In this document: positions 1 to 64,000 of the stretch, piece after piece
Layout of the letters: each line of letters begins with the position of its first letter
Position numbering within the stretch: position 1 is the first letter of the stretch
Assembly (NCBI RefSeq): GCF_904849725.1
Contig: NC_058521.1
Coordinates: forward strand, 557,524,176 to 557,588,175
Length of the DNA stretch: 64,000 nucleotides
DNA from: Hordeum vulgare subsp. vulgare
Lineage: Eukaryota > Streptophyta > Magnoliopsida > Poales > Poaceae
Direction: 5' to 3'
The notes under the pieces: generated by a model
Seen by the model: only the letters and a program-made list of their open reading frames with translations
What the model was told of the DNA's origin: nothing
The model's database searches: none
Program-made: the position numbers and the translations under genes

Positions 1-2193
1 ATCCCCATGATCCTTGTCCCTATCCTCCCCATCGGCCATGTGAATATCCGCCCCATTAGGCTCCTTTTGTGACACCTTCTCGACCTCCACATCAAGGTCA
101 TAGTGCACACCATCATAAGACCACGGAGCAAAATCAGGTATCTGCTCAACATCAAGCACCATCACAAGCAATCCTGCAATCCCCCTTTTGCGAGTAAAAG
201 GCATGTCGACTTTCTCAGTCTTCCCAATCAAAGATCCAAGGCTCCATATGATGAGGAAGTCGTTAAGCAGAATTTCTGGAATGCCTGAGAACCTGATCGA
301 AACCTTCTGCAACCTAGTACCCTGCAGTGCTGGTTTAATGCATTCCTCAAACTCAAGTAAACACTTGCTGCCACTAACCTTACTCACCCCAAAAGTGAGT
401 AAGCGTTGCAGATCCTCGCTTCTAGGAAACTCAACCTCGAAGGTACTTTGATCTACTCTTATTGGTTCCCAACTGTAAGCCTCAGACACCAGCCTTCTCA
501 TCTATTGAGAAACCTGCTCCGCAGTCAAATCACCATTTGTGACCTTGACGAGACCCGTCCTTGAACTCTCAAGACGGGGTGGAGTAAGAACTGAAGTGGA
601 TCCTGGTGTCTCAAAAAACATGAGTTTGCTGTGACAAACACCATAAATGCTCATGACCGGCTTAGGAGCTGAAAGCAGTGGGCAAGCCGTATCAATATGA
701 CCATGCTTTTGACAGATGCCGCAAAGAGCCATGGTACAGTCCATAACAAAGTGACCGGGTACCCCACATCTATAACATGTTAATTTTTCTTTTTTGCGAG
801 CCGCCTTGTTGGCTCGCGCAACTTCCCTGTCCTTCGCCGTATTAGGCGGTAGAGTGGCCCTAGTAGCACTGGCTTCCTCACCGACCACTTGAGGGACCTC
901 CTTCCACATCGATGCCGAATTGTTCCGGCCATAGTTGCGTACTCCACCGACACCTTTTTGCCGAAAATTTGCACCTCGAGCACCCTCCACAAAATTACTA
1001 TCAGGGGGTAGGAAGGGACGGTGCCACTGATTAGCACCTCCCCCGGGACCTCCTCCGCCGTTCCAATTCGAGCGGCTCCCACCCGGACTGCCGGCGTACT
1101 CGTGCCATTGATTTGGGTACCCTCTGTTACCTTGGTAACCCCCACCGCCACCATGGTGATGTCCTCCATATCAACCTCGACCTGCAATAGGAGCACCACA
1201 CCCATGTGTGGGAGGACGTTGCTCTCCCTGACGCGAAGCAGCAGCTACAACCGAAACACCAGCAGCTTCCCCGACGACCGCTGTTGGCGCTGACCCGGCG
1301 ACAGCAATAGTCGGGCCTAGCGCGGCGACAGCAACAGACGGGCCTGGCGCAGCGACAGGTGCTGCCGCAGGTGCTGTCGCCCCGGTCGTCGTCACGACAT
1401 GCGATACTGATGCTTGCCTCGCCGCCATTGATGTGCACGTAAGAACTCACTTAGCCTTTGAAAATCGCGATGGGAAACCTCGCGTAAGATATCTTCTATC
1501 GCTAGGCCGAGATTCTCCCGATCGCTCTCCAATTCCTATGGTCCCGCAATCGGTATTGGGGTAAAATAGATTCTCGCCAGAATTAGAATCGGACTCCTTC
1601 CCTGGTAAGATACCGCCGACCTGGACTCCTATACTAACCTGGGCCGTATACCCAGCTGTATTGAATCCACCAGGCTGCAAAACCGGCCCCTCCTGGCCAA
1701 TTAAAGATCTCAAACGTATCTCCCTCTCCTCTTGGTTCCCACGATCCGGTCTGGCCGAGGTTGTGGCCGGCCGCCGTTGCACGGCCGTCGACTGTCGATG
1801 TTCCTTTTTGACTGGCACGTGTTTCCAAGAAACAATAAAGTCTGCTAGAGTTAGTGCTGGTAGACGTACCTTAGGTAATGGCCCCTTCCAAAGTCTAATC
1901 GCGTTTGCCGAAGTTCGCCGGTGAACCACCCGACGGAGAACCTCGGCACTGTCCTCGTCGTTGTCCTGTAACCCCTTCCAAGCCTCGTCGGATTGTGGAA
2001 CGAATCCGTCGATGAAGTTTGCAACCTACTCCTCGGAGTATCCAACCAAAATGGATTCACAAACGAGGTCAGAGGGCGTAGGAGAAGATGTCGGCTGATC
2101 ATCCTCGTCATTGTGATCTATCTCCTCATTTGCGAGTGCCCAAAACCGGCCGCCGATGCGGCCGAATCCAGAGCAGGCCGGCGGCGAAGCCAT
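1..2193 (-). pseudogene. Zinc-knuckle / DUF4283-type gag-like gene, broken and cut by the window edge
   Basis: Read leftwards from an ATG at 2193, this resembles the DUF4283/zinc-knuckle proteins abundant in Triticeae, which are gag-like and probably derived from retroelements. The N-terminal part (2193-1450) includes the segment VVHRRTSANAIRLWKGPLPK. A low-complexity Ala/Gly-rich linker follows (about 1428-1000). Two CCHC knuckles follow near 780-680: CYRCGVPGHFVMDC and CGICQKHGHIDTAC, both C-x2-C-x4-H-x4-C, so nucleic-acid binding is expected. A DUF4283-like part (MRRLVSEAYSWEPI..., from 501) stays open to base 1. The frame is interrupted by a TAG at 2026-2028, a TGA at 1447-1449, a stop near 1171 and one at 502-504, with at least one frameshift near 1480. 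It is therefore a decayed copy. The family assignment is from memory of the family; the motifs are seen directly. Confidence 0.7.
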
Positions 2194-2950
2194 CTCATGG
2201 CCTCACTCCCCCGTCGCCCCAGATTGCCCCTCCAGGATATTCGGATGTGGCAGTTTTTCTGGTCGGATGTGGCAGTTTTTCTGGTCAGAGATCTAGATAA
2301 AAGCAATATATGGGATATCGCTTCTTGTCGATGCAGGTGTGCACACGATCACCTATGGGACCTTTTGGCCCCTTTGTGGTTTGGCGGGGAGGTCGTATGG
2401 CACAAAGAGCAGGGACTACGAGGCAACATGATGATGAGACTCGAGGGATTTACCTAGGTTCGGGCCGCTGTGAAGCATAAAACCCTACTCCTGCTTTGGT
2501 GGATTGATTGGGAAAGACGAAGTTTGCACGGAGCTATACCCCGCCAAGGTTGCCGGGGGTTGTTGGTGTTGGTCTTGCCTGCGTCTGGTTCCGGCTCTTC
2601 GCTTGGGTTGGTGGTTGCTATTGAGGGGCTACGCTCTCAACACCTCTGCAGAAGTCAAGGGCACTAGGTACCCCATTACTAGTGCACCAACACTTCTCGG
2701 GAACATATCGGTCGACCCAGGATAAGGGGTAAATCGCCCTGTTTATCGGCATATCGACCAACCACCACTAAGCGATAAAATCGGTCAATTTATCGGCATA
2801 CCAGGGATATCTTGAGCAGTGGATAAAATAAAATGCTTGGTGTATGTAGAGTCGTACGAGTGGGAGATAGAACTTGAGATAATATTGATCTTACCTTCAG
2901 CTTCTTGTGGATTCGACACTCCATACTTACCACTTTCATCTTTGAAAAGT
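2194..2950. other. No gene; degraded retrotransposon-like sequence
   Basis: 2220-2290 holds a direct repeat of TCGGATGTGGCAGTTTTTCTGGTC. The stretch 2440-2700 (CCTAGGTTCGGGCC..., AAAACCCTACTCCTGC) reads like leader or LTR remains of Triticeae Gypsy-type elements. I could not find LTR pairs, a PBS or a target-site duplication, so the class is uncertain. Confidence 0.3.
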
Positions 2951-4485
2951 GGATACGATGATTCCTTACGCTTGGGGATAATCACACACTTGACTTCTAA
3001 TTATGATAATTAGAGGAACTAGCTTTAGCTATAATTAGTCAATTAGGACCAATTAGAACTAGAACTAAAAGAACAAAAGGAGGCTCCAAAACTTCTGTGT
3101 ACAATAGGTTCAATACGTGAAGTATATATATGCTAGATGGGATAGGAGGGGCTACCACCAAGGAGGGAAAGTCCCTCGTTGGGGCGCCGGCCAAGGGAGG
3201 AGTAGTTGGACTCCTCCCCTACTCCAATCCCCCCCCCACACACGCAAGGAAGGGCGGGCGCCAACTCCACTTGGGCCCTTGTTGCCCAAGTTGCCTACCA
3301 CAACTTGGCCTTTTATGGCTCGTTGATATTTAACTATTTATAAAGTCCTTGTAACAATTATTAGACCCTTATATATAATTTAACATCACAAAAAACATTT
3401 TTCACCTATATATTATTTATCGAAATCACCCGGCATTGCTCGATAACCTGTGAAACCTTTTTCGTGACCCCGAACGCTTCTGGATCCTCTCAAAACTATT
3501 TTGAATGTTCATGAAACAATTTCACAAATATGTTATCATTACTCCCCTACTACTAACACTCAGCACATCGTAATAACCTTGAATTTATGACCCCATAGGT
3601 TTGGTAAATCATGGACCTGCATGAATCTCCTTCGTCAATGAACGATAACGGAACCGTGGACGTCCATATCGATCCATATGAGTACACGAATTGTATCTGA
3701 GTAAACCTTTGGTTATCATGTGATGTTCCCTTTGCTTCGCGATACTTTAAAAAACACGGGATGCATCGGTATCTTCTTGAGTCATTCACATGCTCACTAT
3801 ATTGTTGTACTCGTTACGAGTAATGTTCTTATTTCTTGTTAATGTGTTTCGGCATACCTGTGACGTAGTCACCGGTGACTGGAGAGACGATGACGGATGA
3901 CATCACACTAAGAGGGGCTTAAGAATATATTTTCATCATTGTAGGAGCAAATCCAACTCTGGAGCTATCTAGTTTGTTCTCAAACTTCTCGACGAACCAA
4001 TAAGTTATTGTTATGATCACCTAGATACAAATGGCGTTTCAGCAACCCCGAAGATCATCGTATGGTAAGAAGTGACTATGATACTCTCATGGTTTAAGGA
4101 ACATAAAACACATGTTAATACTGCATGTTATAATAATTGATTTCAAACTAATTATCTCAAAGTATAACAAATAAGTTTAGGTTGATTCAATATGATATAT
4201 TTTCTAACTTCATACTCTTAAGTTTTAATGTTGTTTAGGACTATTATTACACTTAATGATATCCTACGATCTAGAAAAAATGATCAACAACAACACTTGA
4301 GACAGTCTTAGAGGCAAGACTGGGTACCTAATTTTGATTTTTATCATTCTAAGCGTGCATATGAGTTTTCCACAGAATCTCGCATTCGAAAATCATAGCA
4401 GTTAAAACATCAAATATAAACTATTAATTATGAATAAGGAAATATAATAATACAATATTATTGTCTTTAGGACATATCTCCAACA
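2951..4485 (-). mobile_element. Copia-type LTR (solo or truncated), minus orientation
   Basis: On the minus strand a sequence begins at 4485 with TGTTGGAGATATGTCCTAAA, which is close to the start of Angela-type LTRs (TGTTGGAAATATGCCCTAGA) but clearly another family. It reads through an AT-rich U3-like part to a TATA box near 3122-3131, after which R/U5-like sequence follows. The flanking five bases at 4486-4490 are ATCAG. I could not find a matching ATCAG-TG boundary on the left, so that limit (about 2951) is approximate and the LTR may be truncated. No internal coding domain is attached, which suggests a solo LTR. Confidence 0.45.
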
Positions 4486-4642
4486 ATCAGTGTGTTGTAA
4501 ATTTCTCGTTTTGAGTTTTGATCAATGCATGGGTAAATTCATTAAGGTTTAACTTACACATTACCTTCATTACTACATAAATTAACATATTTTTAATTAA
4601 CAAATAGAGAGGCGTCATATGGTAATATAAAGAGGAACTTAC

Positions 4643-4800
4643 TCGGTGTAGTAGTGGAGGATCGTGTAGCCAGTGGAGATGATGACCATGTTGTGCACAC
4701 CGAAGAAGTGGAAGGCAATCAATCTTGGACTCCACTACGGAGTGGCGTTGCATAGGTGCACTCCCATGTGGAGGCAGGTGCCAGCCTGGCGTGTCCTTTT
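4643..4800 (-). pseudogene. Exon-like remnant encoding a hydrophobic peptide
   Basis: In one minus-strand frame this reads LIAFHFFGVHNMVIISTGYT followed by ILHYYTE, and then a good 5' splice site (GA|GTAAGT at 4642-4637). The peptide looks like a membrane segment. I do not recognise the family. Upstream minus-strand sequence (4800-5090) is open in some frames but compositionally odd. It may be a captured fragment of a host gene. The evidence is the reading frame plus the donor site only. Confidence 0.25.
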
Positions 4801-5470
4801 CCGGCTCTTCCACCGATCCCAGAAGATTCCTTTTTTTTGTCTGAAGCAGTTGTTCCCATAAATATCTCCTCCCACCACCACCAATCCCAGAGCCACCCCA
4901 GATCCACCACCCCATAAATCCCCTCCCGTTTTCTTCCTCCCTCCCCAATAACTTTCACTGTCATAAAACACAAGATCTGAAGGGGAAAACAACAGCACAA
5001 GCACCACAAAAGGTGACACCTCGAGTGATCCCAGTGATCCAAGCAGCAAAAATAACAGGTACGCAAGTGCCCCGTCCCAGGATCCTTGCAAGAAACATGA
5101 ATCTACTTACAAATTACTACCCATCAATTTTTGCAAAAAATAAAATCCTATAGAAAAATCTCTTGTTTCTCCCCCAAAACAACACCTCTCTTTTCTACCC
5201 CCTCAGATATGCACCTCTCTTTCTCCCTCTGCATCTTCACCATCTGATTTTCTTTCCAATTCCCTGTTTTCAGAACAAAAAAGTTGGAAAAAACACAAAA
5301 GTTAGCTGATATATTGTCTCCATCTCACACAAAAACATGCGGGGAGGAAGGACTTCCCCAGAAACAACAAGGGACACGCCACATAAAAGATGGATTCTCA
5401 CTTTCTGGCTGCTCATGACACATGTTTGTTCTCCCTCCCTACAATTTCCAATTTAGTTGTGTTTTTGTAG

Positions 5471-6168
5471 TGTTTTTGCTTCTACCTTAATTCCTACAGT
5501 TTCCAACTACACCACCACCATCTAGTTGTGTCTTTGCTGCTACCGTAATTCCAAAAAAAGGCCTTCAAAGCTAATCACTAACATAACAAGGCTTTTTGTG
5601 TTCTGTGCTATTTCACACCTAGTTGCCGCATAGAAAAATGCAGTAGTTGTCACTATAGTTGTGCCTAGTTCCTATGAAAACAAAATGTTAGTTTCTTTTG
5701 CTGGTTGTTGAATAACTCCATGCACATCGTTGTCAGAAAAAATGTGCCTAGTTACCTTGAAAAAATGATAGTTCCTTTATTTCCACTTAAAATGCTGGTT
5801 TCATGTAGAATATCTTGTAGTGTTTTTGCTGCTACCGTAATTACTACAGTTTCCAACTACACCACCACCATCTAGTTGTGTTTTTGCAGCTATCAAAATT
5901 CCAAAAAAAGGCCTTCAAGGCTAATCACTAACAATAACAAGGCTTTTTGTGTTCTGTGTTATTTCACACCTAGTTGCCGCATAGAAGATGTAGTAGTTGT
6001 CAGTATAATTGTGCCTAGTTCCTATGAAAACAAAATGCCAGTTCCTTTTGCTGGTTCTTGAATAACTCCATGCACATGGTTGTCGGAAAAAATGTGCCTA
6101 GTTACCATGAAAAAATGACAATTCCTTTCTTTCTACTTAAAATGCTGGTTTCATGTAGAATATCGTGT
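5471..6168 (+). repeat. 350-bp tandem duplication, two copies
   Basis: Copy 1 starts at 5471 and copy 2 at 5821, both with TGTTTTTGCT followed by matching sequence to about 6168. Shared blocks include CCAACTACACCACCACCATC and GCTAATCACTAAC. The copies differ by scattered substitutions and short indels. They are non-coding. Confidence 0.85.
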
Positions 6169-6312
6169 AAAAAATACCCAAAAAAGGTAGTACCAAAAGG
6201 TTGTGAATAGACAAAATGTTTTCTAGTTTACCATGAAAAAAACTGGATTATTTCAGAATACTTTGTTCCTAATAGCTATGCAAAAATACATATTTCACAT
6301 GCCTCCCTGTTT

Positions 6313-6317
6313 AGAAA
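6313..6317 (+). repeat. Target-site duplication AGAAA (left)
   Basis: The five bases before the 5' LTR match the five after the 3' LTR (15105-15109). Confidence 0.95.
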
Positions 6318-8075
6318 TGTTGGAAATATGCCCTAGAGGCAATAATAAAATGGTTGTTATCATATTTCCTTGTTCATGATAATCGTCTATCGTTCATGCT
6401 ATAATTGTATTAACAGGAAACAGTAATACATGTGTGAATGAATAGATCACAATGTGTCCCTAGCAAGCCTCTAGTTGGCTAGCTCGTTAGTCAATAGATG
6501 ATCATGGTTTCCTGATCATGGACATTGGATGTCATTGATAACGGGATCACATCATTGGGAGAATGATGTGGTGGACAAGACCCAATCCTAAGCCTAGCAC
6601 TAGATCGTATTGTTCGTATGCTAATGCTTTTCTAATGTCAAGTATCTTTTCCTTCGACCGTGAGATTGTGCAACTCCCGGATACCGTAGGAGTGCTTTGG
6701 GTGTATCAAACGTCACAACGTAACTGGGTGACTATAAAGGTGCACTACGGGTACCTCCGAAAGTGTCTGTTGGGTTGGCACGAATCGAGATCGGGATTTG
6801 TCACTCCGTGTGACGGAGAGGTATCTCTGGGCCCACTCGGTAGAACATCATCATGAGCTCAATGTGACTAAGGAGTTAGTCACACGATGACGTGCTACGG
6901 AACGAGTAAAGAGACTTACCGACAACGAGATTAAACAAGGTATAGGTATACCGACGATCGAATCTCGGGCAAGTTCTATGCCGACAGACAAAGGGAATCG
7001 TATACGGGATTGATTGAATCCTTGACATCGTGGTTCATCCGATGAGATCATCGTGGAGCTAGTGGGAGCCACCATGGGTATCCAGACCCCGCTGATGGTT
7101 ATTGGCCAGAGAGGTGTCTCGGTCATGTCTGCCTGTCTCCCGAACCCGTAGGGTCTACACACTTAAGGTTCGATGACGCTAGGGTTATAGGGAATTGTTA
7201 TACGAGATTACCGAAAGTTGTTCGGAGTCCCGGATGAGATCCAGGACGTCACGAGGAGCTCCGGAATGGTCCGGAGGTAAAGATTGATATATAGGACGGA
7301 TGGTTTCGGAGACCGGAAGTGTTTCGGGCATCACCGGTAACGTACCGGGACCACCGGGACCACCGGAGGTGGTCCCGGGGGACCACCGAAGGGGGGCTGC
7401 GACCCCAAGAGGTAAGATGGGCTAAGTGGGGGTGGGAACCAGCCCCTAGTTGGGCTGGTGCGCCTCCCCACTCAGCCCATGGCGCAGGGGAAAGGAAAAG
7501 AGGGGGGGAACCCTAACTCAGGTGGGCCTTAGGCCCACCAGAGGGGTGCGCCACCCCTCCCCCTTGCCCTGGCCGCCACCCCTTCCCCATCTGAGGGCTG
7601 CCGCACCCCTTAGGGGTGGGAACCCTAAGGGCTGCGCCCCCTCCCTCTCCCCCTATATATAGATGAGGTTCGGGGCTGTTTGAGACACGGTTTAATCTCT
7701 CTCGCAGCCCTGCTCCTCTCCCTCCTCCTCGCTGCCGGCGCTTGGCAAAGCCTTGCCGGGAGACCTCGTCTCTCCACCAACACCACGCCGTCGTGTTGCT
7801 GGTCTTCTTCCCCAACCTCTCCCTCCTCCTTGCTGGATCAAGGTGCGGGAGACATCACCGGGCTGCACGTGTGTTGAACGCGGAGGTGCCGTTGTTCGGC
7901 ACTAGATCGGAATCGCTGCGAGTACGACTCCATCAACCGCGTTCTAGCAAACGCTTCCGCTTAGCGATCTTCAAAGGTACGAAGATGCTCTTACCCCTCT
8001 CTCGTTGCTGGTCTCTCCATAGGAAGATCTGAATAAGCGTAGGAAAATTTTGAATTAATGCTACGTTACCCAACA
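6318..8075 (+). repeat. 5' LTR of the Copia element
   Basis: Starts TGTTGG and ends CCCAACA, the canonical TG...CA limits. It contains a TATA box (7653-7660) in a CT-rich setting and a GC-rich U3 with 'GGACCACCGG' repeats. The long open frames seen inside it occur in both LTR copies and are not genes. Confidence 0.96.
7653..7660 (+). promoter_or_regulatory. TATA box of the 5' LTR promoter
   Basis: CTATATATAG lies between a CT-rich tract and GATGAGG. The same motif is at about 14682 in the 3' LTR. It is the likely start point of genomic RNA synthesis, by analogy with other Copia LTRs. Confidence 0.7.
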
Positions 8076-8076
8076 G

Positions 8077-8092
8077 TGGCATCCGAGCCAGG
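8077..8092 (+). promoter_or_regulatory. Primer-binding site (initiator Met tRNA type, diverged)
   Basis: One base after the 5' LTR is TGGCATCCGAGCCAGG. The usual Copia PBS is TGGTATCAGAGC, so this copy differs at two positions within the first twelve bases while keeping the TGG start and GAGC. Confidence 0.8.
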
Positions 8093-9330
8093 TTTTCTAT
8101 GCGTAGATTCTATGCACGAGTAGAACACAAAAGTTGTGGGCGATGGTTTGTCAATTTGCTTGCCGTTACTAGTCTTATTCTTTTCCGGCGGTATTGTGGG
8201 ATGAAGCGGCCGGACCGACCTTACACGTACGCTTACGTGAGACTGGTTCCACCGACAGACATGCACATCGTGCATAAAGGTGGCTAGCGGGTGTCTGTCT
8301 CTCCTACTCTAGTCGGATTGGATTTGATGAAAAGGGTCCTTATGAAGGGTAAATAGCTTTGGCATATCATCGTTGTGGCTGTCACGTAGGTAAGAAGGCG
8401 TTCTTGCTAGAAACCCAAATCAGCCACGTAAAACTTGCAACAACAATTAGAGGACGTCTAACTTGTTTTTGCAGGGTTTGACATGTGATGTGATATGGCC
8501 AAAGTTGTGATGTTGCATGTATGATGTATGAGATGATCATGTTATTGTAATAGGTTTCACGACTTGCATGTCGATGAGTATGACAACCGGCAGGAGCCAT
8601 AGGAGTTGTCTTAATTTATTGTATGAGATGCAACGCCATGTGCTTGCTACTTTTACTTCATTGCTAACGGTTAGCCATAGTAGTAGTGATAGTAGTAGTT
8701 GGCGTGACGACTTCACGGAGACACGATGATGGAGATCATGGTGCCACACCGGTGACGATGATGATCATGCGATGCCTGAAGATGGAGATCGAATGAGCAA
8801 AGATGATAATGGCCATATCATGTCACTATATGATTGCATTGTGATGTTTATCATGTTTTACATCTTATTGCTTAAAACGACGGTAGCATAATAAGATGAT
8901 CCCTCCTAAAATTTCGAGAACGTATTCCCCTAAGTGTGCACCGTTGCGAAGGTTCGTTGTCTCGAAGCACCACGTGATGATCGGGTGTGATAGATTCTAA
9001 CGTTCGCATACAACGGGTGTAAGCCAGATTTACACACGCGAAACACTTAGGTTGACTCGACGAGCTTAGCATGTACAGACATGACCTCGAATACAAGAGA
9101 CCGAAAGGTCGAACATGAGTCGTATGGTTGAATACGATCAGCATGAAGTTGCTCACCATGGTGACTAGTCCGTCTCACGTGATGATCGGACACGGGTTAG
9201 TCAACATGGATCATGTATCACTTAGATGACTAGAGGGATGTCGATTTAAGTGGGAGTTCATACTTAATTTGATTAAATGAACTTAATTGTCATGAACTTA
9301 GTCTAAAAGTTGTCTTTATAAATATTGTAG
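8093..9330. other. Untranslated leader of the Copia element
   Basis: 1.2 kb between the PBS and the gag-pol ATG without a credible ORF, as expected for the packaging/leader region of this family. A polypurine-like word AAGTGGGAG also occurs near 9248. Confidence 0.7.
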
Positions 9331-12300
9331 ATGTCCAACGTCAACCTCAACTTCAACGCATTCCTAGAGAAAAACAAGCTGAAAGATGATGGTAGCAACT
9401 ATGCGGACTGGGTTCGCAACCTGAAGCTCATCCTTGAAGCAGCTAAAAAGGCTTATGTCCTTAATGCGCCGCTAGGTGACCCTCCCGCTCCCGCAGCAGC
9501 GCAGGACGTTCTAAATGTCTGGCAAGCGCGAAGTGATGACTACTCTCTGGTCAGGTGTGGCATGTTATACAGTCTAGAAACGGGGCTCCAAAGACGTTTT
9601 GAGCAACACGGGGCATATGAGATGTTCCAAGAGCTGAAGCTAGTTTTTCAAGCTCATGCCCGTGTCGAGAGATATGAAGTCTCCGACAAGTTCTTCAGCT
9701 GTAAGATGGAGGAGAACAGTTCTGTCAGTGAGCACATACTCAAAATGTCTGGGTTACACGGTCGTCTGACTTCACTTGGAGTCGAACTTCCGGATGATGC
9801 TATCATTGACAGAATCCTCCAGTCTCTCCCACCAAGCTACAAAGGCTTTGTGCTTAACTACAACATGCAAGGGATGGAGAAAACCATTCCCGAGTTGTAC
9901 TCGATGCTCAAGTCTGCAGAAGTAGAAATCAAGAAGGAGCATCAAGTGTTGATGGTCAACAAGACCACTAGTTTCAAGAAAGGCAGGGGTAAGAAGAACT
10001 TCAAGAAAGACGACAAAGCTATTGCCGCGCCCGGTAAACCAGATGTCGGGAAGAAGAAAAAGAACGGACCCAAGCCTGAGACTGAGTGCTTCTACTGCAA
10101 GGGAAAAGGTCACTGGAAGCGGAACTGCCCCAAATACTTAGCGGACAAGAAGGCCGGCAACGTTAAAGGTATATGTGATATACATGTTATTGATGTGTAC
10201 CTTACCAGCGCTCGTAGTAGCTCCTGGGTATTTGATACCGGTGCTGTTGCTCACATTTGCAACTCAAAGCAGGAACTGCGGAATAAGCGGAGATTGGCCA
10301 AGGACGAGGTGACGATGCGCGTCGGGAATGGTTCAAAGGTCGATGTGATCGCCGTCGGCACGCTACCTCTACATCTACCGTCGGGATTAGTTTTAAACCT
10401 TAATAATTGTTATTTAGTACCAGCTTTAAGCATGAACATTGTATCAGGGTCTTGCTTAATGCGAGACGGCTACTCATTTAAGTCAGAGAATAATGGTTGT
10501 TCTATTTATATGAGTGATATGTTTTATGGTCATGCTCCGCTGGTGAATGGTTTATTCTTGATGAATCTCGATCGTGATGTTACACATATTCATAGTGTGA
10601 GTACCAAAAGATGCAAAGTTGATAACAATAGTCCCACATACTTGTGGCACTGCCGCCTTGGTCATATCGGCGTTAAGCGCATGAAGAAGCTCCATACTGA
10701 TGGACTGCTAGAGTCTCTTGACTTTGAATCATTTGACACATGCGAACCGTGCCTCATGGGCAAGATGACTAAGACTCCATTCTCAGGAATAATGGAGAGA
10801 GCCACCGACTTATTGGAAATAATACATACTGATGTATGTGGTCCAATGAACGTTGAAGCTCGCGGTGGTTATCGTTATGTTCTCACTCTCACCGATGATT
10901 TGAGTAGGTATGGGTATATCTACTTGATGAAGCACAAATCTGAGACGTTTGAAAAGTTCAAGGAATTTCAGAGTGAGGTTGAGAATCAACGTGACAGAAA
11001 AATTAAATGTCTACGATCTGATCGTGGAGGAGAATATTTGAGTCACGAGTTTGGCACACACCTAAGAAAGTGTGGAATCGTTTCACAACTAACGCCGCCT
11101 GGCACACCGCAGCGCAACGGAGTGTCTGAACGTCGTAATCGCACCTTATTAGATATGGTACGATCTATGATGTCTCTCACCGACTTACCGCTATCATTTT
11201 GGGGATACGCATTAGAAACTACAGCATTCACTTTAAATAGGGCACCGTCTAAATCCGTTGAGACGACACCGTATGAACTGTGGTTTGGCAAGAAACCTAA
11301 GTTGTCGTTTCTTAAAGTTTGGGGCTGCGATGCTTATGTGAAGAAACTTCAACCAGAAAAGCTCGAACCCAAAGCGGAGAAATGCGTATTCATAGGATAC
11401 CCTAAGGAAACTATTGGGTATACCTTCTATCTTAGATCCGAAGGTAAAACCTTTGTTGCCAAGAACGGATCCTTTCTAGAGAAAGAGTTTCTCTCGAAAG
11501 AAGTAAGTGGGAGGAAGGTAGAACTTGATGAGGTAATTACACCCCCTCTCGAACAGGAAAGTAGCGCAACGCAAGAAGTTGTTCCTGTGATGCCTACACC
11601 AACTGAAGAGGAAGTTAATGATGATGATCATGAAGCTTCGGTTCAAGTTACTACTGAACCACGAAGGTCCACAAGGGTACGCTCCGCACCAGAGTGGTAC
11701 GGCAACCCTGTGATGGAAATCATGTTGTTAGACAACGGTGAACCTTCGAACTATGAAGAAGCGATGGCGGGCCCGGATTCCAACAAATGGCTTGAGGCCA
11801 TGAAATCCGAGATAGGATCCATGTATGAGAACAAAGTATGGACTTTGGTGGACTTGCCCGATGAACGGCGAGCCATAGAAAATAAATGGATCTTCAAGAA
11901 GAAGACTGATGCAAACGGTAATGTAACCGTTTACAAAGCTCGACTTGTCGCAAAGGGTTTTCGACAAATTCAAGGAGTTGACTACGAAGAGACTTTCTCT
12001 CCCGTAGCGAAGCTGAAATCAGTCCGAATCATGTTAGCAATTGCCGCCTTTTATGATTATGAAATTTGGCAAATGGACGTCAAAACAGCATTCCTTAACG
12101 GGAATCTTAAGGAAGAGTTGTATATGATGCAACCAGAAGGTTTTGTCGATCCTAAAGGTGCTAACAAAGTATGCAAGCTCCAGTGCTCCATCTATGGGCT
12201 GGTGCAAGCATCTCGGAGTTGGAACATTCGCTTTAATGAGGTGATTAAAGCGTTTGGGTTCATACAGGTTTACGGAGAAGCCTGTCTGTACAAGAAAGTG

Positions 12301-13314
12301 AGTGGGAGCTCTGTAGCTTTCCTCGTACTATATGTGGATGACATATTATTGATGGGGAATGATATAGAGATGTTGGAGAGCATAAAGGCCTATTTGAACA
12401 AGAGTTTTTCAATGAAGGACCTTGGAGAAGCTGCATACATATTAGGCATCAAGATCTATAGAGATAGATCGAGACGCCTCATAGGTCTTTCGCAAAGTAC
12501 ATACCTTGACAAGATACTGAAGAAGTTCAATATGGAAAACTCAAAGAAAGGGTTCTTGCCAGTTTTGCAAGGTATGAGATTGAGTAAGACTCAGTCGCCG
12601 ACCACGGCAGCAGATAGAGAGAAGATGAGTTATGTCCCCTACGCTTCAGCCGTGGGCTCTCTAATGTATGCCATGCTGTGTACCAGACCTGATATAAACC
12701 TTGCGATAAGCTTGGTAGGGAGGTACCAAAGTAATCCCGGTGCGGAACACTGGACAGCGGTCAAGAATATCCTTAAGTACCTGAAAAGGACTAAGGAAAT
12801 GTTTCTCGTTTATGGAGGTGACGAAGAGCTCGTCGTAAAGGGTTACGTCGATGCTAGCTTCGACACAGATCCGGATGACTCTAAGTCACAAACCGGATAC
12901 GTATATGTGTTGAATGGTGGGGCAGTGAGCTGGTGCAGCAGCAAGCAAGAAGTCGTGGCAGCATCTACATGTGAAGCGGAGTACATAGCTGCTTCAGAAG
13001 CGGCTCATGAAGGAATTTGGATGAAGGAGCTCATCACCGACCTTGGAGTGGTTCCAAGCGCGTCGGGTCCTATGACACTCTTCTGTGATAACACTGGAGC
13101 CATTGCCATAGCCAAAGAGCCCAGGTTTCACCGGAAGACGAAGCACATCAAGCGCCGCTACAACTCCATCCAGGACCATGTCCAGAGTGGAGTGATAGAT
13201 ATTTGTAAAGTACACGCGGATCTGAATATTGCAGACCTGTTGACTAAACCTCTTCCACGAGCAAAACATGATCAACACCATGATGCTATGGGTGTTCGAT
13301 ACATCACAATGTAA
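9331..13314 (+). CDS. Copia gag-pol polyprotein, uninterrupted (1327 aa)
   Basis: Single ORF from ATG 9331 to TAA. Gag (about 1-250) is followed by a CCHC knuckle CFYCKGKGHWKRNC (253-266). The aspartic protease has its active site in VFDTGA (D302). The pre-integrase zinc-binding segment is near LWHCRLGH (438-445). The integrase core has D501 (HTD), D564 (SDRGGEY) and E600 (SERRN), with the D-35-E spacing. Reverse transcriptase has DVKTAFLNG and YVDD (1001-1004). RNase H has D1174, E1217 and D1253. One oddity is IYGLVQAS, where copia elements normally have IYGLKQAS: position 958 is Val instead of Lys. All other catalytic residues I can check are present, so this copy could be coding-competent apart from that substitution. 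Products would assemble virus-like particles in the cytoplasm and integrate cDNA in the nucleus. Confidence 0.97.
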   Translation: MSNVNLNFNAFLEKNKLKDDGSNYADWVRNLKLILEAAKKAYVLNAPLGDPPAPAAAQDVLNVWQARSDDYSLVRCGMLYSLETGLQRRFEQHGAYEMFQELKLVFQAHARVERYEVSDKFFSCKMEENSSVSEHILKMSGLHGRLTSLGVELPDDAIIDRILQSLPPSYKGFVLNYNMQGMEKTIPELYSMLKSAEVEIKKEHQVLMVNKTTSFKKGRGKKNFKKDDKAIAAPGKPDVGKKKKNGPKPETECFYCKGKGHWKRNCPKYLADKKAGNVKGICDIHVIDVYLTSARSSSWVFDTGAVAHICNSKQELRNKRRLAKDEVTMRVGNGSKVDVIAVGTLPLHLPSGLVLNLNNCYLVPALSMNIVSGSCLMRDGYSFKSENNGCSIYMSDMFYGHAPLVNGLFLMNLDRDVTHIHSVSTKRCKVDNNSPTYLWHCRLGHIGVKRMKKLHTDGLLESLDFESFDTCEPCLMGKMTKTPFSGIMERATDLLEIIHTDVCGPMNVEARGGYRYVLTLTDDLSRYGYIYLMKHKSETFEKFKEFQSEVENQRDRKIKCLRSDRGGEYLSHEFGTHLRKCGIVSQLTPPGTPQRNGVSERRNRTLLDMVRSMMSLTDLPLSFWGYALETTAFTLNRAPSKSVETTPYELWFGKKPKLSFLKVWGCDAYVKKLQPEKLEPKAEKCVFIGYPKETIGYTFYLRSEGKTFVAKNGSFLEKEFLSKEVSGRKVELDEVITPPLEQESSATQEVVPVMPTPTEEEVNDDDHEASVQVTTEPRRSTRVRSAPEWYGNPVMEIMLLDNGEPSNYEEAMAGPDSNKWLEAMKSEIGSMYENKVWTLVDLPDERRAIENKWIFKKKTDANGNVTVYKARLVAKGFRQIQGVDYEETFSPVAKLKSVRIMLAIAAFYDYEIWQMDVKTAFLNGNLKEELYMMQPEGFVDPKGANKVCKLQCSIYGLVQASRSWNIRFNEVIKAFGFIQVYGEACLYKKVSGSSVAFLVLYVDDILLMGNDIEMLESIKAYLNKSFSMKDLGEAAYILGIKIYRDRSRRLIGLSQSTYLDKILKKFNMENSKKGFLPVLQGMRLSKTQSPTTAADREKMSYVPYASAVGSLMYAMLCTRPDINLAISLVGRYQSNPGAEHWTAVKNILKYLKRTKEMFLVYGGDEELVVKGYVDASFDTDPDDSKSQTGYVYVLNGGAVSWCSSKQEVVAASTCEAEYIAASEAAHEGIWMKELITDLGVVPSASGPMTLFCDNTGAIAIAKEPRFHRKTKHIKRRYNSIQDHVQSGVIDICKVHADLNIADLLTKPLPRAKHDQHHDAMGVRYITM

Positions 13315-13334
13315 CTAGATTATTGACTCTAGTG

Positions 13335-13345
13335 CAAGTGGGAGA
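13335..13345 (+). promoter_or_regulatory. Polypurine tract for plus-strand priming
   Basis: CAAGTGGGAGA lies directly before the 3' LTR, as usual for plus-strand primers of Copia elements. Confidence 0.8.
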
Positions 13346-13346
13346 C

Positions 13347-15104
13347 TATTGGAAATATGCCCTAGAGGCAATAATAAAATGGTTGTTATCATATTTCCTT
13401 GTTCATGATAATCGTCTATCGTTCATGCTATAATAGTATTAACAGGAAACAGTAATACATATGTGAATGAATAGATCACAATGTGTCCCTAGCAAGCCTC
13501 TAGTTGGCTAGCTCGTTAGTCAATAGATGATCATGGTTTCCTGATCATGGACATTGGATGTCATTGATAACGGGATCACATCATTGGGAGAATGATGTGG
13601 TGGACAAGACCCAATCCTAAGCCTAGCACTAGATCGTATTGTTCGTATGCTAATGCTTTTCTAATGTCAAGTATCTTTTCCTTCGACCGTGAGATTGTGC
13701 AACTCCCGGATACCGTAGGAGTGCTTTGGGTGTATCAAACGTCACAACGTAACTGGGTGACTATAAAGGTGCACTACGGGTACCTCCGAAAGTGTCTGTT
13801 GGGTTGGCACGAATCGAGATCGGGATTTGTCACTCCGTGTGACGGAGAGGTATCTCTGGGCCCACTCGGTAGAACATCATCATGAGCTCAATGTGACTAA
13901 GGAGTTAGTCACACGATGACGTGCTACGGAACGAGTAAAGAGACTTACCGACAACGAGATTAAACAAGGTATAGGTATACCGACGATCGAATCTCGGGCA
14001 AGTTCTATACTGACAGACAAAGGGAATCGTATACGGGATTGATTGAATCCTTGACATCGTGGTTCATCCGATGAGATCATCGTGGAGCTAGTGGGAGCCA
14101 CCATGGGTATCCAGACCCCGCTGATGGTTATTGGCCAGAGAGGTGTCTCGGTCATGTCTGCCTGTCTCCCGAACCCGTAGGGTCTACACACTTAAGGTTC
14201 GATGACGCTAGGGTTATAGGGAATTGTTATACGAGATTACCGAAAGTTGTTCGGAGTCCCGGATGAGATCCAGGACGTCACGAGGAGCTCCGGAATGGTC
14301 CGGAGGTAAAGATTGATATATAGGACGGATGGTTTCGGAGACCGGAAGTGTTTCGGGCATCACCGGTAACGTACCGGGACCACCGGGACCACCGGAGGTG
14401 GTCCCGGGGGACCACCGAAGGGAGGCTGCGACCCCAAGAGGTAAGATGGGCTAAGTGGGGGTGGGAACCAGCCCCTAGTTGGGCTGGTGCACCTCCCCAC
14501 TCAGCCCATGGCGCAGGGGAAAGGAAAAGAGGGGGGGAACCCTAACTCAGGTGGGCCTTAGGCCCACCAGAGGGGTGCGCCACCCCTCCCCCTTGCCCTG
14601 GCCGCCACCCCTTCCCCATCTGAGGGCTGCCGCACCCCTTAGGGGTGGGAACCCTAAGGGCTGCGCCCCCTCCCTCTCCCCCTATATATAGATGAGGTTC
14701 GGGGCTGTTTGAGACACGGTTTAATCTCTCTCGCAGCCCTGCTCCTCTCCCTCCTCCTCGCTGCCGGCGCTTGGCAAAGCCTTGCCGGGAGACCTCGTCT
14801 CTCCACCAACACCACGCCGTCGTGTTGGTGGTCTTCTTCCCCAACCTCTCCCTCCTCCTTGCTGGATCAAGGTGCGGGAGACGTCACCGGGCTGCACGTG
14901 TGTTGAACGCGGAGGTGCCGTTGTTCGGCACTAGATCGGAATCGCTGCGAGTACGACTCCATCAACCGCGTTCTAGCAAACGCTTCCGCTTAGCGATCTT
15001 CAAAGGTACGAAGATGCTCTTACCCCTCTCTCGTTGCTGGTCTCTCCATAGGAAGATCTGAATAAGCGTAGGAATTTTTTTAATTAATGCTACGTTACCC
15101 AACA
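13347..15104 (+). repeat. 3' LTR of the Copia element (starts TA, not TG)
   Basis: Same length as the 5' LTR. The second base is A (TATTGGAAAT) where the 5' copy has TGTTGGAAAT. It ends CCCAACA followed by the TSD AGAAA. Other differences include the run near 15075 (GGAATTTTTTT against GGAAAATTTTG in the 5' copy). Confidence 0.95.
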
Positions 15105-15109
15105 AGAAA
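15105..15109 (+). repeat. Target-site duplication AGAAA (right)
   Basis: Matches 6313-6317. Confidence 0.95.
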
Positions 15110-17048
15110 AAGATGTACCAGATTACCAGTTTTCAAGAAAAAGATGCACAAACTGTGAGTTTCTAAAAAAATGTTACTAAAATGGTTCTCTGTGTTATGC
15201 AGATCGTGAGACTAACAGTGCATCACACACCGTGTTACAGCAACCGGCAAACACAGACCAGACGCTGGATGCATCATCTAATCACACACCAAATGATGAC
15301 AATGCAAATGAGGATGAAGGCATGACGGAGGTGATGTCCACACCACAGCAACCCACAACCACAATGAGGTTTGACACTCTTGAGGATGCTGAAAAACACT
15401 ACAAAACGTATGCGAGGCAGAAAGGGTTTGGAGTGAGGTACTGTTTCAGAAAAAAAAATTCAAAGGCCAGTGGTGAACTAATAAGAGCATCCCTTGTTTG
15501 CCATAGAGCTGGGCTGAAGATCAAGAAGAAAGTAGAAACCCAAAACCCGCAACCTATTGCCCCTGAGAGGTGGAGGAATACAACTGAAAGAACAAACTGC
15601 CTAGCCCGTATGTTTGTCAAGTGAAGAGATAAATCATGGGTTGTTACAGAAATAAATGACGACCATAACCACCCTCTCATCAAGAAGTGGTCGCTGACAG
15701 GGTACCTATGATCGCATAGACATATCCGTGAAGAAGAACAACAGTTTGTGAAGTTGCTTCATTCGTGCAATCTGGAACCTTCTAGACAGATGCAGCTGTT
15801 GACATAGTTGCATGGCCAACGTGAAGCAATTGGTTACACTGACAAAGACTTGGCAAACTTGCTGGCAAAGTTCCGGGAAGAGCACAAATATAGTAATATG
15901 CAGGACACGATTGACTACTTTAAGAGCAAGCAACAACTTGATAAAGACTTCTTCTACAAGTACAAGCTTGATGATTATGATAAGGTCCAATGCATTTATT
16001 GGATTGATGGTTCAGCAAGAAGAGCTTACAATTTTTTCAATGATTGTGTCTCTTTTGACACAACATATTTGACAAATATATACAAGATGCCTTGTGCCCC
16101 GTTTATTGGTATAAACAACCATGGACAGTCAATTCAGTTTGGTTGTGGTTTTTTTAGGAATGACCTATCGACAAGCTTCGTTTGGCTATTTGAGACATCC
16201 CTAGAGGCAATGGGTGGTTTGGCTCCAACAAATATCATAACAGACCAAGATTTTTCCATGGGGTCTGATATTCAGAATGTTTTTCCCAATACAACACACC
16301 GAAACTGTCGTTGGCATATAATGCAAAATGCTAGTGAGAAGCTTGGTTCGTTCCTAGCGAAACACCCAGAGTTGCAAACCGAGTTCAATGAGTGTCAATG
16401 ATAGCTACACTCTTGAGGAGTTTGAAGCAGGATGGATTGCAATGGTTCAGCAACATGGGGTTGCAGAACACCCAAACTTTGTTTATTTGTATGAGAAAGG
16501 AACATGTCGGGTGCCTGCCTACTTTATGCACAAGTTCTACCCCTTTCTCCAGACCACACAAAGGAGTGAAGGCTTCAATGATGTGCTAAAAAAGTATGTC
16601 AACCCACAAAACTCAATCATGGACTTTATTCGCCAATATGCTGCCATACAAGAGAAGATAATGTGTGCTGAAACAAGCAGGATGCAGACACAACAATCAG
16701 AAATGCTAGGAAGTGGAGTTACAACCCAACTGAGCTCCAAATGTCAACTATCTACACGCGCAATATTTTTGTTAGGTTCCAGGGGGAGATGCAGTCACTG
16801 TTGTCGTAGAGCTGTAAGAAGACGGGTGCCCAAGAGTACATGATTGAGTGTATTGCTAAGTTTGTCCCGGGATACAGCAGCAAGTCCTTTAAGGTTCATG
16901 CAAATATTGAAGAAGGGGTGTATATGTGCGAATGCTCCAAGTAGGAGCATGATGGGATCGTCTGTTGCCATATACTAAGGGTAAAACACATAAATTATAC
17001 GCACATTTCCATATTCCTATTTTGGGGACTTGCTGGCTTTTGTACTCA

Positions 17049-18487
17049 CTGGCAAAAGGGCTCGTGCGTTGCAACGGGAGAAAAAAATTCATAATATTCA
17101 ATGATCATGATCACATTTTCTTGCATCACCGAGATACACTATCATCCTCAATTCCGTGAAATCAAGTATATTTTTTAAACTCGTAAACATATTTGAAATT
17201 ATGAATATTTTTCAAATTCATGATCACTTTTACAATCTTTTGACATTTTTGAAAATCAAGAACATTTTTGTTATTTTCAAACAACTTTTTAATTGTGAAT
17301 ATTTTTTTACAATTTTCCTCCATAGCACCTCCACCGTGTCCACCTTTGAAAAGGTTAAGCATGGCATCTTCTTTTGCGTGTAAATTTTCTTCCGATCTAT
17401 CTCTCTGCATAACCCCACAATTTTCTCCGTCTCCTGGTCTTTTTCTTTCCCTCGGTAATCTCCCCCATAATAATCCCACAAGTTTTCTTCCTATGGAGAG
17501 ACGGATTAACTCCATACAGATTTTCAGGGCTGCTTATATTGATATCAAGTGGTAAAGGTATATAAGTTGATGGTATTCTCTGGAAGGGAGCGAGGTGGGA
17601 CAATACAATACATATGTGCATTTTAATTATATAACAAATAGTAAAAGTGAGGGATGAAAAAAAGTGTGGCAACCAGGGATTGTTTTGTAAGGGAATAGGT
17701 GCTCTAGCCACCACAACTCGCGTCTGCTCCTAAATAATGAATTTTATATAAGCCCATGCTTGTACAACACAAAAGGTAAACTTGATTATATGTGGTTAAT
17801 TTATTAGCTAATATATGCCATGCTTTAAAAATATAAGGACATAAATGATAATTTTATGTATGAAAAAATTGTTGGCACGACCCACATGGGAGCTGCCGTC
17901 CCAAGGCGGCGCGGTCAACGCCAGGGCTGCGACGGGTCGATCTGGATCTGATCCAGGGCGCGACGGGGCGGAGGTGCTCGGCAAGCAGGCGGTTGCGGCG
18001 TCCGGAGGGACTGGCAGGCGAGGCGCGCGACACGGGCTGCTGCCGGCGCGAGCTGCGGCGGCACGAAGCGGCAGCGCAAGGAGAGGCACGGAGCGAGGCG
18101 AGGCACAGGAGGCAGGGCGGCGCGGCTGCTCGCGGGGGCGGCACTCCGGATCTGGGCGGAGCTCCGGAGGAGGCAGGGCTGGGGGCGACGGCTTCAGCAG
18201 CTCGCCGGCAACGGGATACGGCGTGGATCGGGGCCGGCAACCGGCGGGAGGAGCGGGTGGCGGCGCGGTGAGCAGATCAGGGGCTCGGGAGGAGTCGGTG
18301 GCTGCCTGCTGCCTTGGCCCGCCCCGCGACTCGAAATTTTACAGATGCAGGGGCTTTTTTGAAAAAACGAAACGTTTTTCCACTTAATGAAGGACCGTGG
18401 TTTTATTACGAAAAAACAGGGGGCATTTTTGCAAAACTACCACGACGGACGACCAGAACCTATATTTGCTTTATTAATAGGGAGAGA
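17049..18487 (-). mobile_element. Non-autonomous Helitron, minus orientation
   Basis: On the minus strand it begins TCTCTCCCTATTAATAAAGC (5' TC end at 18487). It ends with the hairpin-forming CCCGTTGCAACGCACGAG (plus 17061-17078), then CCTTTTGCCAG, close to the Helitron CTRR rule with CCAG in place of CTAG. The flanking bases are A (17048) and T (18488), as expected for insertion between A and T without duplication. No Rep/helicase gene is present. It lies inside an intron of the FAR1-like pseudogene. Confidence 0.75.
17868..18330. other. GC-rich block carried inside the Helitron
   Basis: This block is far richer in G and C than its AT-rich surroundings, and long frames are open on both strands (for example 17845-18387 on +). 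Such composition is typical of captured first exons or CpG-rich promoters of grass genes. I do not recognise a protein. The open frames probably reflect base composition. Confidence 0.4.
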
Positions 18488-19704
18488 TAATTGTCATGTT
18501 CTCCACTTCTTTTCCTACTTGGCAGATTTTGGGGGTTGCTGGGTGCTCCAAATGGATAGTTGAATGACTCAAAAAATCTGCCTTTTTCTTTCCATGACTA
18601 ATGTATTATTTCCTTGTACGGTGCAGATCATGATACGACTTTGTGTTACCATGTTGCCAGCAACGTACATACTCAAGAGATGGACGTGGCTTGCACAGGA
18701 AATAATCATCGATATGTCGTCACAAGTCCCTGGCAAAGTGCATGGGATGCTTGAGGAGTCATTGATTCTGATGAAAACAACCCTCATGAAGAATGAGTTT
18801 GCCTCACTTGCTAAAGTTGGGTGCCGCACGGCTGATGGTCGGAAGATAATAGCTACACACTTAAAGGAGATGAAGAGGGAGCTTGTTGCACTCGCGAAAG
18901 AACAAAAAAAGAGGATCAAGGGCTGATGTTGCTCCAGTTTCTTCAGCAACTGCTGCAAGTGCACCACCTATGTCAAAGTATGATGCTCCACGTGCCTATT
19001 CTGCCCAGGTTCATGTCTCCAACAACCAAGGTCATTGTTCGTATGCAACTGCTTTCAAGCCAACCACTCAAGGCCGAAGTGCTTCGGTAGCTGTTGCGAG
19101 TACACCACTTATGCCAAATCCTGATGCTCCCGGTGCCCAAGTTGGTGCCTTCGATGACCAAGGTCGTTCATCCTATGTATCTCCTACTAAGTCAAACATT
19201 CTGCACCACGGTCCTACAATGGTAGCTGGGAGTACACCAACTATGTCAAAGTCTGCTGCTCTAGGTGCATATTCTGCCCGAAGTGCTTCAGCGGCTGCAA
19301 CAAGTGCGCCTTCTATGTTGAACAATGTTGGTCCAACTATCTATACTGCCCAAGCTGGTGCTGGCTCAAGCAACCAAGCCCACTCTCCTCATGCAGCTGC
19401 TTCTGACCCCCAAATTGAAAGCCAAAGTGCATCCATGAGTTTTATGAGTGCGTCTGCAAATGTTACTTCTACCCTGGTTGGTGGCTCGGACAACCAGCAC
19501 CATTCTTCACATGTAGTTGCTCCTGAGCCTATCGTTCGTGGTCCAGAAAAGTAAAACACAAAAGAGCGCAAGAGGAAGAAGATATTCCAGCACCCATTGA
19601 ACATTGGAAAGAAAGAAAAAAGGACATGTCGGCTCTGTGGATCAAACACACATGATGCAAGGACATGCTCGACAAGGGATAAACCCGTCCCCCTTCCAAA
19701 CTGA

Positions 19705-20539
19705 AGACGAGATGTTTTCCTGGATGCATTGTGTAATTTTGGATATATATATATAAAACTCTGGATGCTATTTATATATGTAATTCTGAATGCTCTATGT
19801 TCTCCGAGGGGTGCTAATGTCATTCTTGGTGCTATTTTATATATGTGTTTCTTGTTGTCGCATTTTTAATACTTAGTTACCTAAAATAAAAAAAATCAGG
19901 GTGCCAGAATTTGAGCGCGTATATTTGGCAAAAAACTGAATCTTTTTTTAAAACTGGCAAGTGAGTACACTATAATTCAGCAACTAAAAACGTATGTGTT
20001 GTCATGCGGCGGTTTCTAAAATACCTGCGTAGCATATGTGCGATGAAGCGGCTAGCCTGACAAAAAGTTTTCTGTGAGAGCCTCGCAGCGCATGCCTCCT
20101 GTCCCATGCATAACTACCTAGAGTCAAGTGCATGCTTCCTGTCTCATGCATAGCTAACTATAGTGAAAAACGGCCTGCTGCAGTTTAAGAAAAAGGTTAG
20201 TACTAGCTTGTTACTGTATTTATACAAAGGGAGTAGTTGCCAGACTGCAATTACTTAGTTATTTTTGATTAAAAAAGATACTTGCTAGATAACTAATTAT
20301 CAGGTTGTCACTAATTATTCGGTTGTCAGATGGAATTACTTAGCTACCAGGTTATAGAAAAATTAGTCGCGAGGTTACACAATAATTAGTCAACAGAAAA
20401 TAAAAGTTGAAAAACACTTACAGAAAACTGAACACACAAGCAAAACTGTCATAGTTAAAAAAGTGCTTGTTTTCATTGCTTTTTCTTACCTCACACAAAG
20501 TTGTTGTCAAGCTGCCATTTTCACTTCTTGTTTTTGTTC
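19705..20539. other. Spacer between convergent FAR1-like and Ulp1-like genes; no gene seen
   Basis: It holds a short TA run (19743-19756) and then many repeats of words such as TAGTTGCCAG and TTATTCGGTTGTCAG. This would contain the 3' UTRs and terminators of the two tail-to-tail genes, but no specific polyadenylation signal could be assigned. Confidence 0.4.
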
Positions 20540-23500
20540 AAAGGAGCACTGAGCCATTTGTTGGTTGTTATCTTTCTTATTTTTGTGATGTCCTCTTTTC
20601 AAATTTGAGACACATTCACACCATCCCACTTGTCAAGATACTCCAGCATGTAGAAGCCGCAGTGCACACTTCTATTTCCCATTAAAAAACTTGTGAGAGA
20701 TAGTTTTTTAAAACTTGTGGGTGAAAATGATATTTGCAGTTCGTAGTTACAAAAAAGTAAAAGGATCAAAAACATGTTCTCACCTTGCGGCCTGCTTGGG
20801 AGCGTCAATAATCTCGAGTTCGTACTTTTCAATCTGAACCCTGGACTTATGATAATATAGCTTCAATGCTTCCTTGATTCTTTTCATTAGGGCAGTTGCG
20901 TGGTGGATAAGAATCATATTTGTTTTGTTGTGTATTAAATCTAATGCCTCAAACCTTTGAACAGTATTATTGATGCATAAAACGTACCAATGATGTCCTG
21001 ATACTTCACCCACTGCAATTTCTTCAATAACATGAAACATGATTTGTAGGCGCACATGAATAAGAAACAAAAATTAACATATATCACTTGGAGCGCGACA
21101 AAAAAAATGCATTTATTGTTGCCAGGTTTCCTAGTTGCCACTTATGGAGATTAAAAACTGTCAACTAAGTAACAATAATCTGTTAAAATAAGCATTATAG
21201 GCAAGTACGTGTAATCTGATTACTAAGTATGCTTAATCTTTTGGCAATCAAATACCTTTTTTATTAGGTGGCTAGCAAGATATGTTTAAACCTGGCAACT
21301 GAGAAATGTTTATAATATGAAAACGAAACTAGGAAACTATTATTTGAAATTTGACAACTAAGTTTGTTTACTTTTTGGAAAAGTAAGCATTTTACAATTG
21401 GGAGACTAGTTATGTTTAAACCTGGCAACCAGGTGATTGTATTATGAGAACTAACTCCATTTAAAACTAAGCAACTAATTATTTAAAAATGTGACAACTA
21501 GGTATGTTTAAACCTGGCAACCAGGTGACTGTATTATGAAAACTAAACACATTTAGAATTAGACAACTAAGTGTTTAAAATGCAATATCTACGTATGTTT
21601 AAATCTGGCAAAGTAAAACACAACCAAGAAAATTGTCAAATTGAAGAAAATTAGTTACTTACTAAATTCTGACAGCTAAGAGCATAGTCCTCCTTCCTTT
21701 CAAAAATGTTTGTGACTATCTTCTTACTATGCTCGCCCCACAATAAGAATTTGGCAACTAAGTATGAGAGTATCAACTTGCCCTCAGCTTTTTTGGTTGC
21801 CTGCAGATACTCTATCCCAACTTCAACACAATTAGCAGACAACTCTCCTTTGATGTGGGTTGAATCAGCGAGGTCTCATGTGTACACCCAGCTTCTCTCA
21901 TACTTGATGATGATGAAGCTGCATGTTTGTGGGAGCATACAAAAAAACTTGTTATCCAGAAAAAGAATTTTGCTGCTTGGAACACAAAAATAGGTAACAA
22001 AATGCATTTAACATAAAAATGATGGGATAATCTAATTAGCGACGTTGTACGCTGTCCTATACGACACCATTAACCAAAATATAGCCAAGCACAACTAATT
22101 ATGGAATTTGGATGCAATATTTTTGGCAACAAGAGTGCTGAAGTTTAAACTGGCTGCTAGAATGTTAATTTTTTTCCTACAAGCTGTGTGAAAATAAAAA
22201 TGGCAACTCAGCACAACAAAAACTGACACCTAGAGTGTAATGTACTTTTGGTAACAACTCTACATAGTTTAAAACCGACTGCTATAGTGTTAACTTATTT
22301 TTGGCAAGTTGTATGATAATAAAAATGGTTATTCAACGGAGTTAAAACTGACAGCTAGAGTGTAGATTTTTTTTGGCAACATCCGAACACAGTTTTGCTT
22401 TGTTTCCCTAGGAGGGCAAGACATATTAAATAAAAAATGGCAACTTCGGACAATGAAAACCGAAAACTACAACAAAACATCTTGACAACTAGGCATAAAT
22501 AACATGACAACCATATTTAAATTCGCATCGACCTGACAGACCATGCATCTGCTAGTGCTTGAAAAAAGGAAGAAAAACATAAAAATGGAAAAAGTAAAAA
22601 AAAGAAGGGGACAATTACTTTTTGATTGTTGAACTTCTATTCCTTTGATGATTGTTGCTCAATATTAGCTTCGCATACACATCTTCCTGTTTGCCAGTGA
22701 CCTTGATGTCATCATCATATGGTGATAGCTGAAAGCGAGACGACTTCTTCACCCTCCCCGTGTGAGGGTTTGGATTTGGTGTGATGCTTTGAACACCAGG
22801 CTTACCTGCCATGTCATTACTTCTCGCTGCTGCAGTTGTTGCTTCTGTTGCATGCTTTCTTTAAAGAAATCTTTGAGATGGCTCTCATAGTCATCAAGCT
22901 CTACAGCTAGATCGGCATCCATTTCAACTTGATCTCCGGTAGCTAGAAAAGCACTCAGCTTGTCCGACAGTGGATACTCAAACATCTGTGAGCCTGTTTC
23001 AACTTCTGTCAAAGTGGAAGGACATGCATGATAGTAAAAATGAGTTCTAGGACAACCTGACGCGTTTTTAAAGAAAAAAAATATATCTAAAAAGGCGTAT
23101 TCATGTTGCGGGTTAGGTACCTCTTGCTTTAGCCAATGATAATGGCATAATTTCTAAAGCATCGCCTGCATCTAGGTGTTGAGAGTCTTTGTTCCCTTCC
23201 TTGCTTGGATTGGATAGAATGGGTGACAAACCTAAGGAGAACGAAGGAGGTGTAAATGCCCCTGGTCGATTATCTCTAGGTTGGCTTGATGAAGACCCAT
23301 GACTCCTCTTGTTTTGGTTCACTGCTTGTGTCTTCGCACTAGCTCCTGTTGATTCATATTTGTCGCCTTGAAACAGCCCTAGCTTTTTTGGTGATTCTGA
23401 AAGATCCTTTATGACATCTAATACATGTTTTGGAATGGGTGTTGATGTGTTTTCATTAGTTATGTGTCGCAAGAAGCTTTTCCCAACCGGAGATAGCCTC

Positions 23501-26500
23501 ATTGAGCTTGAAGAAGATCCAGATCCGATGTCCACATTTGTATCGACTGCTCGCGACAATATAATGGCGGTAGACTTGCTTTCCCCAATTTCTGCACTTG
23601 CTTGCTTTCTTGGGCTGACTTTTGGAGAAACTGTAATAGTTGTGCTACTGCTGCTTCCATCTTTCACTAGTGACCACATTCTGATTCTGCCTAAGAGTTT
23701 TGTAGCCACACCTGCTGCTTTGTTTTTGCTATGCACATTTGTATCGACTGCTGGCGACAATATAATGGCAGTAGACTTTCTTTCCCCAATTTTTGCACTT
23801 GCGTGCATTCTTGGGCTGACTTTTGGAGAAACTGTAATAGTTGTGCTGCTGCTGCTTCCATCTTTGACTAATGAGCGCATTTGATTTCTGCCTAAGCATG
23901 TTGTAGCCACACCTGCTGCTTTGTTTTCGTTGTGCATGTTTGTATCGACTGCTGGCGACAATATAATGGCACTGGACTTGTTTTCCCCAATTTCTGCACT
24001 TGGTTGCGTTGTTGGGCTGACTTTTGGAGAAATTGTAATAGAAGTGCTACTGCTGCTTCCAACTTGGACTGATGAGCACACTCGGATTCTACCTGAGTGT
24101 GTTGTAGCCACAACACCTGGTGCTTTGTTTCTGCTGCTTGGTGATGATGCTTGTTCTATTATTGCGTCAGAGACATCCATGACTATGGCTTCAACACAGG
24201 TGAAATTTTGGGATGTTATGCGTGCAAGCCTCGGTGATCTCCGTGTTCCCTGTTGTTTTGGTGAAGGCTGCCGCAGTGATCTCCGTGTTCCCTGTTGTTT
24301 TGGTGAAGGCTGCTTCAATGGTGCAGTGCTTTTTCTGTAAAAAAAATAGAAAACAGAAAATAAAAAAGTGTTAGAAGAAGTAGCTGATTGTCACTATTTA
24401 AAAAAGTGTTAAATAGGAAAAGGATCCCGCTAAATGCATATAGCAAAAAAGAAATAACCCTATCGCCACGTGCCTCAGCTCTAGTGAACTTGTTGTCTAA
24501 TTTAAAAATATTTAATTGCCAAATTATAAGTAATTAGTGTTCATTTACTATGTAAGTAGCTCCGTGTATACAAGTACTTAATGGACATACTAAAACATTC
24601 TTTGTCACCGCATTATATTTACTTAGTTTTCGCATTACAGAAAGTGATTACCGGCTTTATAAATACTTTGTTATCATATTAACGATGCTTAATTGCCAGA
24701 TTATGAGTACATAATTACCAAAAAAAGAGCATACTTAGTTGCCAGATTGTACATATTTAATTGTGACATTTGTATGTACTTAGTTGCCAAGTAAGTTAAC
24801 ATCCTAGGTTGCCACATTACAGGTACTCTGTTTTTCAAAAAAAATTAAAGAACTTACATACTAAAACATGCTTGGTCACCACATTTACAAGTACTTAGTT
24901 GTCGAATTACAGAAAAGTGATTGTCGGCTTTATAAGTACTTTGTTATCATATTAACAATGCTTAATTGCCAGATTATGTGTACATAATTGCCCAAAAAAG
25001 AGCATACCTAGTTGTGAGATTGTACATATTTAATTGTCAGATTTGTATGTACTTAGTTCCCAAGAAAGTTAACATCCTGGTTTGCCACATTACATGTACT
25101 CTGTTTTCAAAAAAATTAAAGAACTTAGTACATACTAAAACATGCTTGGTCACCGCATTTATAATTACTTAGTTGTCGAATTACAGAAAAGTGATTGCCG
25201 GCTTTATAAGTACTTTGTTATCGTATTAAGGTGCTTAATCGCCAGATTATGAGTACATAATTGTCAAAAAAAGAGCATACCTAGTTGTGAGATTGTACAT
25301 ATTTAACTGTCAGATTTGTATGTACTTATTTGCTAGATATACAAAGTACTTAGTTTCCAATAAAGTAAACATCCTAAGGTACTCGGTTTTTCAAGTTTGT
25401 AATAACTTAGTTGCCGGATTAAATGTACTTATTTGAATTTATATTAACTATAAGTGATTTGAAAAAAAAGTGTTGCTGACCTCTTTATTGAAACATTCAC
25501 TCCAAGTTGTTGTTTGTGTGTGATCTCCTTCTCCACAACTTCTTGCATGGATTCGGCGCACTTCCTGTTGAACAAAAAACAAGAAGAGAAATGAATGACC
25601 CATTTTTAAGAAGAAAAATGTGATTTTCCTTAAAGGAGAACAACCTTTATCCGTTTCTCTAAAAACCGTGAATTTATGGGTTCTTCTTAAGAAAAATATA
25701 CTTGTTGTGTGACAATATATTTACGAAGTAAGGTAGGTTCATAGTGGAAAAATACTACCTCCTGGGCGTGTGCTTTATAGGACGTGCATTGATTTTCCTT
25801 GAGTTTTTGTCGTCACTTATGTCCTCAAATTTTTGCCCACGTGTTTCTTTCAGCAGTCCGAACTCTTTTGCAACAATGTGCTTGATCTCTTCATGTGTCC
25901 TCCCACTGCCCTGTTTTGTTTCAGTCAGTCTTGTGGTTTTCATTTCACATAGTCTATTAGCAAGCCCTGTTGCGCTGCCTCTAATCTTTTCCTCCACCTG
26001 CTGGTTGTTCTCCTGTGAAACCATTGTATCTCTGGGGGAATTGTTGTCTGAGCTGCACATATCGCTGTCAGATGGGAGGTTTAGATGTGATGTTGCTCCT
26101 GATGGAGACTTGATGTTAAACTGTGCAGATGGATGCCCACTTAATGTGTTGTCACAACTTTCTGTCTCACGAGCATCATCGAAAAAAATTACTCCTTGAG
26201 ATGGATCATTCGTCATGTTTTCCGTTTCACCTCCCACATCTCTCTCCTTTTCCATCAATAGTGATTCAACAATGCCACTAATGATGTGCTCCTCTCTGCA
26301 TTAGTGTTTTACAAAAAAATGGTAAGTGTGAAAAATCCATGTAGGAGTGGCAAGTGGCACTCCATTTATCGCGCAAGTAAGGACAAGATGAATGTCAAAT
26401 ATAATGGCAAGTGACACACTAACTGTTAATATGGAAAAACGATACAATAAATTTGACAAGTAAGGACAATGAATGTGACAATAAATTACTCTTCGCAAAA

Positions 26501-28418
26501 AGGCAGTTTCTATCCATATTTGCATACACTTCACACATTTTATATGGCTAGTTGTCGGGTTACTTTACCTTGTCATCCTCTTCTTTTTGTCACGTTCAAT
26601 ATCCACGTTGTGCTCATTTGTGTCATTGTCAGATTCTGATGAATCTTCGGACGACGTATCATCACTTTCTTCTATCTCGGTGCCTCTGTTTATTCTACTT
26701 TTACTTGAATTACTTGTTGCAGGTGTCGTCAGCCCATGCACGAGCTGTGTGAGGAGTGTGTCAACCCCTGATGTGAACTCAGTAAACAGTGTGCCCACCC
26801 CTGTTGCAAACTTGGAGATAATTGTGGTAGCTTTAAGCTTATCTGGCGGGAAAAAATACACAAAAAAGGATTCACATCAAATTTTATGTGGTGGGGAAAT
26901 AAGATGATACAAAGGTAGATACCGCATCCATATCAACTCAAAGCCCTTGTCACAGAAAAAAAAGCAAAGGAAAGAAAAATAAAAGGGATTCTTGATGCTT
27001 ACAATTTCAGAGCAACTAGGATGGATATCATCGAGGTTTCGAAGCGGCCGGGTCCCCCGAACAGATCAAATCTGCTGAAACTCTCCTCTCTGAATTCTTC
27101 CTTCAGCTGCATGTGCATGTATAAACAAAAAAGGTTGATTCTTCATGAGAGGTTTATCCTATGGAAGTACTGTTCTAAAAATGAAGTTATTTTCATTAAT
27201 GTTTGCATCAGGAAAAAACGTAGTCAAGGGGGGAGCAGACAAAAGAACCTGAAAGTTGCCAAAACTGGGTGGATCATGCTCGAGCATGTCCATCTCAGCG
27301 ACAACATCACCATGTGTCTTGGACCATGCATTCACTATGTACGGGGTATCAGGTAACTCAAGCTCCAGGCCGTCGCAATCCAAAGCATCAAGATACCTTA
27401 GCTGCAGGTGCAAAAAAGATACAAGACACGATGAGTGAAAACTGGTTGCCAAATTCAAGTACACATATTTGTCAGATATATATAAACTAACTGTCAGATA
27501 TATATACACTAACTGTCAGATTTAAGCATGCACAGTTACCAGGTTTTTGCGAGTGTAGTTACCCATATACACATGGTTGTCAGAATTTAGTAAGTTTAAT
27601 TGTTAGAAAATTCCAAATATGAAACCTTAGTTGTGAATGCAAATAGACACAAGACATGATCAGGTTGCATAAAAACTAATTGCCAGATTCAAGTACGCAT
27701 AGTTGTCAGATTTAAGCATGGGGTTGTCACTAACCATGCAGTAAAGTAGGCGCCCTTTTGTATACTTTCCCTTTGAGAGGTGCTCATGTAGCTGGTCCAT
27801 GACAAATTTGCATAAGTTCAGCCTGTTTGCCTGATCAATGTGTGCTTTTTTGGAAAACAAAACAAAAGGAGTGTCAGCAAAAAATTCAGCGAAAAAAGAA
27901 AAAAAGGCGTTGCTGCTATACGGAAAACTTTCATAGAAGACAGTCTTACCGGCATGGGGTACCACTTGTTGTTGATCTTTGTACAAGTTGTAGGAGCCAT
28001 CACAGTTGAGACGATATAAATAATCCATAAGTTCTTAAATGTAGCATCAACATTGTTGTTGTTGATGATTGCAGTAGCAACTGTAGTGATACTTGGCCTC
28101 CTGCCATCATCTGGAAACAGACTACTTACGATTTCGTCTTCATTGTCATAGTCAGCTTCGTACTTGACATCGATATCTCCACGAGGGATGCCTAAAAGTT
28201 GATGAATAGATTCCTCAGTAAGCGGGATGAACCCACGTCTAGGCATGACAAAACCCCTCCTTCCTGGTTGATACAACCTAGTGAACCATGTCACGACGGT
28301 GTTGTGCAAGTATCCACGCTTGATGTCGAGGAACGGTCCAGTCCCCATGTCTCTGATAGCAACACGTTGATCTTTGTTTATATGCTTGTAGAGCTTGCAA
28401 ATGGTCTCTGGTGATGCC
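20540..28418 (-). CDS. Ulp1 (C48) protease-type multi-exon gene of the MULE-like element
   Basis: Clear exons on the minus strand begin at 28418 (acceptor CAG) and run to a donor at 27950. They encode TWFTRLYQPGRRGFVMPRRG and IHQLLGIPRGDI, a segment seen at the N-terminus of plant Ulp1-like transposon proteins. Further exons cover about 27843-27736, 27408-27256 (LRYLDALDCDGLELELPDTP) and about 27105-27000. A 401-codon exon lies at 24318-23113, and smaller pieces in between. The protease domain is split: GHHWYVLCIN (His near 20992) and FEALDL (Asp) come before an intron, and CGFYMLEYLDKW (Cys 20659-20661) after it, so the H-D-C triad of SUMO-protease-like enzymes is visible. A TGA at 20599-20601 precedes conserved-looking DITKIRK, so the last residues may be lost. 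Upstream exon(s) probably lie at 28600-29880. Exact exon limits are partly uncertain. The gene faces the FAR1-like gene tail to tail. Confidence 0.7.
21400..21600. repeat. Short tandem repeat (about 92 bp) in an Ulp1-gene intron or 3' region
   Basis: The word TATGTTTAAACCTGGCAACC recurs at 21411 and 21503, each followed by AGGTGA.TGTATTATGA. Related degenerate copies lie on both sides. Confidence 0.7.
23540..24140 (-). repeat. 201-bp in-frame tandem repeat (67 codons, three copies)
   Basis: The word GTATCGACTG starts at 23540, 23741 and 23942 (plus-strand coordinates), exactly 201 bp apart. The protein repeats Ser-rich units containing KDGSSSSTTITVSPKVSPR and STAIILSPAVDTN. Period and frame are conserved, so the repeat expanded within the coding exon. 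A second, 39-bp duplication lies at about 24230-24310 (SPKQQGTRRS twice). Confidence 0.85.
24586..25340. repeat. 273-bp tandem repeat in an Ulp1-gene intron (about 2.7 copies)
   Basis: Equivalent positions are 24691, 24964 and 25237 (AATTGCCAGATTATG or close variants), each 273 bp apart. A partial copy precedes the first. Units contain GTACATATTTAATTG and ATGTACTTAGTT words and no ORF. Confidence 0.85.
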
Positions 28419-28599
28419 CTGTTTCACTCAGTACCATCAATGTGAACGTGAGAAAGAAAAAAAATGTAACTATGAACTAATGTTTTGGCAAGTACTATAG
28501 GAAAAAAGTGGAAACTGCTACAAAACAATGTGGTGACATAAAAAAGGGGAGTAATAAATGTAAAACCAGAAACCTTATTGGTTGCACGCCTTGCCACCT

Positions 28600-30119
28600 G
28601 CAGCTGGTTCCGTCCGGTTCCTATTTCTCCTTGGCATTTTCAGAAATCCTTGTTCATTTTATAAAACCACATAGTAATAGTAAGTCAACAGTAAGTCAAC
28701 CTATCTGGAACCGGAAAACACATAGGTTGTAACCGTGCCAATAGTAAGTCGGCAACATTCATTAGTAAGCAGAGGTTGTAATGTATCATTACCATTATCT
28801 TCTGGTTGTTTTTGCGGAAGCATTTTTTATTTCTGGTTAGTGTTTTGCTTGATAAATGATGAAGTATGAAGGGAAACTGCCCCAGGCTCGATGTAACCGT
28901 TACTAAGATAATGATAAGCTTGACGTGCTTAATGTGTTGCTGCTTTTATCTTGCCACAAAACATCATGAGTTCTTATTTTGAAAAAAGTGTTGGAAAAAC
29001 CTTTCTTAACCCAAAGGCAAGGCCTATACAAGTTAAACATAAAACAATCTTAGTTGGCATCTTAGTTTTGTTTCCAAGGAAAAACAGCATTGACACTCCT
29101 CTAGCAAACAGACAGAATGCTTAGCAGACAGAATGTATACAAACAATCTACAATATGCACTCTCTCTAGCAACATGGTTAGCAGAGATGCAATGCCATGG
29201 TGTGCTGATGCACTTGAGTATGCTTGCTCATTGTGCATAGTTTTTCTATCCAGAGGATACAATAGCTTATATTCTTGAGTCTATGCTACCTCGTTTGTTG
29301 GTGTTAGAATCGCTCATTCCTGCAGCTAACTAATGGGGCAGTTTGCCACTCCGTACTCGAATCCATTAGTGAAATACTGACGTTTGCCAAGCCTAATCCC
29401 GAAGCCACGGAAGATCTATCAAGTAAATTATGCGAATCGTGGCATACACGCACTAGCAAGTGAATACAGCTCGCCGGACCAAGTAGCCACTCCTAAAAAA
29501 CAGATGCAAACGCCGCAAACCACGTCGGTCGCCACCACAGGGCCGCCACAGGACGGACAACGACCGGGCTCTGTGCCCCGTGTCCACCACCCGCTGTGCA
29601 ACAACAACCGATGACTAGCCGACGACCAGATCGAACGGACAGACCCCCACCCTACCCACCGTCTCTGCAAGGGGGCGAGAGAATGCACTCACCTGAGTTG
29701 TCGCGCGCTGGCACCGGCGCCGGTACAGATCCGCCCTTCGTCGCGCCGGATCCGCCCTTTCATCGCGCCGGATCCACCCTTCGTCGCGCGGGAGCTTGCG
29801 GGATCCGCCCTTGCTCTCGCGGGACTGAGCTCTCGGCAGCGGCGTGTGAGAGGAATGGAGGGATAATGGCTACAAAAAAATAGTGAAATTTGAACAGTTC
29901 CCGCACCTTGGGCATTAAAAAGGTGGGCGGTCGGTGCGGCGCTGGGTAACCGCACGATACGGTGCGCGAATCTTGGCGAGCCGCCTCACGGGACAGCCGC
30001 GGTGCGGCGCCTTTAGATAGATTTTCCCGTCAATCTTTAAGAAAGCCATCTGGTATGTAGAACTTGTAGGCATGTAGCCTCTAGGAATCACCGTCGTAGA
30101 CCACACCGGGACTCCGCAC
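28600..30119 (-). other. Probable 5' region of the Ulp1-like gene
   Basis: A minus-strand segment from about 29880 to 29693 is GC-rich, contains repeated GGATCC(G/A) words, and ends in a strong donor (CTCAG|GTGAGTG), so it looks like a first exon. Another exon-like piece with ATG at 28637 and donor CTGCAG|GTGGC at 28598 does not join in frame to the 28418 exon, so I cannot fix the start codon. 29880-30119 is GC-rich and may hold the promoter or terminal region of the element. I could not find terminal inverted repeats. Confidence 0.35.
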
Positions 30120-32527
30120 ATGCCTTTTGTCCGCTCTCACTACTACCTCCGCTCTCACTACTACCTCCTCAGGATAGCGGTGCACATCCAGACCATGGTA
30201 CCACTTGAGGAGGTACGCGGAGAGCTGCAGGCACCCCGGGCAGTGGCAGAGCTAGGTATAAGATTTCGGGGGGGGGAGAGAAATCGTAATTATCACAGGG
30301 GGCAACAACCATATTTGTTTTCTCAATCCAAGCCTTCTTAAAAATCCTTCACAATTATTCCAAAGTTTAGGTGGGGGCAATTGATCGGATGTAGGACATT
30401 GGCACGCAAGATTTCATATAACAAATAATACCCTTCCCCTCCCTAGGGATTTGTTTCTAATTTTCCTTCAAGATGTGTCATCTTTTTGTTGTTTGTGATG
30501 GACCCATTTTCTTTAGGTGTGTTGTAAACTGGCTTATTGAGTAAACAACACGTGCCAACTAAGTGTTTGTCCTCCATCACACTTCACCATGGCAAGAAAC
30601 ACCTCCTCGAGTTGGACCATAGTTGCTCATCATCATCATTCGTGCATGTGTTCACGACCAATATGTCGTTGGAGCTCTCCACGTCATGGTGATTGTACGA
30701 CACAAGGAAGTTCAATACTAACTAAAATTAAATATGACTTAACAAATTATAAATCCAAATTTAAGGATGATTTTTTGCCTAATAATTCTATTAAACACGT
30801 GATCAACAAAACCTACCTACTATAGTACAAACTTTAAAATACTTTAATGCAATGGCGCCTAGTTAACATAAGCTTTAATTAAGATCATTTCAAACTTTTA
30901 TTTAGTTATAACTTGGAAACCATATACCTAAATGAAATAACTAATTTATCAAAATAATTTTGGAATGCAAATTAGAGAATTAGAAGGCTTAAATTGGATT
31001 ATACATGACTTGGGAAATTCAAACTTAATTTGTGTATAGCTTAAAGTTAGTTAGAACTTGAAAAACAAGCCATGTTTTCAAATTAAATGAGAAGTGTTGT
31101 AAAAGAACTCAGGAACCAAACCCAAACAATTATGAATCCATTTGAACTTGAACCTAGTTTTATAAATTTAAACCTGGTTTGGAATCAAAATCAACACATA
31201 TTGAAACAAAATGTGTATTCAAATAATTAGTTCAAATTGAATGAAACTTAAAACCATACTTGGTAGAATTCAAATAAGTTCAATTATTAAACTATTATTC
31301 AAATCATGAAAACTTTTCCAAATGATACTGAATTTAAAAACTCAAACCAACTCACTCAAGTCATTTTGAAATTCATTTCAACCAAACCCTTACTCATTTT
31401 AAAATTCGTTTCAACCAAACCCTTACCCAGAAAATATACCTTGGGAATGTGTGTGTTTGCTTCTTATTTGCATTCTTGCAAATATTCCCTTTGCATAAAT
31501 TATCTTCTTATATTTTGATGTTATTTTGCGTTAGATTGAACACCCAATGAAAATTATTATTTTAACCATCTGGGTGGTACTTTTGTTTGCTTTGGTTGGT
31601 TGAATATTGAATGGATCCAACTCCACATGCAATGGTTGGCCCGTTGGATGTGCACTTGTGGATGACCACAAAATTTCAAAGGTATTGTACGAGTTCAAAA
31701 TTGATTAAATTACATGTGTAACCGTGAGTCAACATGGACTTTGTATTTGGCCAATTAAGTTGTGGGAATCCCTCTGGTAGACGTGTGGAGGAAGGTGTGT
31801 TGGTTCGATTTGGCATGTCTTTGAGTGTGGGCATCTGCTTCCCAAAAGTCTCATCTTGGTCTAATTGGCTTCTTATTGCTAGAAGGGTGTGGCTAGCTCT
31901 CGTGGGTAAAGAACACAAGCCTATGCAAACTGTAAAAGTTGATCATGATTTGCCGTGTCATCGATTACACAAAACTATGAGCAACTTTGCCAAGAACTAA
32001 CATCTTGATCTCATCACATGTTCTTAATTAAAACTTGAACGATTGAACAATGGTAATATGTCCGGGGTTTACCTCTATGTCCAAGGTTACTACCGGGGTT
32101 TAGTGGGAGTGCCTTATACAAGGATCGGGGTTAGCCGGGAGTGTCATATAATGCCTGCAGATACTTGGGATTTAATAGTGTGTCCTATGTATATAGTAGA
32201 CCACCTATTTACATAGAATGGATAAACCTATTTTCTGCAAAGAACCTTGAACTCCACTTACCATAAAGGTGCATAGAGCAGAGATGGGACTATTACATAA
32301 TCGTTAAAATATACCAATACACCAACCCTAATGGTTGTAATGTATCATACTACAAGTGACTATCATGAGAAATGACTTAAGTAGGGTTTTGTGCCTCCAA
32401 TCGACATGCTTTCACATCGTGTTGATGGAGTATTACCAAGACGACTATCTTAGATTTGATTAAGTTTGCCCAATTCGAGAACTATGTTTGCTTATGTAAT
32501 ATTATCTATTGGACTAATTCCATTTTT
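30120..32527. other. No gene seen; AT-rich unclassified DNA
   Basis: 30250-30290 begins CAGTGGCAGAGCTAGG with a G-run, recalling a hAT-type end, but no partner end or duplication was found. 31060-31440 has a direct repeat of TTCATTTCAACCAAACCCTT words. 32050-32300 reads like retrotransposon debris (ACCGGGGTTTAGTGGGAGTG). There are no coding domains. Confidence 0.3.
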
Positions 32528-33410
32528 CTCCTAACTTTGTCCCAGGATCATCTTTACCCTAAAAAATCGGTGTTCATACATGGCGTTGTGAAAATAACCC
32601 TCTGCACCGTTTTCGTCCAGTCAAAGGGGTTCGGCCGTCAGTGCGGTGTTATGTGGATATTTTTACACCTCGTTGCCTATGTCACATACAGGTGAGACCA
32701 TATAAACTTTTTAGACAAAGCAATCGGGTCCTTGTACATTTTTTAGGAAAAGCAAGCAGGTCCCTATAACTTAAAAAAACAATCGGGCCCTTGTTGCCAT
32801 GGCGGCACCGACCATGGTGGTCGGTCGTGTTGCTTGCATCACTCGTCGTCACTGCTGCTTGCGGCCATCGCCGCTACTCCTTGTGCCGCGCATCACCATG
32901 CTTCTCCTTGTGTCACCCACCATCATTGCTCTTGTGCCTGGTTGTTGAGCTGCTACAACTCCTGCTCTTGTGCTGCTACTGTTGTTGCTTGCGCCTCCAC
33001 GCTACTGTTGTCCCTGTCATGTTGTCGGGCTACTGCTGCTGCTTGCATGGTCGCGCTGCTTCTGATGTCGTCGCCGCCACGCTGTCGAGCTGCTACTGTT
33101 GCTTGCCTCGTCGCGCTACTGCCGCCACCGCCGCCGCCGCGCTCTCGTGCTACTTCTCTTGCTTTTGTCGCGGCGCTGCTGTCGTCGCCCCGTTGTCGTC
33201 TTCCTACCACAATCGTCGCGGTGCCGTATTCCTGTCTGTGTCATCGGCAGCGAGGGGTACAAATGTCCACATAATAGCTCATTCACGGTCAAAGGCCTTT
33301 GACTGGACGAAAACAGAACGGAAAGGTTTTTTCATAATGGCATCAAACGGAAGAGGGGTATAGCCGAGCACTGCTTTTTTAGGGATAAAGATGAGCTCGG
33401 GCCCAAGTTA
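32528..33410. mobile_element. Foldback / long-TIR non-autonomous element with a triplet-rich core
   Basis: Left arm (about 32528-32687) and right arm (about 33247-33410) are imperfect inverted repeats of roughly 155 bp. GTTTTCGTCCAGTCAAAGG (32609-32627) pairs exactly with 33297-33315. Further matches run outward (ATCTTTACCCTAAAAAA against ATCTTTATCCCTAAAAAA). The core (32830-33220) is rich in GCT/GCC triplets and leaves frames open by composition, including a 190-codon frame at 32791-33363. Long arms with unrelated cargo suggest a MULE- or foldback-type element. No target-site duplication was confirmed. Confidence 0.6.
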
Positions 33411-34300
33411 GGCCATGGCTAGTGTTCGCAAGACTGTTGTTTGTTGGATCATGCTATGTAATGAAATGATTCATCTTCTTATGATATTATACCTGTATCG
33501 TCTTTGGCAGTGATTCAAACGAGGGGTCAACAAAGAAACACACGAAGAACGTAAGCTGAAAGTTAGGTCGTTAGATTGAGGCTCAAAGAGAAGAAGGCGA
33601 TGCAGTAGGTGTCATTGAGATGAGAGCCTCCAAGGACCTGAAATCTGGGATACATAAACATGTCCTTATGCATAGGGTTATTTAGTCCATGATCTCTATT
33701 ACTTTTTTAGACCCACGGCTCCATCCCTGCGTCGTGGAACACGAGTGATGAACTGGTAAACATGTTAACAAAATTATTTACAAAATATAAGCATGTTGTG
33801 ATACCAGTTAGTACTATTTATATAGGTAACCGCTAGTGTATGTGTACATTTTGTATCTTTTTCCTCATATACGGACTTTCATGTTTGGTAACGGTCAATA
33901 CTTGATGCCATGTCTACCAATTTACGGACACTTGATTTACCACTTCACACCACCTATTTTCTATATAACCCCATTATGAATCTCCAATCATAGAGACCCC
34001 TACCTTGCATTCATGTCCATGTGTGTGCATCCTCCCCACCACCAAGTTTTTGTTATCCTTAATGTTTGTTCCACCACACCTCATCTCCCCTCCAAACTTT
34101 TGGCATCTCATTCTAAGAGCAACACCAACACCACATGTCACCTCATCCTCCCTTCCATATCATTGGTGTTGTATTTAGCGCCTTCTTCGTCTTCCTTAGT
34201 TCATCTTTAGATTGGGATATGTCGTCTCCCCAAGACTAAGTTCAGCCAATGTAGCCACTACCACGGCTTCCCTATCCCCGTTACCCCTCCCTCCTCTTAA
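33411..34300. other. No gene seen
   Basis: AT-rich sequence with C-rich stretches near 34010-34280. Short frames only, no recognisable motif. Confidence 0.4.
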
Positions 34301-34303
34301 TTA

Positions 34304-34623
34304 GAGGGTGCTTGGATCCAAAAGACTAAAACTAGTCTCTTTAAAAGGCTAAAGTTCCAAGCATCCCTTACTAAAGAGAGGCTAAAACTAGTCTTGAGGC
34401 TAAAATCTTTTAGTCAGGGGTACCCCTACTAAAATGTGCATTAGTCCTCTCTCTCCTCATTTAACTCCTCATGCAAGTTCTGGATTGGAGGGTTTGGAGG
34501 ATAATAAATGCACATTAACCTGATTTTAGTCTCTTTAGTACTTGGATCCAAGCATGGGTAAGGCAAGCAAATTTTAGTCTCACTACTTTTAGTCATGGGA
34601 CTAAAACGTATCCAAGCACCCTC
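34304..34623. mobile_element. PIF/Harbinger-type (Tourist-like) MITE, 320 bp, TSD TTA
   Basis: The ends are inverted: GAGGGTGCTTGGATCC at the left and the complement of GAGGGTGCTTGGATAC at the right. They are flanked by TTA at 34301-34303 and 34624-34626, the trinucleotide target of PIF/Harbinger elements. The interior is full of TTTTAGTC/GACTAAAA words and is non-coding. Confidence 0.85.
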
Positions 34624-34626
34624 TTA

Positions 34627-35650
34627 GTTTCTCTATTGCTACCTCTTAGGTCCATAGCTGAGCCATCAATGCCCTAGTTCTGACTTTTGTGCGCTATTGA
34701 ATCACAAATCTTACTTCTATACTCACTCTCAAAAATCTCTCCCACAAAGTGATTGTGCACAAACGATGGTATAAAAATCTTGTATACATTCAAGAGGTGT
34801 TTAGAGTTATATTTGAATAGTAGTCATACATGTGCTTCCATAATTTTGATATATTAAATGAAGATGCTCTTGTATCTCTGTTTCTACATTAAACATTTTT
34901 TGGGGCTCTTTTTGTTTGGTTGGATGTGAGAACTCACAAAAAATCACATCTCTGTAAATAGTTGCATTCACTATTTATTTCTTCTTGTCAAATTAGCGTG
35001 ATTAGTACTTTTTTTTACATTATATATGTATTGCGTTGTTTTTTCCCTAACAAATAATAAGAGCGGGAAGAGTTGCTCGGTAGGTAATGTGTGGTGTCCG
35101 TCGTCGACCATTGCATTACCCCAACCATCATGTAAGAGCCACTACTGGTATTTTCTACATCTTAGGAAAAGGAGAGTTCATTACCCCTGCCTCTATAAGA
35201 ACTAGGATGCATATATACAACCTTGTTGTTCAAAAAAAAATCAATAATGTTTACCAACAAAAACAGCTAGTACATGAGATACGAGAGCAACAATTTAAAA
35301 GGGAAAAAGGGGATGCGCCAAGTCCTCTCATAAATCTCTTTCTTCTATGATCACTATTTGTTAGTAAGAGATTACGACGACAACGAGTACAAATCATTGT
35401 TACCGAGAGCTAACTATTTGGTGGTGGTGTCCATGTTCTTTTGTTTCTCGGTACAATAAAAAGGCTTCTCCCATAATGTATGAACACATCTCTACTTGAG
35501 TTTATGCATCAGATCAGTTCATCACATTTGTTTAAGTATGAAAAATGTGATTGTGTACACTTTGCTTGGCAAAACCTAAATAGTTTCGCTTTTGTGTTAT
35601 TGACACTGTCCATACACTCTCAAAATAGGCTTTCGTCCCGCTTTGTATTA
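34627..35650. other. No gene seen
   Basis: AT-rich sequence. 35087-35230 (GTGTCCGTCGTCGACC..., AACCTTGTTGTTC then an A-run) resembles the tail of a retroposed sequence but has no diagnostic feature. Confidence 0.35.
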
Positions 35651-36840
35651 CAAATCAACCACTTCCGGTACATCCAACGATAGATGCTGGGGCAGAAACA
35701 GCACAGGCAAGCCCAAAAAAACAAAGAAAGAGTAAAAGAAACAAATGCCGACAACGGAGGATCAACGAAAACGGAGAAACCTCACGATCGTTGCGCCCAC
35801 CGAAGAACACCCACCAAGCTCCTAGACTCCGAGACGCCGGTACCAATCAACAACTCCAAGAAGGGACGTGACGATGACGACGCTGCTGCCAAGGGATTCC
35901 CCCGATCCCAACCTCCACCTCACGCGCATCGAAGCCCGCCACCAAACCGATCTCCACCCCGCGCCAACACGGACTTGAAGCTTCCACACCGGCTCACCAC
36001 AGCAACACAAGGATGGATCTGCACGACGAGGAAGAGGAGATAGGGCTAGGGGCATCATCATCAACGACACGCGGGAGGGCACAACCTCCACCGTCAAGGA
36101 CGGTAACCGACCGGATGCGATAGCGGGAGCAAACCAGCCCCGTGCCCACAGGCCCGACCGGGGTTTCAAATGTTCGTAAAGCTCCCGCCGTCGCGCTGCA
36201 GAATGCACGCTGTCTACGACGCTGCCCCCCGTACAAGCCGCTCCTCCACACCTCCGCACAGGGAGCATCATGGCCGCGGCACCACAACCAGTCCGCCCCG
36301 CCGCCAAGTGGAAGCTCCACCACCACGCGCACCGCCGGCCACCTCCACCAAGGCGTCGGACCGCCATTGGCCTAGATGCACCCCCGCTGCACGCCCGTGA
36401 CGAAAGGGACCAACCACAACCGCTGAGGGCCTGAAGCCGGACCCCAGCCCCCACCCACGTCGTCACCGCCAACCGCCGACCTCACAACGCGCAACCATGG
36501 TGGGAGAGACGGAAAGTGTCTCCTTCCACTCCTAGTCCGGCATCAGCCACCTGGCCTGGGTGAACGCCCCCACAGTAGGGGGCATCTACGCCTGCGTCCC
36601 CCGACAACCATCGTTGACTGTGGGGAGCACGGCCTAGTAGCTGCCGACGGCTACCGCCGAGCAAGCCCCGGCATGATCGATAACCAGCCCGAGACAAACT
36701 CACACGCCGTCACAGCCATAGTCATCACCGTCGATCCGTCCGCAGCATAGCAGCAACACAAGCGCCCGCTCGGACCGACATTACGAAGGAGCAACAAGAA
36801 GGGGCACTAACGCGGCGGCAAGCACCACCGCTTACTAGGT
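35651..36840 (-). repeat. GC-rich degenerate repeat, class uncertain
   Basis: GC-rich block with overlapping open frames on both strands, the longest 216 codons on minus (36472-35822). The protein has no motif I recognise. The minus-strand 3' side (GATTTGTAATACAAAGCGGG..., 35660-35635) looks like the 3' end of a repeat known to me from Triticeae, possibly a LINE relative. I do not consider the ORFs genes. Confidence 0.3.
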
Positions 36841-37218
36841 CGGCCCACTGCCACACTGTCCATACATACAATGGCAACTTTCATCTGGTATGTGTATACT
36901 AATACATAAGTAGATTCGTAACAATCGCTTTGTATGTTTCTCACATATGAAAAATTGAAAAATCGATCCAGGTGTGAATACTTGTAATTCTGATTTTGCG
37001 ATTCTTAAATTTTTTGCAGGGATGTATATAACAATTTATACGTGTCTCATACGTACGCCCACTTATATGAAATCAACCCAAGCATGGACTCTTCTCATAT
37101 GTTCACACTAATTAATTGCGTTTCCTAACATTTTTACCACGTGGACGGTGCAATCCAAACTGCGTTTCTTGACATTTTTACCCGTACGTATCAATGACTC
37201 TGTCTCGACTCAAAATAG
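36841..37218. other. No gene seen
   Basis: AT-rich sequence before the hAT element, without motifs. Confidence 0.4.
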
Positions 37219-37226
37219 AAAACAAA
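37219..37226 (+). repeat. 8-bp target-site duplication AAAACAAA (left)
   Basis: Identical to 39414-39421. Eight bases is the hAT hallmark. Confidence 0.9.
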
Positions 37227-38098
37227 CAGGGCCAGTCCAAGCAAATTTTGGGCCCCGGGGCAAAGTCAAAAATAAATGAATGTTATACTAAACTTTTATT
37301 ATTCTAAACATATTGTTTAATCAGACTAAAACCTAAACGAGTATGATGTTTTCCACTTAGTTGACATAATTAGTCACCCAACAACATTGCTAAATATTAA
37401 TTATTGTTTTTTGTCCTACGATTGTAACGTACATTAACAAAACAATTATACTAAATTTAAATTATTTATCCTAACAAAAATTAATTTGATGGTTTGCATA
37501 AATTATATATATAGGGGGTGTGAGTGTGCGCCTCCATGTTTATTTTAATATCGTCAAATATCATGATAAAACTTCCTAAAGCATATTGTTTAAAAAAAGT
37601 TAATAGTGGTTTCTAGTGTATTATTGGGTAAGTATATCTATAGAAATTTATAGAGTATAAATTGAGTAGTTGCCAACTGAATCTTGCAAATTAAGTTAAT
37701 TAATAAACTGACACTATGTGCGTACTAGATAGTTGATTCTGAAGTAGCATCCCTTATAAGAATCACCTATGCAAAGATAAAAATAATGTAAGTTCAATTT
37801 CTATATACTGATTTTATTATTTCACATGCACTTATGTGATGTGTTTGGATTTATCTAGTGCAGATATCAGTCTTTCAAATCAAAATTTATGCACGAAATT
37901 GCACATATAAATCTACCTAAAATGGTGTTTATTACAAAGAGTCTAACTTAATTTAATATCATTAGTGATCTATTTATACCTTATACATTCTATTTATTTG
38001 CAGTGTGGACTTTGCTCATCCAAATTGAGAACTTTGTTTTTCCAACATATTTTATGATATTTCAACCTAATATGCAATATTATGGTTGTTAGTATTAA

Positions 38099-38578
38099 GC
38101 AAAAGGGCCCGTGCGTTGCAACGGGAGGAAAAAACCACCATCTTCAATGACGATGACCACATTATGTTCATATCTCATCGCAAGAAAATATTTCTTCTTT
38201 TAATTTTATTCACAATTCACAAGTTGAAACAATGTTCATATATTTAAAAAAATATCATGGTTGTCAAAAAACTTGGTAACTCAAAGAATTATTCTGAATT
38301 TCAAGAAACATTTTTTAAAATATAGCAAAAGGACACGTGCGTTGCAACGGGAGAAAAAACCCACCATCTTCAATGACGATGACCACATTATGTTCATATC
38401 TCATCGCATGATTTCAAAAATTTGTTCACAAATGCAAGAAAATATTTCTTCTTTTAATTTTATTCACAATTCACAAGTTGAAACGATATTCATATTTTTT
38501 TTTAAATATCATGGTTGTCAAAAAACTTATTAATTCAAAGAATTATTCTGAATTTCAAGAAACATTTTTTAAAATATA
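38099..38578 (-). repeat. Tandemly duplicated Helitron 3' terminus (226 + 254 bp)
   Basis: Outer copy 38099-38324, inner copy 38325-38578. They share CACCATCTTCAATGACGATG, CACAATTCACAAGTTGAAAC and GAATTTCAAGAAACATTTTT. The outer copy lacks 27 bases between two GCA trinucleotides, as in a microhomology deletion. Each copy has its own terminal hairpin. Confidence 0.88.
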
Positions 38579-39334
38579 CTATAATATTCCGATCCACCCT
38601 GACAATTAATTCTTCTAAATTCACTCACGTATATAATCTAAAAGACTCAGAAGCATTACTGTTGAACTGCATACATTCGGTCATTCGTGAACATTTTTAC
38701 AAATTTGGGAACATTTTTAAAATCAAGAATATTTTTACAATATATAAACATTTTTTTTAAATTCCAAACAATATTTTATATTACGAACTGTTTTCAAGCA
38801 TTTTCTTGTGAATTGGCGAATAATTCATTTTCTGAATTATCAAACATTTTTTAATTGCATTAAAGAAATTTCGCAAAATGATGGAATTTTTTTGATTCAC
38901 GAATGTTTTCTCCAAAATTACGATTTTTTTAATATGTAAACATTTTTACAAAAATCCCGAACAATTTTTGAATTTGCAAACATTTAATGTTTTATCAAAT
39001 ATTTATGTAAATATAATTTTTTGAATTTCGAAATTTTATTTTTGATTTATTTGAATTATAAAAAATAAAAAACTACAAATAAATAATAGTAACTAAAAAA
39101 CTAAAATAAATAGGCCCCCTCCCATGGGCTGACCCAAATGCGCGTGCTGTGTATTTTTCAGCGAGCAGAGCGTAGTATAGCTGGTCCCTATGCTTGGGCC
39201 GGCCCATGCGAGGATTCCCTGCAAAACGTTTTTTATAACTTATAGGTGACATTGATGGGTAATGTTAGAGAATTTTGAAGATAATTTTAGCGACATACCA
39301 CAGAAGCAATAGGTGCTTTATTAATAGGGATAGA
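38099..39334 (-). mobile_element. Non-autonomous Helitron with duplicated 3' end, inside the hAT
   Basis: On minus it starts TCTATCCCTATTAATAAAGC (5' end at 39334, next plus base T), nearly identical to the start of the Helitron at 18487. The hairpin CCCGTTGCAACGCACGGG lies at 38108-38125 and a second copy (CCCGTTGCAACGCACGTG) at 38334-38351. The outermost end reads TTTTGCTTA rather than a strict CTRR. No Rep/helicase is present. The shared 5' and 3' ends place it in the same family as 17049-18487. Confidence 0.7.
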
Positions 39335-39413
39335 TAGTTTAATGTTTGGGGACCCTCATCCTTTCGGGGCCCGGGGCAGTTGCCCTGTTTGCCCGGCCTA
39401 TGGGCCGGCCCTG

Positions 39414-39421
39414 AAAACAAA
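39414..39421 (+). repeat. 8-bp target-site duplication AAAACAAA (right)
   Basis: Matches 37219-37226. Confidence 0.9.
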
Positions 39422-39474
39422 CTGCCTCCGGCCGTATCGATATCTATCGGTATGCTATGCTCGTAAGAGGACTT

Positions 39475-39484
39475 CATATATACT
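39475..39484 (+). promoter_or_regulatory. TATA-like box of the F-box gene
   Basis: CATATATACT lies 84-93 bp before the ATG at 39568, a common distance in plants. It is only 54 bp beyond the hAT duplication, so any upstream elements now lie on the far side of a 2.2-kb insertion. Confidence 0.45.
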
Positions 39485-39567
39485 CCATATGAATCCTACG
39501 TTGCCTGTCTACCATCAAAATCTTCCACTTGGCCAAGATCTCGCCTGGGCAATCACGGCGGCCGTGC

Positions 39568-41046
39568 ATGGACCTGCTCAGCGCGCTCCCCGACGATCTC
39601 CTCGTCACTATCCTGGATGGCCTTGACACCCGCTCCGCGCTCGCCACCGCCATCCTGGCCAGGCGCTGGGCGCGCCTCCCACGCCAGCTCCACGCCATCG
39701 ACTTTAGGGTCACGGACATGTTCCCGCTAGCGTTCCACGTGTCCGACGACTTGCTCGAGGAACACATGCGCCGCGCCATGGCCAGCTACAACGATGCCCT
39801 CGACAGCTTCACTGAAGCGGACGCCGACGAGGATGATAACGGAGGCTATATTCCCCGGCGCCTTGAGAGGCTCCGGCTCGAGTTCTTGGACCCGGACGAA
39901 CCCTTCTCCATTGACCGCCTGATCGCCAAGGCGGTCACCAATTGGGGCGTGGAGGACCTGGAGGTCCGCGTGAAGCGCTCACCCTGGGCGATGTGGTTTC
40001 GGCGTGTCGCCTACCTCTTCCCCCACGAGCTCCTCAACAACGAGTCGGTGCAACGCATCGGCTGCCTAACGCTCGGAGGTTTCGACGTCCTCCCGCCGCT
40101 GCACGAGTATGGCGGGCTAACTACACTCATCCTTCAGGACATCAGCCAGCCAATGACGGTCTACACAGGAGTGGTCTCCATGTGCACGTGGCTGCGGTCC
40201 GTCCACCTCAGGCGTTGCCGCGCCAAAACCTATGACGGCATACCCACACCCAGAGTCATGGAGGTGGACGCGCCGGCATCGGGGCTAAGGGAGCTCGTCG
40301 TCGACAGATGCTCGTTCTCTGTAATCCGGCTGCTCTCTCTCCCGGTACTGGAGCGCATGGAGTGCAGCCGCAGCTTCCTCATTCTGGCATTCGGCAACGT
40401 CCCGAGCCTCGGGCACGTAAACCTAGACAAAGGCTTCATCATCGTCGAGGGCGAGCCCTGGGACAGGTACCAGTACGACTACGCGCTGAACAAGTACTTG
40501 GCGGCGGTTATCCCAGCTGCCGCGACGGAGCTCGTCCTCCGGTTCATCGGCAGCTACAGGTGGGCCACCCCGTGGTTCGCTGGCGTGACGCCGTTCCCCG
40601 GCCTGCGAAGGCTGTTGGTGGAGGACGTGCCTTTCAACTGGGATCTATCGTGGCCGTGCCTCCTCCGCCTCCTCCGTGCAGCGCCCTCGTTGGAAGCCCT
40701 CCACGTCAGCATCGCCGGCTGCGAGGACTCGCGGGGGCGGCAGCCACATAATGTGTGGGTTCCGACCAACTTCCGGCACGCTCACCTCGAGGAGCTTGTG
40801 ATAGTCGGCTTCAAGCTGACGATGAGGCAGGCACGCCTCGTCACGTTTGCCATGAGGGTGTGCAAGAGGCTGCAGCGAGTCATCCTGGTGAAGGGCGGCC
40901 ACGTCGACGTCAGGGGGCTCTGCCGCGGCTGGGAGGTGGTGGTGTCGCCGGAGAGCGCGTGGAGCGACGAGGAGAAGGCGGCCACGGAGAAGGAGATCAG
41001 GACACCCGAATACTATAAGATACAAGGGCGCCTGGTGTTTGCATGA
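39568..41046 (+). CDS. F-box / LRR / FBD-like protein (492 aa)
   Basis: Intronless ORF from ATG 39568. An upstream extension to 39529 begins with TTG and is not a start. Residues 2-45 form an F-box (LLSALPDDLLVTILDGLDTR, then ...ARRWARLPRQLHAIDF), which binds Skp1/ASK1 in SCF ubiquitin ligases. A leucine-rich region follows (for example LGGFDVLPPLHEYGGLTTLI, SGLRELVVDRCSF, FPGLRRLLVEDVPF, APSLEALHVSI). The C-terminus (HLEELVIVGFKLTMRQARLV) resembles the FBD domain. The coding sequence is GC-rich, as usual for grass genes, and unlike its AT-rich surroundings. It has no disabling change. The substrate is unknown. It belongs to the large, fast-evolving grass F-box/LRR family. It is the only gene here that looks like a normal host gene. 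Confidence 0.9.
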   Translation: MDLLSALPDDLLVTILDGLDTRSALATAILARRWARLPRQLHAIDFRVTDMFPLAFHVSDDLLEEHMRRAMASYNDALDSFTEADADEDDNGGYIPRRLERLRLEFLDPDEPFSIDRLIAKAVTNWGVEDLEVRVKRSPWAMWFRRVAYLFPHELLNNESVQRIGCLTLGGFDVLPPLHEYGGLTTLILQDISQPMTVYTGVVSMCTWLRSVHLRRCRAKTYDGIPTPRVMEVDAPASGLRELVVDRCSFSVIRLLSLPVLERMECSRSFLILAFGNVPSLGHVNLDKGFIIVEGEPWDRYQYDYALNKYLAAVIPAAATELVLRFIGSYRWATPWFAGVTPFPGLRRLLVEDVPFNWDLSWPCLLRLLRAAPSLEALHVSIAGCEDSRGRQPHNVWVPTNFRHAHLEELVIVGFKLTMRQARLVTFAMRVCKRLQRVILVKGGHVDVRGLCRGWEVVVSPESAWSDEEKAATEKEIRTPEYYKIQGRLVFA

Positions 41047-41066
41047 TTTTGGTGTGTGCAGTTGCA

Positions 41067-42100
41067 TCGAAAATGTTTAGTTACGTTTCGAGTATTTAGC
41101 AAACGTTCATCTCGAGAGGGTGACGAATCGAACGAGTTTCTATGATAGTTTACATTGTCGTAAATATGACAATTCTACTTTGCAAACATGGCAAATCCTA
41201 AAAAAAAAACGAATTGAGGTGGATTTATACTTGTCATTTTTTACAATATAAATTGTCTTGCAAATCGTTCAAAATTAACATGCTTTCTAGCTGACGTTCG
41301 CTGGTTAAAATGGTCAATTTCTGTTCAATTGTGGTTCGTTGGGTTCCTTATATGTCTTTATTTAATTTTTTTTATTTCGGATATGTTTCTCAAACAGTTA
41401 AAGTAAATTGGTTTTTATTGATTCAACCTCCTTGCACAGCATAATATACTGCTGATTAATTCAATTGATTTACTTAGATTTTGTTGTCTTCAGTTATACA
41501 TCGAAAACGTTTATTTACGTCTGGAGTACGTAGTTAGCTAACGTTCATCTCGTGAGAGTGACAAATCAAATGATTTTCTATGATGGTTTACATTGTCGTA
41601 AAGATGACAATTCTAGCTTGTAGACATGGCAAATCCTCAAAAAATTAAATTGTGGCGGACTTATACATCTCATTTTTATGTTGGAGTACGTAGTTAGCTA
41701 ACATTCATCTGGAGATGGTGACAAACCCGAACGATTTTCTATGTTAGTTTACATTGTCGTAAAGATGACAATTCTAGTTTGCAAACATGGCAAATCCTAA
41801 AAAAATGAATTAAGCCGGACTTGTCATGCTTAGCAACTAAATTTGTGATTTTTTACAATATAAATTGTCATGCAAATCATTCACAATTGACATGCTTCCG
41901 AGCTGATGTTCGCTGCTTAAAAGGGTCAATTTATGTTCAATTGTGGCTTCGTGGGTTCATCTGGAGTATGTTTTTATTTTTAAAAGTTTATGTCGGATAT
42001 GATTGTTAAAGAGTTAAAGTAAATTGGTTTTTATCGATTCAGCCTCCTTGCACAGCATAATATAGTCCTGATTAATTCAACTGATTTACTTAGAAACAAG
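41067..42100. repeat. F-box 3' flank, tandemly repeated (two long copies and one partial)
   Basis: The block GTTTACATTGTCGTAAAGATGACAATTC (or close variants) recurs near 41150, 41588 and 41748. The block GCATAATATA.T.CTGATTAATTCAA recurs near 41440 and 42055. The unit is about 600 bp for copies 1 and 3; the middle copy is a 190-bp partial. Non-coding. Confidence 0.8.
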
Positions 42101-42516
42101 TGATGGAAGGAGTATGGATTCTCAAGTATGTATGTTATTGAAGTTATGATATTTTTTGAAGTTGAAAAGCACAAAACCAGTGGGTCATGAACACTGTATT
42201 TTGTAGGAAGCACTTTTTATGTAACAAACCAGTCTGTCGTTTGTTGATGAATCGTGTCAAATCATGATAATTTGCTACATAATGCACCTTTTGTATAAAT
42301 GATAGATTTTATTGAGTCAAAATGAAGAATCAAGGGGATACAAACAAAATGTATGCACAACCAACCCGTGTGTAATTAGCATGCACACAGCCAATGCTAG
42401 CGCACACGTACAAAAGAACATCGATAAAAAAGCAAAGTCATACAAAACACGAGCTATGCCTAATCGGATGAAAATAATTAAGGCGATCAAAACAACGATC
42501 GGTAAACTACAACAAC
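42101..42516. other. Spacer up to the CACTA element; no gene seen
   Basis: AT-rich sequence. The last three bases (42514-42516, AAC) form the CACTA target-site duplication. Confidence 0.5.
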
Positions 42517-42900
42517 CAACAGTAGAAAAAGGGCCTTCTGTCCCGGTTCGTAAGAGCCTTCTGTCCCGGTTTCGGAACCGGGACAAAAAAGTCGTTACTA
42601 ATGCCCTTGGCCTTTAGTCCCGGTTCTTACATGAACCGGGACAGATGGGCCTCCACGTGGCCGGTGCGGCGAGCCCAGGCAGGAGGCCCTTTGGTCCCCG
42701 TTGGTGGCACCAACCGGGGCCAATAGGCATCCACATGTCAGCATTTCAGGTGCCGTTTTTTTTTTGAAAGGGGGGGGGTTTGGGGTTTTGGCGGGTTAAT
42801 TTAGGTGTTTCATATATTGTGTTAGCTAGCTAATTAATAGAGAGAAGTGTCCTCTCTTATCTCCGTGCTTGATCGACGCTACGTACTATACGTATAGAGA
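42517..42900. repeat. Left terminal and subterminal region of the CACTA element
   Basis: Contains several CCCGGTT/AACCGGG pairs forming short palindromes (for example 42540-42650), then a G-run (42770-42779), then AT-rich sequence. Such arrays are the expected binding sites of the CACTA accessory protein. Confidence 0.8.
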
Positions 42901-43090
42901 GGGCTAGACACGCTAGCTAGTAAGCAAATGAAGGAAACAACAGATCGTCATGAACATATGCAGACAGAAAGAAGTGATATCGACCACCTCTCCTTCTGTG
43001 AGAGATTGGTCGAACATCAAGTTCTCGTATATCTATCCGACGCTAGTGGCTACATATATACAACACAATTATCTCTTACAATATAATCTC

Positions 43091-44293
43091 CTAATTAAAA
43101 TCCAACTGATTAGGGTTCACATGACATTCTCCGTCTTTAGCGATCACGTGGTCAAGAAAGAATGCCGCCAATTCCTCTTGAATTCCTCGCATACGATCTG
43201 CTAGTAGGAGTTCATCCCGCATCCGAAATATCTAATTTGAAGAAGGGGGTCAATACATATATATGAATAAATAAAACTGAACACAAATGATGGTAATAAA
43301 ATGAAATTGTGAATATTATTATTTACGCACTTCATATTGTTTGTCAGAGTAGCCCCGCTCGGAGGTCGTGTGGCGGATGGACTCGCAAATGTAGTATCCA
43401 CAGTAATCATTCCCTGGTTCCTGCCACAACCACTCTTCAAGCATCCTAAATGGTATTGATGAAACTAGCGCTTGAATCACTAGGAGATGCGTGGAACATG
43501 CTACTATAGTACTTACTTTCGGGTGTCTAAATTGCAGCTTCTTCGGCAGTCCCGGAGTTTCTGAGGTGAATTTTTTCCAAACCATGCCAGACAAAGAAAA
43601 CAATTACTTGATATCAGGAAATGAACAAAGTTGCCGATACGGTGCGATATTGATCTATTTAACTTACTTCTATAGAATTTCAGTCATGACCGCATACTCC
43701 TTGGGATCTTTTCGTCTCGAGTCTAAGACGGTTACTATTCCCTGCTCAAGCTTAATATCTAGGAGAATATAGTGAAAGCTGCGCACGCATGCATAACTCA
43801 TCAATTACATTACTATAACCTTGACTAATAAGGGAAACCGAATATGCACAAGACAGTAACACTCACTGGAATTCGTAAGGGAAGAGTATTATAGCTTTGT
43901 TTTGATTCAATACAACGATTGTAGCAGGTTGGCCTCGGTATCTTTGGCCTGAAATTCAACCATAAATGCATCTACGAGATTTGTGTTAATGAATCCAATA
44001 TCACCGATTTGTCTTTTCTTCAATTCGACGATCTTCAATCTGCATAATATAGTGAGGATAATTAAAAATACATGCAATGAAACAGCTGACCTATATATAG
44101 AGACTTAATGACAGAAGTAGTACTAATTACAGGCAGTAGCAAGTGATCATTAATTTATCGAGGGCCATTAGATTGAAAAACGGAAAGAACTCCTCAAATG
44201 GAACATTCAACAGTTCAATTCCAACGAGGTCATGCTCCTCTCTAACTCTCATCAGCGTCAAAATATTACTCCCCTCAGACTCTCTGCAGGTTT
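43091..44293 (-). pseudogene. Ulp1 (C48) protease-like 3' part of the CACTA gene
   Basis: Exons on minus include FHYILLDIKLEQG (His) followed by VTVLDSRRKDP (Asp) from 43779, VWKKFTSETPGLPKKLQF at about 43570-43505, and NDYCGYYICESIRH (Cys codon at 43400-43402) up to about 43320. The C-terminus DRMRGIQEELAAFFLDHVI ends at a TAG at 43091-43093. The H-D-C residues are those of SUMO-protease-like enzymes commonly encoded by plant CACTA and MULE elements. Several exon junctions cannot be drawn cleanly and stops occur between pieces (for example after VMTEIL near 43675), so this copy is probably inactive. It continues the gene at 44294-46840. Confidence 0.65.
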
Positions 44294-46840
44294 TCATGTA
44301 CTAATCATGGAACATCGCATCATTGTTGTTAGAGATCTTTCATCTTTGACGAGAGGCTTCCCGTACACGTATTTGTGTTCGTCCACCTCCAAGAAATCAA
44401 AATGTGCATCGTCGGGCAGGTAATCTGCAGGATAGGTACCGGGAAACAAGATCCCCGGATGATTAGCGACGATATCGCTAGACACCTTGAGCGGGGGGAA
44501 CGATTGGTTCGCTTGTTCGCCGAGCTGGGCAACTTTTTTCCCAGCTCGTCGTTCTGCTAACCTTTGACCACTGACAGTACTTCCCAACCGCTCCGCTTCG
44601 ATAAATGAGTTTGTAATAATGCGCTCATAGTTTCCTTTCGCCGGAGACTTTGGTGGTTTCTTCAGGGCAGCCAGAGTACGCTTCGCTTTTACCGAATCTA
44701 TCTTCTCCTCTGGAGGTGGATGTTTCTTTGCTTTCACCCCTTCAAAGTAGTTTTTCACTTCGGCTTGCATGATCTTCGTGTTTTCCTCCTGGCTCCTCTC
44801 GTATGATAACTTCTCTAGAGTCTTCAGAGAAGGACCGTATTTGTATTGCCTGCCTCTGGCTGTACTGCTAGACGCCGGAGCGGCTGCGGCTTTCTTTCCT
44901 TTCTTACGAGGCGGAGTAGAAGGACGACGCGCCGGAGCAGCCGGAGCGGCGGCGGGTCTCTTCCGCCCTTGTTGACGAGGCGGAGAAGGAGGAGGCTGGC
45001 TGCTCGGGCGCGCCGATGCAGGCGGAGAAGGAAGCGGAGTGCCGCCATGCGCCGGAGAAGGAGACTGAGTGCCCTGATCACTCGCCGGAGGAGGAGGCGG
45101 AGTGACCTGACTCACCGGAGGAGGAGGAGGAGGCGAAGGCATCCAATTCGGAAGGTTGATGAGCTCCTTCCGCCATAGGCATGAAGTCTTCAGAGAAGAA
45201 CCCAACCGAATCTCGCCTTCACCCGTAGGGTGGTCAAGCTCAAGGTCCTCAAAATCCGTCCGTTATTTGATCCACCATCACCCTAGCATATCCTTCTGGA
45301 ATCGACCAGCCGTGGTAGGTTGTGCCAGGTTCAGTAGGTAAAACAGCTCCAATAGCCGCCTTGACTTTCAATGTCATCCATCGCGCCATAAGGTGGCAAT
45401 GTTGAGACTCCGTGATAGCATCCACGGGGTAGCTAGCAGGAGGCGTGAAGACAGGCTCCAGCTGCTGAGTCTACTCGGTGGAAGCCATGCTGCTTCTCCG
45501 CTGAGATGGCGGGGTAGCTTCAAGGGAAGCTTTGGCAGGTCGTTTGCTGCGATCTGCTTCTCGTTCCTCTAGCCCTTGTACCCTTTCGTGCAGCGCCTGC
45601 ATTTGGCTATGCTCCACTTTCTTCCTCCTCTCCTGGCATTTGTAACCCCCTGCGTCCGGAAACCCAACCTTCCACAAAACCGAGCCTCGCGTGCCTCATG
45701 TCCGTCCAGGGTGCTCAAGATTCCCGAGGGCCATTGTGAGCTCGTCCTTCTCTCTGTCTGGAACGAACGTCCCTTGCTGCGCTTTCTCAATATACTCCTT
45801 AAGCCTTGTGACGGGTATTCGTAGTTGCTCTTCCGTCCAAACGCACTTCCCTGATACAGGGTCCAAGGTTCCGCTAACCCCGAAGAACCAAGTCCGACAA
45901 CGGTCTGGCCAGTTCAATGTCTCTGGTTCGACCCCTTTAGCAATCAGGTCAATCTCAGCCTTGTCCCACAAAGGTCGGGCTTTGAGGTAGCCACCTGACC
46001 CCGTGCGATGGTGATGCTTCTTCTTTGCAGCATTTTTCTTGTTTTTCGTTGACATCTTCTTACTCTTTTCCGATGTCTTGTGGGCCACAAATGCGGGCCA
46101 GTGATCTCTGATCTTCTCAAACTGGCCGGTGAATTCTGGTGTAATTTCTTTGTCGACAAACATTTTCAGCTCATTCTTCCACCTCCTGAATAGGTCTGCC
46201 ATCTTCTTAAGAGCATGAGACTTGATCAATTGCACTATAACTGGCTTCTCCGGATCCTCCTCTGGTGGTAGGGTGAAATTTGCCTTAAGCGTTGTCCAAA
46301 GATCTTTTTTCTGCATATCGGAGACATAAGACACCTCAGGGTCTTCCTTCTTAGGCTTTAACCATTGCTGGATACTGATCGGGATCTTGTCCCTAACAAG
46401 AACCCCGCACTAATTAGCAAATGCTTCCTTTGTCTGATACGGTTCAATCGGCTTGTCATCGCGCGCGATTGCTGTGATCTCAAACCTTTCATCTGAGCAC
46501 AACTTTTTCTTCGAGCCTCGTCTCTTTACCGAAGTTGTGCTCGATACAGAGTGCTAGAAAAAGAAGAAAGATGAGATTTAATTAATATGTGTACATATGA
46601 AAACAATGAATGCATCAATTAGCTAGTCAGCACAAGCTTAACTAATATATATACCTGGCCGGACTCGGTTCGATCACCGGAGCCATCATAATCATAGCCT
46701 TCTTCTTGTACCAGCATTAATGGGTCACCGGAGCCATCATAATCATAGCCTTCTTCTTCACCCTGTCCTTCCAGACCATCGGTGTCGTTGAGAAACGACA
46801 AGACAAAATCACTTCCTTTTGCGATTATTCCCCCCAACAT
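44294..46840 (-). pseudogene. CACTA Transposase_24 (TnpA-like) and proline-rich part of the same gene
   Basis: The likely start ATG is at 46840 (MLGGIIAKGSDFVLSFL). Its exon ends at donor 46655 and has a duplicated acidic EEGYDYDGSGD segment. The next part (about 46550-45700) includes IPISIQQWLKPKKED and DLFRRWKNELKMFVDKE, and resembles the En/Spm Transposase_24 family, a DNA-binding accessory protein. A coiled-coil-like stretch follows (ALHERVQGLEEREADRSKR, 45600-45540). Then comes a Pro/Ala-rich linker (45180-44840) and a 300-codon frame ending YKYGPSLKTLEKLSYERSQ and onward. Stops at about 46410 (after KEAFAN), 45471 and elsewhere, plus frame changes near 45700, show decay. The promoter is probably the TATA at 48960. 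Confidence 0.6.
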
Positions 46841-46979
46841 CTCTTATGTTGCTTTGTCTGGTGGTGCTCCATAGTTTCTGCAAATATTTACAACATGGCA
46901 ATTATTATTCAAACATGACAGATGGATATATTAGTGGCAAATGTAGAACTAGCTAGCTAATCATAATAAGGAATCATAT

Positions 46980-47400
46980 TAGTGGCCTCGACGCTGCTTC
47001 TCTAGGGTTTGGGGTGGCCTCGGCAACGCTTCAAGGGTTTGGGGTGGTCTCGACGACAACGCTCTTTTAACTTGGTAAATTTGGGTGGCCTCGAGAGAGT
47101 TTGTCGGGTAGGGGCGCGGCGGGAGGGGGTAGGAGACCAACATCGTTTTTTCTAGGGTTTGGGTGTCCTCGAGAGTTTTGGTCGTGCGAGAGGGCCGGGG
47201 GGGGGGTGCTCCCATGGTATAAGTTATCACGGTTGAGAGGGGGTATATATATCGACCGCCCCTCATGTCGAAGTTATCCGGAAGGGGGTTATATCGACAA
47301 TGACGACATACATACATGGGAAAATAATGTTATCGGGGAGGGGGTATATCGACCCCCCCTCGTGTTGAAGTTATCGGGAGGGGGTATATCAACAACGACA
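46980..47400. repeat. G-rich minisatellite
   Basis: Irregular repeats of GGGTTTGGGGTGGCCTCG (46980-47170), then GAGGGGGTATATCGAC and GAAGTTATCGGGAGG units (47240-47400). Non-coding, within the CACTA intron or spacer. Confidence 0.75.
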
Positions 47401-47700
47401 TACCCGATAAAAAATAAGAAGACAAAAGAAGAAATAAAAAGAGGAGAAGAAGAATGGAATAGAAGAGAAGCGATCGAAGAAAAAAAAGAAAAAAAGGAGC
47501 ATAAGAAAGGAATAGAGAAGAAGAAGAAAAAATAGAATATTTCTATTTTTTTTTCTTTTTTTCTTCTTCTTCTCTATTCCTTTCTTCTTCTCCTCTTCTT
47601 TTTCTTCTTTTTTCCTCTTCTTATTTATTTCTCCTCTTCTTCTCCTTTCTTCCTCTTCTTCTTTTCCTTTTTCCTCTCATTCTTTTTCTTCTTCTTCCTT
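47400..47700. repeat. Polypurine tract switching to polypyrimidine, forming an inverted repeat
   Basis: 47405-47535 is nearly all purine (GAAGAAG-type), and 47540-47697 nearly all pyrimidine. AAAGGAATAGAGAAGAAG... (47506-47532) is the exact complement of 47557-47583, so the switch point is a hairpin with 27-bp arms. Confidence 0.85.
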
Positions 47701-48749
47701 ATCTTCCTAGCGGATAACTTCTATGTGAGTATGTGATATAACCCCCTCCGAATAACTTCGACATGAGGGTCTTGGGAGCTATGCGGAGGAGGGAGCGGCA
47801 GTGGCGTGGTGGACCGGGGGGATCTCCTGGTGCGTCACCAGAGCCATCACAAATACGTTGTCTATTTGTGGTGTCACAATCCCCACGTGGTCGGATTAAC
47901 ACTTTTTTGGAAATGTCACATAGAATTTCTGTGAGTATTTTAATATTTTGTTACCGTACTAGACTTTCTTCCTTTTTATTAGTCGGCACGATCATGTGAG
48001 AAATTTCATCACGTGAGCTTTAATTATTAGCACATACATTAAGAAAATAATCTATTATATATAATAAGCTATTGCCATCCTCTTTACATAATATCCCTAT
48101 ATTTATATCTGTATCTCTATCCATATGTACATTTATCTCTATCTATATCTTTATCTATGTATATCCATCATGAGGTATCTTCAATCACTTGTTGCAATTG
48201 CGTACACATCACATTGAACAACGGTTGGCACTCCATTCAGTGTAGCATAGATCATATAAGAAGCGAGTTCATACAACAGAGAATAACCTACAAAGGACAA
48301 TATTTTGAACCTATTTTAAATACCATCCACCAAATGATAAAAAATATTGGCAATACTTGTTAGCGGATACAAATTAGACGCTACATGGATAATTGACGTT
48401 ACAAAACACGCAAACCGGCATTGAAAAATACATAGATTCAACAGTGAAGAACCCATATGTTGTGAGATTCCAGTGAAATACATCACGTGCATGTGTTAGG
48501 TTAATCAATTCCAGTTGGCATAGAAGATTTCTTGCATGACATAAGATGGGGCCAATCAAATCCTGCTAGAAAGAAATACATGGCGGGAGATGAACCGAGC
48601 ACATGCGTAGGATCATTCTTATCGCGAACAATGCGGTATAAACTAGGCTGGGGGCGCCTGAGCGCGGCGTGGGGAGTGGAGGGGCGCCAGAGCGTAGCCC
48701 GACGGGAGGAGGCCGGAGCTAGAGGAGGAGAGGGAGGAGTGGCGGCGGA
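47701..48749. other. Spacer or intron of the CACTA gene
   Basis: AT-rich sequence with TATCTCTATC repeats near 48100-48170. No coding motif. It lies between the putative 5' exon (48750-48945) and the first coding exon. Confidence 0.4.
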
Positions 48750-48966
48750 TCTCACCGTGGGAAGCAGAGGAGGGCCGGGCTGCTCGTCGATGGGTAGATG
48801 GAGGAGGCGCAGGCGGCCGACGTAGGTGGCGGCAACGACGAGGACAACTTTGGGGGGCGGCAGTGACTCTGGCAGCCTGGCAGCATCGAGGGCAGGGGCG
48901 GCGTCGACGTCGGGATCGAATAGAGAGAGGGGGAGAGATTAAAATTTCTAAACTGCCGCTTATATA
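48750..48966 (-). promoter_or_regulatory. Leftward Pol II promoter and 5' exon of the CACTA gene
   Basis: Minus strand: GCTATATAAGCGGC gives a TATA box at 48966-48960. About 200 bp of C/G-rich 5' leader follow, ending in a donor (TTCCCACG|GTGAGATCC near 48755). It immediately adjoins the TTTAGTCCCGGTTGG array. Confidence 0.6.
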
Positions 48967-49319
48967 GCTCCACCTTTAGTCCCGGTTGGTGGCACCAACC
49001 GCGTCTAATGGGGGGCATTGGTCCTGGTTGGTATCACCAACCGGGACTAAAGGTCTCTTTTCAGCAGCCCGAAGGGCGGGAAGCAGAGGCCGTTGGTCCC
49101 GGTTGGTGGCACCAACCGGGACTACAGGGGGGCATTGGTACCGGTTGGTGTCACCAACCGGGACCAAAGGTCTCTTTTCAGCAGCCCGAAGGGCGGGAAG
49201 CAGAGGCCTTTGGTCCCGGTTGGTGGCACCAACCGGTACCAATGCCCCCCTTTAGTCCCGGTTGGTGCCACAAATCGGGACCAAAGGCCTTGCACTGGCG
49301 CGGTGCGGTGCTATGTTTA
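48967..49319. repeat. Internal CACTA subterminal-type repeat block
   Basis: Five or more alternating copies of TCCCGGTTGGTGGCACCAAC and complements, with GGTCTCTTTTCAGCAGCCCG repeated at about 49045 and 49165. Each unit is a short palindrome. This block is normally terminal, so its internal position suggests that the element was rearranged or fused. Confidence 0.8.
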
Positions 49320-49536
49320 GTCCCACCTCGCTAGCCGAGAGGGGCTCGGAGTGGTTTATAAGCCCTGCTGAACCAACCACTTCGAGCTCCTCTCTACTGC
49401 AAGCTTACGGGCCTAAAATCATTCTATGTGCTTGTGGCCCTATTGGGCCTACTGCGGGCCTGCATCCTGGCCCTAGTAATGGGTTTCTATTCGTATACAG
49501 GCCGTGGTGGCCTTGTAGGTGGCACTATTTTTTTTT
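49320..49536 (+). ncRNA. Candidate Pol III-type unit 1 (USE, TATA, T9 terminator)
   Basis: GTCCCACCTCG (49320-49330) matches the plant upstream sequence element RTCCCACATCG at 10 of 11 positions. Exactly 24 nt later is TTTATAA (49355-49361). In plants this spacing is that of Pol III snRNA promoters such as U6, while Pol II snRNA promoters have about ten more. A start about 25 nt downstream (about 49385) and a run of nine T (49528-49536), with no earlier TTTT, would give an RNA of about 145 nt. The transcript is rich in GGGCCTAC/GGCCC words able to pair locally. Expression is inferred, not seen. Confidence 0.5.
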
Positions 49537-49928
49537 AAAATCCAGTTTTTTTGCTTTCTTTTTTGTTTCTAGTTACTTATTTATTTTCTTTTATGATAAT
49601 TCTTTTTGCTATTAAAGTTTATAACAAAATTCTAATTACTTATTTATTTTCTTTTATGATAATTCTTTTTTGCTTTTAATGTTTTGAATAGAAAATACTT
49701 TGATAATTTTAGTTGCATAAATTCTATATAAGTTTAGTTTCAATAATACTAGAGGTTTATAAAAGATTTTTAGTTGATTCCTTTAGTACCAGTTCAAAGG
49801 CACTTACAAAGGCATTTTATTTGGTACAGGTTCTAAGGCTGGGGACCCACGAGCACCTTTTAGTACCGGTTCGTCGCATGAACCGGTAAAAGAGTTTTTT
49901 AATTGATTCTTTGTGCAGCTATTTTTTA

Positions 49929-49970
49929 GTCCCACCTCGCCAAGCGAGAGGCACTTGCAGCGGTTTATAA
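49929..49970 (+). promoter_or_regulatory. USE + TATA of candidate Pol III unit 2
   Basis: GTCCCACCTCG at 49929-49939, then 24 nt, then TTTATAA at 49964-49970. The USE, TATA and spacing are identical to unit 1, although the 24-nt spacers differ in sequence. That is what selection on spacing, or descent with drift of the filler, would leave. Confidence 0.6.
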
Positions 49971-49992
49971 CCCTTAATGTAGAGACGATGAA

Positions 49993-50170
49993 GGGAGAGG
50001 CGCAGTGCTCACCTGCATGTTGCTTAGCTTCAAGCCTTAAGGAAGTGGTGTAGACTGCACGGAGCTCTCAGGGTTTCGGACAAAAACTACACATAGCTCC
50101 GTGCAGTCTACACTATTTCCTCAAGGCGTGAAGCTAAGCAATGTGCAAGTGAGCATTGCGCCTCTCTTTT
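49993..50170 (+). ncRNA. Candidate Pol III hairpin RNA with 72-bp arms
   Basis: Arms 49995-50066 and 50095-50166 are inverted repeats matching at about 64 of 72 positions, with a 28-nt loop. The expected start, 23-26 nt after the TATA box, falls at the GGG of 49993-49995, the base of the left arm. The right arm ends at 50166 and TTTT follows at 50167-50170. No TTTT occurs inside. The whole predicted transcript (about 175 nt) is therefore one long hairpin, a possible Dicer-like substrate. It lies within a CACTA element, directly after CACTA-type repeats (TTTTAGTACCGGTTCG). Function is inferred; I do not recognise it as a catalogued miRNA. Confidence 0.55.
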
Positions 50171-50176
50171 ATTTTT
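50167..50176 (+). terminator. T-run terminator after the hairpin
   Basis: TTTTATTTTT directly follows the right arm. Four or more T on the non-template strand is the Pol III termination signal. Confidence 0.5.
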
Positions 50177-50269
50177 AATAACTTATTACAACTTCGGACT
50201 TCTTGTTTTATTAAAGTTTATTTTATTTTATTTGTTTTCTACTTACATCATTAATTTTCATCCCTTTCT

Positions 50270-51935
50270 GACTTCATATGTTATTTTTCATGCATTTAAT
50301 GATTATTTTGAGCTATAAGACCCTGAAATTGAAAAGCATTTCAAATGAACTCTTAAAAGGTTCCAAGTTGGCATGGTATCATCATCTCATCCACATCGCA
50401 TGTGCGAGAAAGTTGAGAGGATTACGACAAAAACTGGATGCACTTCGTGTACAAAACGGACATTCTCTTTCGAAGTATCAGGATTTCATACGGAAACTCG
50501 TCTGTTACAAAGGGATTTCATTTTTTTGAACTTATTTGAATTCCATAGTGTTTCTGTGTTCAAAATGCACCATTCAAAGCCACATCATCAATTCACAACC
50601 CTTCCTGACTCCATTTGTTATTTTTCATGCATTTACTGATTATTTTGAGCTATAAGACCATGAAATTGAAAAGCATTTGAAAAGAACTCTGAAAAGGTTC
50701 CAAGTTGACATGGTATCATCATTTCACCCACATAGCATGTGCGAGAAAGTTGAGAGGGTTACGGAAAAAATTGGATGCACTTCGTGTATAAAACAGACAA
50801 TCTATTTCGAAGTATCACGGTTTCATACGGAAACTCGTCTGTTACAAAGGGATTTCATTTTTTGAACTTATTTGAACTCCATAGTTTTTCTGTGTTCAAA
50901 ATGCACCATTCAAAGCCACATCATCAATTTACAACCCTTTCTGACTTCATTTGTTATTTTTCATGCATTTATTGATTATTTTGAGCTATAAGACCATGAA
51001 ATTGAAAAGCATTTGAAATGAACTCTGAAAAGGTTCCAAGTTGGCATGGTATCATCATTTCACCCACATAGCATGTGCGAGAAAGTTGAGAGGGTTACGG
51101 CACAACTGGATGCACTTCGTGTACAAAACGGACAATCTGTTTTGAAGTGTCAAGGTTTCATACGGAAACTCGACTCTTACAAAGGGATTTCATTTTTTGA
51201 ACTTATTTGAACTCCATAGTTTTTCTGTGTTCAAAACGCACAATTCAAAGCCACATCGTCAATTTACAACCCTTTCTGACTTCATTTGTTATTTTTCATG
51301 CATTTACTGATTATTTTGAGCTATAAGACCATGAAATTGAAAATCATTTAAAATGAACTCTGAAAAGGTTCCAAGTTGGCATGGTATCATCATTTCACCC
51401 ACATAGCATGTGCGAGAAAGTTTAGAGGGCTACGGCAAAAACCGGATGCACTTCGTGTAGAAAACGGACATTCTCTTTTGAAGTATTAGGGTTTCATACG
51501 GAAACTCGTCTGTTACAAAGGGATTTCATTTTTTTGAACTTATTTGAACTCCATAGTTTTTGTGTGTTCAAAATGCACCATTCAAAGCCACATCATCAAT
51601 TTACAACCCTTTCTGACTTCATTTGTTATTTTTCATGCATTTACTGATTATTTTGAGCTATAAGACCATGAAATTGAAAAGCATTTGAAATGAACTCTGA
51701 AAAGGTTCCAAGTTGGCATGGTATCATCATTTCACCCACATAGCATGTGCAAGGAAGTTGAGAGGGTTACGGCAAAAACTGGATGCACTTCGTGTACAAA
51801 ACGGACAATCTGTTTGGAAGTATCAGGGTTTGATACGAAACTCGTCTGTTACAAAGGGATTTCATTTTTTGAACTTATTTGAACTCCATAGTTTTTGTGT
51901 GTTCAAAATGCACCATTCCAAGCCACAGACCTCCT
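50270..51935. repeat. 336-bp tandem array, five copies
   Basis: The word AGCTATAAGACC(A/C)TGAAATTG starts at 50311, 50648, 50984, 51319 and 51656, 335-337 bp apart. Units contain CATGGTATCATCATTTCACC and GAAACTCGTCTGTTACAAAG. Short frames in them are not genes. The array lies directly upstream of the MURA remnant. Confidence 0.92.
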
Positions 51936-52535
51936 CGCAAACCAAGGAAGACTAGGATAAGGGCACAGTCTGAAGGAAAAGGCCTAAGAGGCAGGAGAAA
52001 GAAGTGATCTCGCTGTGGAAGACTAGGACACCATGGGACCCACTTCAAATAGTCCATTGATCCTGCTTTTGGAGAAGATGAGCATTGGTGTGCTGATAAT
52101 GCTGGAACAGAAGCTCCAGAATCTGCTCAAGCAACTGCCCAAACTGAAGCTCCTGCTGCTCCTGGCTCTCCTGCTGCTGCTAGTTCTCCTCAACCTGCTA
52201 CTAGCTCTTGTGCTGCTCCTGGCTATCCTCCACCTGCTACTAGCTCTCCTGCTGCTAGTTCCTCTAAGGTTCTTGATACTGATCTTGCTAGGTATGCAAT
52301 ATATTGTACTGCATGTACATGCATTAATTATGTAGTTATTTTTGCTGACTGATCTTGATTGTGTTCATGTTTCTCAGCCCAAAGAAGAATTACAAAATGC
52401 CAGATTACAAGAGGTACAAAGTGGGGTTCACCACAGAAGAAGGCGAAAGGCGGCATGCAATCAACTGTAAACACAAGGAGCAAGGCTGCTAATCCTGCAG
52501 CCAACACAAGGAGCAAGATGAGCAAACTGAATTGA
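51936..52535 (+). pseudogene. MURA (Mutator transposase) C-terminal remnant
   Basis: One frame reads RPPRKPRKTRIRAQSEGKG, then a degenerate CCHC knuckle (SRCGRLGHHGTHFK) in which the first Cys codon is a TGA (52005-52007) and the last Cys is replaced, then a TAG (52050-52052). Next comes SIDPAFGEDEHW, an Ala/Pro/Ser-rich linker and a donor (GCTAG|GTATGC, about 52290). A final exon after TTTCTCAG ends SPQKKAKGG...NTRSKMSKLN. The order 'RKK-rich, knuckle, PAFGEDEHW, low complexity, NTRSK' is typical of C-termini of plant MURA-like proteins. The catalytic and SWIM parts are absent; the 336-bp array is in their place. Confidence 0.6.
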
Positions 52536-52589
52536 TCATGTTGTGAATCTATTCTGTTTAATGTTAGATTTTGTCAAACAACTGTTGGT

Positions 52590-52676
52590 TTGTAATGCTG
52601 GAGTGTGAACTGCTGTTTAATGCTGGAGTGTGAACTGCTGTTTAATGCTGGAGTGTGAACTGGTGTTTAATGTTAG
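52590..52676 (+). repeat. Short tandem repeat, about 26 bp, three to four copies
   Basis: AATGCTGGAGTGTGAACTGC and TGTTT units repeat directly (52593, 52619, 52645) in the presumed 3' UTR of the MURA remnant. A related single copy lies near 52712. Confidence 0.8.
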
Positions 52677-52976
52677 ATGAATTGATCATGTTGTGGAATC
52701 TATTTTGTTTAATGCTGGAGTGTGTTGTGAAATCATATGATTGCTGACTTTTGCCCCTAAATATCTTGCTAGGTGCTCAAAATTGCACCTTTTGCTATCA
52801 TTCTGTGTTGAACTACCAGGCATTGGTGAGAATTTTAACACAACACATGATATCCATTACATCTAGGGCACAACATTACATTTTCTCAAGTTCACAACAG
52901 TGCACAAATGATAGAATTACATCTAGAGCACAACACACTAGCAGACACATAACACACACACTGCCACTTAATTGGC

Positions 52977-53643
52977 TTACTTTGACCAAATAGAAACTAA
53001 ACTAGCCACAATGCTGATGCCAAGAACAAAGAGAAAACCCATTGTTTCCATGAGCTCATTCCTTTTCTTCAACTTCAATTGCATTTTCTTGTTTTCATTG
53101 TTTAGATCCATAACCTTCTTCTCCATCCTACTAGGTTTGATCCAACTACGTTCAAGGCCACCATGGAGCTCCTCAAAAGCTTGCCCCACTAGCTCAGTGG
53201 GAGGGGGGTCAAACCAAACAACCCAATCACACTCATCAGGAAGCTGTTAAATCAGAGTTCACATAATTAGGTGAAATTCATAAATTTGCAATAAATCGAT
53301 GAAAACAGAGTACCAAATGATGTTTTGAGGAATTACATCAAATGGACAACCACAAAACCTTCTTCCCATGCTTGCTCCACCCCAAGAAACACGGCGAGCA
53401 GGAATTAGCCCATACCCCGGGCAACGGTGATTCGAGCGCTCCTCAAGGCCGTAGAAACTTGGATTGGGAATGAAAAACTCGGATTGGAACTGCACAATCC
53501 CGCAGCCATCCACCTACGAGCCAGAAAGGCGCATATTACGGCCCATCCCGCGAAATCCTAGATGAGAAATCCCCAAATCCAATGTCAACCGAAAATCCAA
53601 ATTGACTTACCTCACTGTCTGCGGAGGAGCTTGCAGACGACAT
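52977..53643 (-). CDS. zf-GRF domain protein with C-terminal coiled coil and membrane segment (158 aa, three exons)
   Basis: Minus strand exons are 53643-53611 (MSSASSSADSE, donor GAG|GTAAGT), 53513-53337 (acceptor TCGTAG, donor GAT|GTAATT) and 53243-52977 (acceptor TTAACAG, stop after IWSK). All junctions are in phase, giving 159 codons including the stop. Exon 2 carries CPGYGLIPARRVSWGGASMG followed by RRFCGCPF, and exon 3 begins LPDECDWVVWFD. Together they form the C...GR.F..C...C.W..W pattern of zf-GRF, a single-stranded nucleic-acid-binding finger. A Lys/Asn-rich coiled coil (MEKKVMDLNNENKKMQLKLK) and a hydrophobic segment (FLFVLGISIVASLVSIW) follow. A TATA box lies at 53887-53895 in the CACTA terminal region. 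The family is common in grass transposons and its role is unknown. Confidence 0.75.
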
Positions 53644-53879
53644 TGCGGACGTACATATGGACGTGCCCCAGCGGTGAAAACGGGGACGGGGCATGACGGA
53701 CAACTAAATCTAGACAAATCTCGGGAAAAATGGAGCTTCGAGGTCGAGCTTCGAGAGGAGAAAGCTTAACTAGTGTGGCTCGGGCATTTCATCGAACACC
53801 TCATGTGCATAGGAGGTGAGCTAGAGCACCCAAATGCCTTCCCCTCGTCGGCCAGAAAAAATAGGGTGCTCAGCTGCGG

Positions 53880-54191
53880 CGATGGGTATATATAGGAAAA
53901 TTATTTGTCCCGGTTTGTGGCATAAGCCGGGCTAAAGCCCCCCTTCTATACCGGTTCATGGCACGAACCGGTAACAATGGATGTGGACCAGGAGCGCGGC
54001 CCATTGGTCCCGGTTCATGCCTAGAACCGGGACAAATGGGTCCAGACGAACCGGGACCAATGCCCAAGAGGCCCTGGCCGGCCCCCTGGCCTCATGAACC
54101 GGGTCTAATGCCCCCCATGGGTCCCGGTTCGTGAAGAACCGGGACTAATGGGCTGGCCAGGCCCGAACCAAAGCCCTGTTTTCTACTAGTG
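53880..54191 (-). promoter_or_regulatory. Right CACTA end and promoter of the zf-GRF gene
   Basis: Minus-strand TATA (CTATATATA, 53895-53887) lies just inside an array of CCCGGTT.../GAACCGG palindromes that ends at the terminus CACTAGTAGAAAACAGGGC (54191-54173). Transcription from here would run leftwards into the zf-GRF gene. Confidence 0.65.
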
Positions 54192-54481
54192 AACGACTAT
54201 ATCCGCACTAGCCATCTATTCATACTACAAGGGAAACGAGAACAGTCCTTCAACGCTCAAACGCCGTCGTCATCGGATCCAACCACTGAAAGCCAGACTC
54301 TATATATTCATGTTGAATAACAAGTCCGAGCACAGCCGAGCAATGCCTTCGACGAGCTAACAACGCAAAAAAACATTGACATTATCAGGTATAACTAATT
54401 ACTGTCCAAAGTGGATATTGTGAGAAGGAAGCATTCCTTCCCCTTTGTAAAGGAGGCACATGGTATTTAGTAGCTCACACG
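54192..54481. other. Spacer between two CACTA elements; no gene seen
   Basis: 290 bp of unremarkable sequence. The first three bases (AAC) are the right TSD of the 42517-54191 element. Confidence 0.5.
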
Positions 54482-56469
54482 CACTAGTAGAAAACAGGGC
54501 ATCAGTCCCGGTTTCACAGGGCCTTTAGTCCAGGTTCTGCAACCGGGATAAAACGGTCGGGACTAATGCTGATTACTTTTAGTCCCGGCTGGCTTACGTA
54601 TCGGGACTAAAGGAGCTCCATGTGGCCTTCGTGGGACGCCTAGCAGGAGGACCTTTAGTCCCGGTTGGTAACACCGACCGGGACTAAACGGCAGCCACGC
54701 GTTAGCAGCTACCAGGCTCTGGTTTTTTTGAAAGGAGTGGTTTAGGGGGTTTGAAGGGTTTAGTGATTTCATATTGTGTTTCCCCCTTTTATTGTTGTGT
54801 TTACCATTTTTATTTTATGCTTTTCATTCAAATCGACGCTAGCTACTACATATAGAAATGAAAGAACCATTAGGCAACATCGTCATGGTCAATATATAGA
54901 AAGAACCATCAGTATCACTTGAAAGTTGTTCAACTTAAGAAACAAACATCAATGTATCACATTCATCTTAACATACTAATTAATTTACTATTAGTTCTCC
55001 AGCTGATATATTCATGACTTAGTTCTAAACATGTTCAATAACAACCATCATCTGATAGTCCTTGCGGTGGCTCTTTCTTATAGTAATTACCACAAGGGTG
55101 TCCTCCCTTAGTTCTCTCTTTCCCTTGATGAACTCCTGCCAGCCGGCCTTGTGGAATGATATGCGCCCGTCGGATTCTATCTTGTATTGGATGTTTGTGA
55201 CACGCCCTCTTGGTCCATGGATTACTCCAGCAGTGCCGACGGTGGGGATGTCCACTCCGGAAAAAAATCTTCAAAGGTAACTTCTGAAGACCCCATCATT
55301 AAGAGAAAATAGAGAGCACAGAATGTTAGACATCTCACCATACTTGGTTATGACCAAAAAGAGATGAAAGAATATAAAACACCTCACCATATTTTTTTCA
55401 CCATGTTTATTTTTGTTAGACGGTGCACAAAGGGCTTCCCTATGGACACCGAAGAGGATGGTAACATTTCCTTCACACTAGCTTTATCATCCCGAGTAAG
55501 CTTCTTCATCCTTTGAGAAAAAATTACAGAAAGGATAGGACTATCATCTTCATCTTCGATATCCTCCTCTTCATCGTGGTTGTCCTCATCTTCATCTTGG
55601 ATGTCCTCATCTTCCTCTTGGTTGTCGGTGTCATCTTGGTCATCTTGGCTAACGATGTCATCTTGGTCATCCTCATCATCATCGCTTTGGACATATAATG
55701 TCCTTAACCTATTCACCTCTCCTATTAAGGAAAAACCTATGAGTTCTCCTCCTTTAAAATTGTTTACTACAAAGTACTGCTCCCATCCATCACCATATAT
55801 GATGGTTTTATTCTTTCCTTTGTGCAGATCCAATTAGAATTTGTGCTCCTCATCATCCTCAAAGTACAACACGTTACCATATGAATTGTTGAAGTCCTCC
55901 CTTATGTTGCATGGAACACACTATGCAGCAGTTAATAATCAACAATAAAGTCATTAAATTGTTAAACAAAAGATCAGAATTCAAAACAAATTCAAGTTAA
56001 AGACCTTTACCACTCATTTTGGAAATCCCATTGTCAAAAATACCCTGAAATGCACTGCAGTTCCAAGACTGTCCATACATGAATTTTGGCAGACCTTGCA
56101 GATCTTACGCCTCATGGTCCCTATTAAGACCAAACAATTGTCAAACGTAAGAAAATGCAATTAACACTTTTTATATTTCATTTCCGAATGTAGAATAATT
56201 CATAGATGTAAGTTATGATATATAATATGAATCTTTAAAAACTCATAACATGACATGCCTTATTGCAACCTAAGAAACACAAATTTATATAATGTGTATG
56301 TTATTTACCTTGAGCACTATTCATTTTAATCTTTTATTTGTTTTTGTATGTAAGAAATGATCATGTTTGTTGGTGAGCTTTTCCCAAGTGCATACGATAG
56401 ATCACCATTAACATATGAAAATTCGGTGAACATAAAAAATATAATGCCATACATACATGAACATACATA
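54482..56469. mobile_element. Left part of a second CACTA element (interrupted at 56470)
   Basis: Begins CACTAGTAGAAAACAGGGCA, followed by TTTAGTCCCGG palindromes to about 54700, then a G-rich stretch and AT-rich DNA as in the first CACTA. It carries a B3-domain gene on minus. Its right end is not in the window. Another CACTA end at 56470 interrupts it upstream of the B3 gene. Confidence 0.75.
55025..56324 (-). pseudogene. B3-domain (REM-like) gene carried by the CACTA element
   Basis: Minus strand. A short exon with ATG at 56324 (MNSAQ, donor at 56309) joins in frame to 56120-56011, which reads TMRRKICKVCQNSCMDSLG and a B3 start (VHFRVFLTMGFPK) but hits a TGA near 56014. The next exon (from about 55920) continues the first B3 domain (VPCNIREDFNNSYGNVLYFE), meets a stop near 55834, and goes on to YGDGWEQYFVVNNFKGGELI. 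A long Asp/Glu-rich linker follows (DDEDDQDDIVSQDDQDDTDN, 55690-55540). A second B3-like domain is at 55255-55025 (HKAGWQEFIKGKRELREDTL). B3 domains bind DNA in plant transcription factors. Two stops make this copy a pseudogene. Confidence 0.65.
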
Positions 56470-57355
56470 CACTACAAGAAATATGCTAACATGTGACCTT
56501 CAATGTTGGTCACCGAATGGTCGTTGATTTCCATTTGCGACCTTTTTACGACCAAAAACAGACGGTCAAAATCTGAGGGTCGCTAATGAACTATAACGAC
56601 CTTTCTTCTGGAATGGTCGACATTTATGACCAAACAAAAGGTCGTTGGTTCTACGACCAATTGTTTTGGTCGTTGGTTGTCTGCCGAGGCCACGTCGGAT
56701 CCAATGTGGCAAGCTGACCTGGCAAAGTTACGACCAATTGGATTGGTCGTTGATAAGAATCAGCCCGGTCCAGTTGAGTGTTTTACATGGGCCGGGCCCA
56801 GCAATTCAGCCCATTTATAATGTATTTTCCAGATAATTTTGGTTAGCTAGATGGGCCGAGTCCATTGTCCAGCCCTTTTATTTTTGGGTTGTGGCCTTTT
56901 TACTCCATAGATTTTCTATTTTTAGCCATTATTTTTTGTATGCAGATCCCACTTGTCATGTTCTTCTCATAATTTGTCTCATATGTCAAGAAGTTCAACA
57001 TTAGTAATATTACTTTCATAAGAGGTGCCCTTGGTCAGGTTTTCATTTCACACATTTTCCAATCGCATACGATATCAATATTTCAAAAAGAGCAGAGAGA
57101 ACATGTGAAATTCGTCAAATTAACATGAATGTAGGATATTACAATTTTTCCAGTCTGTTACAAAGCAGAAATGCCTACTATTACAATATATAATATGCAT
57201 TATTGGATAAGTAGAGCTTCACACAATTGGCTTTAGGGCTTCGGACTTCAACTTTATTAGGCATGGATGTCCTGTAAAAGAAACAACCATATTTTTAACA
57301 ACTACAAGATACAGATCAAGAATAGAAATAAGGCACAAAAACAAGCAATTATCAC

Positions 57356-57416
57356 CTGTAGCCAGTCACGCACATTGTGCTTCTTCACGTACTTCTTGGT
57401 CAAGTACTTCAAGTAC
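57356..57416 (-). pseudogene. RPL22: Captured exon of ribosomal protein eL22
   Basis: A 61-bp minus-strand exon, bounded by TTTTCGCAG and CAG|GTGATAATT, encodes [20 protein letters not shown]. This is the conserved C-terminal part of eL22, with small differences from plant sequences I know (KYVKKH for KYLKKH, WLQ for WLR). The next candidate exon (near 57270) ends in stops after DIHA, so no full gene is present. The kept splice sites point to capture of genomic DNA rather than mRNA. Confidence 0.8.
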
Positions 57417-57833
57417 CTGCGAAAATGAGAATTCGTGAGATTCAACATAAGAGGACAACATGAACAAAAGAAACATATTTACACAGGAGCCATTGTTCAT
57501 GACAAGGAAAACATTGAGTACTAAACTGGAGAACAATGCAATACTCTTTTTAAGCAGGAATTGCAACTGATATGATAAAATAATCACATAATCTCGCATC
57601 AACCATCTACGTACAAGTCAAATAATCACGTAAAAGAGAGAGCATCTTTTAGAGCCTCTAGACCGGAGGGTATGCCTGTGCCAGAGCCTAGAGGACTGAC
57701 GAGGTATCAATGAGGAGGCACTCTAGCCAGCATAGATCAGAAAGGTAACGTAGTAGTGGGGAATAGAGATTAAGGAAAGACTTATTTATTGATAACTTGC
57801 ATCAGTCGGTGCAATTATAGGACCAATATATTG

Positions 57834-59459
57834 GTGACTGATGTTTGCTGTGTATCCCTTGCAATGGCGCCAGGTATACTTCTTCTACCTCAAAAAGATC
57901 TCCAGCAACGGCGCCGGAAATTGTTGTGTCGACGACACGAGGAATCCTTCATCTCCGGCTACGCCTTAAGGGACTTCCTAGGCAAGTATGCAAAGGATTT
58001 CCCCCGTGGCCTTGGAGCTTTGCGTTGGTGTTCCCTCAAAGCGGAAAGGGTGATGTAGCACAGCGACGGTAAGTATTTCCCTCAGTTTGAGAACCAAGGT
58101 ATCAATCTGGCGGAAGAGTATCTCAAGATCCTGCACAAACAGAAAAGCTTGCACCCAACGCTATGAAGGGGTTGTCAATCCCTTATAGATTGTTTGCCAA
58201 GTGAGAACTGAAAGCAAAAAAGTAACAAAGCAAAGTAAAAGCGGAGTTGTAAACGATGGATGTAAATAGACCCGGGGGCCGTAGTGTTTACTAGTGGCTT
58301 ATCTCATGAAAGCAAGTAGATGGTGGGTGCACAAATTACTGTTGAGCAATTGATAGAAGTGTGCAGAGTCGTGACGATATCTATGCAATGATTATTTTTA
58401 TAGGCATCACATCCGAAACAAGTAGACCGATACTGTCTGCATCTACTACTATTACTCCACACGTCGACCGCTATCCAGCATGCATCTAGTGTATTAAGTC
58501 CATAAGAACAGAGTAACGCCTTAAGCAAGATGACATGATGTAGAGAGATAATCTCAAACCAATGATAAAAACCCCATCTTTTTACCCTTGATGGCAACTG
58601 CTTGATGTGTGCCTTGCTGCCCCTACTGTCACTGGGAAAGGTCACCACATGGCAGAACCCAAAACCAAGCACTTCTCCCATTGCAATAATCATAGATCTA
58701 GTTGGCCAAACAAAACCCAAGACTCGGAGAGACTTACAAGGATATCAAATCATGCATATAAGAAATCAGCAAAGACTCAAATATATATCATAGATAATCT
58801 GATCACAAGTCCACAATTCATCGGATCTCGACAAACACACCGCCAAAGAAGATTACATCGGATAGATCTCCATGAAGATCATGGAGAACTTTGTATTGAA
58901 GATCCAAGAGAGAGAAGAAGCCATCTAGCTACTAACTATGGACCCGTAGGTCTGAAGTGAACTACTCACGAGTCATTGGAGGGGCGATGATGATGATGAA
59001 GAAGCCCTCCACCTCCAAAGTCCCCTCCGGCAGGGTGCCGGGAAGGGTCTCCAGATGAGATCTCACGGAAACGGAAGATTGCGGCAGCGGAAAAGTATTT
59101 TCGAGGCTCCCCTGATTTTTTGCGGAATATTTGGGAATATATATGCGCAAGACCTAGGTCAGGGGGCGGCCATGGAAGCCAAAAGCTTGCCCACCACCGC
59201 CTCCCCCTGGTGGCGGGGTGGGAGGTTGTGGGCTCCCTGGGGCCCACCTGGCCTGGCCCAAAGGCTCCCTGGACTTCTTCCGTTCGGGAAAAAATCATTT
59301 CGGGGTTTTTATTCCGTTTGGACTCCGTTCCAAAATCAGATCTGAAAAGAGTCAAAAACACGAAAAAACAGGAACTCGCACTTGTCACTGAATTAATAAG
59401 TTAGTCTCGAAAAGATATAAAAAGGTACATAAAACATACGTTTGAGACGTATCAGTGAC
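57834..59459 (-). mobile_element. LTR-like insertion (57839-59454) with GTGAC duplication
   Basis: Minus-strand start TGATACGTCTCAAACGTATG (59454) is a start common to several Triticeae LTR families. The other end is ...AGCAAACATCA (57839). GTGAC flanks both sides (57834-57838, 59455-59459). Inside are AT- and GC-rich parts typical of such LTRs, and near the distal end CCGGCGCCGTTGCTGG, a sequence that elsewhere lies at or after LTR ends. It has no coding domain. It is a solo LTR or a short non-autonomous element. Confidence 0.65.
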
Positions 59460-60231
59460 TCAAGACCAGTGTCCTGGACGGATACAAACTTAAAGTGTTG
59501 CAGAACGTGACTACTGCAGGTTCTGTTGAAATGACTCTTTACTTAGGGAACAAAAGATCAATAGAAATCTTAGCCTACTCCAGCTCAGATATGTGTGCTG
59601 TAGCCTGTGGGTTGCCTCCTCCGATACGTAATTCCCCACATAACTCTAAGTAATTACGGTTATCTACCAATTCATTGGTACAATGGTGCCCCACTCCCAC
59701 CCCTCCAAATCTCCGGGAACATGCTAGGCCTAGTAGAAAACAATGTTTTGAAATGCATGGGTAGACTTATATAGAAACACGAAATGAACAGGTATGATTC
59801 TTAATGTGTATGAGACTGACATCTGAAGATATACCTAAAATGTTGATGAATCATATTATGTAGTACAAAGATAATAGAGATTGAGGGTCACTCACAACTG
59901 TGCTCACTTCCGTTTTAGCTGGTAAGTGCAAATAAACAAGATCTTGAGTAGATAAAGGCTATGAACAACTCTTGTGGTTATGCTTTGAAGTCTAGTGCTT
60001 GTTTTATGTTTTAAGTTGACAGTTACCTATTACGGTCAGATTCTTGGTTCAAACAAGGTAAAGTGATATACATTCTGAATTAAATCTAAGTGCAATAAAA
60101 GCAAGGGATGCAAAATATGGACAGCTAACCCAATTGAACCTACATTAATATCATACCATATGTATGTAAAAGTGAGCACCAATTCACACCCAGGACAGTA
60201 TTAGAACAGCAAGGATTTTAATTTCCCATAC
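59460..60231. other. No gene assigned
   Basis: Plus-strand sequence 59460-59655 is open in one frame (SVLDGYKLKVLQNVTTAGSV and on) but without start, splice sites or a motif I know. The rest is AT-rich spacer. Confidence 0.3.
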
Positions 60232-60612
60232 CAGCGGGGCGTTTGCGGGCTGCGATTGCTGCACGATAGCGGCGAATTTCCTGGTCACTGGCCGGTGATC
60301 GACGGCGCCAGGCTGGCTCTTGGCACCGGCGGCGGCTGGTTTTCTGAAACATGGAAGAAAACTCGGAGCGATTAGAGATCCAGTTTTGAATCACATGCGG
60401 AATTGAGCTGGAGTTCGAAATTCGGTCATGGATCGGGGGATTGCTCACTCTTGCAGGCCCCTTTTTCTGATGGCTTGGGGCTGGTGAGGAGCATCGAGGA
60501 TGTTCTTCTTGTCCCTCAGGGCTGTGGGGTTTGTCTTGGCCGCCGCCTTCGACGCCAGCTTGACGCCCTCCATGGCCGCGCCCCTGTGGTTCAAAGACCT
60601 CACGTTCTCCAT
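60232..60612 (-). pseudogene. CYCB2: Captured N-terminal exons of a B2-type cyclin
   Basis: Minus strand exons are 60612-60449 (from [23 protein letters not shown]...) and 60343-60232. They join in frame across a good intron (donor CAAGA|GTGAGC, acceptor TTTCAG), giving RKRGLQEKPAAAGAKSQPGA and HRPVTRKFAAIVQQSQPANA, which I recognise as the start of grass B2 cyclins. The destruction-box region reads [10 protein letters not shown], where functional cyclins have RxxLxxIxN, so the key Arg is missing. No cyclin box follows the donor at 60231; only about 92 codons were captured. Confidence 0.8.
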
Positions 60613-61540
60613 TACTGACGACGGCTGGAAACCCTGCACCACGAGGAAAGCAATCCAAATTCAGAAACAGAGGAAACGCATCTGCACAAGGAGAAAAACG
60701 GGATCTTTTGGTTCGAATCGCTGCCAAGAACTCCGGATTTGGCCAAGAACCCGATGGAAAGACTCATGAATCCGAAACCCAAACGAGCAAGAACGTGCTA
60801 CTGGAACATTATTTACGAGGAGGGGAAGAAGCGACTGACGGATCCATGCATCTATCCGAGGGACGGATGGAAGAGGGGGGGGGTACTTGCGGAGGGCGGG
60901 GCGGGGCGGTCACTTGGAGCTCTTGTGCGCCTAGATGAACTTGGAGTTCTTGAGGTCCTCCTCGGTGAATCCGGCGGTGATCTTGGTGGCCATGACAGAG
61001 CCACCACCGTCTGCAGCACAAGGGAGATGGGCACCGCCAGATACGAGGGCCGCTAACACGTGGCAGGCCCGTGATCGGCCAAAGCATCCGCATCCAACCC
61101 CCCCGCCAGCCGCAACACAACCCACGGGGAGGGAGGGGAGACTACCGAAGTGAGCTTCCAAGCCACGCCACCAACCAAACCGGCAAGAGGAGGGCAGCCG
61201 GTGGGGGCCAACACGCGCATGAGATCCAATCTCGGGAGATGGGGGCGCAGTGCATGGAGGAGGAAACGATGACACCACCACGGGACGAGCGCGTTGGGTC
61301 GGCTAAGGGGCCGAGGTGGATGGGAGTGGCGGCGGTGGGTGGGAGACGGAGGCGGGGTGGAGAGACGAGACGAGGGGAGGGGGTGAATCAGTCGGACGAG
61401 GTTGGGTTTGCGTTTTTTTGCATTTAGAAAGTGAAGGACGGGCACGTAGTGTTTGGATCCGTTGGATCTTTGGCTTTGACGGGTCAAATCATCTCGAGTG
61501 GGGGTGACTGCCCTGCCACGTCATCGAACCGGGAGAGGAG
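60613..61540 (-). other. GC-rich 5' region with a small exon-like ORF
   Basis: At 60993-60931 a minus-strand frame starts MATKITAGFTEEDLKNSKFI and stops at TAG. It follows CTGCAG acceptor-like sequence near 61010. I do not recognise it. It may be another captured exon. 61040-61480 is GC-rich with composition-driven open frames. Confidence 0.35.
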
Positions 61541-61748
61541 GTTTTATCCAATAGGAAACCGACAACAAAATTGTGTTTGTTTACCCTATTACTTTTGATA
61601 ATATGAACCTGTTAATATTTAGCAAAAATTCTCTAATATTTGTCCATGCCTTCTAGAAATGATGAACTAATACCATGTAAAATTTCATATTCTTTAGACC
61701 TTATTTACATTTAAAAAATATGAAATATTCAGTATTTCAATATTTCGA

Positions 61749-64000
61749 GTGCCTAAAATGAGTTTTTTGTGTGAAGGACCTATCATATATTTATTGCAAA
61801 ATTGGATCAAATCATTTTCTAAAATACTATGCCATATTTATCGTACAATTGACCCAATGGTTGGGTGTCAAAAGCTTTTATCCACCTCTCGTGAAAAAGA
61901 CAAATTTTCGTCGATTCAGCTCGAAGCGGGTCAAATTTGAACTGCAGCTTCATTATAGATTGTTTTTTATTTTTTTTCCAAAAATCATTTATAGGTACAA
62001 AAGTATCATTTAATCAGAGAAACACCAATATATTTCCAAGATTTAATCACTAGGTAAGAACGGTCATACCCGTCGTTTTGACCGCATTTTGAAATGGCCA
62101 TGAAAAATTCAAAAAAAAACAAAAAAATGGAAAACATTTGCATTGTGTCATTATATGTGACAAAGTTACCAGGAAAAATAGTAACCTTGTGATACGGCAA
62201 TTATTTTATAGAAGTGTTATCAGAAATGGGCTATCATGTGTGAAGATTCATGGTTTTCAAGCCAAATGTTCAATCTTATGGCCACGTTTATGGCATAGTT
62301 TGTTAAAATGATCTAATATTGTGCATAAGGGTACATATTGGAATGGCACACAATGTTGATTAAGGAAGTTTATATTTTCCTTGTATGTAAAAATCATTTT
62401 CTATTTTTCAAGTGTCCAAATGAGTTTTTTATGAAGGACCTACCATATATTTATTTCAAAATTATACCAAATCATTTTTCTAAAATACTAGGCCATATTT
62501 AACGTACAATTGACCCAATGGTTGGGTGTCAAAAAAAGTTTTTATCCAACTCTCGTGAAAAAGACAAATTTTCGTCGAATAAGGTGAAAGCGGGTCAAAT
62601 TTGAACTGCAACTTCATTATAGACTGCTTTTTATTATTTCCAAAAATCATTCATAGGTACCAAAGTATCTATTTAATCAGAGAAACACCAAAAGATTTTC
62701 AAGATTCAACCACTAGGTAAGAACGGTCATACCCGCCGTTTTGACCGCATAAATGGCCATGAAAAATTCAAAAAAAAACAAAAAAATGGAAAACCTTTGC
62801 ATTGTGTCATTATATGTGACAAAGTTACTAGGAAAATAATAAACTTGTAATACGGTAATTATTTTAAGAAAGTGTTCTCTAAAATGGGCCATCATGTGTG
62901 AAGATTCATGGATTTCGAACCAAATGATCAATCTTATGGCTACATTCATGACCTAGTTTGTTGAAACGATCTAATATTGTTCATAAGGGTGCATATTGTA
63001 ATGGCAAACAATGCTGATTAAGGAAGTTTTCATTTTCCTTGTATGTACAAATCATTTTCCATTTTTCAAGTGCCCAAAATGAGTTTTTTTTTGTGAAGGA
63101 CCTACCATATATTTGTTTTAGAATTGTAGCAAATCATTTTTCTAGAATACTAAGCCATATTTAATATACAATTGACAAAATGGTTGGGTGTTAAAAGGTT
63201 TTATCGACCTCTAGTGAAAAAGACAAATTGCTGCCGATTTAGAAGGAAGCGGGTCAAATTTGAACTAGAGGTGCCTCATAGTTTTCTCATGATTTTTTAC
63301 AAAAATCATTTTTAGGTAAAGAAGTATCTATTTAATGAGAGACCCAACAAAAATATGACAAGATTCAACCCCTAGCTATGAACGGTCATGCCCGCCGTTT
63401 CGACCGCATTTTGAAACGGGCATAACAAATTAAAAAAATAAAAAGATGCAAAACCTTCGCGTTGTGTCATAATATGTGACCAAGTTACTAGGAAAAATGA
63501 TAAACTTGTAATACGGTAATTATTTTTAAAAAGTGTTCTTAGAAATGAGCCATCAGGTGCGAAGATTCATGGCTTTCGAGCCAAATGATCAATCTTATGG
63601 CGACATTCATGTCATACTTTGTTAAAACGATCTAATATTATGCACAAGGGTGCATATTGGAATGGCAAACAATGTTGATTACGGAAGTTTTCATTTTCCT
63701 TGTATGAAAAATTCATTTTCCATTTTTCAAGTGCCCAAAATGAGTTTTTTTGTGAAGGACCTACCATATATTTGTTTCAAAATTGGACCAAATCATTTTT
63801 CTAAAATACTAGACCATATTTAATGTACAATTGACAAAATGGTTGGGTGTTAAAAGCTTTTATCCACCTCTAGTGAAAAAGACAAATTGCCGCTGTTTCA
63901 GTAGGAAGCGGGTCAAATTTGAACTACAGCTGCATTATACTTTTCTCTTTATTTTTCCCAAAAATCATTTATAGGTACATAAGTATCTATTTAATAAGAA
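61749..64000. repeat. 660-bp tandem array, at least 3.4 copies, running off the window
   Basis: Equivalent points (GTGCC.AAAATGAGTTTTTT and variants) lie at 61749, 62412, 63070 and 63730, i.e. 658-663 bp apart. Shared blocks include TTGACCCAATGGTTGGGTGT, GCGGGTCAAATTTGAACT and GTGAAGATTCATGG. Non-coding. Confidence 0.92.

Follow-up and report, generated by a model that had tools for sequence, protein, structure and literature searches.

A barley CACTA transposon with two tandem candidate U3/U6-type Pol III units, one of which is predicted to specify a hairpin RNA

Mu killer of maize is a transposon-derived hairpin RNA locus, a rearranged MuDR copy that matches the transposase gene. In the parasitic dicot Cuscuta campestris, the interface-induced MIRNA loci (Hudzik et al., 2023) are described as USE-bearing loci with Pol III spacing and a poly-T end, from which both transcripts and miRNAs have been reported (PMC10226582, PMC10745700). 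Within the literature searched, in the portions of it that were available, USE-driven hairpin RNA genes have previously been described only in this parasitic dicot, which is weak evidence for the novelty of a similar arrangement elsewhere. As for CACTA transposons, wheat elements that match the small RNAs tae-miR1117 and tae-miR1131 are reported (PMC3398953, PMC2996936), and the sequence of tae-miR1117 is given in Table 4 of PMC3398953. The available sections of the wheat and barley CACTA accounts name no Pol III promoter (PMC3398953, PMC2996936, PMC5738225), and those of the two wheat accounts name no dedicated hairpin gene (PMC3398953, PMC2996936). No report of a Pol III promoter within a CACTA element was found among the literature matches listed, in the available portions of a literature poor in subscription journals.

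The promoter rules to which the present locus can be compared have been worked out for plant snRNA-type genes. The spacing between the USE and the TATA box is reported to be among the main determinants of recognition by Pol III (PMC11961915), the distance from the USE to the start is given as 54-55 bp for Pol III and 66-67 bp for Pol II (PMC10745700), and the plant TATA box is placed at -28 to -30 (PMC9845283). For the barley U3 promoter, the USE is given as TCCCACCTCG, located 25 bp before the TATA box, which is located 23 bp before the start (PMC6181210). The monocot-specific promoter element (MSP, RGCCCR) is described as raising the strength of monocot Pol III promoters and is usually positioned 30-130 bp upstream of the USE (PMC9845283, PMC6181210).

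The window, by which we mean the whole 64-kb stretch of barley DNA analysed here, contains a CACTA element of 11,675 bp (42517-54191), bounded by the TSD AAC at 42514-42516 and 54192-54194. The right end is intact (...GCCCTGTTTTCTACTAGTG), and the left end is degenerate (CAACAGTAGAAAAAGGGCC) and reads CAACA, so that the terminal CACTA...TAGTG repeats and the 3-bp TSD of the superfamily are present with 2 changes in the left CACTA motif. A second CACTA start was identified at 54482, 290 bp past the end of the first element. Positions 42521-42771 are 71% alike to this second start, and the right-end 70 nt of the first element are 74% alike to it; no USE with at most 1 mismatch was found from 54482 to the end of the window. 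A transposase fragment on the minus strand (45696-46409) matched the Pfam profile Transposase_24 with an E-value of 4e-6 and a score of 27.4 bits, slightly short of the curated cut-off of 28.7. It has 371 protein relatives at E ≤ 0.001, of which at least 39 contain PF03004 (among the 120 best listed), and it would place the element with the En/Spm-type transposases of the CACTA superfamily, at a profile score below the cut-off. No relatives of the transposase were found in viral_contigs or genome_contigs.

Within this element we identified two tandem units with a plant type-3 promoter layout, referred to as unit 1 and unit 2. A USE, defined as RTCCCACATCG or the barley U3 variant TCCCACCTCG, is present at 49320 and at 49929. 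Both are exact copies of GTCCCACCTCG on the plus strand (49320-49330 in unit 1 and 49929-49939 in unit 2), and each is followed after 24 nt by the TATA box TTTATAA (49355-49361 and 49964-49970, respectively). The last ten bases of the USE in both units are the USE published for the barley U3 Pol III promoter, including its C variant. The spacing of 24 nt agrees with the 23-25 nt or so of Pol III promoters and is within 1 nt of the spacing reported for barley U3, in which the TATA box follows TCCCACCTCG after about 24-25 nt and the start lies about 23 bp after the TATA box (PMC6181210). By the published geometry, unit 2 is predicted to start at the GGG in 49993-49995 on the plus strand, 53-55 nt after the USE and 29-31 nt past the first T of the TATA box. 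The unit 1 promoter copy (49316-49364) is located 609 bp upstream of the unit 2 copy and is 82% identical to it, with 0/20 differences in the USE and GGTTTATAA as compared to 8/22 in the spacer (p 0.004). Palindromic repeats, which are also the feature shared with the wheat elements matching tae-miR1117 and tae-miR1131 (PMC3398953, PMC2996936), were found upstream of each of the two units: an array with a 117-bp period and 2.7 copies (48973-49287) lies directly upstream of unit 1, and a repeat with 2 mismatches from tae-miR1117 (49861-49884, plus strand) lies just upstream of unit 2. It is these palindromic repeats, and not the unit 2 hairpin described below, that tae-miR1117 resembles. The resemblance, taken together with the U3-like USE, is in keeping with a grass element, probably one of Triticeae.

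Unlike in the barley U3 gene, no MSP box was found near the CACTA units, and the predicted body is a hairpin in unit 2 and an unassigned RNA in unit 1. Each of the three promoters in the window was scanned over 120 nt on its upstream side, and RGCCCR was absent there in either direction; the third promoter is located on the minus strand outside the CACTA element (17560-17601) and consists of GTCCCACCTCG at 17601 and TTATATA after 25 nt. The absence of the MSP box counts against strong promoter activity; since the box is described as raising efficiency, its absence is a fault in strength and not a strict exclusion. The roughly 190 nt that follow the third promoter are unstructured (z 0.02) and contain no Rfam family above the gathering score. 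No match to the promoter pattern was found in viral_contigs or genome_contigs, nor to the tandem-repeat pattern in viral_contigs.

The body of unit 2 is occupied by a hairpin, with a 5' arm at 49995-50066, a terminal loop region of 28 nt at 50067-50094 and a 3' arm at 50095-50166, from which pairing reaches 50170. The arms, both read on the plus strand, are 72 nt each and 89% complementary, and the base of the hairpin is no more than 2 nt from the start that the USE and TATA box predict. It is followed by a candidate Pol III terminator, TTTTATTTTT (50167-50176, plus strand), with TTTT at 50167-50170 and TTTTT at 50172-50176. All of these parts, that is the USE, the 24-nt spacer, the TTTATAA box, the two arms, the loop and the TTTT, had been named in the original prediction and were recovered at the positions given here, and its statement that no TTTT lies inside the hairpin was confirmed for 49993-50166. 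The promoter copies at 49320 and 17601 did not figure in it. As anatomy, its proposal that a CACTA transposon holds a Pol III-type promoter in line with a hairpin and a T-run is thereby borne out, and the geometry fits the published values, as judged from the DNA. As in the Cuscuta loci, which appear to be the nearest precedent found, unit 2 combines a hairpin at Pol III distance downstream of a U-snRNA-type USE with a poly-T end. The Cuscuta loci belong to a parasitic dicot and have reported miRNAs, whereas unit 2 is a candidate locus, a repeat in a grass CACTA element, and it differs from them also in its long, near-perfect stem and in the C variant of the USE.

The fold of 49990-50176 has a predicted energy of -136.2 kcal/mol, as compared to a mean of -54.5 (sd 4.5) in 200 shuffles (z -18.2). 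In the extended register, an RNA from the plus strand has 66 Watson-Crick pairs, 7 G-U pairs and 3 mismatches (73/76 paired), and an RNA from the minus strand has 66 Watson-Crick pairs, 2 G-U pairs and 8 unpaired positions (68/76 paired); the better pairing points weakly to an RNA from the plus strand. No known RNA family was found in the window at the gathering score in an Rfam search, and membership of such a family was rejected. Matches of the hairpin to miRNA families stayed below threshold, the best with an E-value of 0.001 and 31.8 bits where the gathering score is 211, and are taken as generic stem matches. An origin of the arms from the promoter spacer was also rejected, as the similarity was equalled by 36/1000 shuffles on one strand and 59/1000 on the other. 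Six strings from the hairpin arms were not found in the published texts searched.

It had been argued that promoter, start point, hairpin base and terminator line up in a manner that is hard to get by chance, and the components were compared with chance one by one. The USE by itself is no rarer than chance, since 3 were found in the whole window with at most 1 mismatch against 2.3 expected. All 3 exact USE copies in the window have a TATA-like box, at 24, 24 and 25 nt downstream, and in 60 Markov simulations the mean number of USE-TATA composites was 0 with at most 1 mismatch, and 0.32 (maximum 2) with at most 2 mismatches, so the composite is rarer than the USE alone. The T-run is weak evidence, because TTTT is common in the T-rich local flanks: a TTTT begins within 0-2 nt at 16% and 23% of positions in two local flanks, although over the CACTA element as a whole the figure is 3%, and no TTTT occurs in 39% of its 172-nt stretches.

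The predicted RNA body of unit 1 is about 145 nt (49384-49527, plus strand, start around 49384-49386) and contains no TTTT; it is followed by a T9 run (49528-49536), the candidate terminator. Both units thereby end in at least four T, T4 and T5 after unit 2 and T9 after unit 1. The unit 1 body differs from that of unit 2, has no long hairpin and is weakly structured (z -2.6; 3/200 shuffles fold as well). In unit 1, a 20-bp inverted repeat (49337-49356 with 49375-49394, z -7.7) spans both the TATA box and the predicted start.

To compare the units with related copies, open frames that cross them were searched against a protein database, which yielded nine relatives from short public contigs (ENA): six for unit 1 (P0124-P0129, at E ≤ 0.1, of 34 candidates) and three for unit 2 (P0121-P0123, at E ≤ 1, of 8 candidates). 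Among the unit 1 relatives, the USE frame FSPTS is unchanged in 6/6 and the 24-nt USE-TATA spacing is retained in 6/6, while the TATA frame is retained in 5/6 (altered in P0128), all as seen in protein translations, in which silent changes are hidden and copies with open frames are favoured. Over the six relatives, codon changes amount to 0/30 in the USE (five codons, 49316-49330), 1/12 in the TATA box (two codons), 12/48 in the spacer and 20/42 between the TATA box and the start. The promoter core is accordingly conserved at the level of the translation, with 1/42 codons changed against 32/90 in the spacer and TATA-to-start segments (p 9e-6), in relatives that are not independent of one another and that were retrieved with protein search words favouring conserved stretches. 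In the first 11 codons after the predicted start, a boundary chosen with the alignment in view, 6/66 codons are changed against 20/42 between TATA and start (p 1.4e-5). Changes over 49382-49470 as a whole amount to 58/180 codons, so only the first part of the unit 1 body is conserved. For the inverted repeat of unit 1, 19-20/20 pairs are compatible in the relatives, and swapping the arms also gives a mean of 19.4/20. P0129 contains in addition a second promoter copy in inverted orientation, which lies 144 nt upstream and has the same spacing (score 33.4 against a maximum of 4.9 in 500 shuffles), so divergent promoter pairs exist. Between these two promoters of P0129, apparent translated palindromic repeats were recognised by eye.

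The layout of USE, spacing and hairpin is retained in two of the three unit 2 relatives. In P0121, the USE frame and the 24-nt spacing are kept, with one codon fewer at the TATA box, which may be shortened; both arms at the base of the hairpin are kept and the distal stem is missing. The N-terminal part of P0121 matches the 3' arm of the window (50132-50174) with a score of 49.0 against a shuffle maximum of 26.2. In P0123, the USE frame, the spacing and a TATA-compatible frame are kept together with a hairpin that contains indels, and the partner of the stem base falls beyond what the visible frame covers. Self-complementarity exceeded the maximum of 300 shuffles in both, in segments that were picked after inspection: 25.4 against 21.8 for residues 46-90 of P0121, and 23.6 against 22.5, a narrow margin, for residues 1-45 of P0123. 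In the distal stem of P0123, 17/17 positions are compatible with pairing at the best of 8 offsets, likewise picked after inspection, and the changes include one forced double change from G-C to A-T and three forced changes in the 5' arm with an ambiguous partner; paired changes between arms can also come from gene conversion. In P0122, the USE frame is changed, and there is no recognisable TATA box or hairpin. That the layout is kept in some related copies suggests that it is more than a chance arrangement.

In our view, these features are probably best accounted for by a grass CACTA transposon that carries two tandem Pol III units of the U3/U6 type, the second of which would make a hairpin RNA. 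Each unit would comprise the USE GTCCCACCTCG followed after 24 nt by TTTATAA, a start about 23 nt further on, a TTTT-free body and a T-run, where Pol III recruitment, start and termination are predicted from published promoter rules. The RNA of unit 2 would then be a near-perfect hairpin of about 175 nt, from the predicted start to the T-run, and the unit could be regarded as a natural counterpart of the laboratory U6-shRNA cassette. If the hairpin were cut by Dicer-like enzymes, the resulting small RNAs might be directed against further copies of the hairpin locus, or against targets in the host that lie beyond this 64-kb stretch. A role in silencing or counter-silencing, as originally proposed, did not gain support: none of the 21-mers in 49993-50170 has a second match in the window, on either strand, with at most 4 mismatches, and an action on the element's own transposase is therefore unsupported within the 64-kb window. 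Since 9/20 shuffled hairpins were likewise without a 21-mer match in the window at this threshold, the result contains no enrichment. Mu killer matches a transposase gene, whereas the unit 2 hairpin matches nothing else in the window with at most 4 mismatches.

It is possible, if rather unlikely, that the units are relics. An ancestor of the family would have picked them up, perhaps from a U3 gene, and common descent would explain their intact look in a silenced element from which no hairpin RNA is made. Such a history would be in line with the lack of a transcript on record for the units, with the lack of an MSP box within 120 nt upstream, with the one unit 2 relative in three that is without an intact promoter, and with the report that the small RNAs matching wheat CACTA elements are mainly 24 nt long and lie at the element ends in about half of the cases (PMC2996936). 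Against it stand the hairpin retained in P0123 with one forced compensatory change and the difference between the core (1/42) and the flanking spacers (32/90 codon changes), which indicates that decay has not been uniform. The inverted repeats could also function as DNA, as cruciforms or protein-binding sites like other CACTA palindromes, so that the hairpin would be no RNA gene. The element does contain many palindromes, one of them the 20-bp repeat that straddles the TATA box of unit 1, but the unit 2 hairpin matches only itself, and not the palindromic repeats, in a blastn search of the window and begins at most 2 nt from the start expected by the USE and TATA geometry, which makes a purely DNA-level role improbable.

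Another origin of the hairpin would be a MITE that inserted by chance just 3' of the TATA box. The size of 172 nt and the long arms are MITE-like, and MITE-derived hairpins are reported to be common sources of wheat small RNAs (PMC3398953); we nevertheless consider such an insertion very improbable, as two diverged relatives have a hairpin in this position and as a search for a TSD of 3-10 bp, with left boundaries in 49983-50000 and right ends up to 6 nt away from the paired position, gave none. Transcription from a Pol II snRNA-type promoter would draw on the same USE and TATA elements, which also serve Pol II snRNA genes (PMC9845283). It is hardly credible given the distance of 53-55 nt from USE to start, which fits the 54-55 of Pol III and not the 66-67 of Pol II (PMC10745700), and given the 24-nt USE-TATA spacing kept in 6/6 unit 1 relatives.

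The reading with two Pol III units in the CACTA element, if true, would show transposons to be capable of carrying Pol III genes dedicated to hairpin RNA, and the promoter units could serve as natural short Pol III promoters in cereals. A broader proposal, which we put forward tentatively and would sooner doubt than accept, is that CACTA transposons of grasses carry self-contained Pol III short-hairpin genes that are kept by selection, and that the small RNAs made from them affect other elements or host genes in trans, with an advantage to the element or to its host. Under this proposal, the double-stranded RNA would be independent of Pol II and Pol IV, because U3-type promoters are used.

Several other features were observed in the window. 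Shortly 3' of the hairpin unit there are five tandem copies of a 337-bp repeat (50245-51927) with 93% matches. A Copia retrotransposon (6320-15104) with a 1327-aa open frame has terminal repeats of 1.76 kb (6320-8075 and 13349-15104) that are 99.4% identical, from which a recent insertion may be inferred. A 517-aa open frame on the plus strand (39493-41046) has weak F-box and AtMIF1-type LRR matches.
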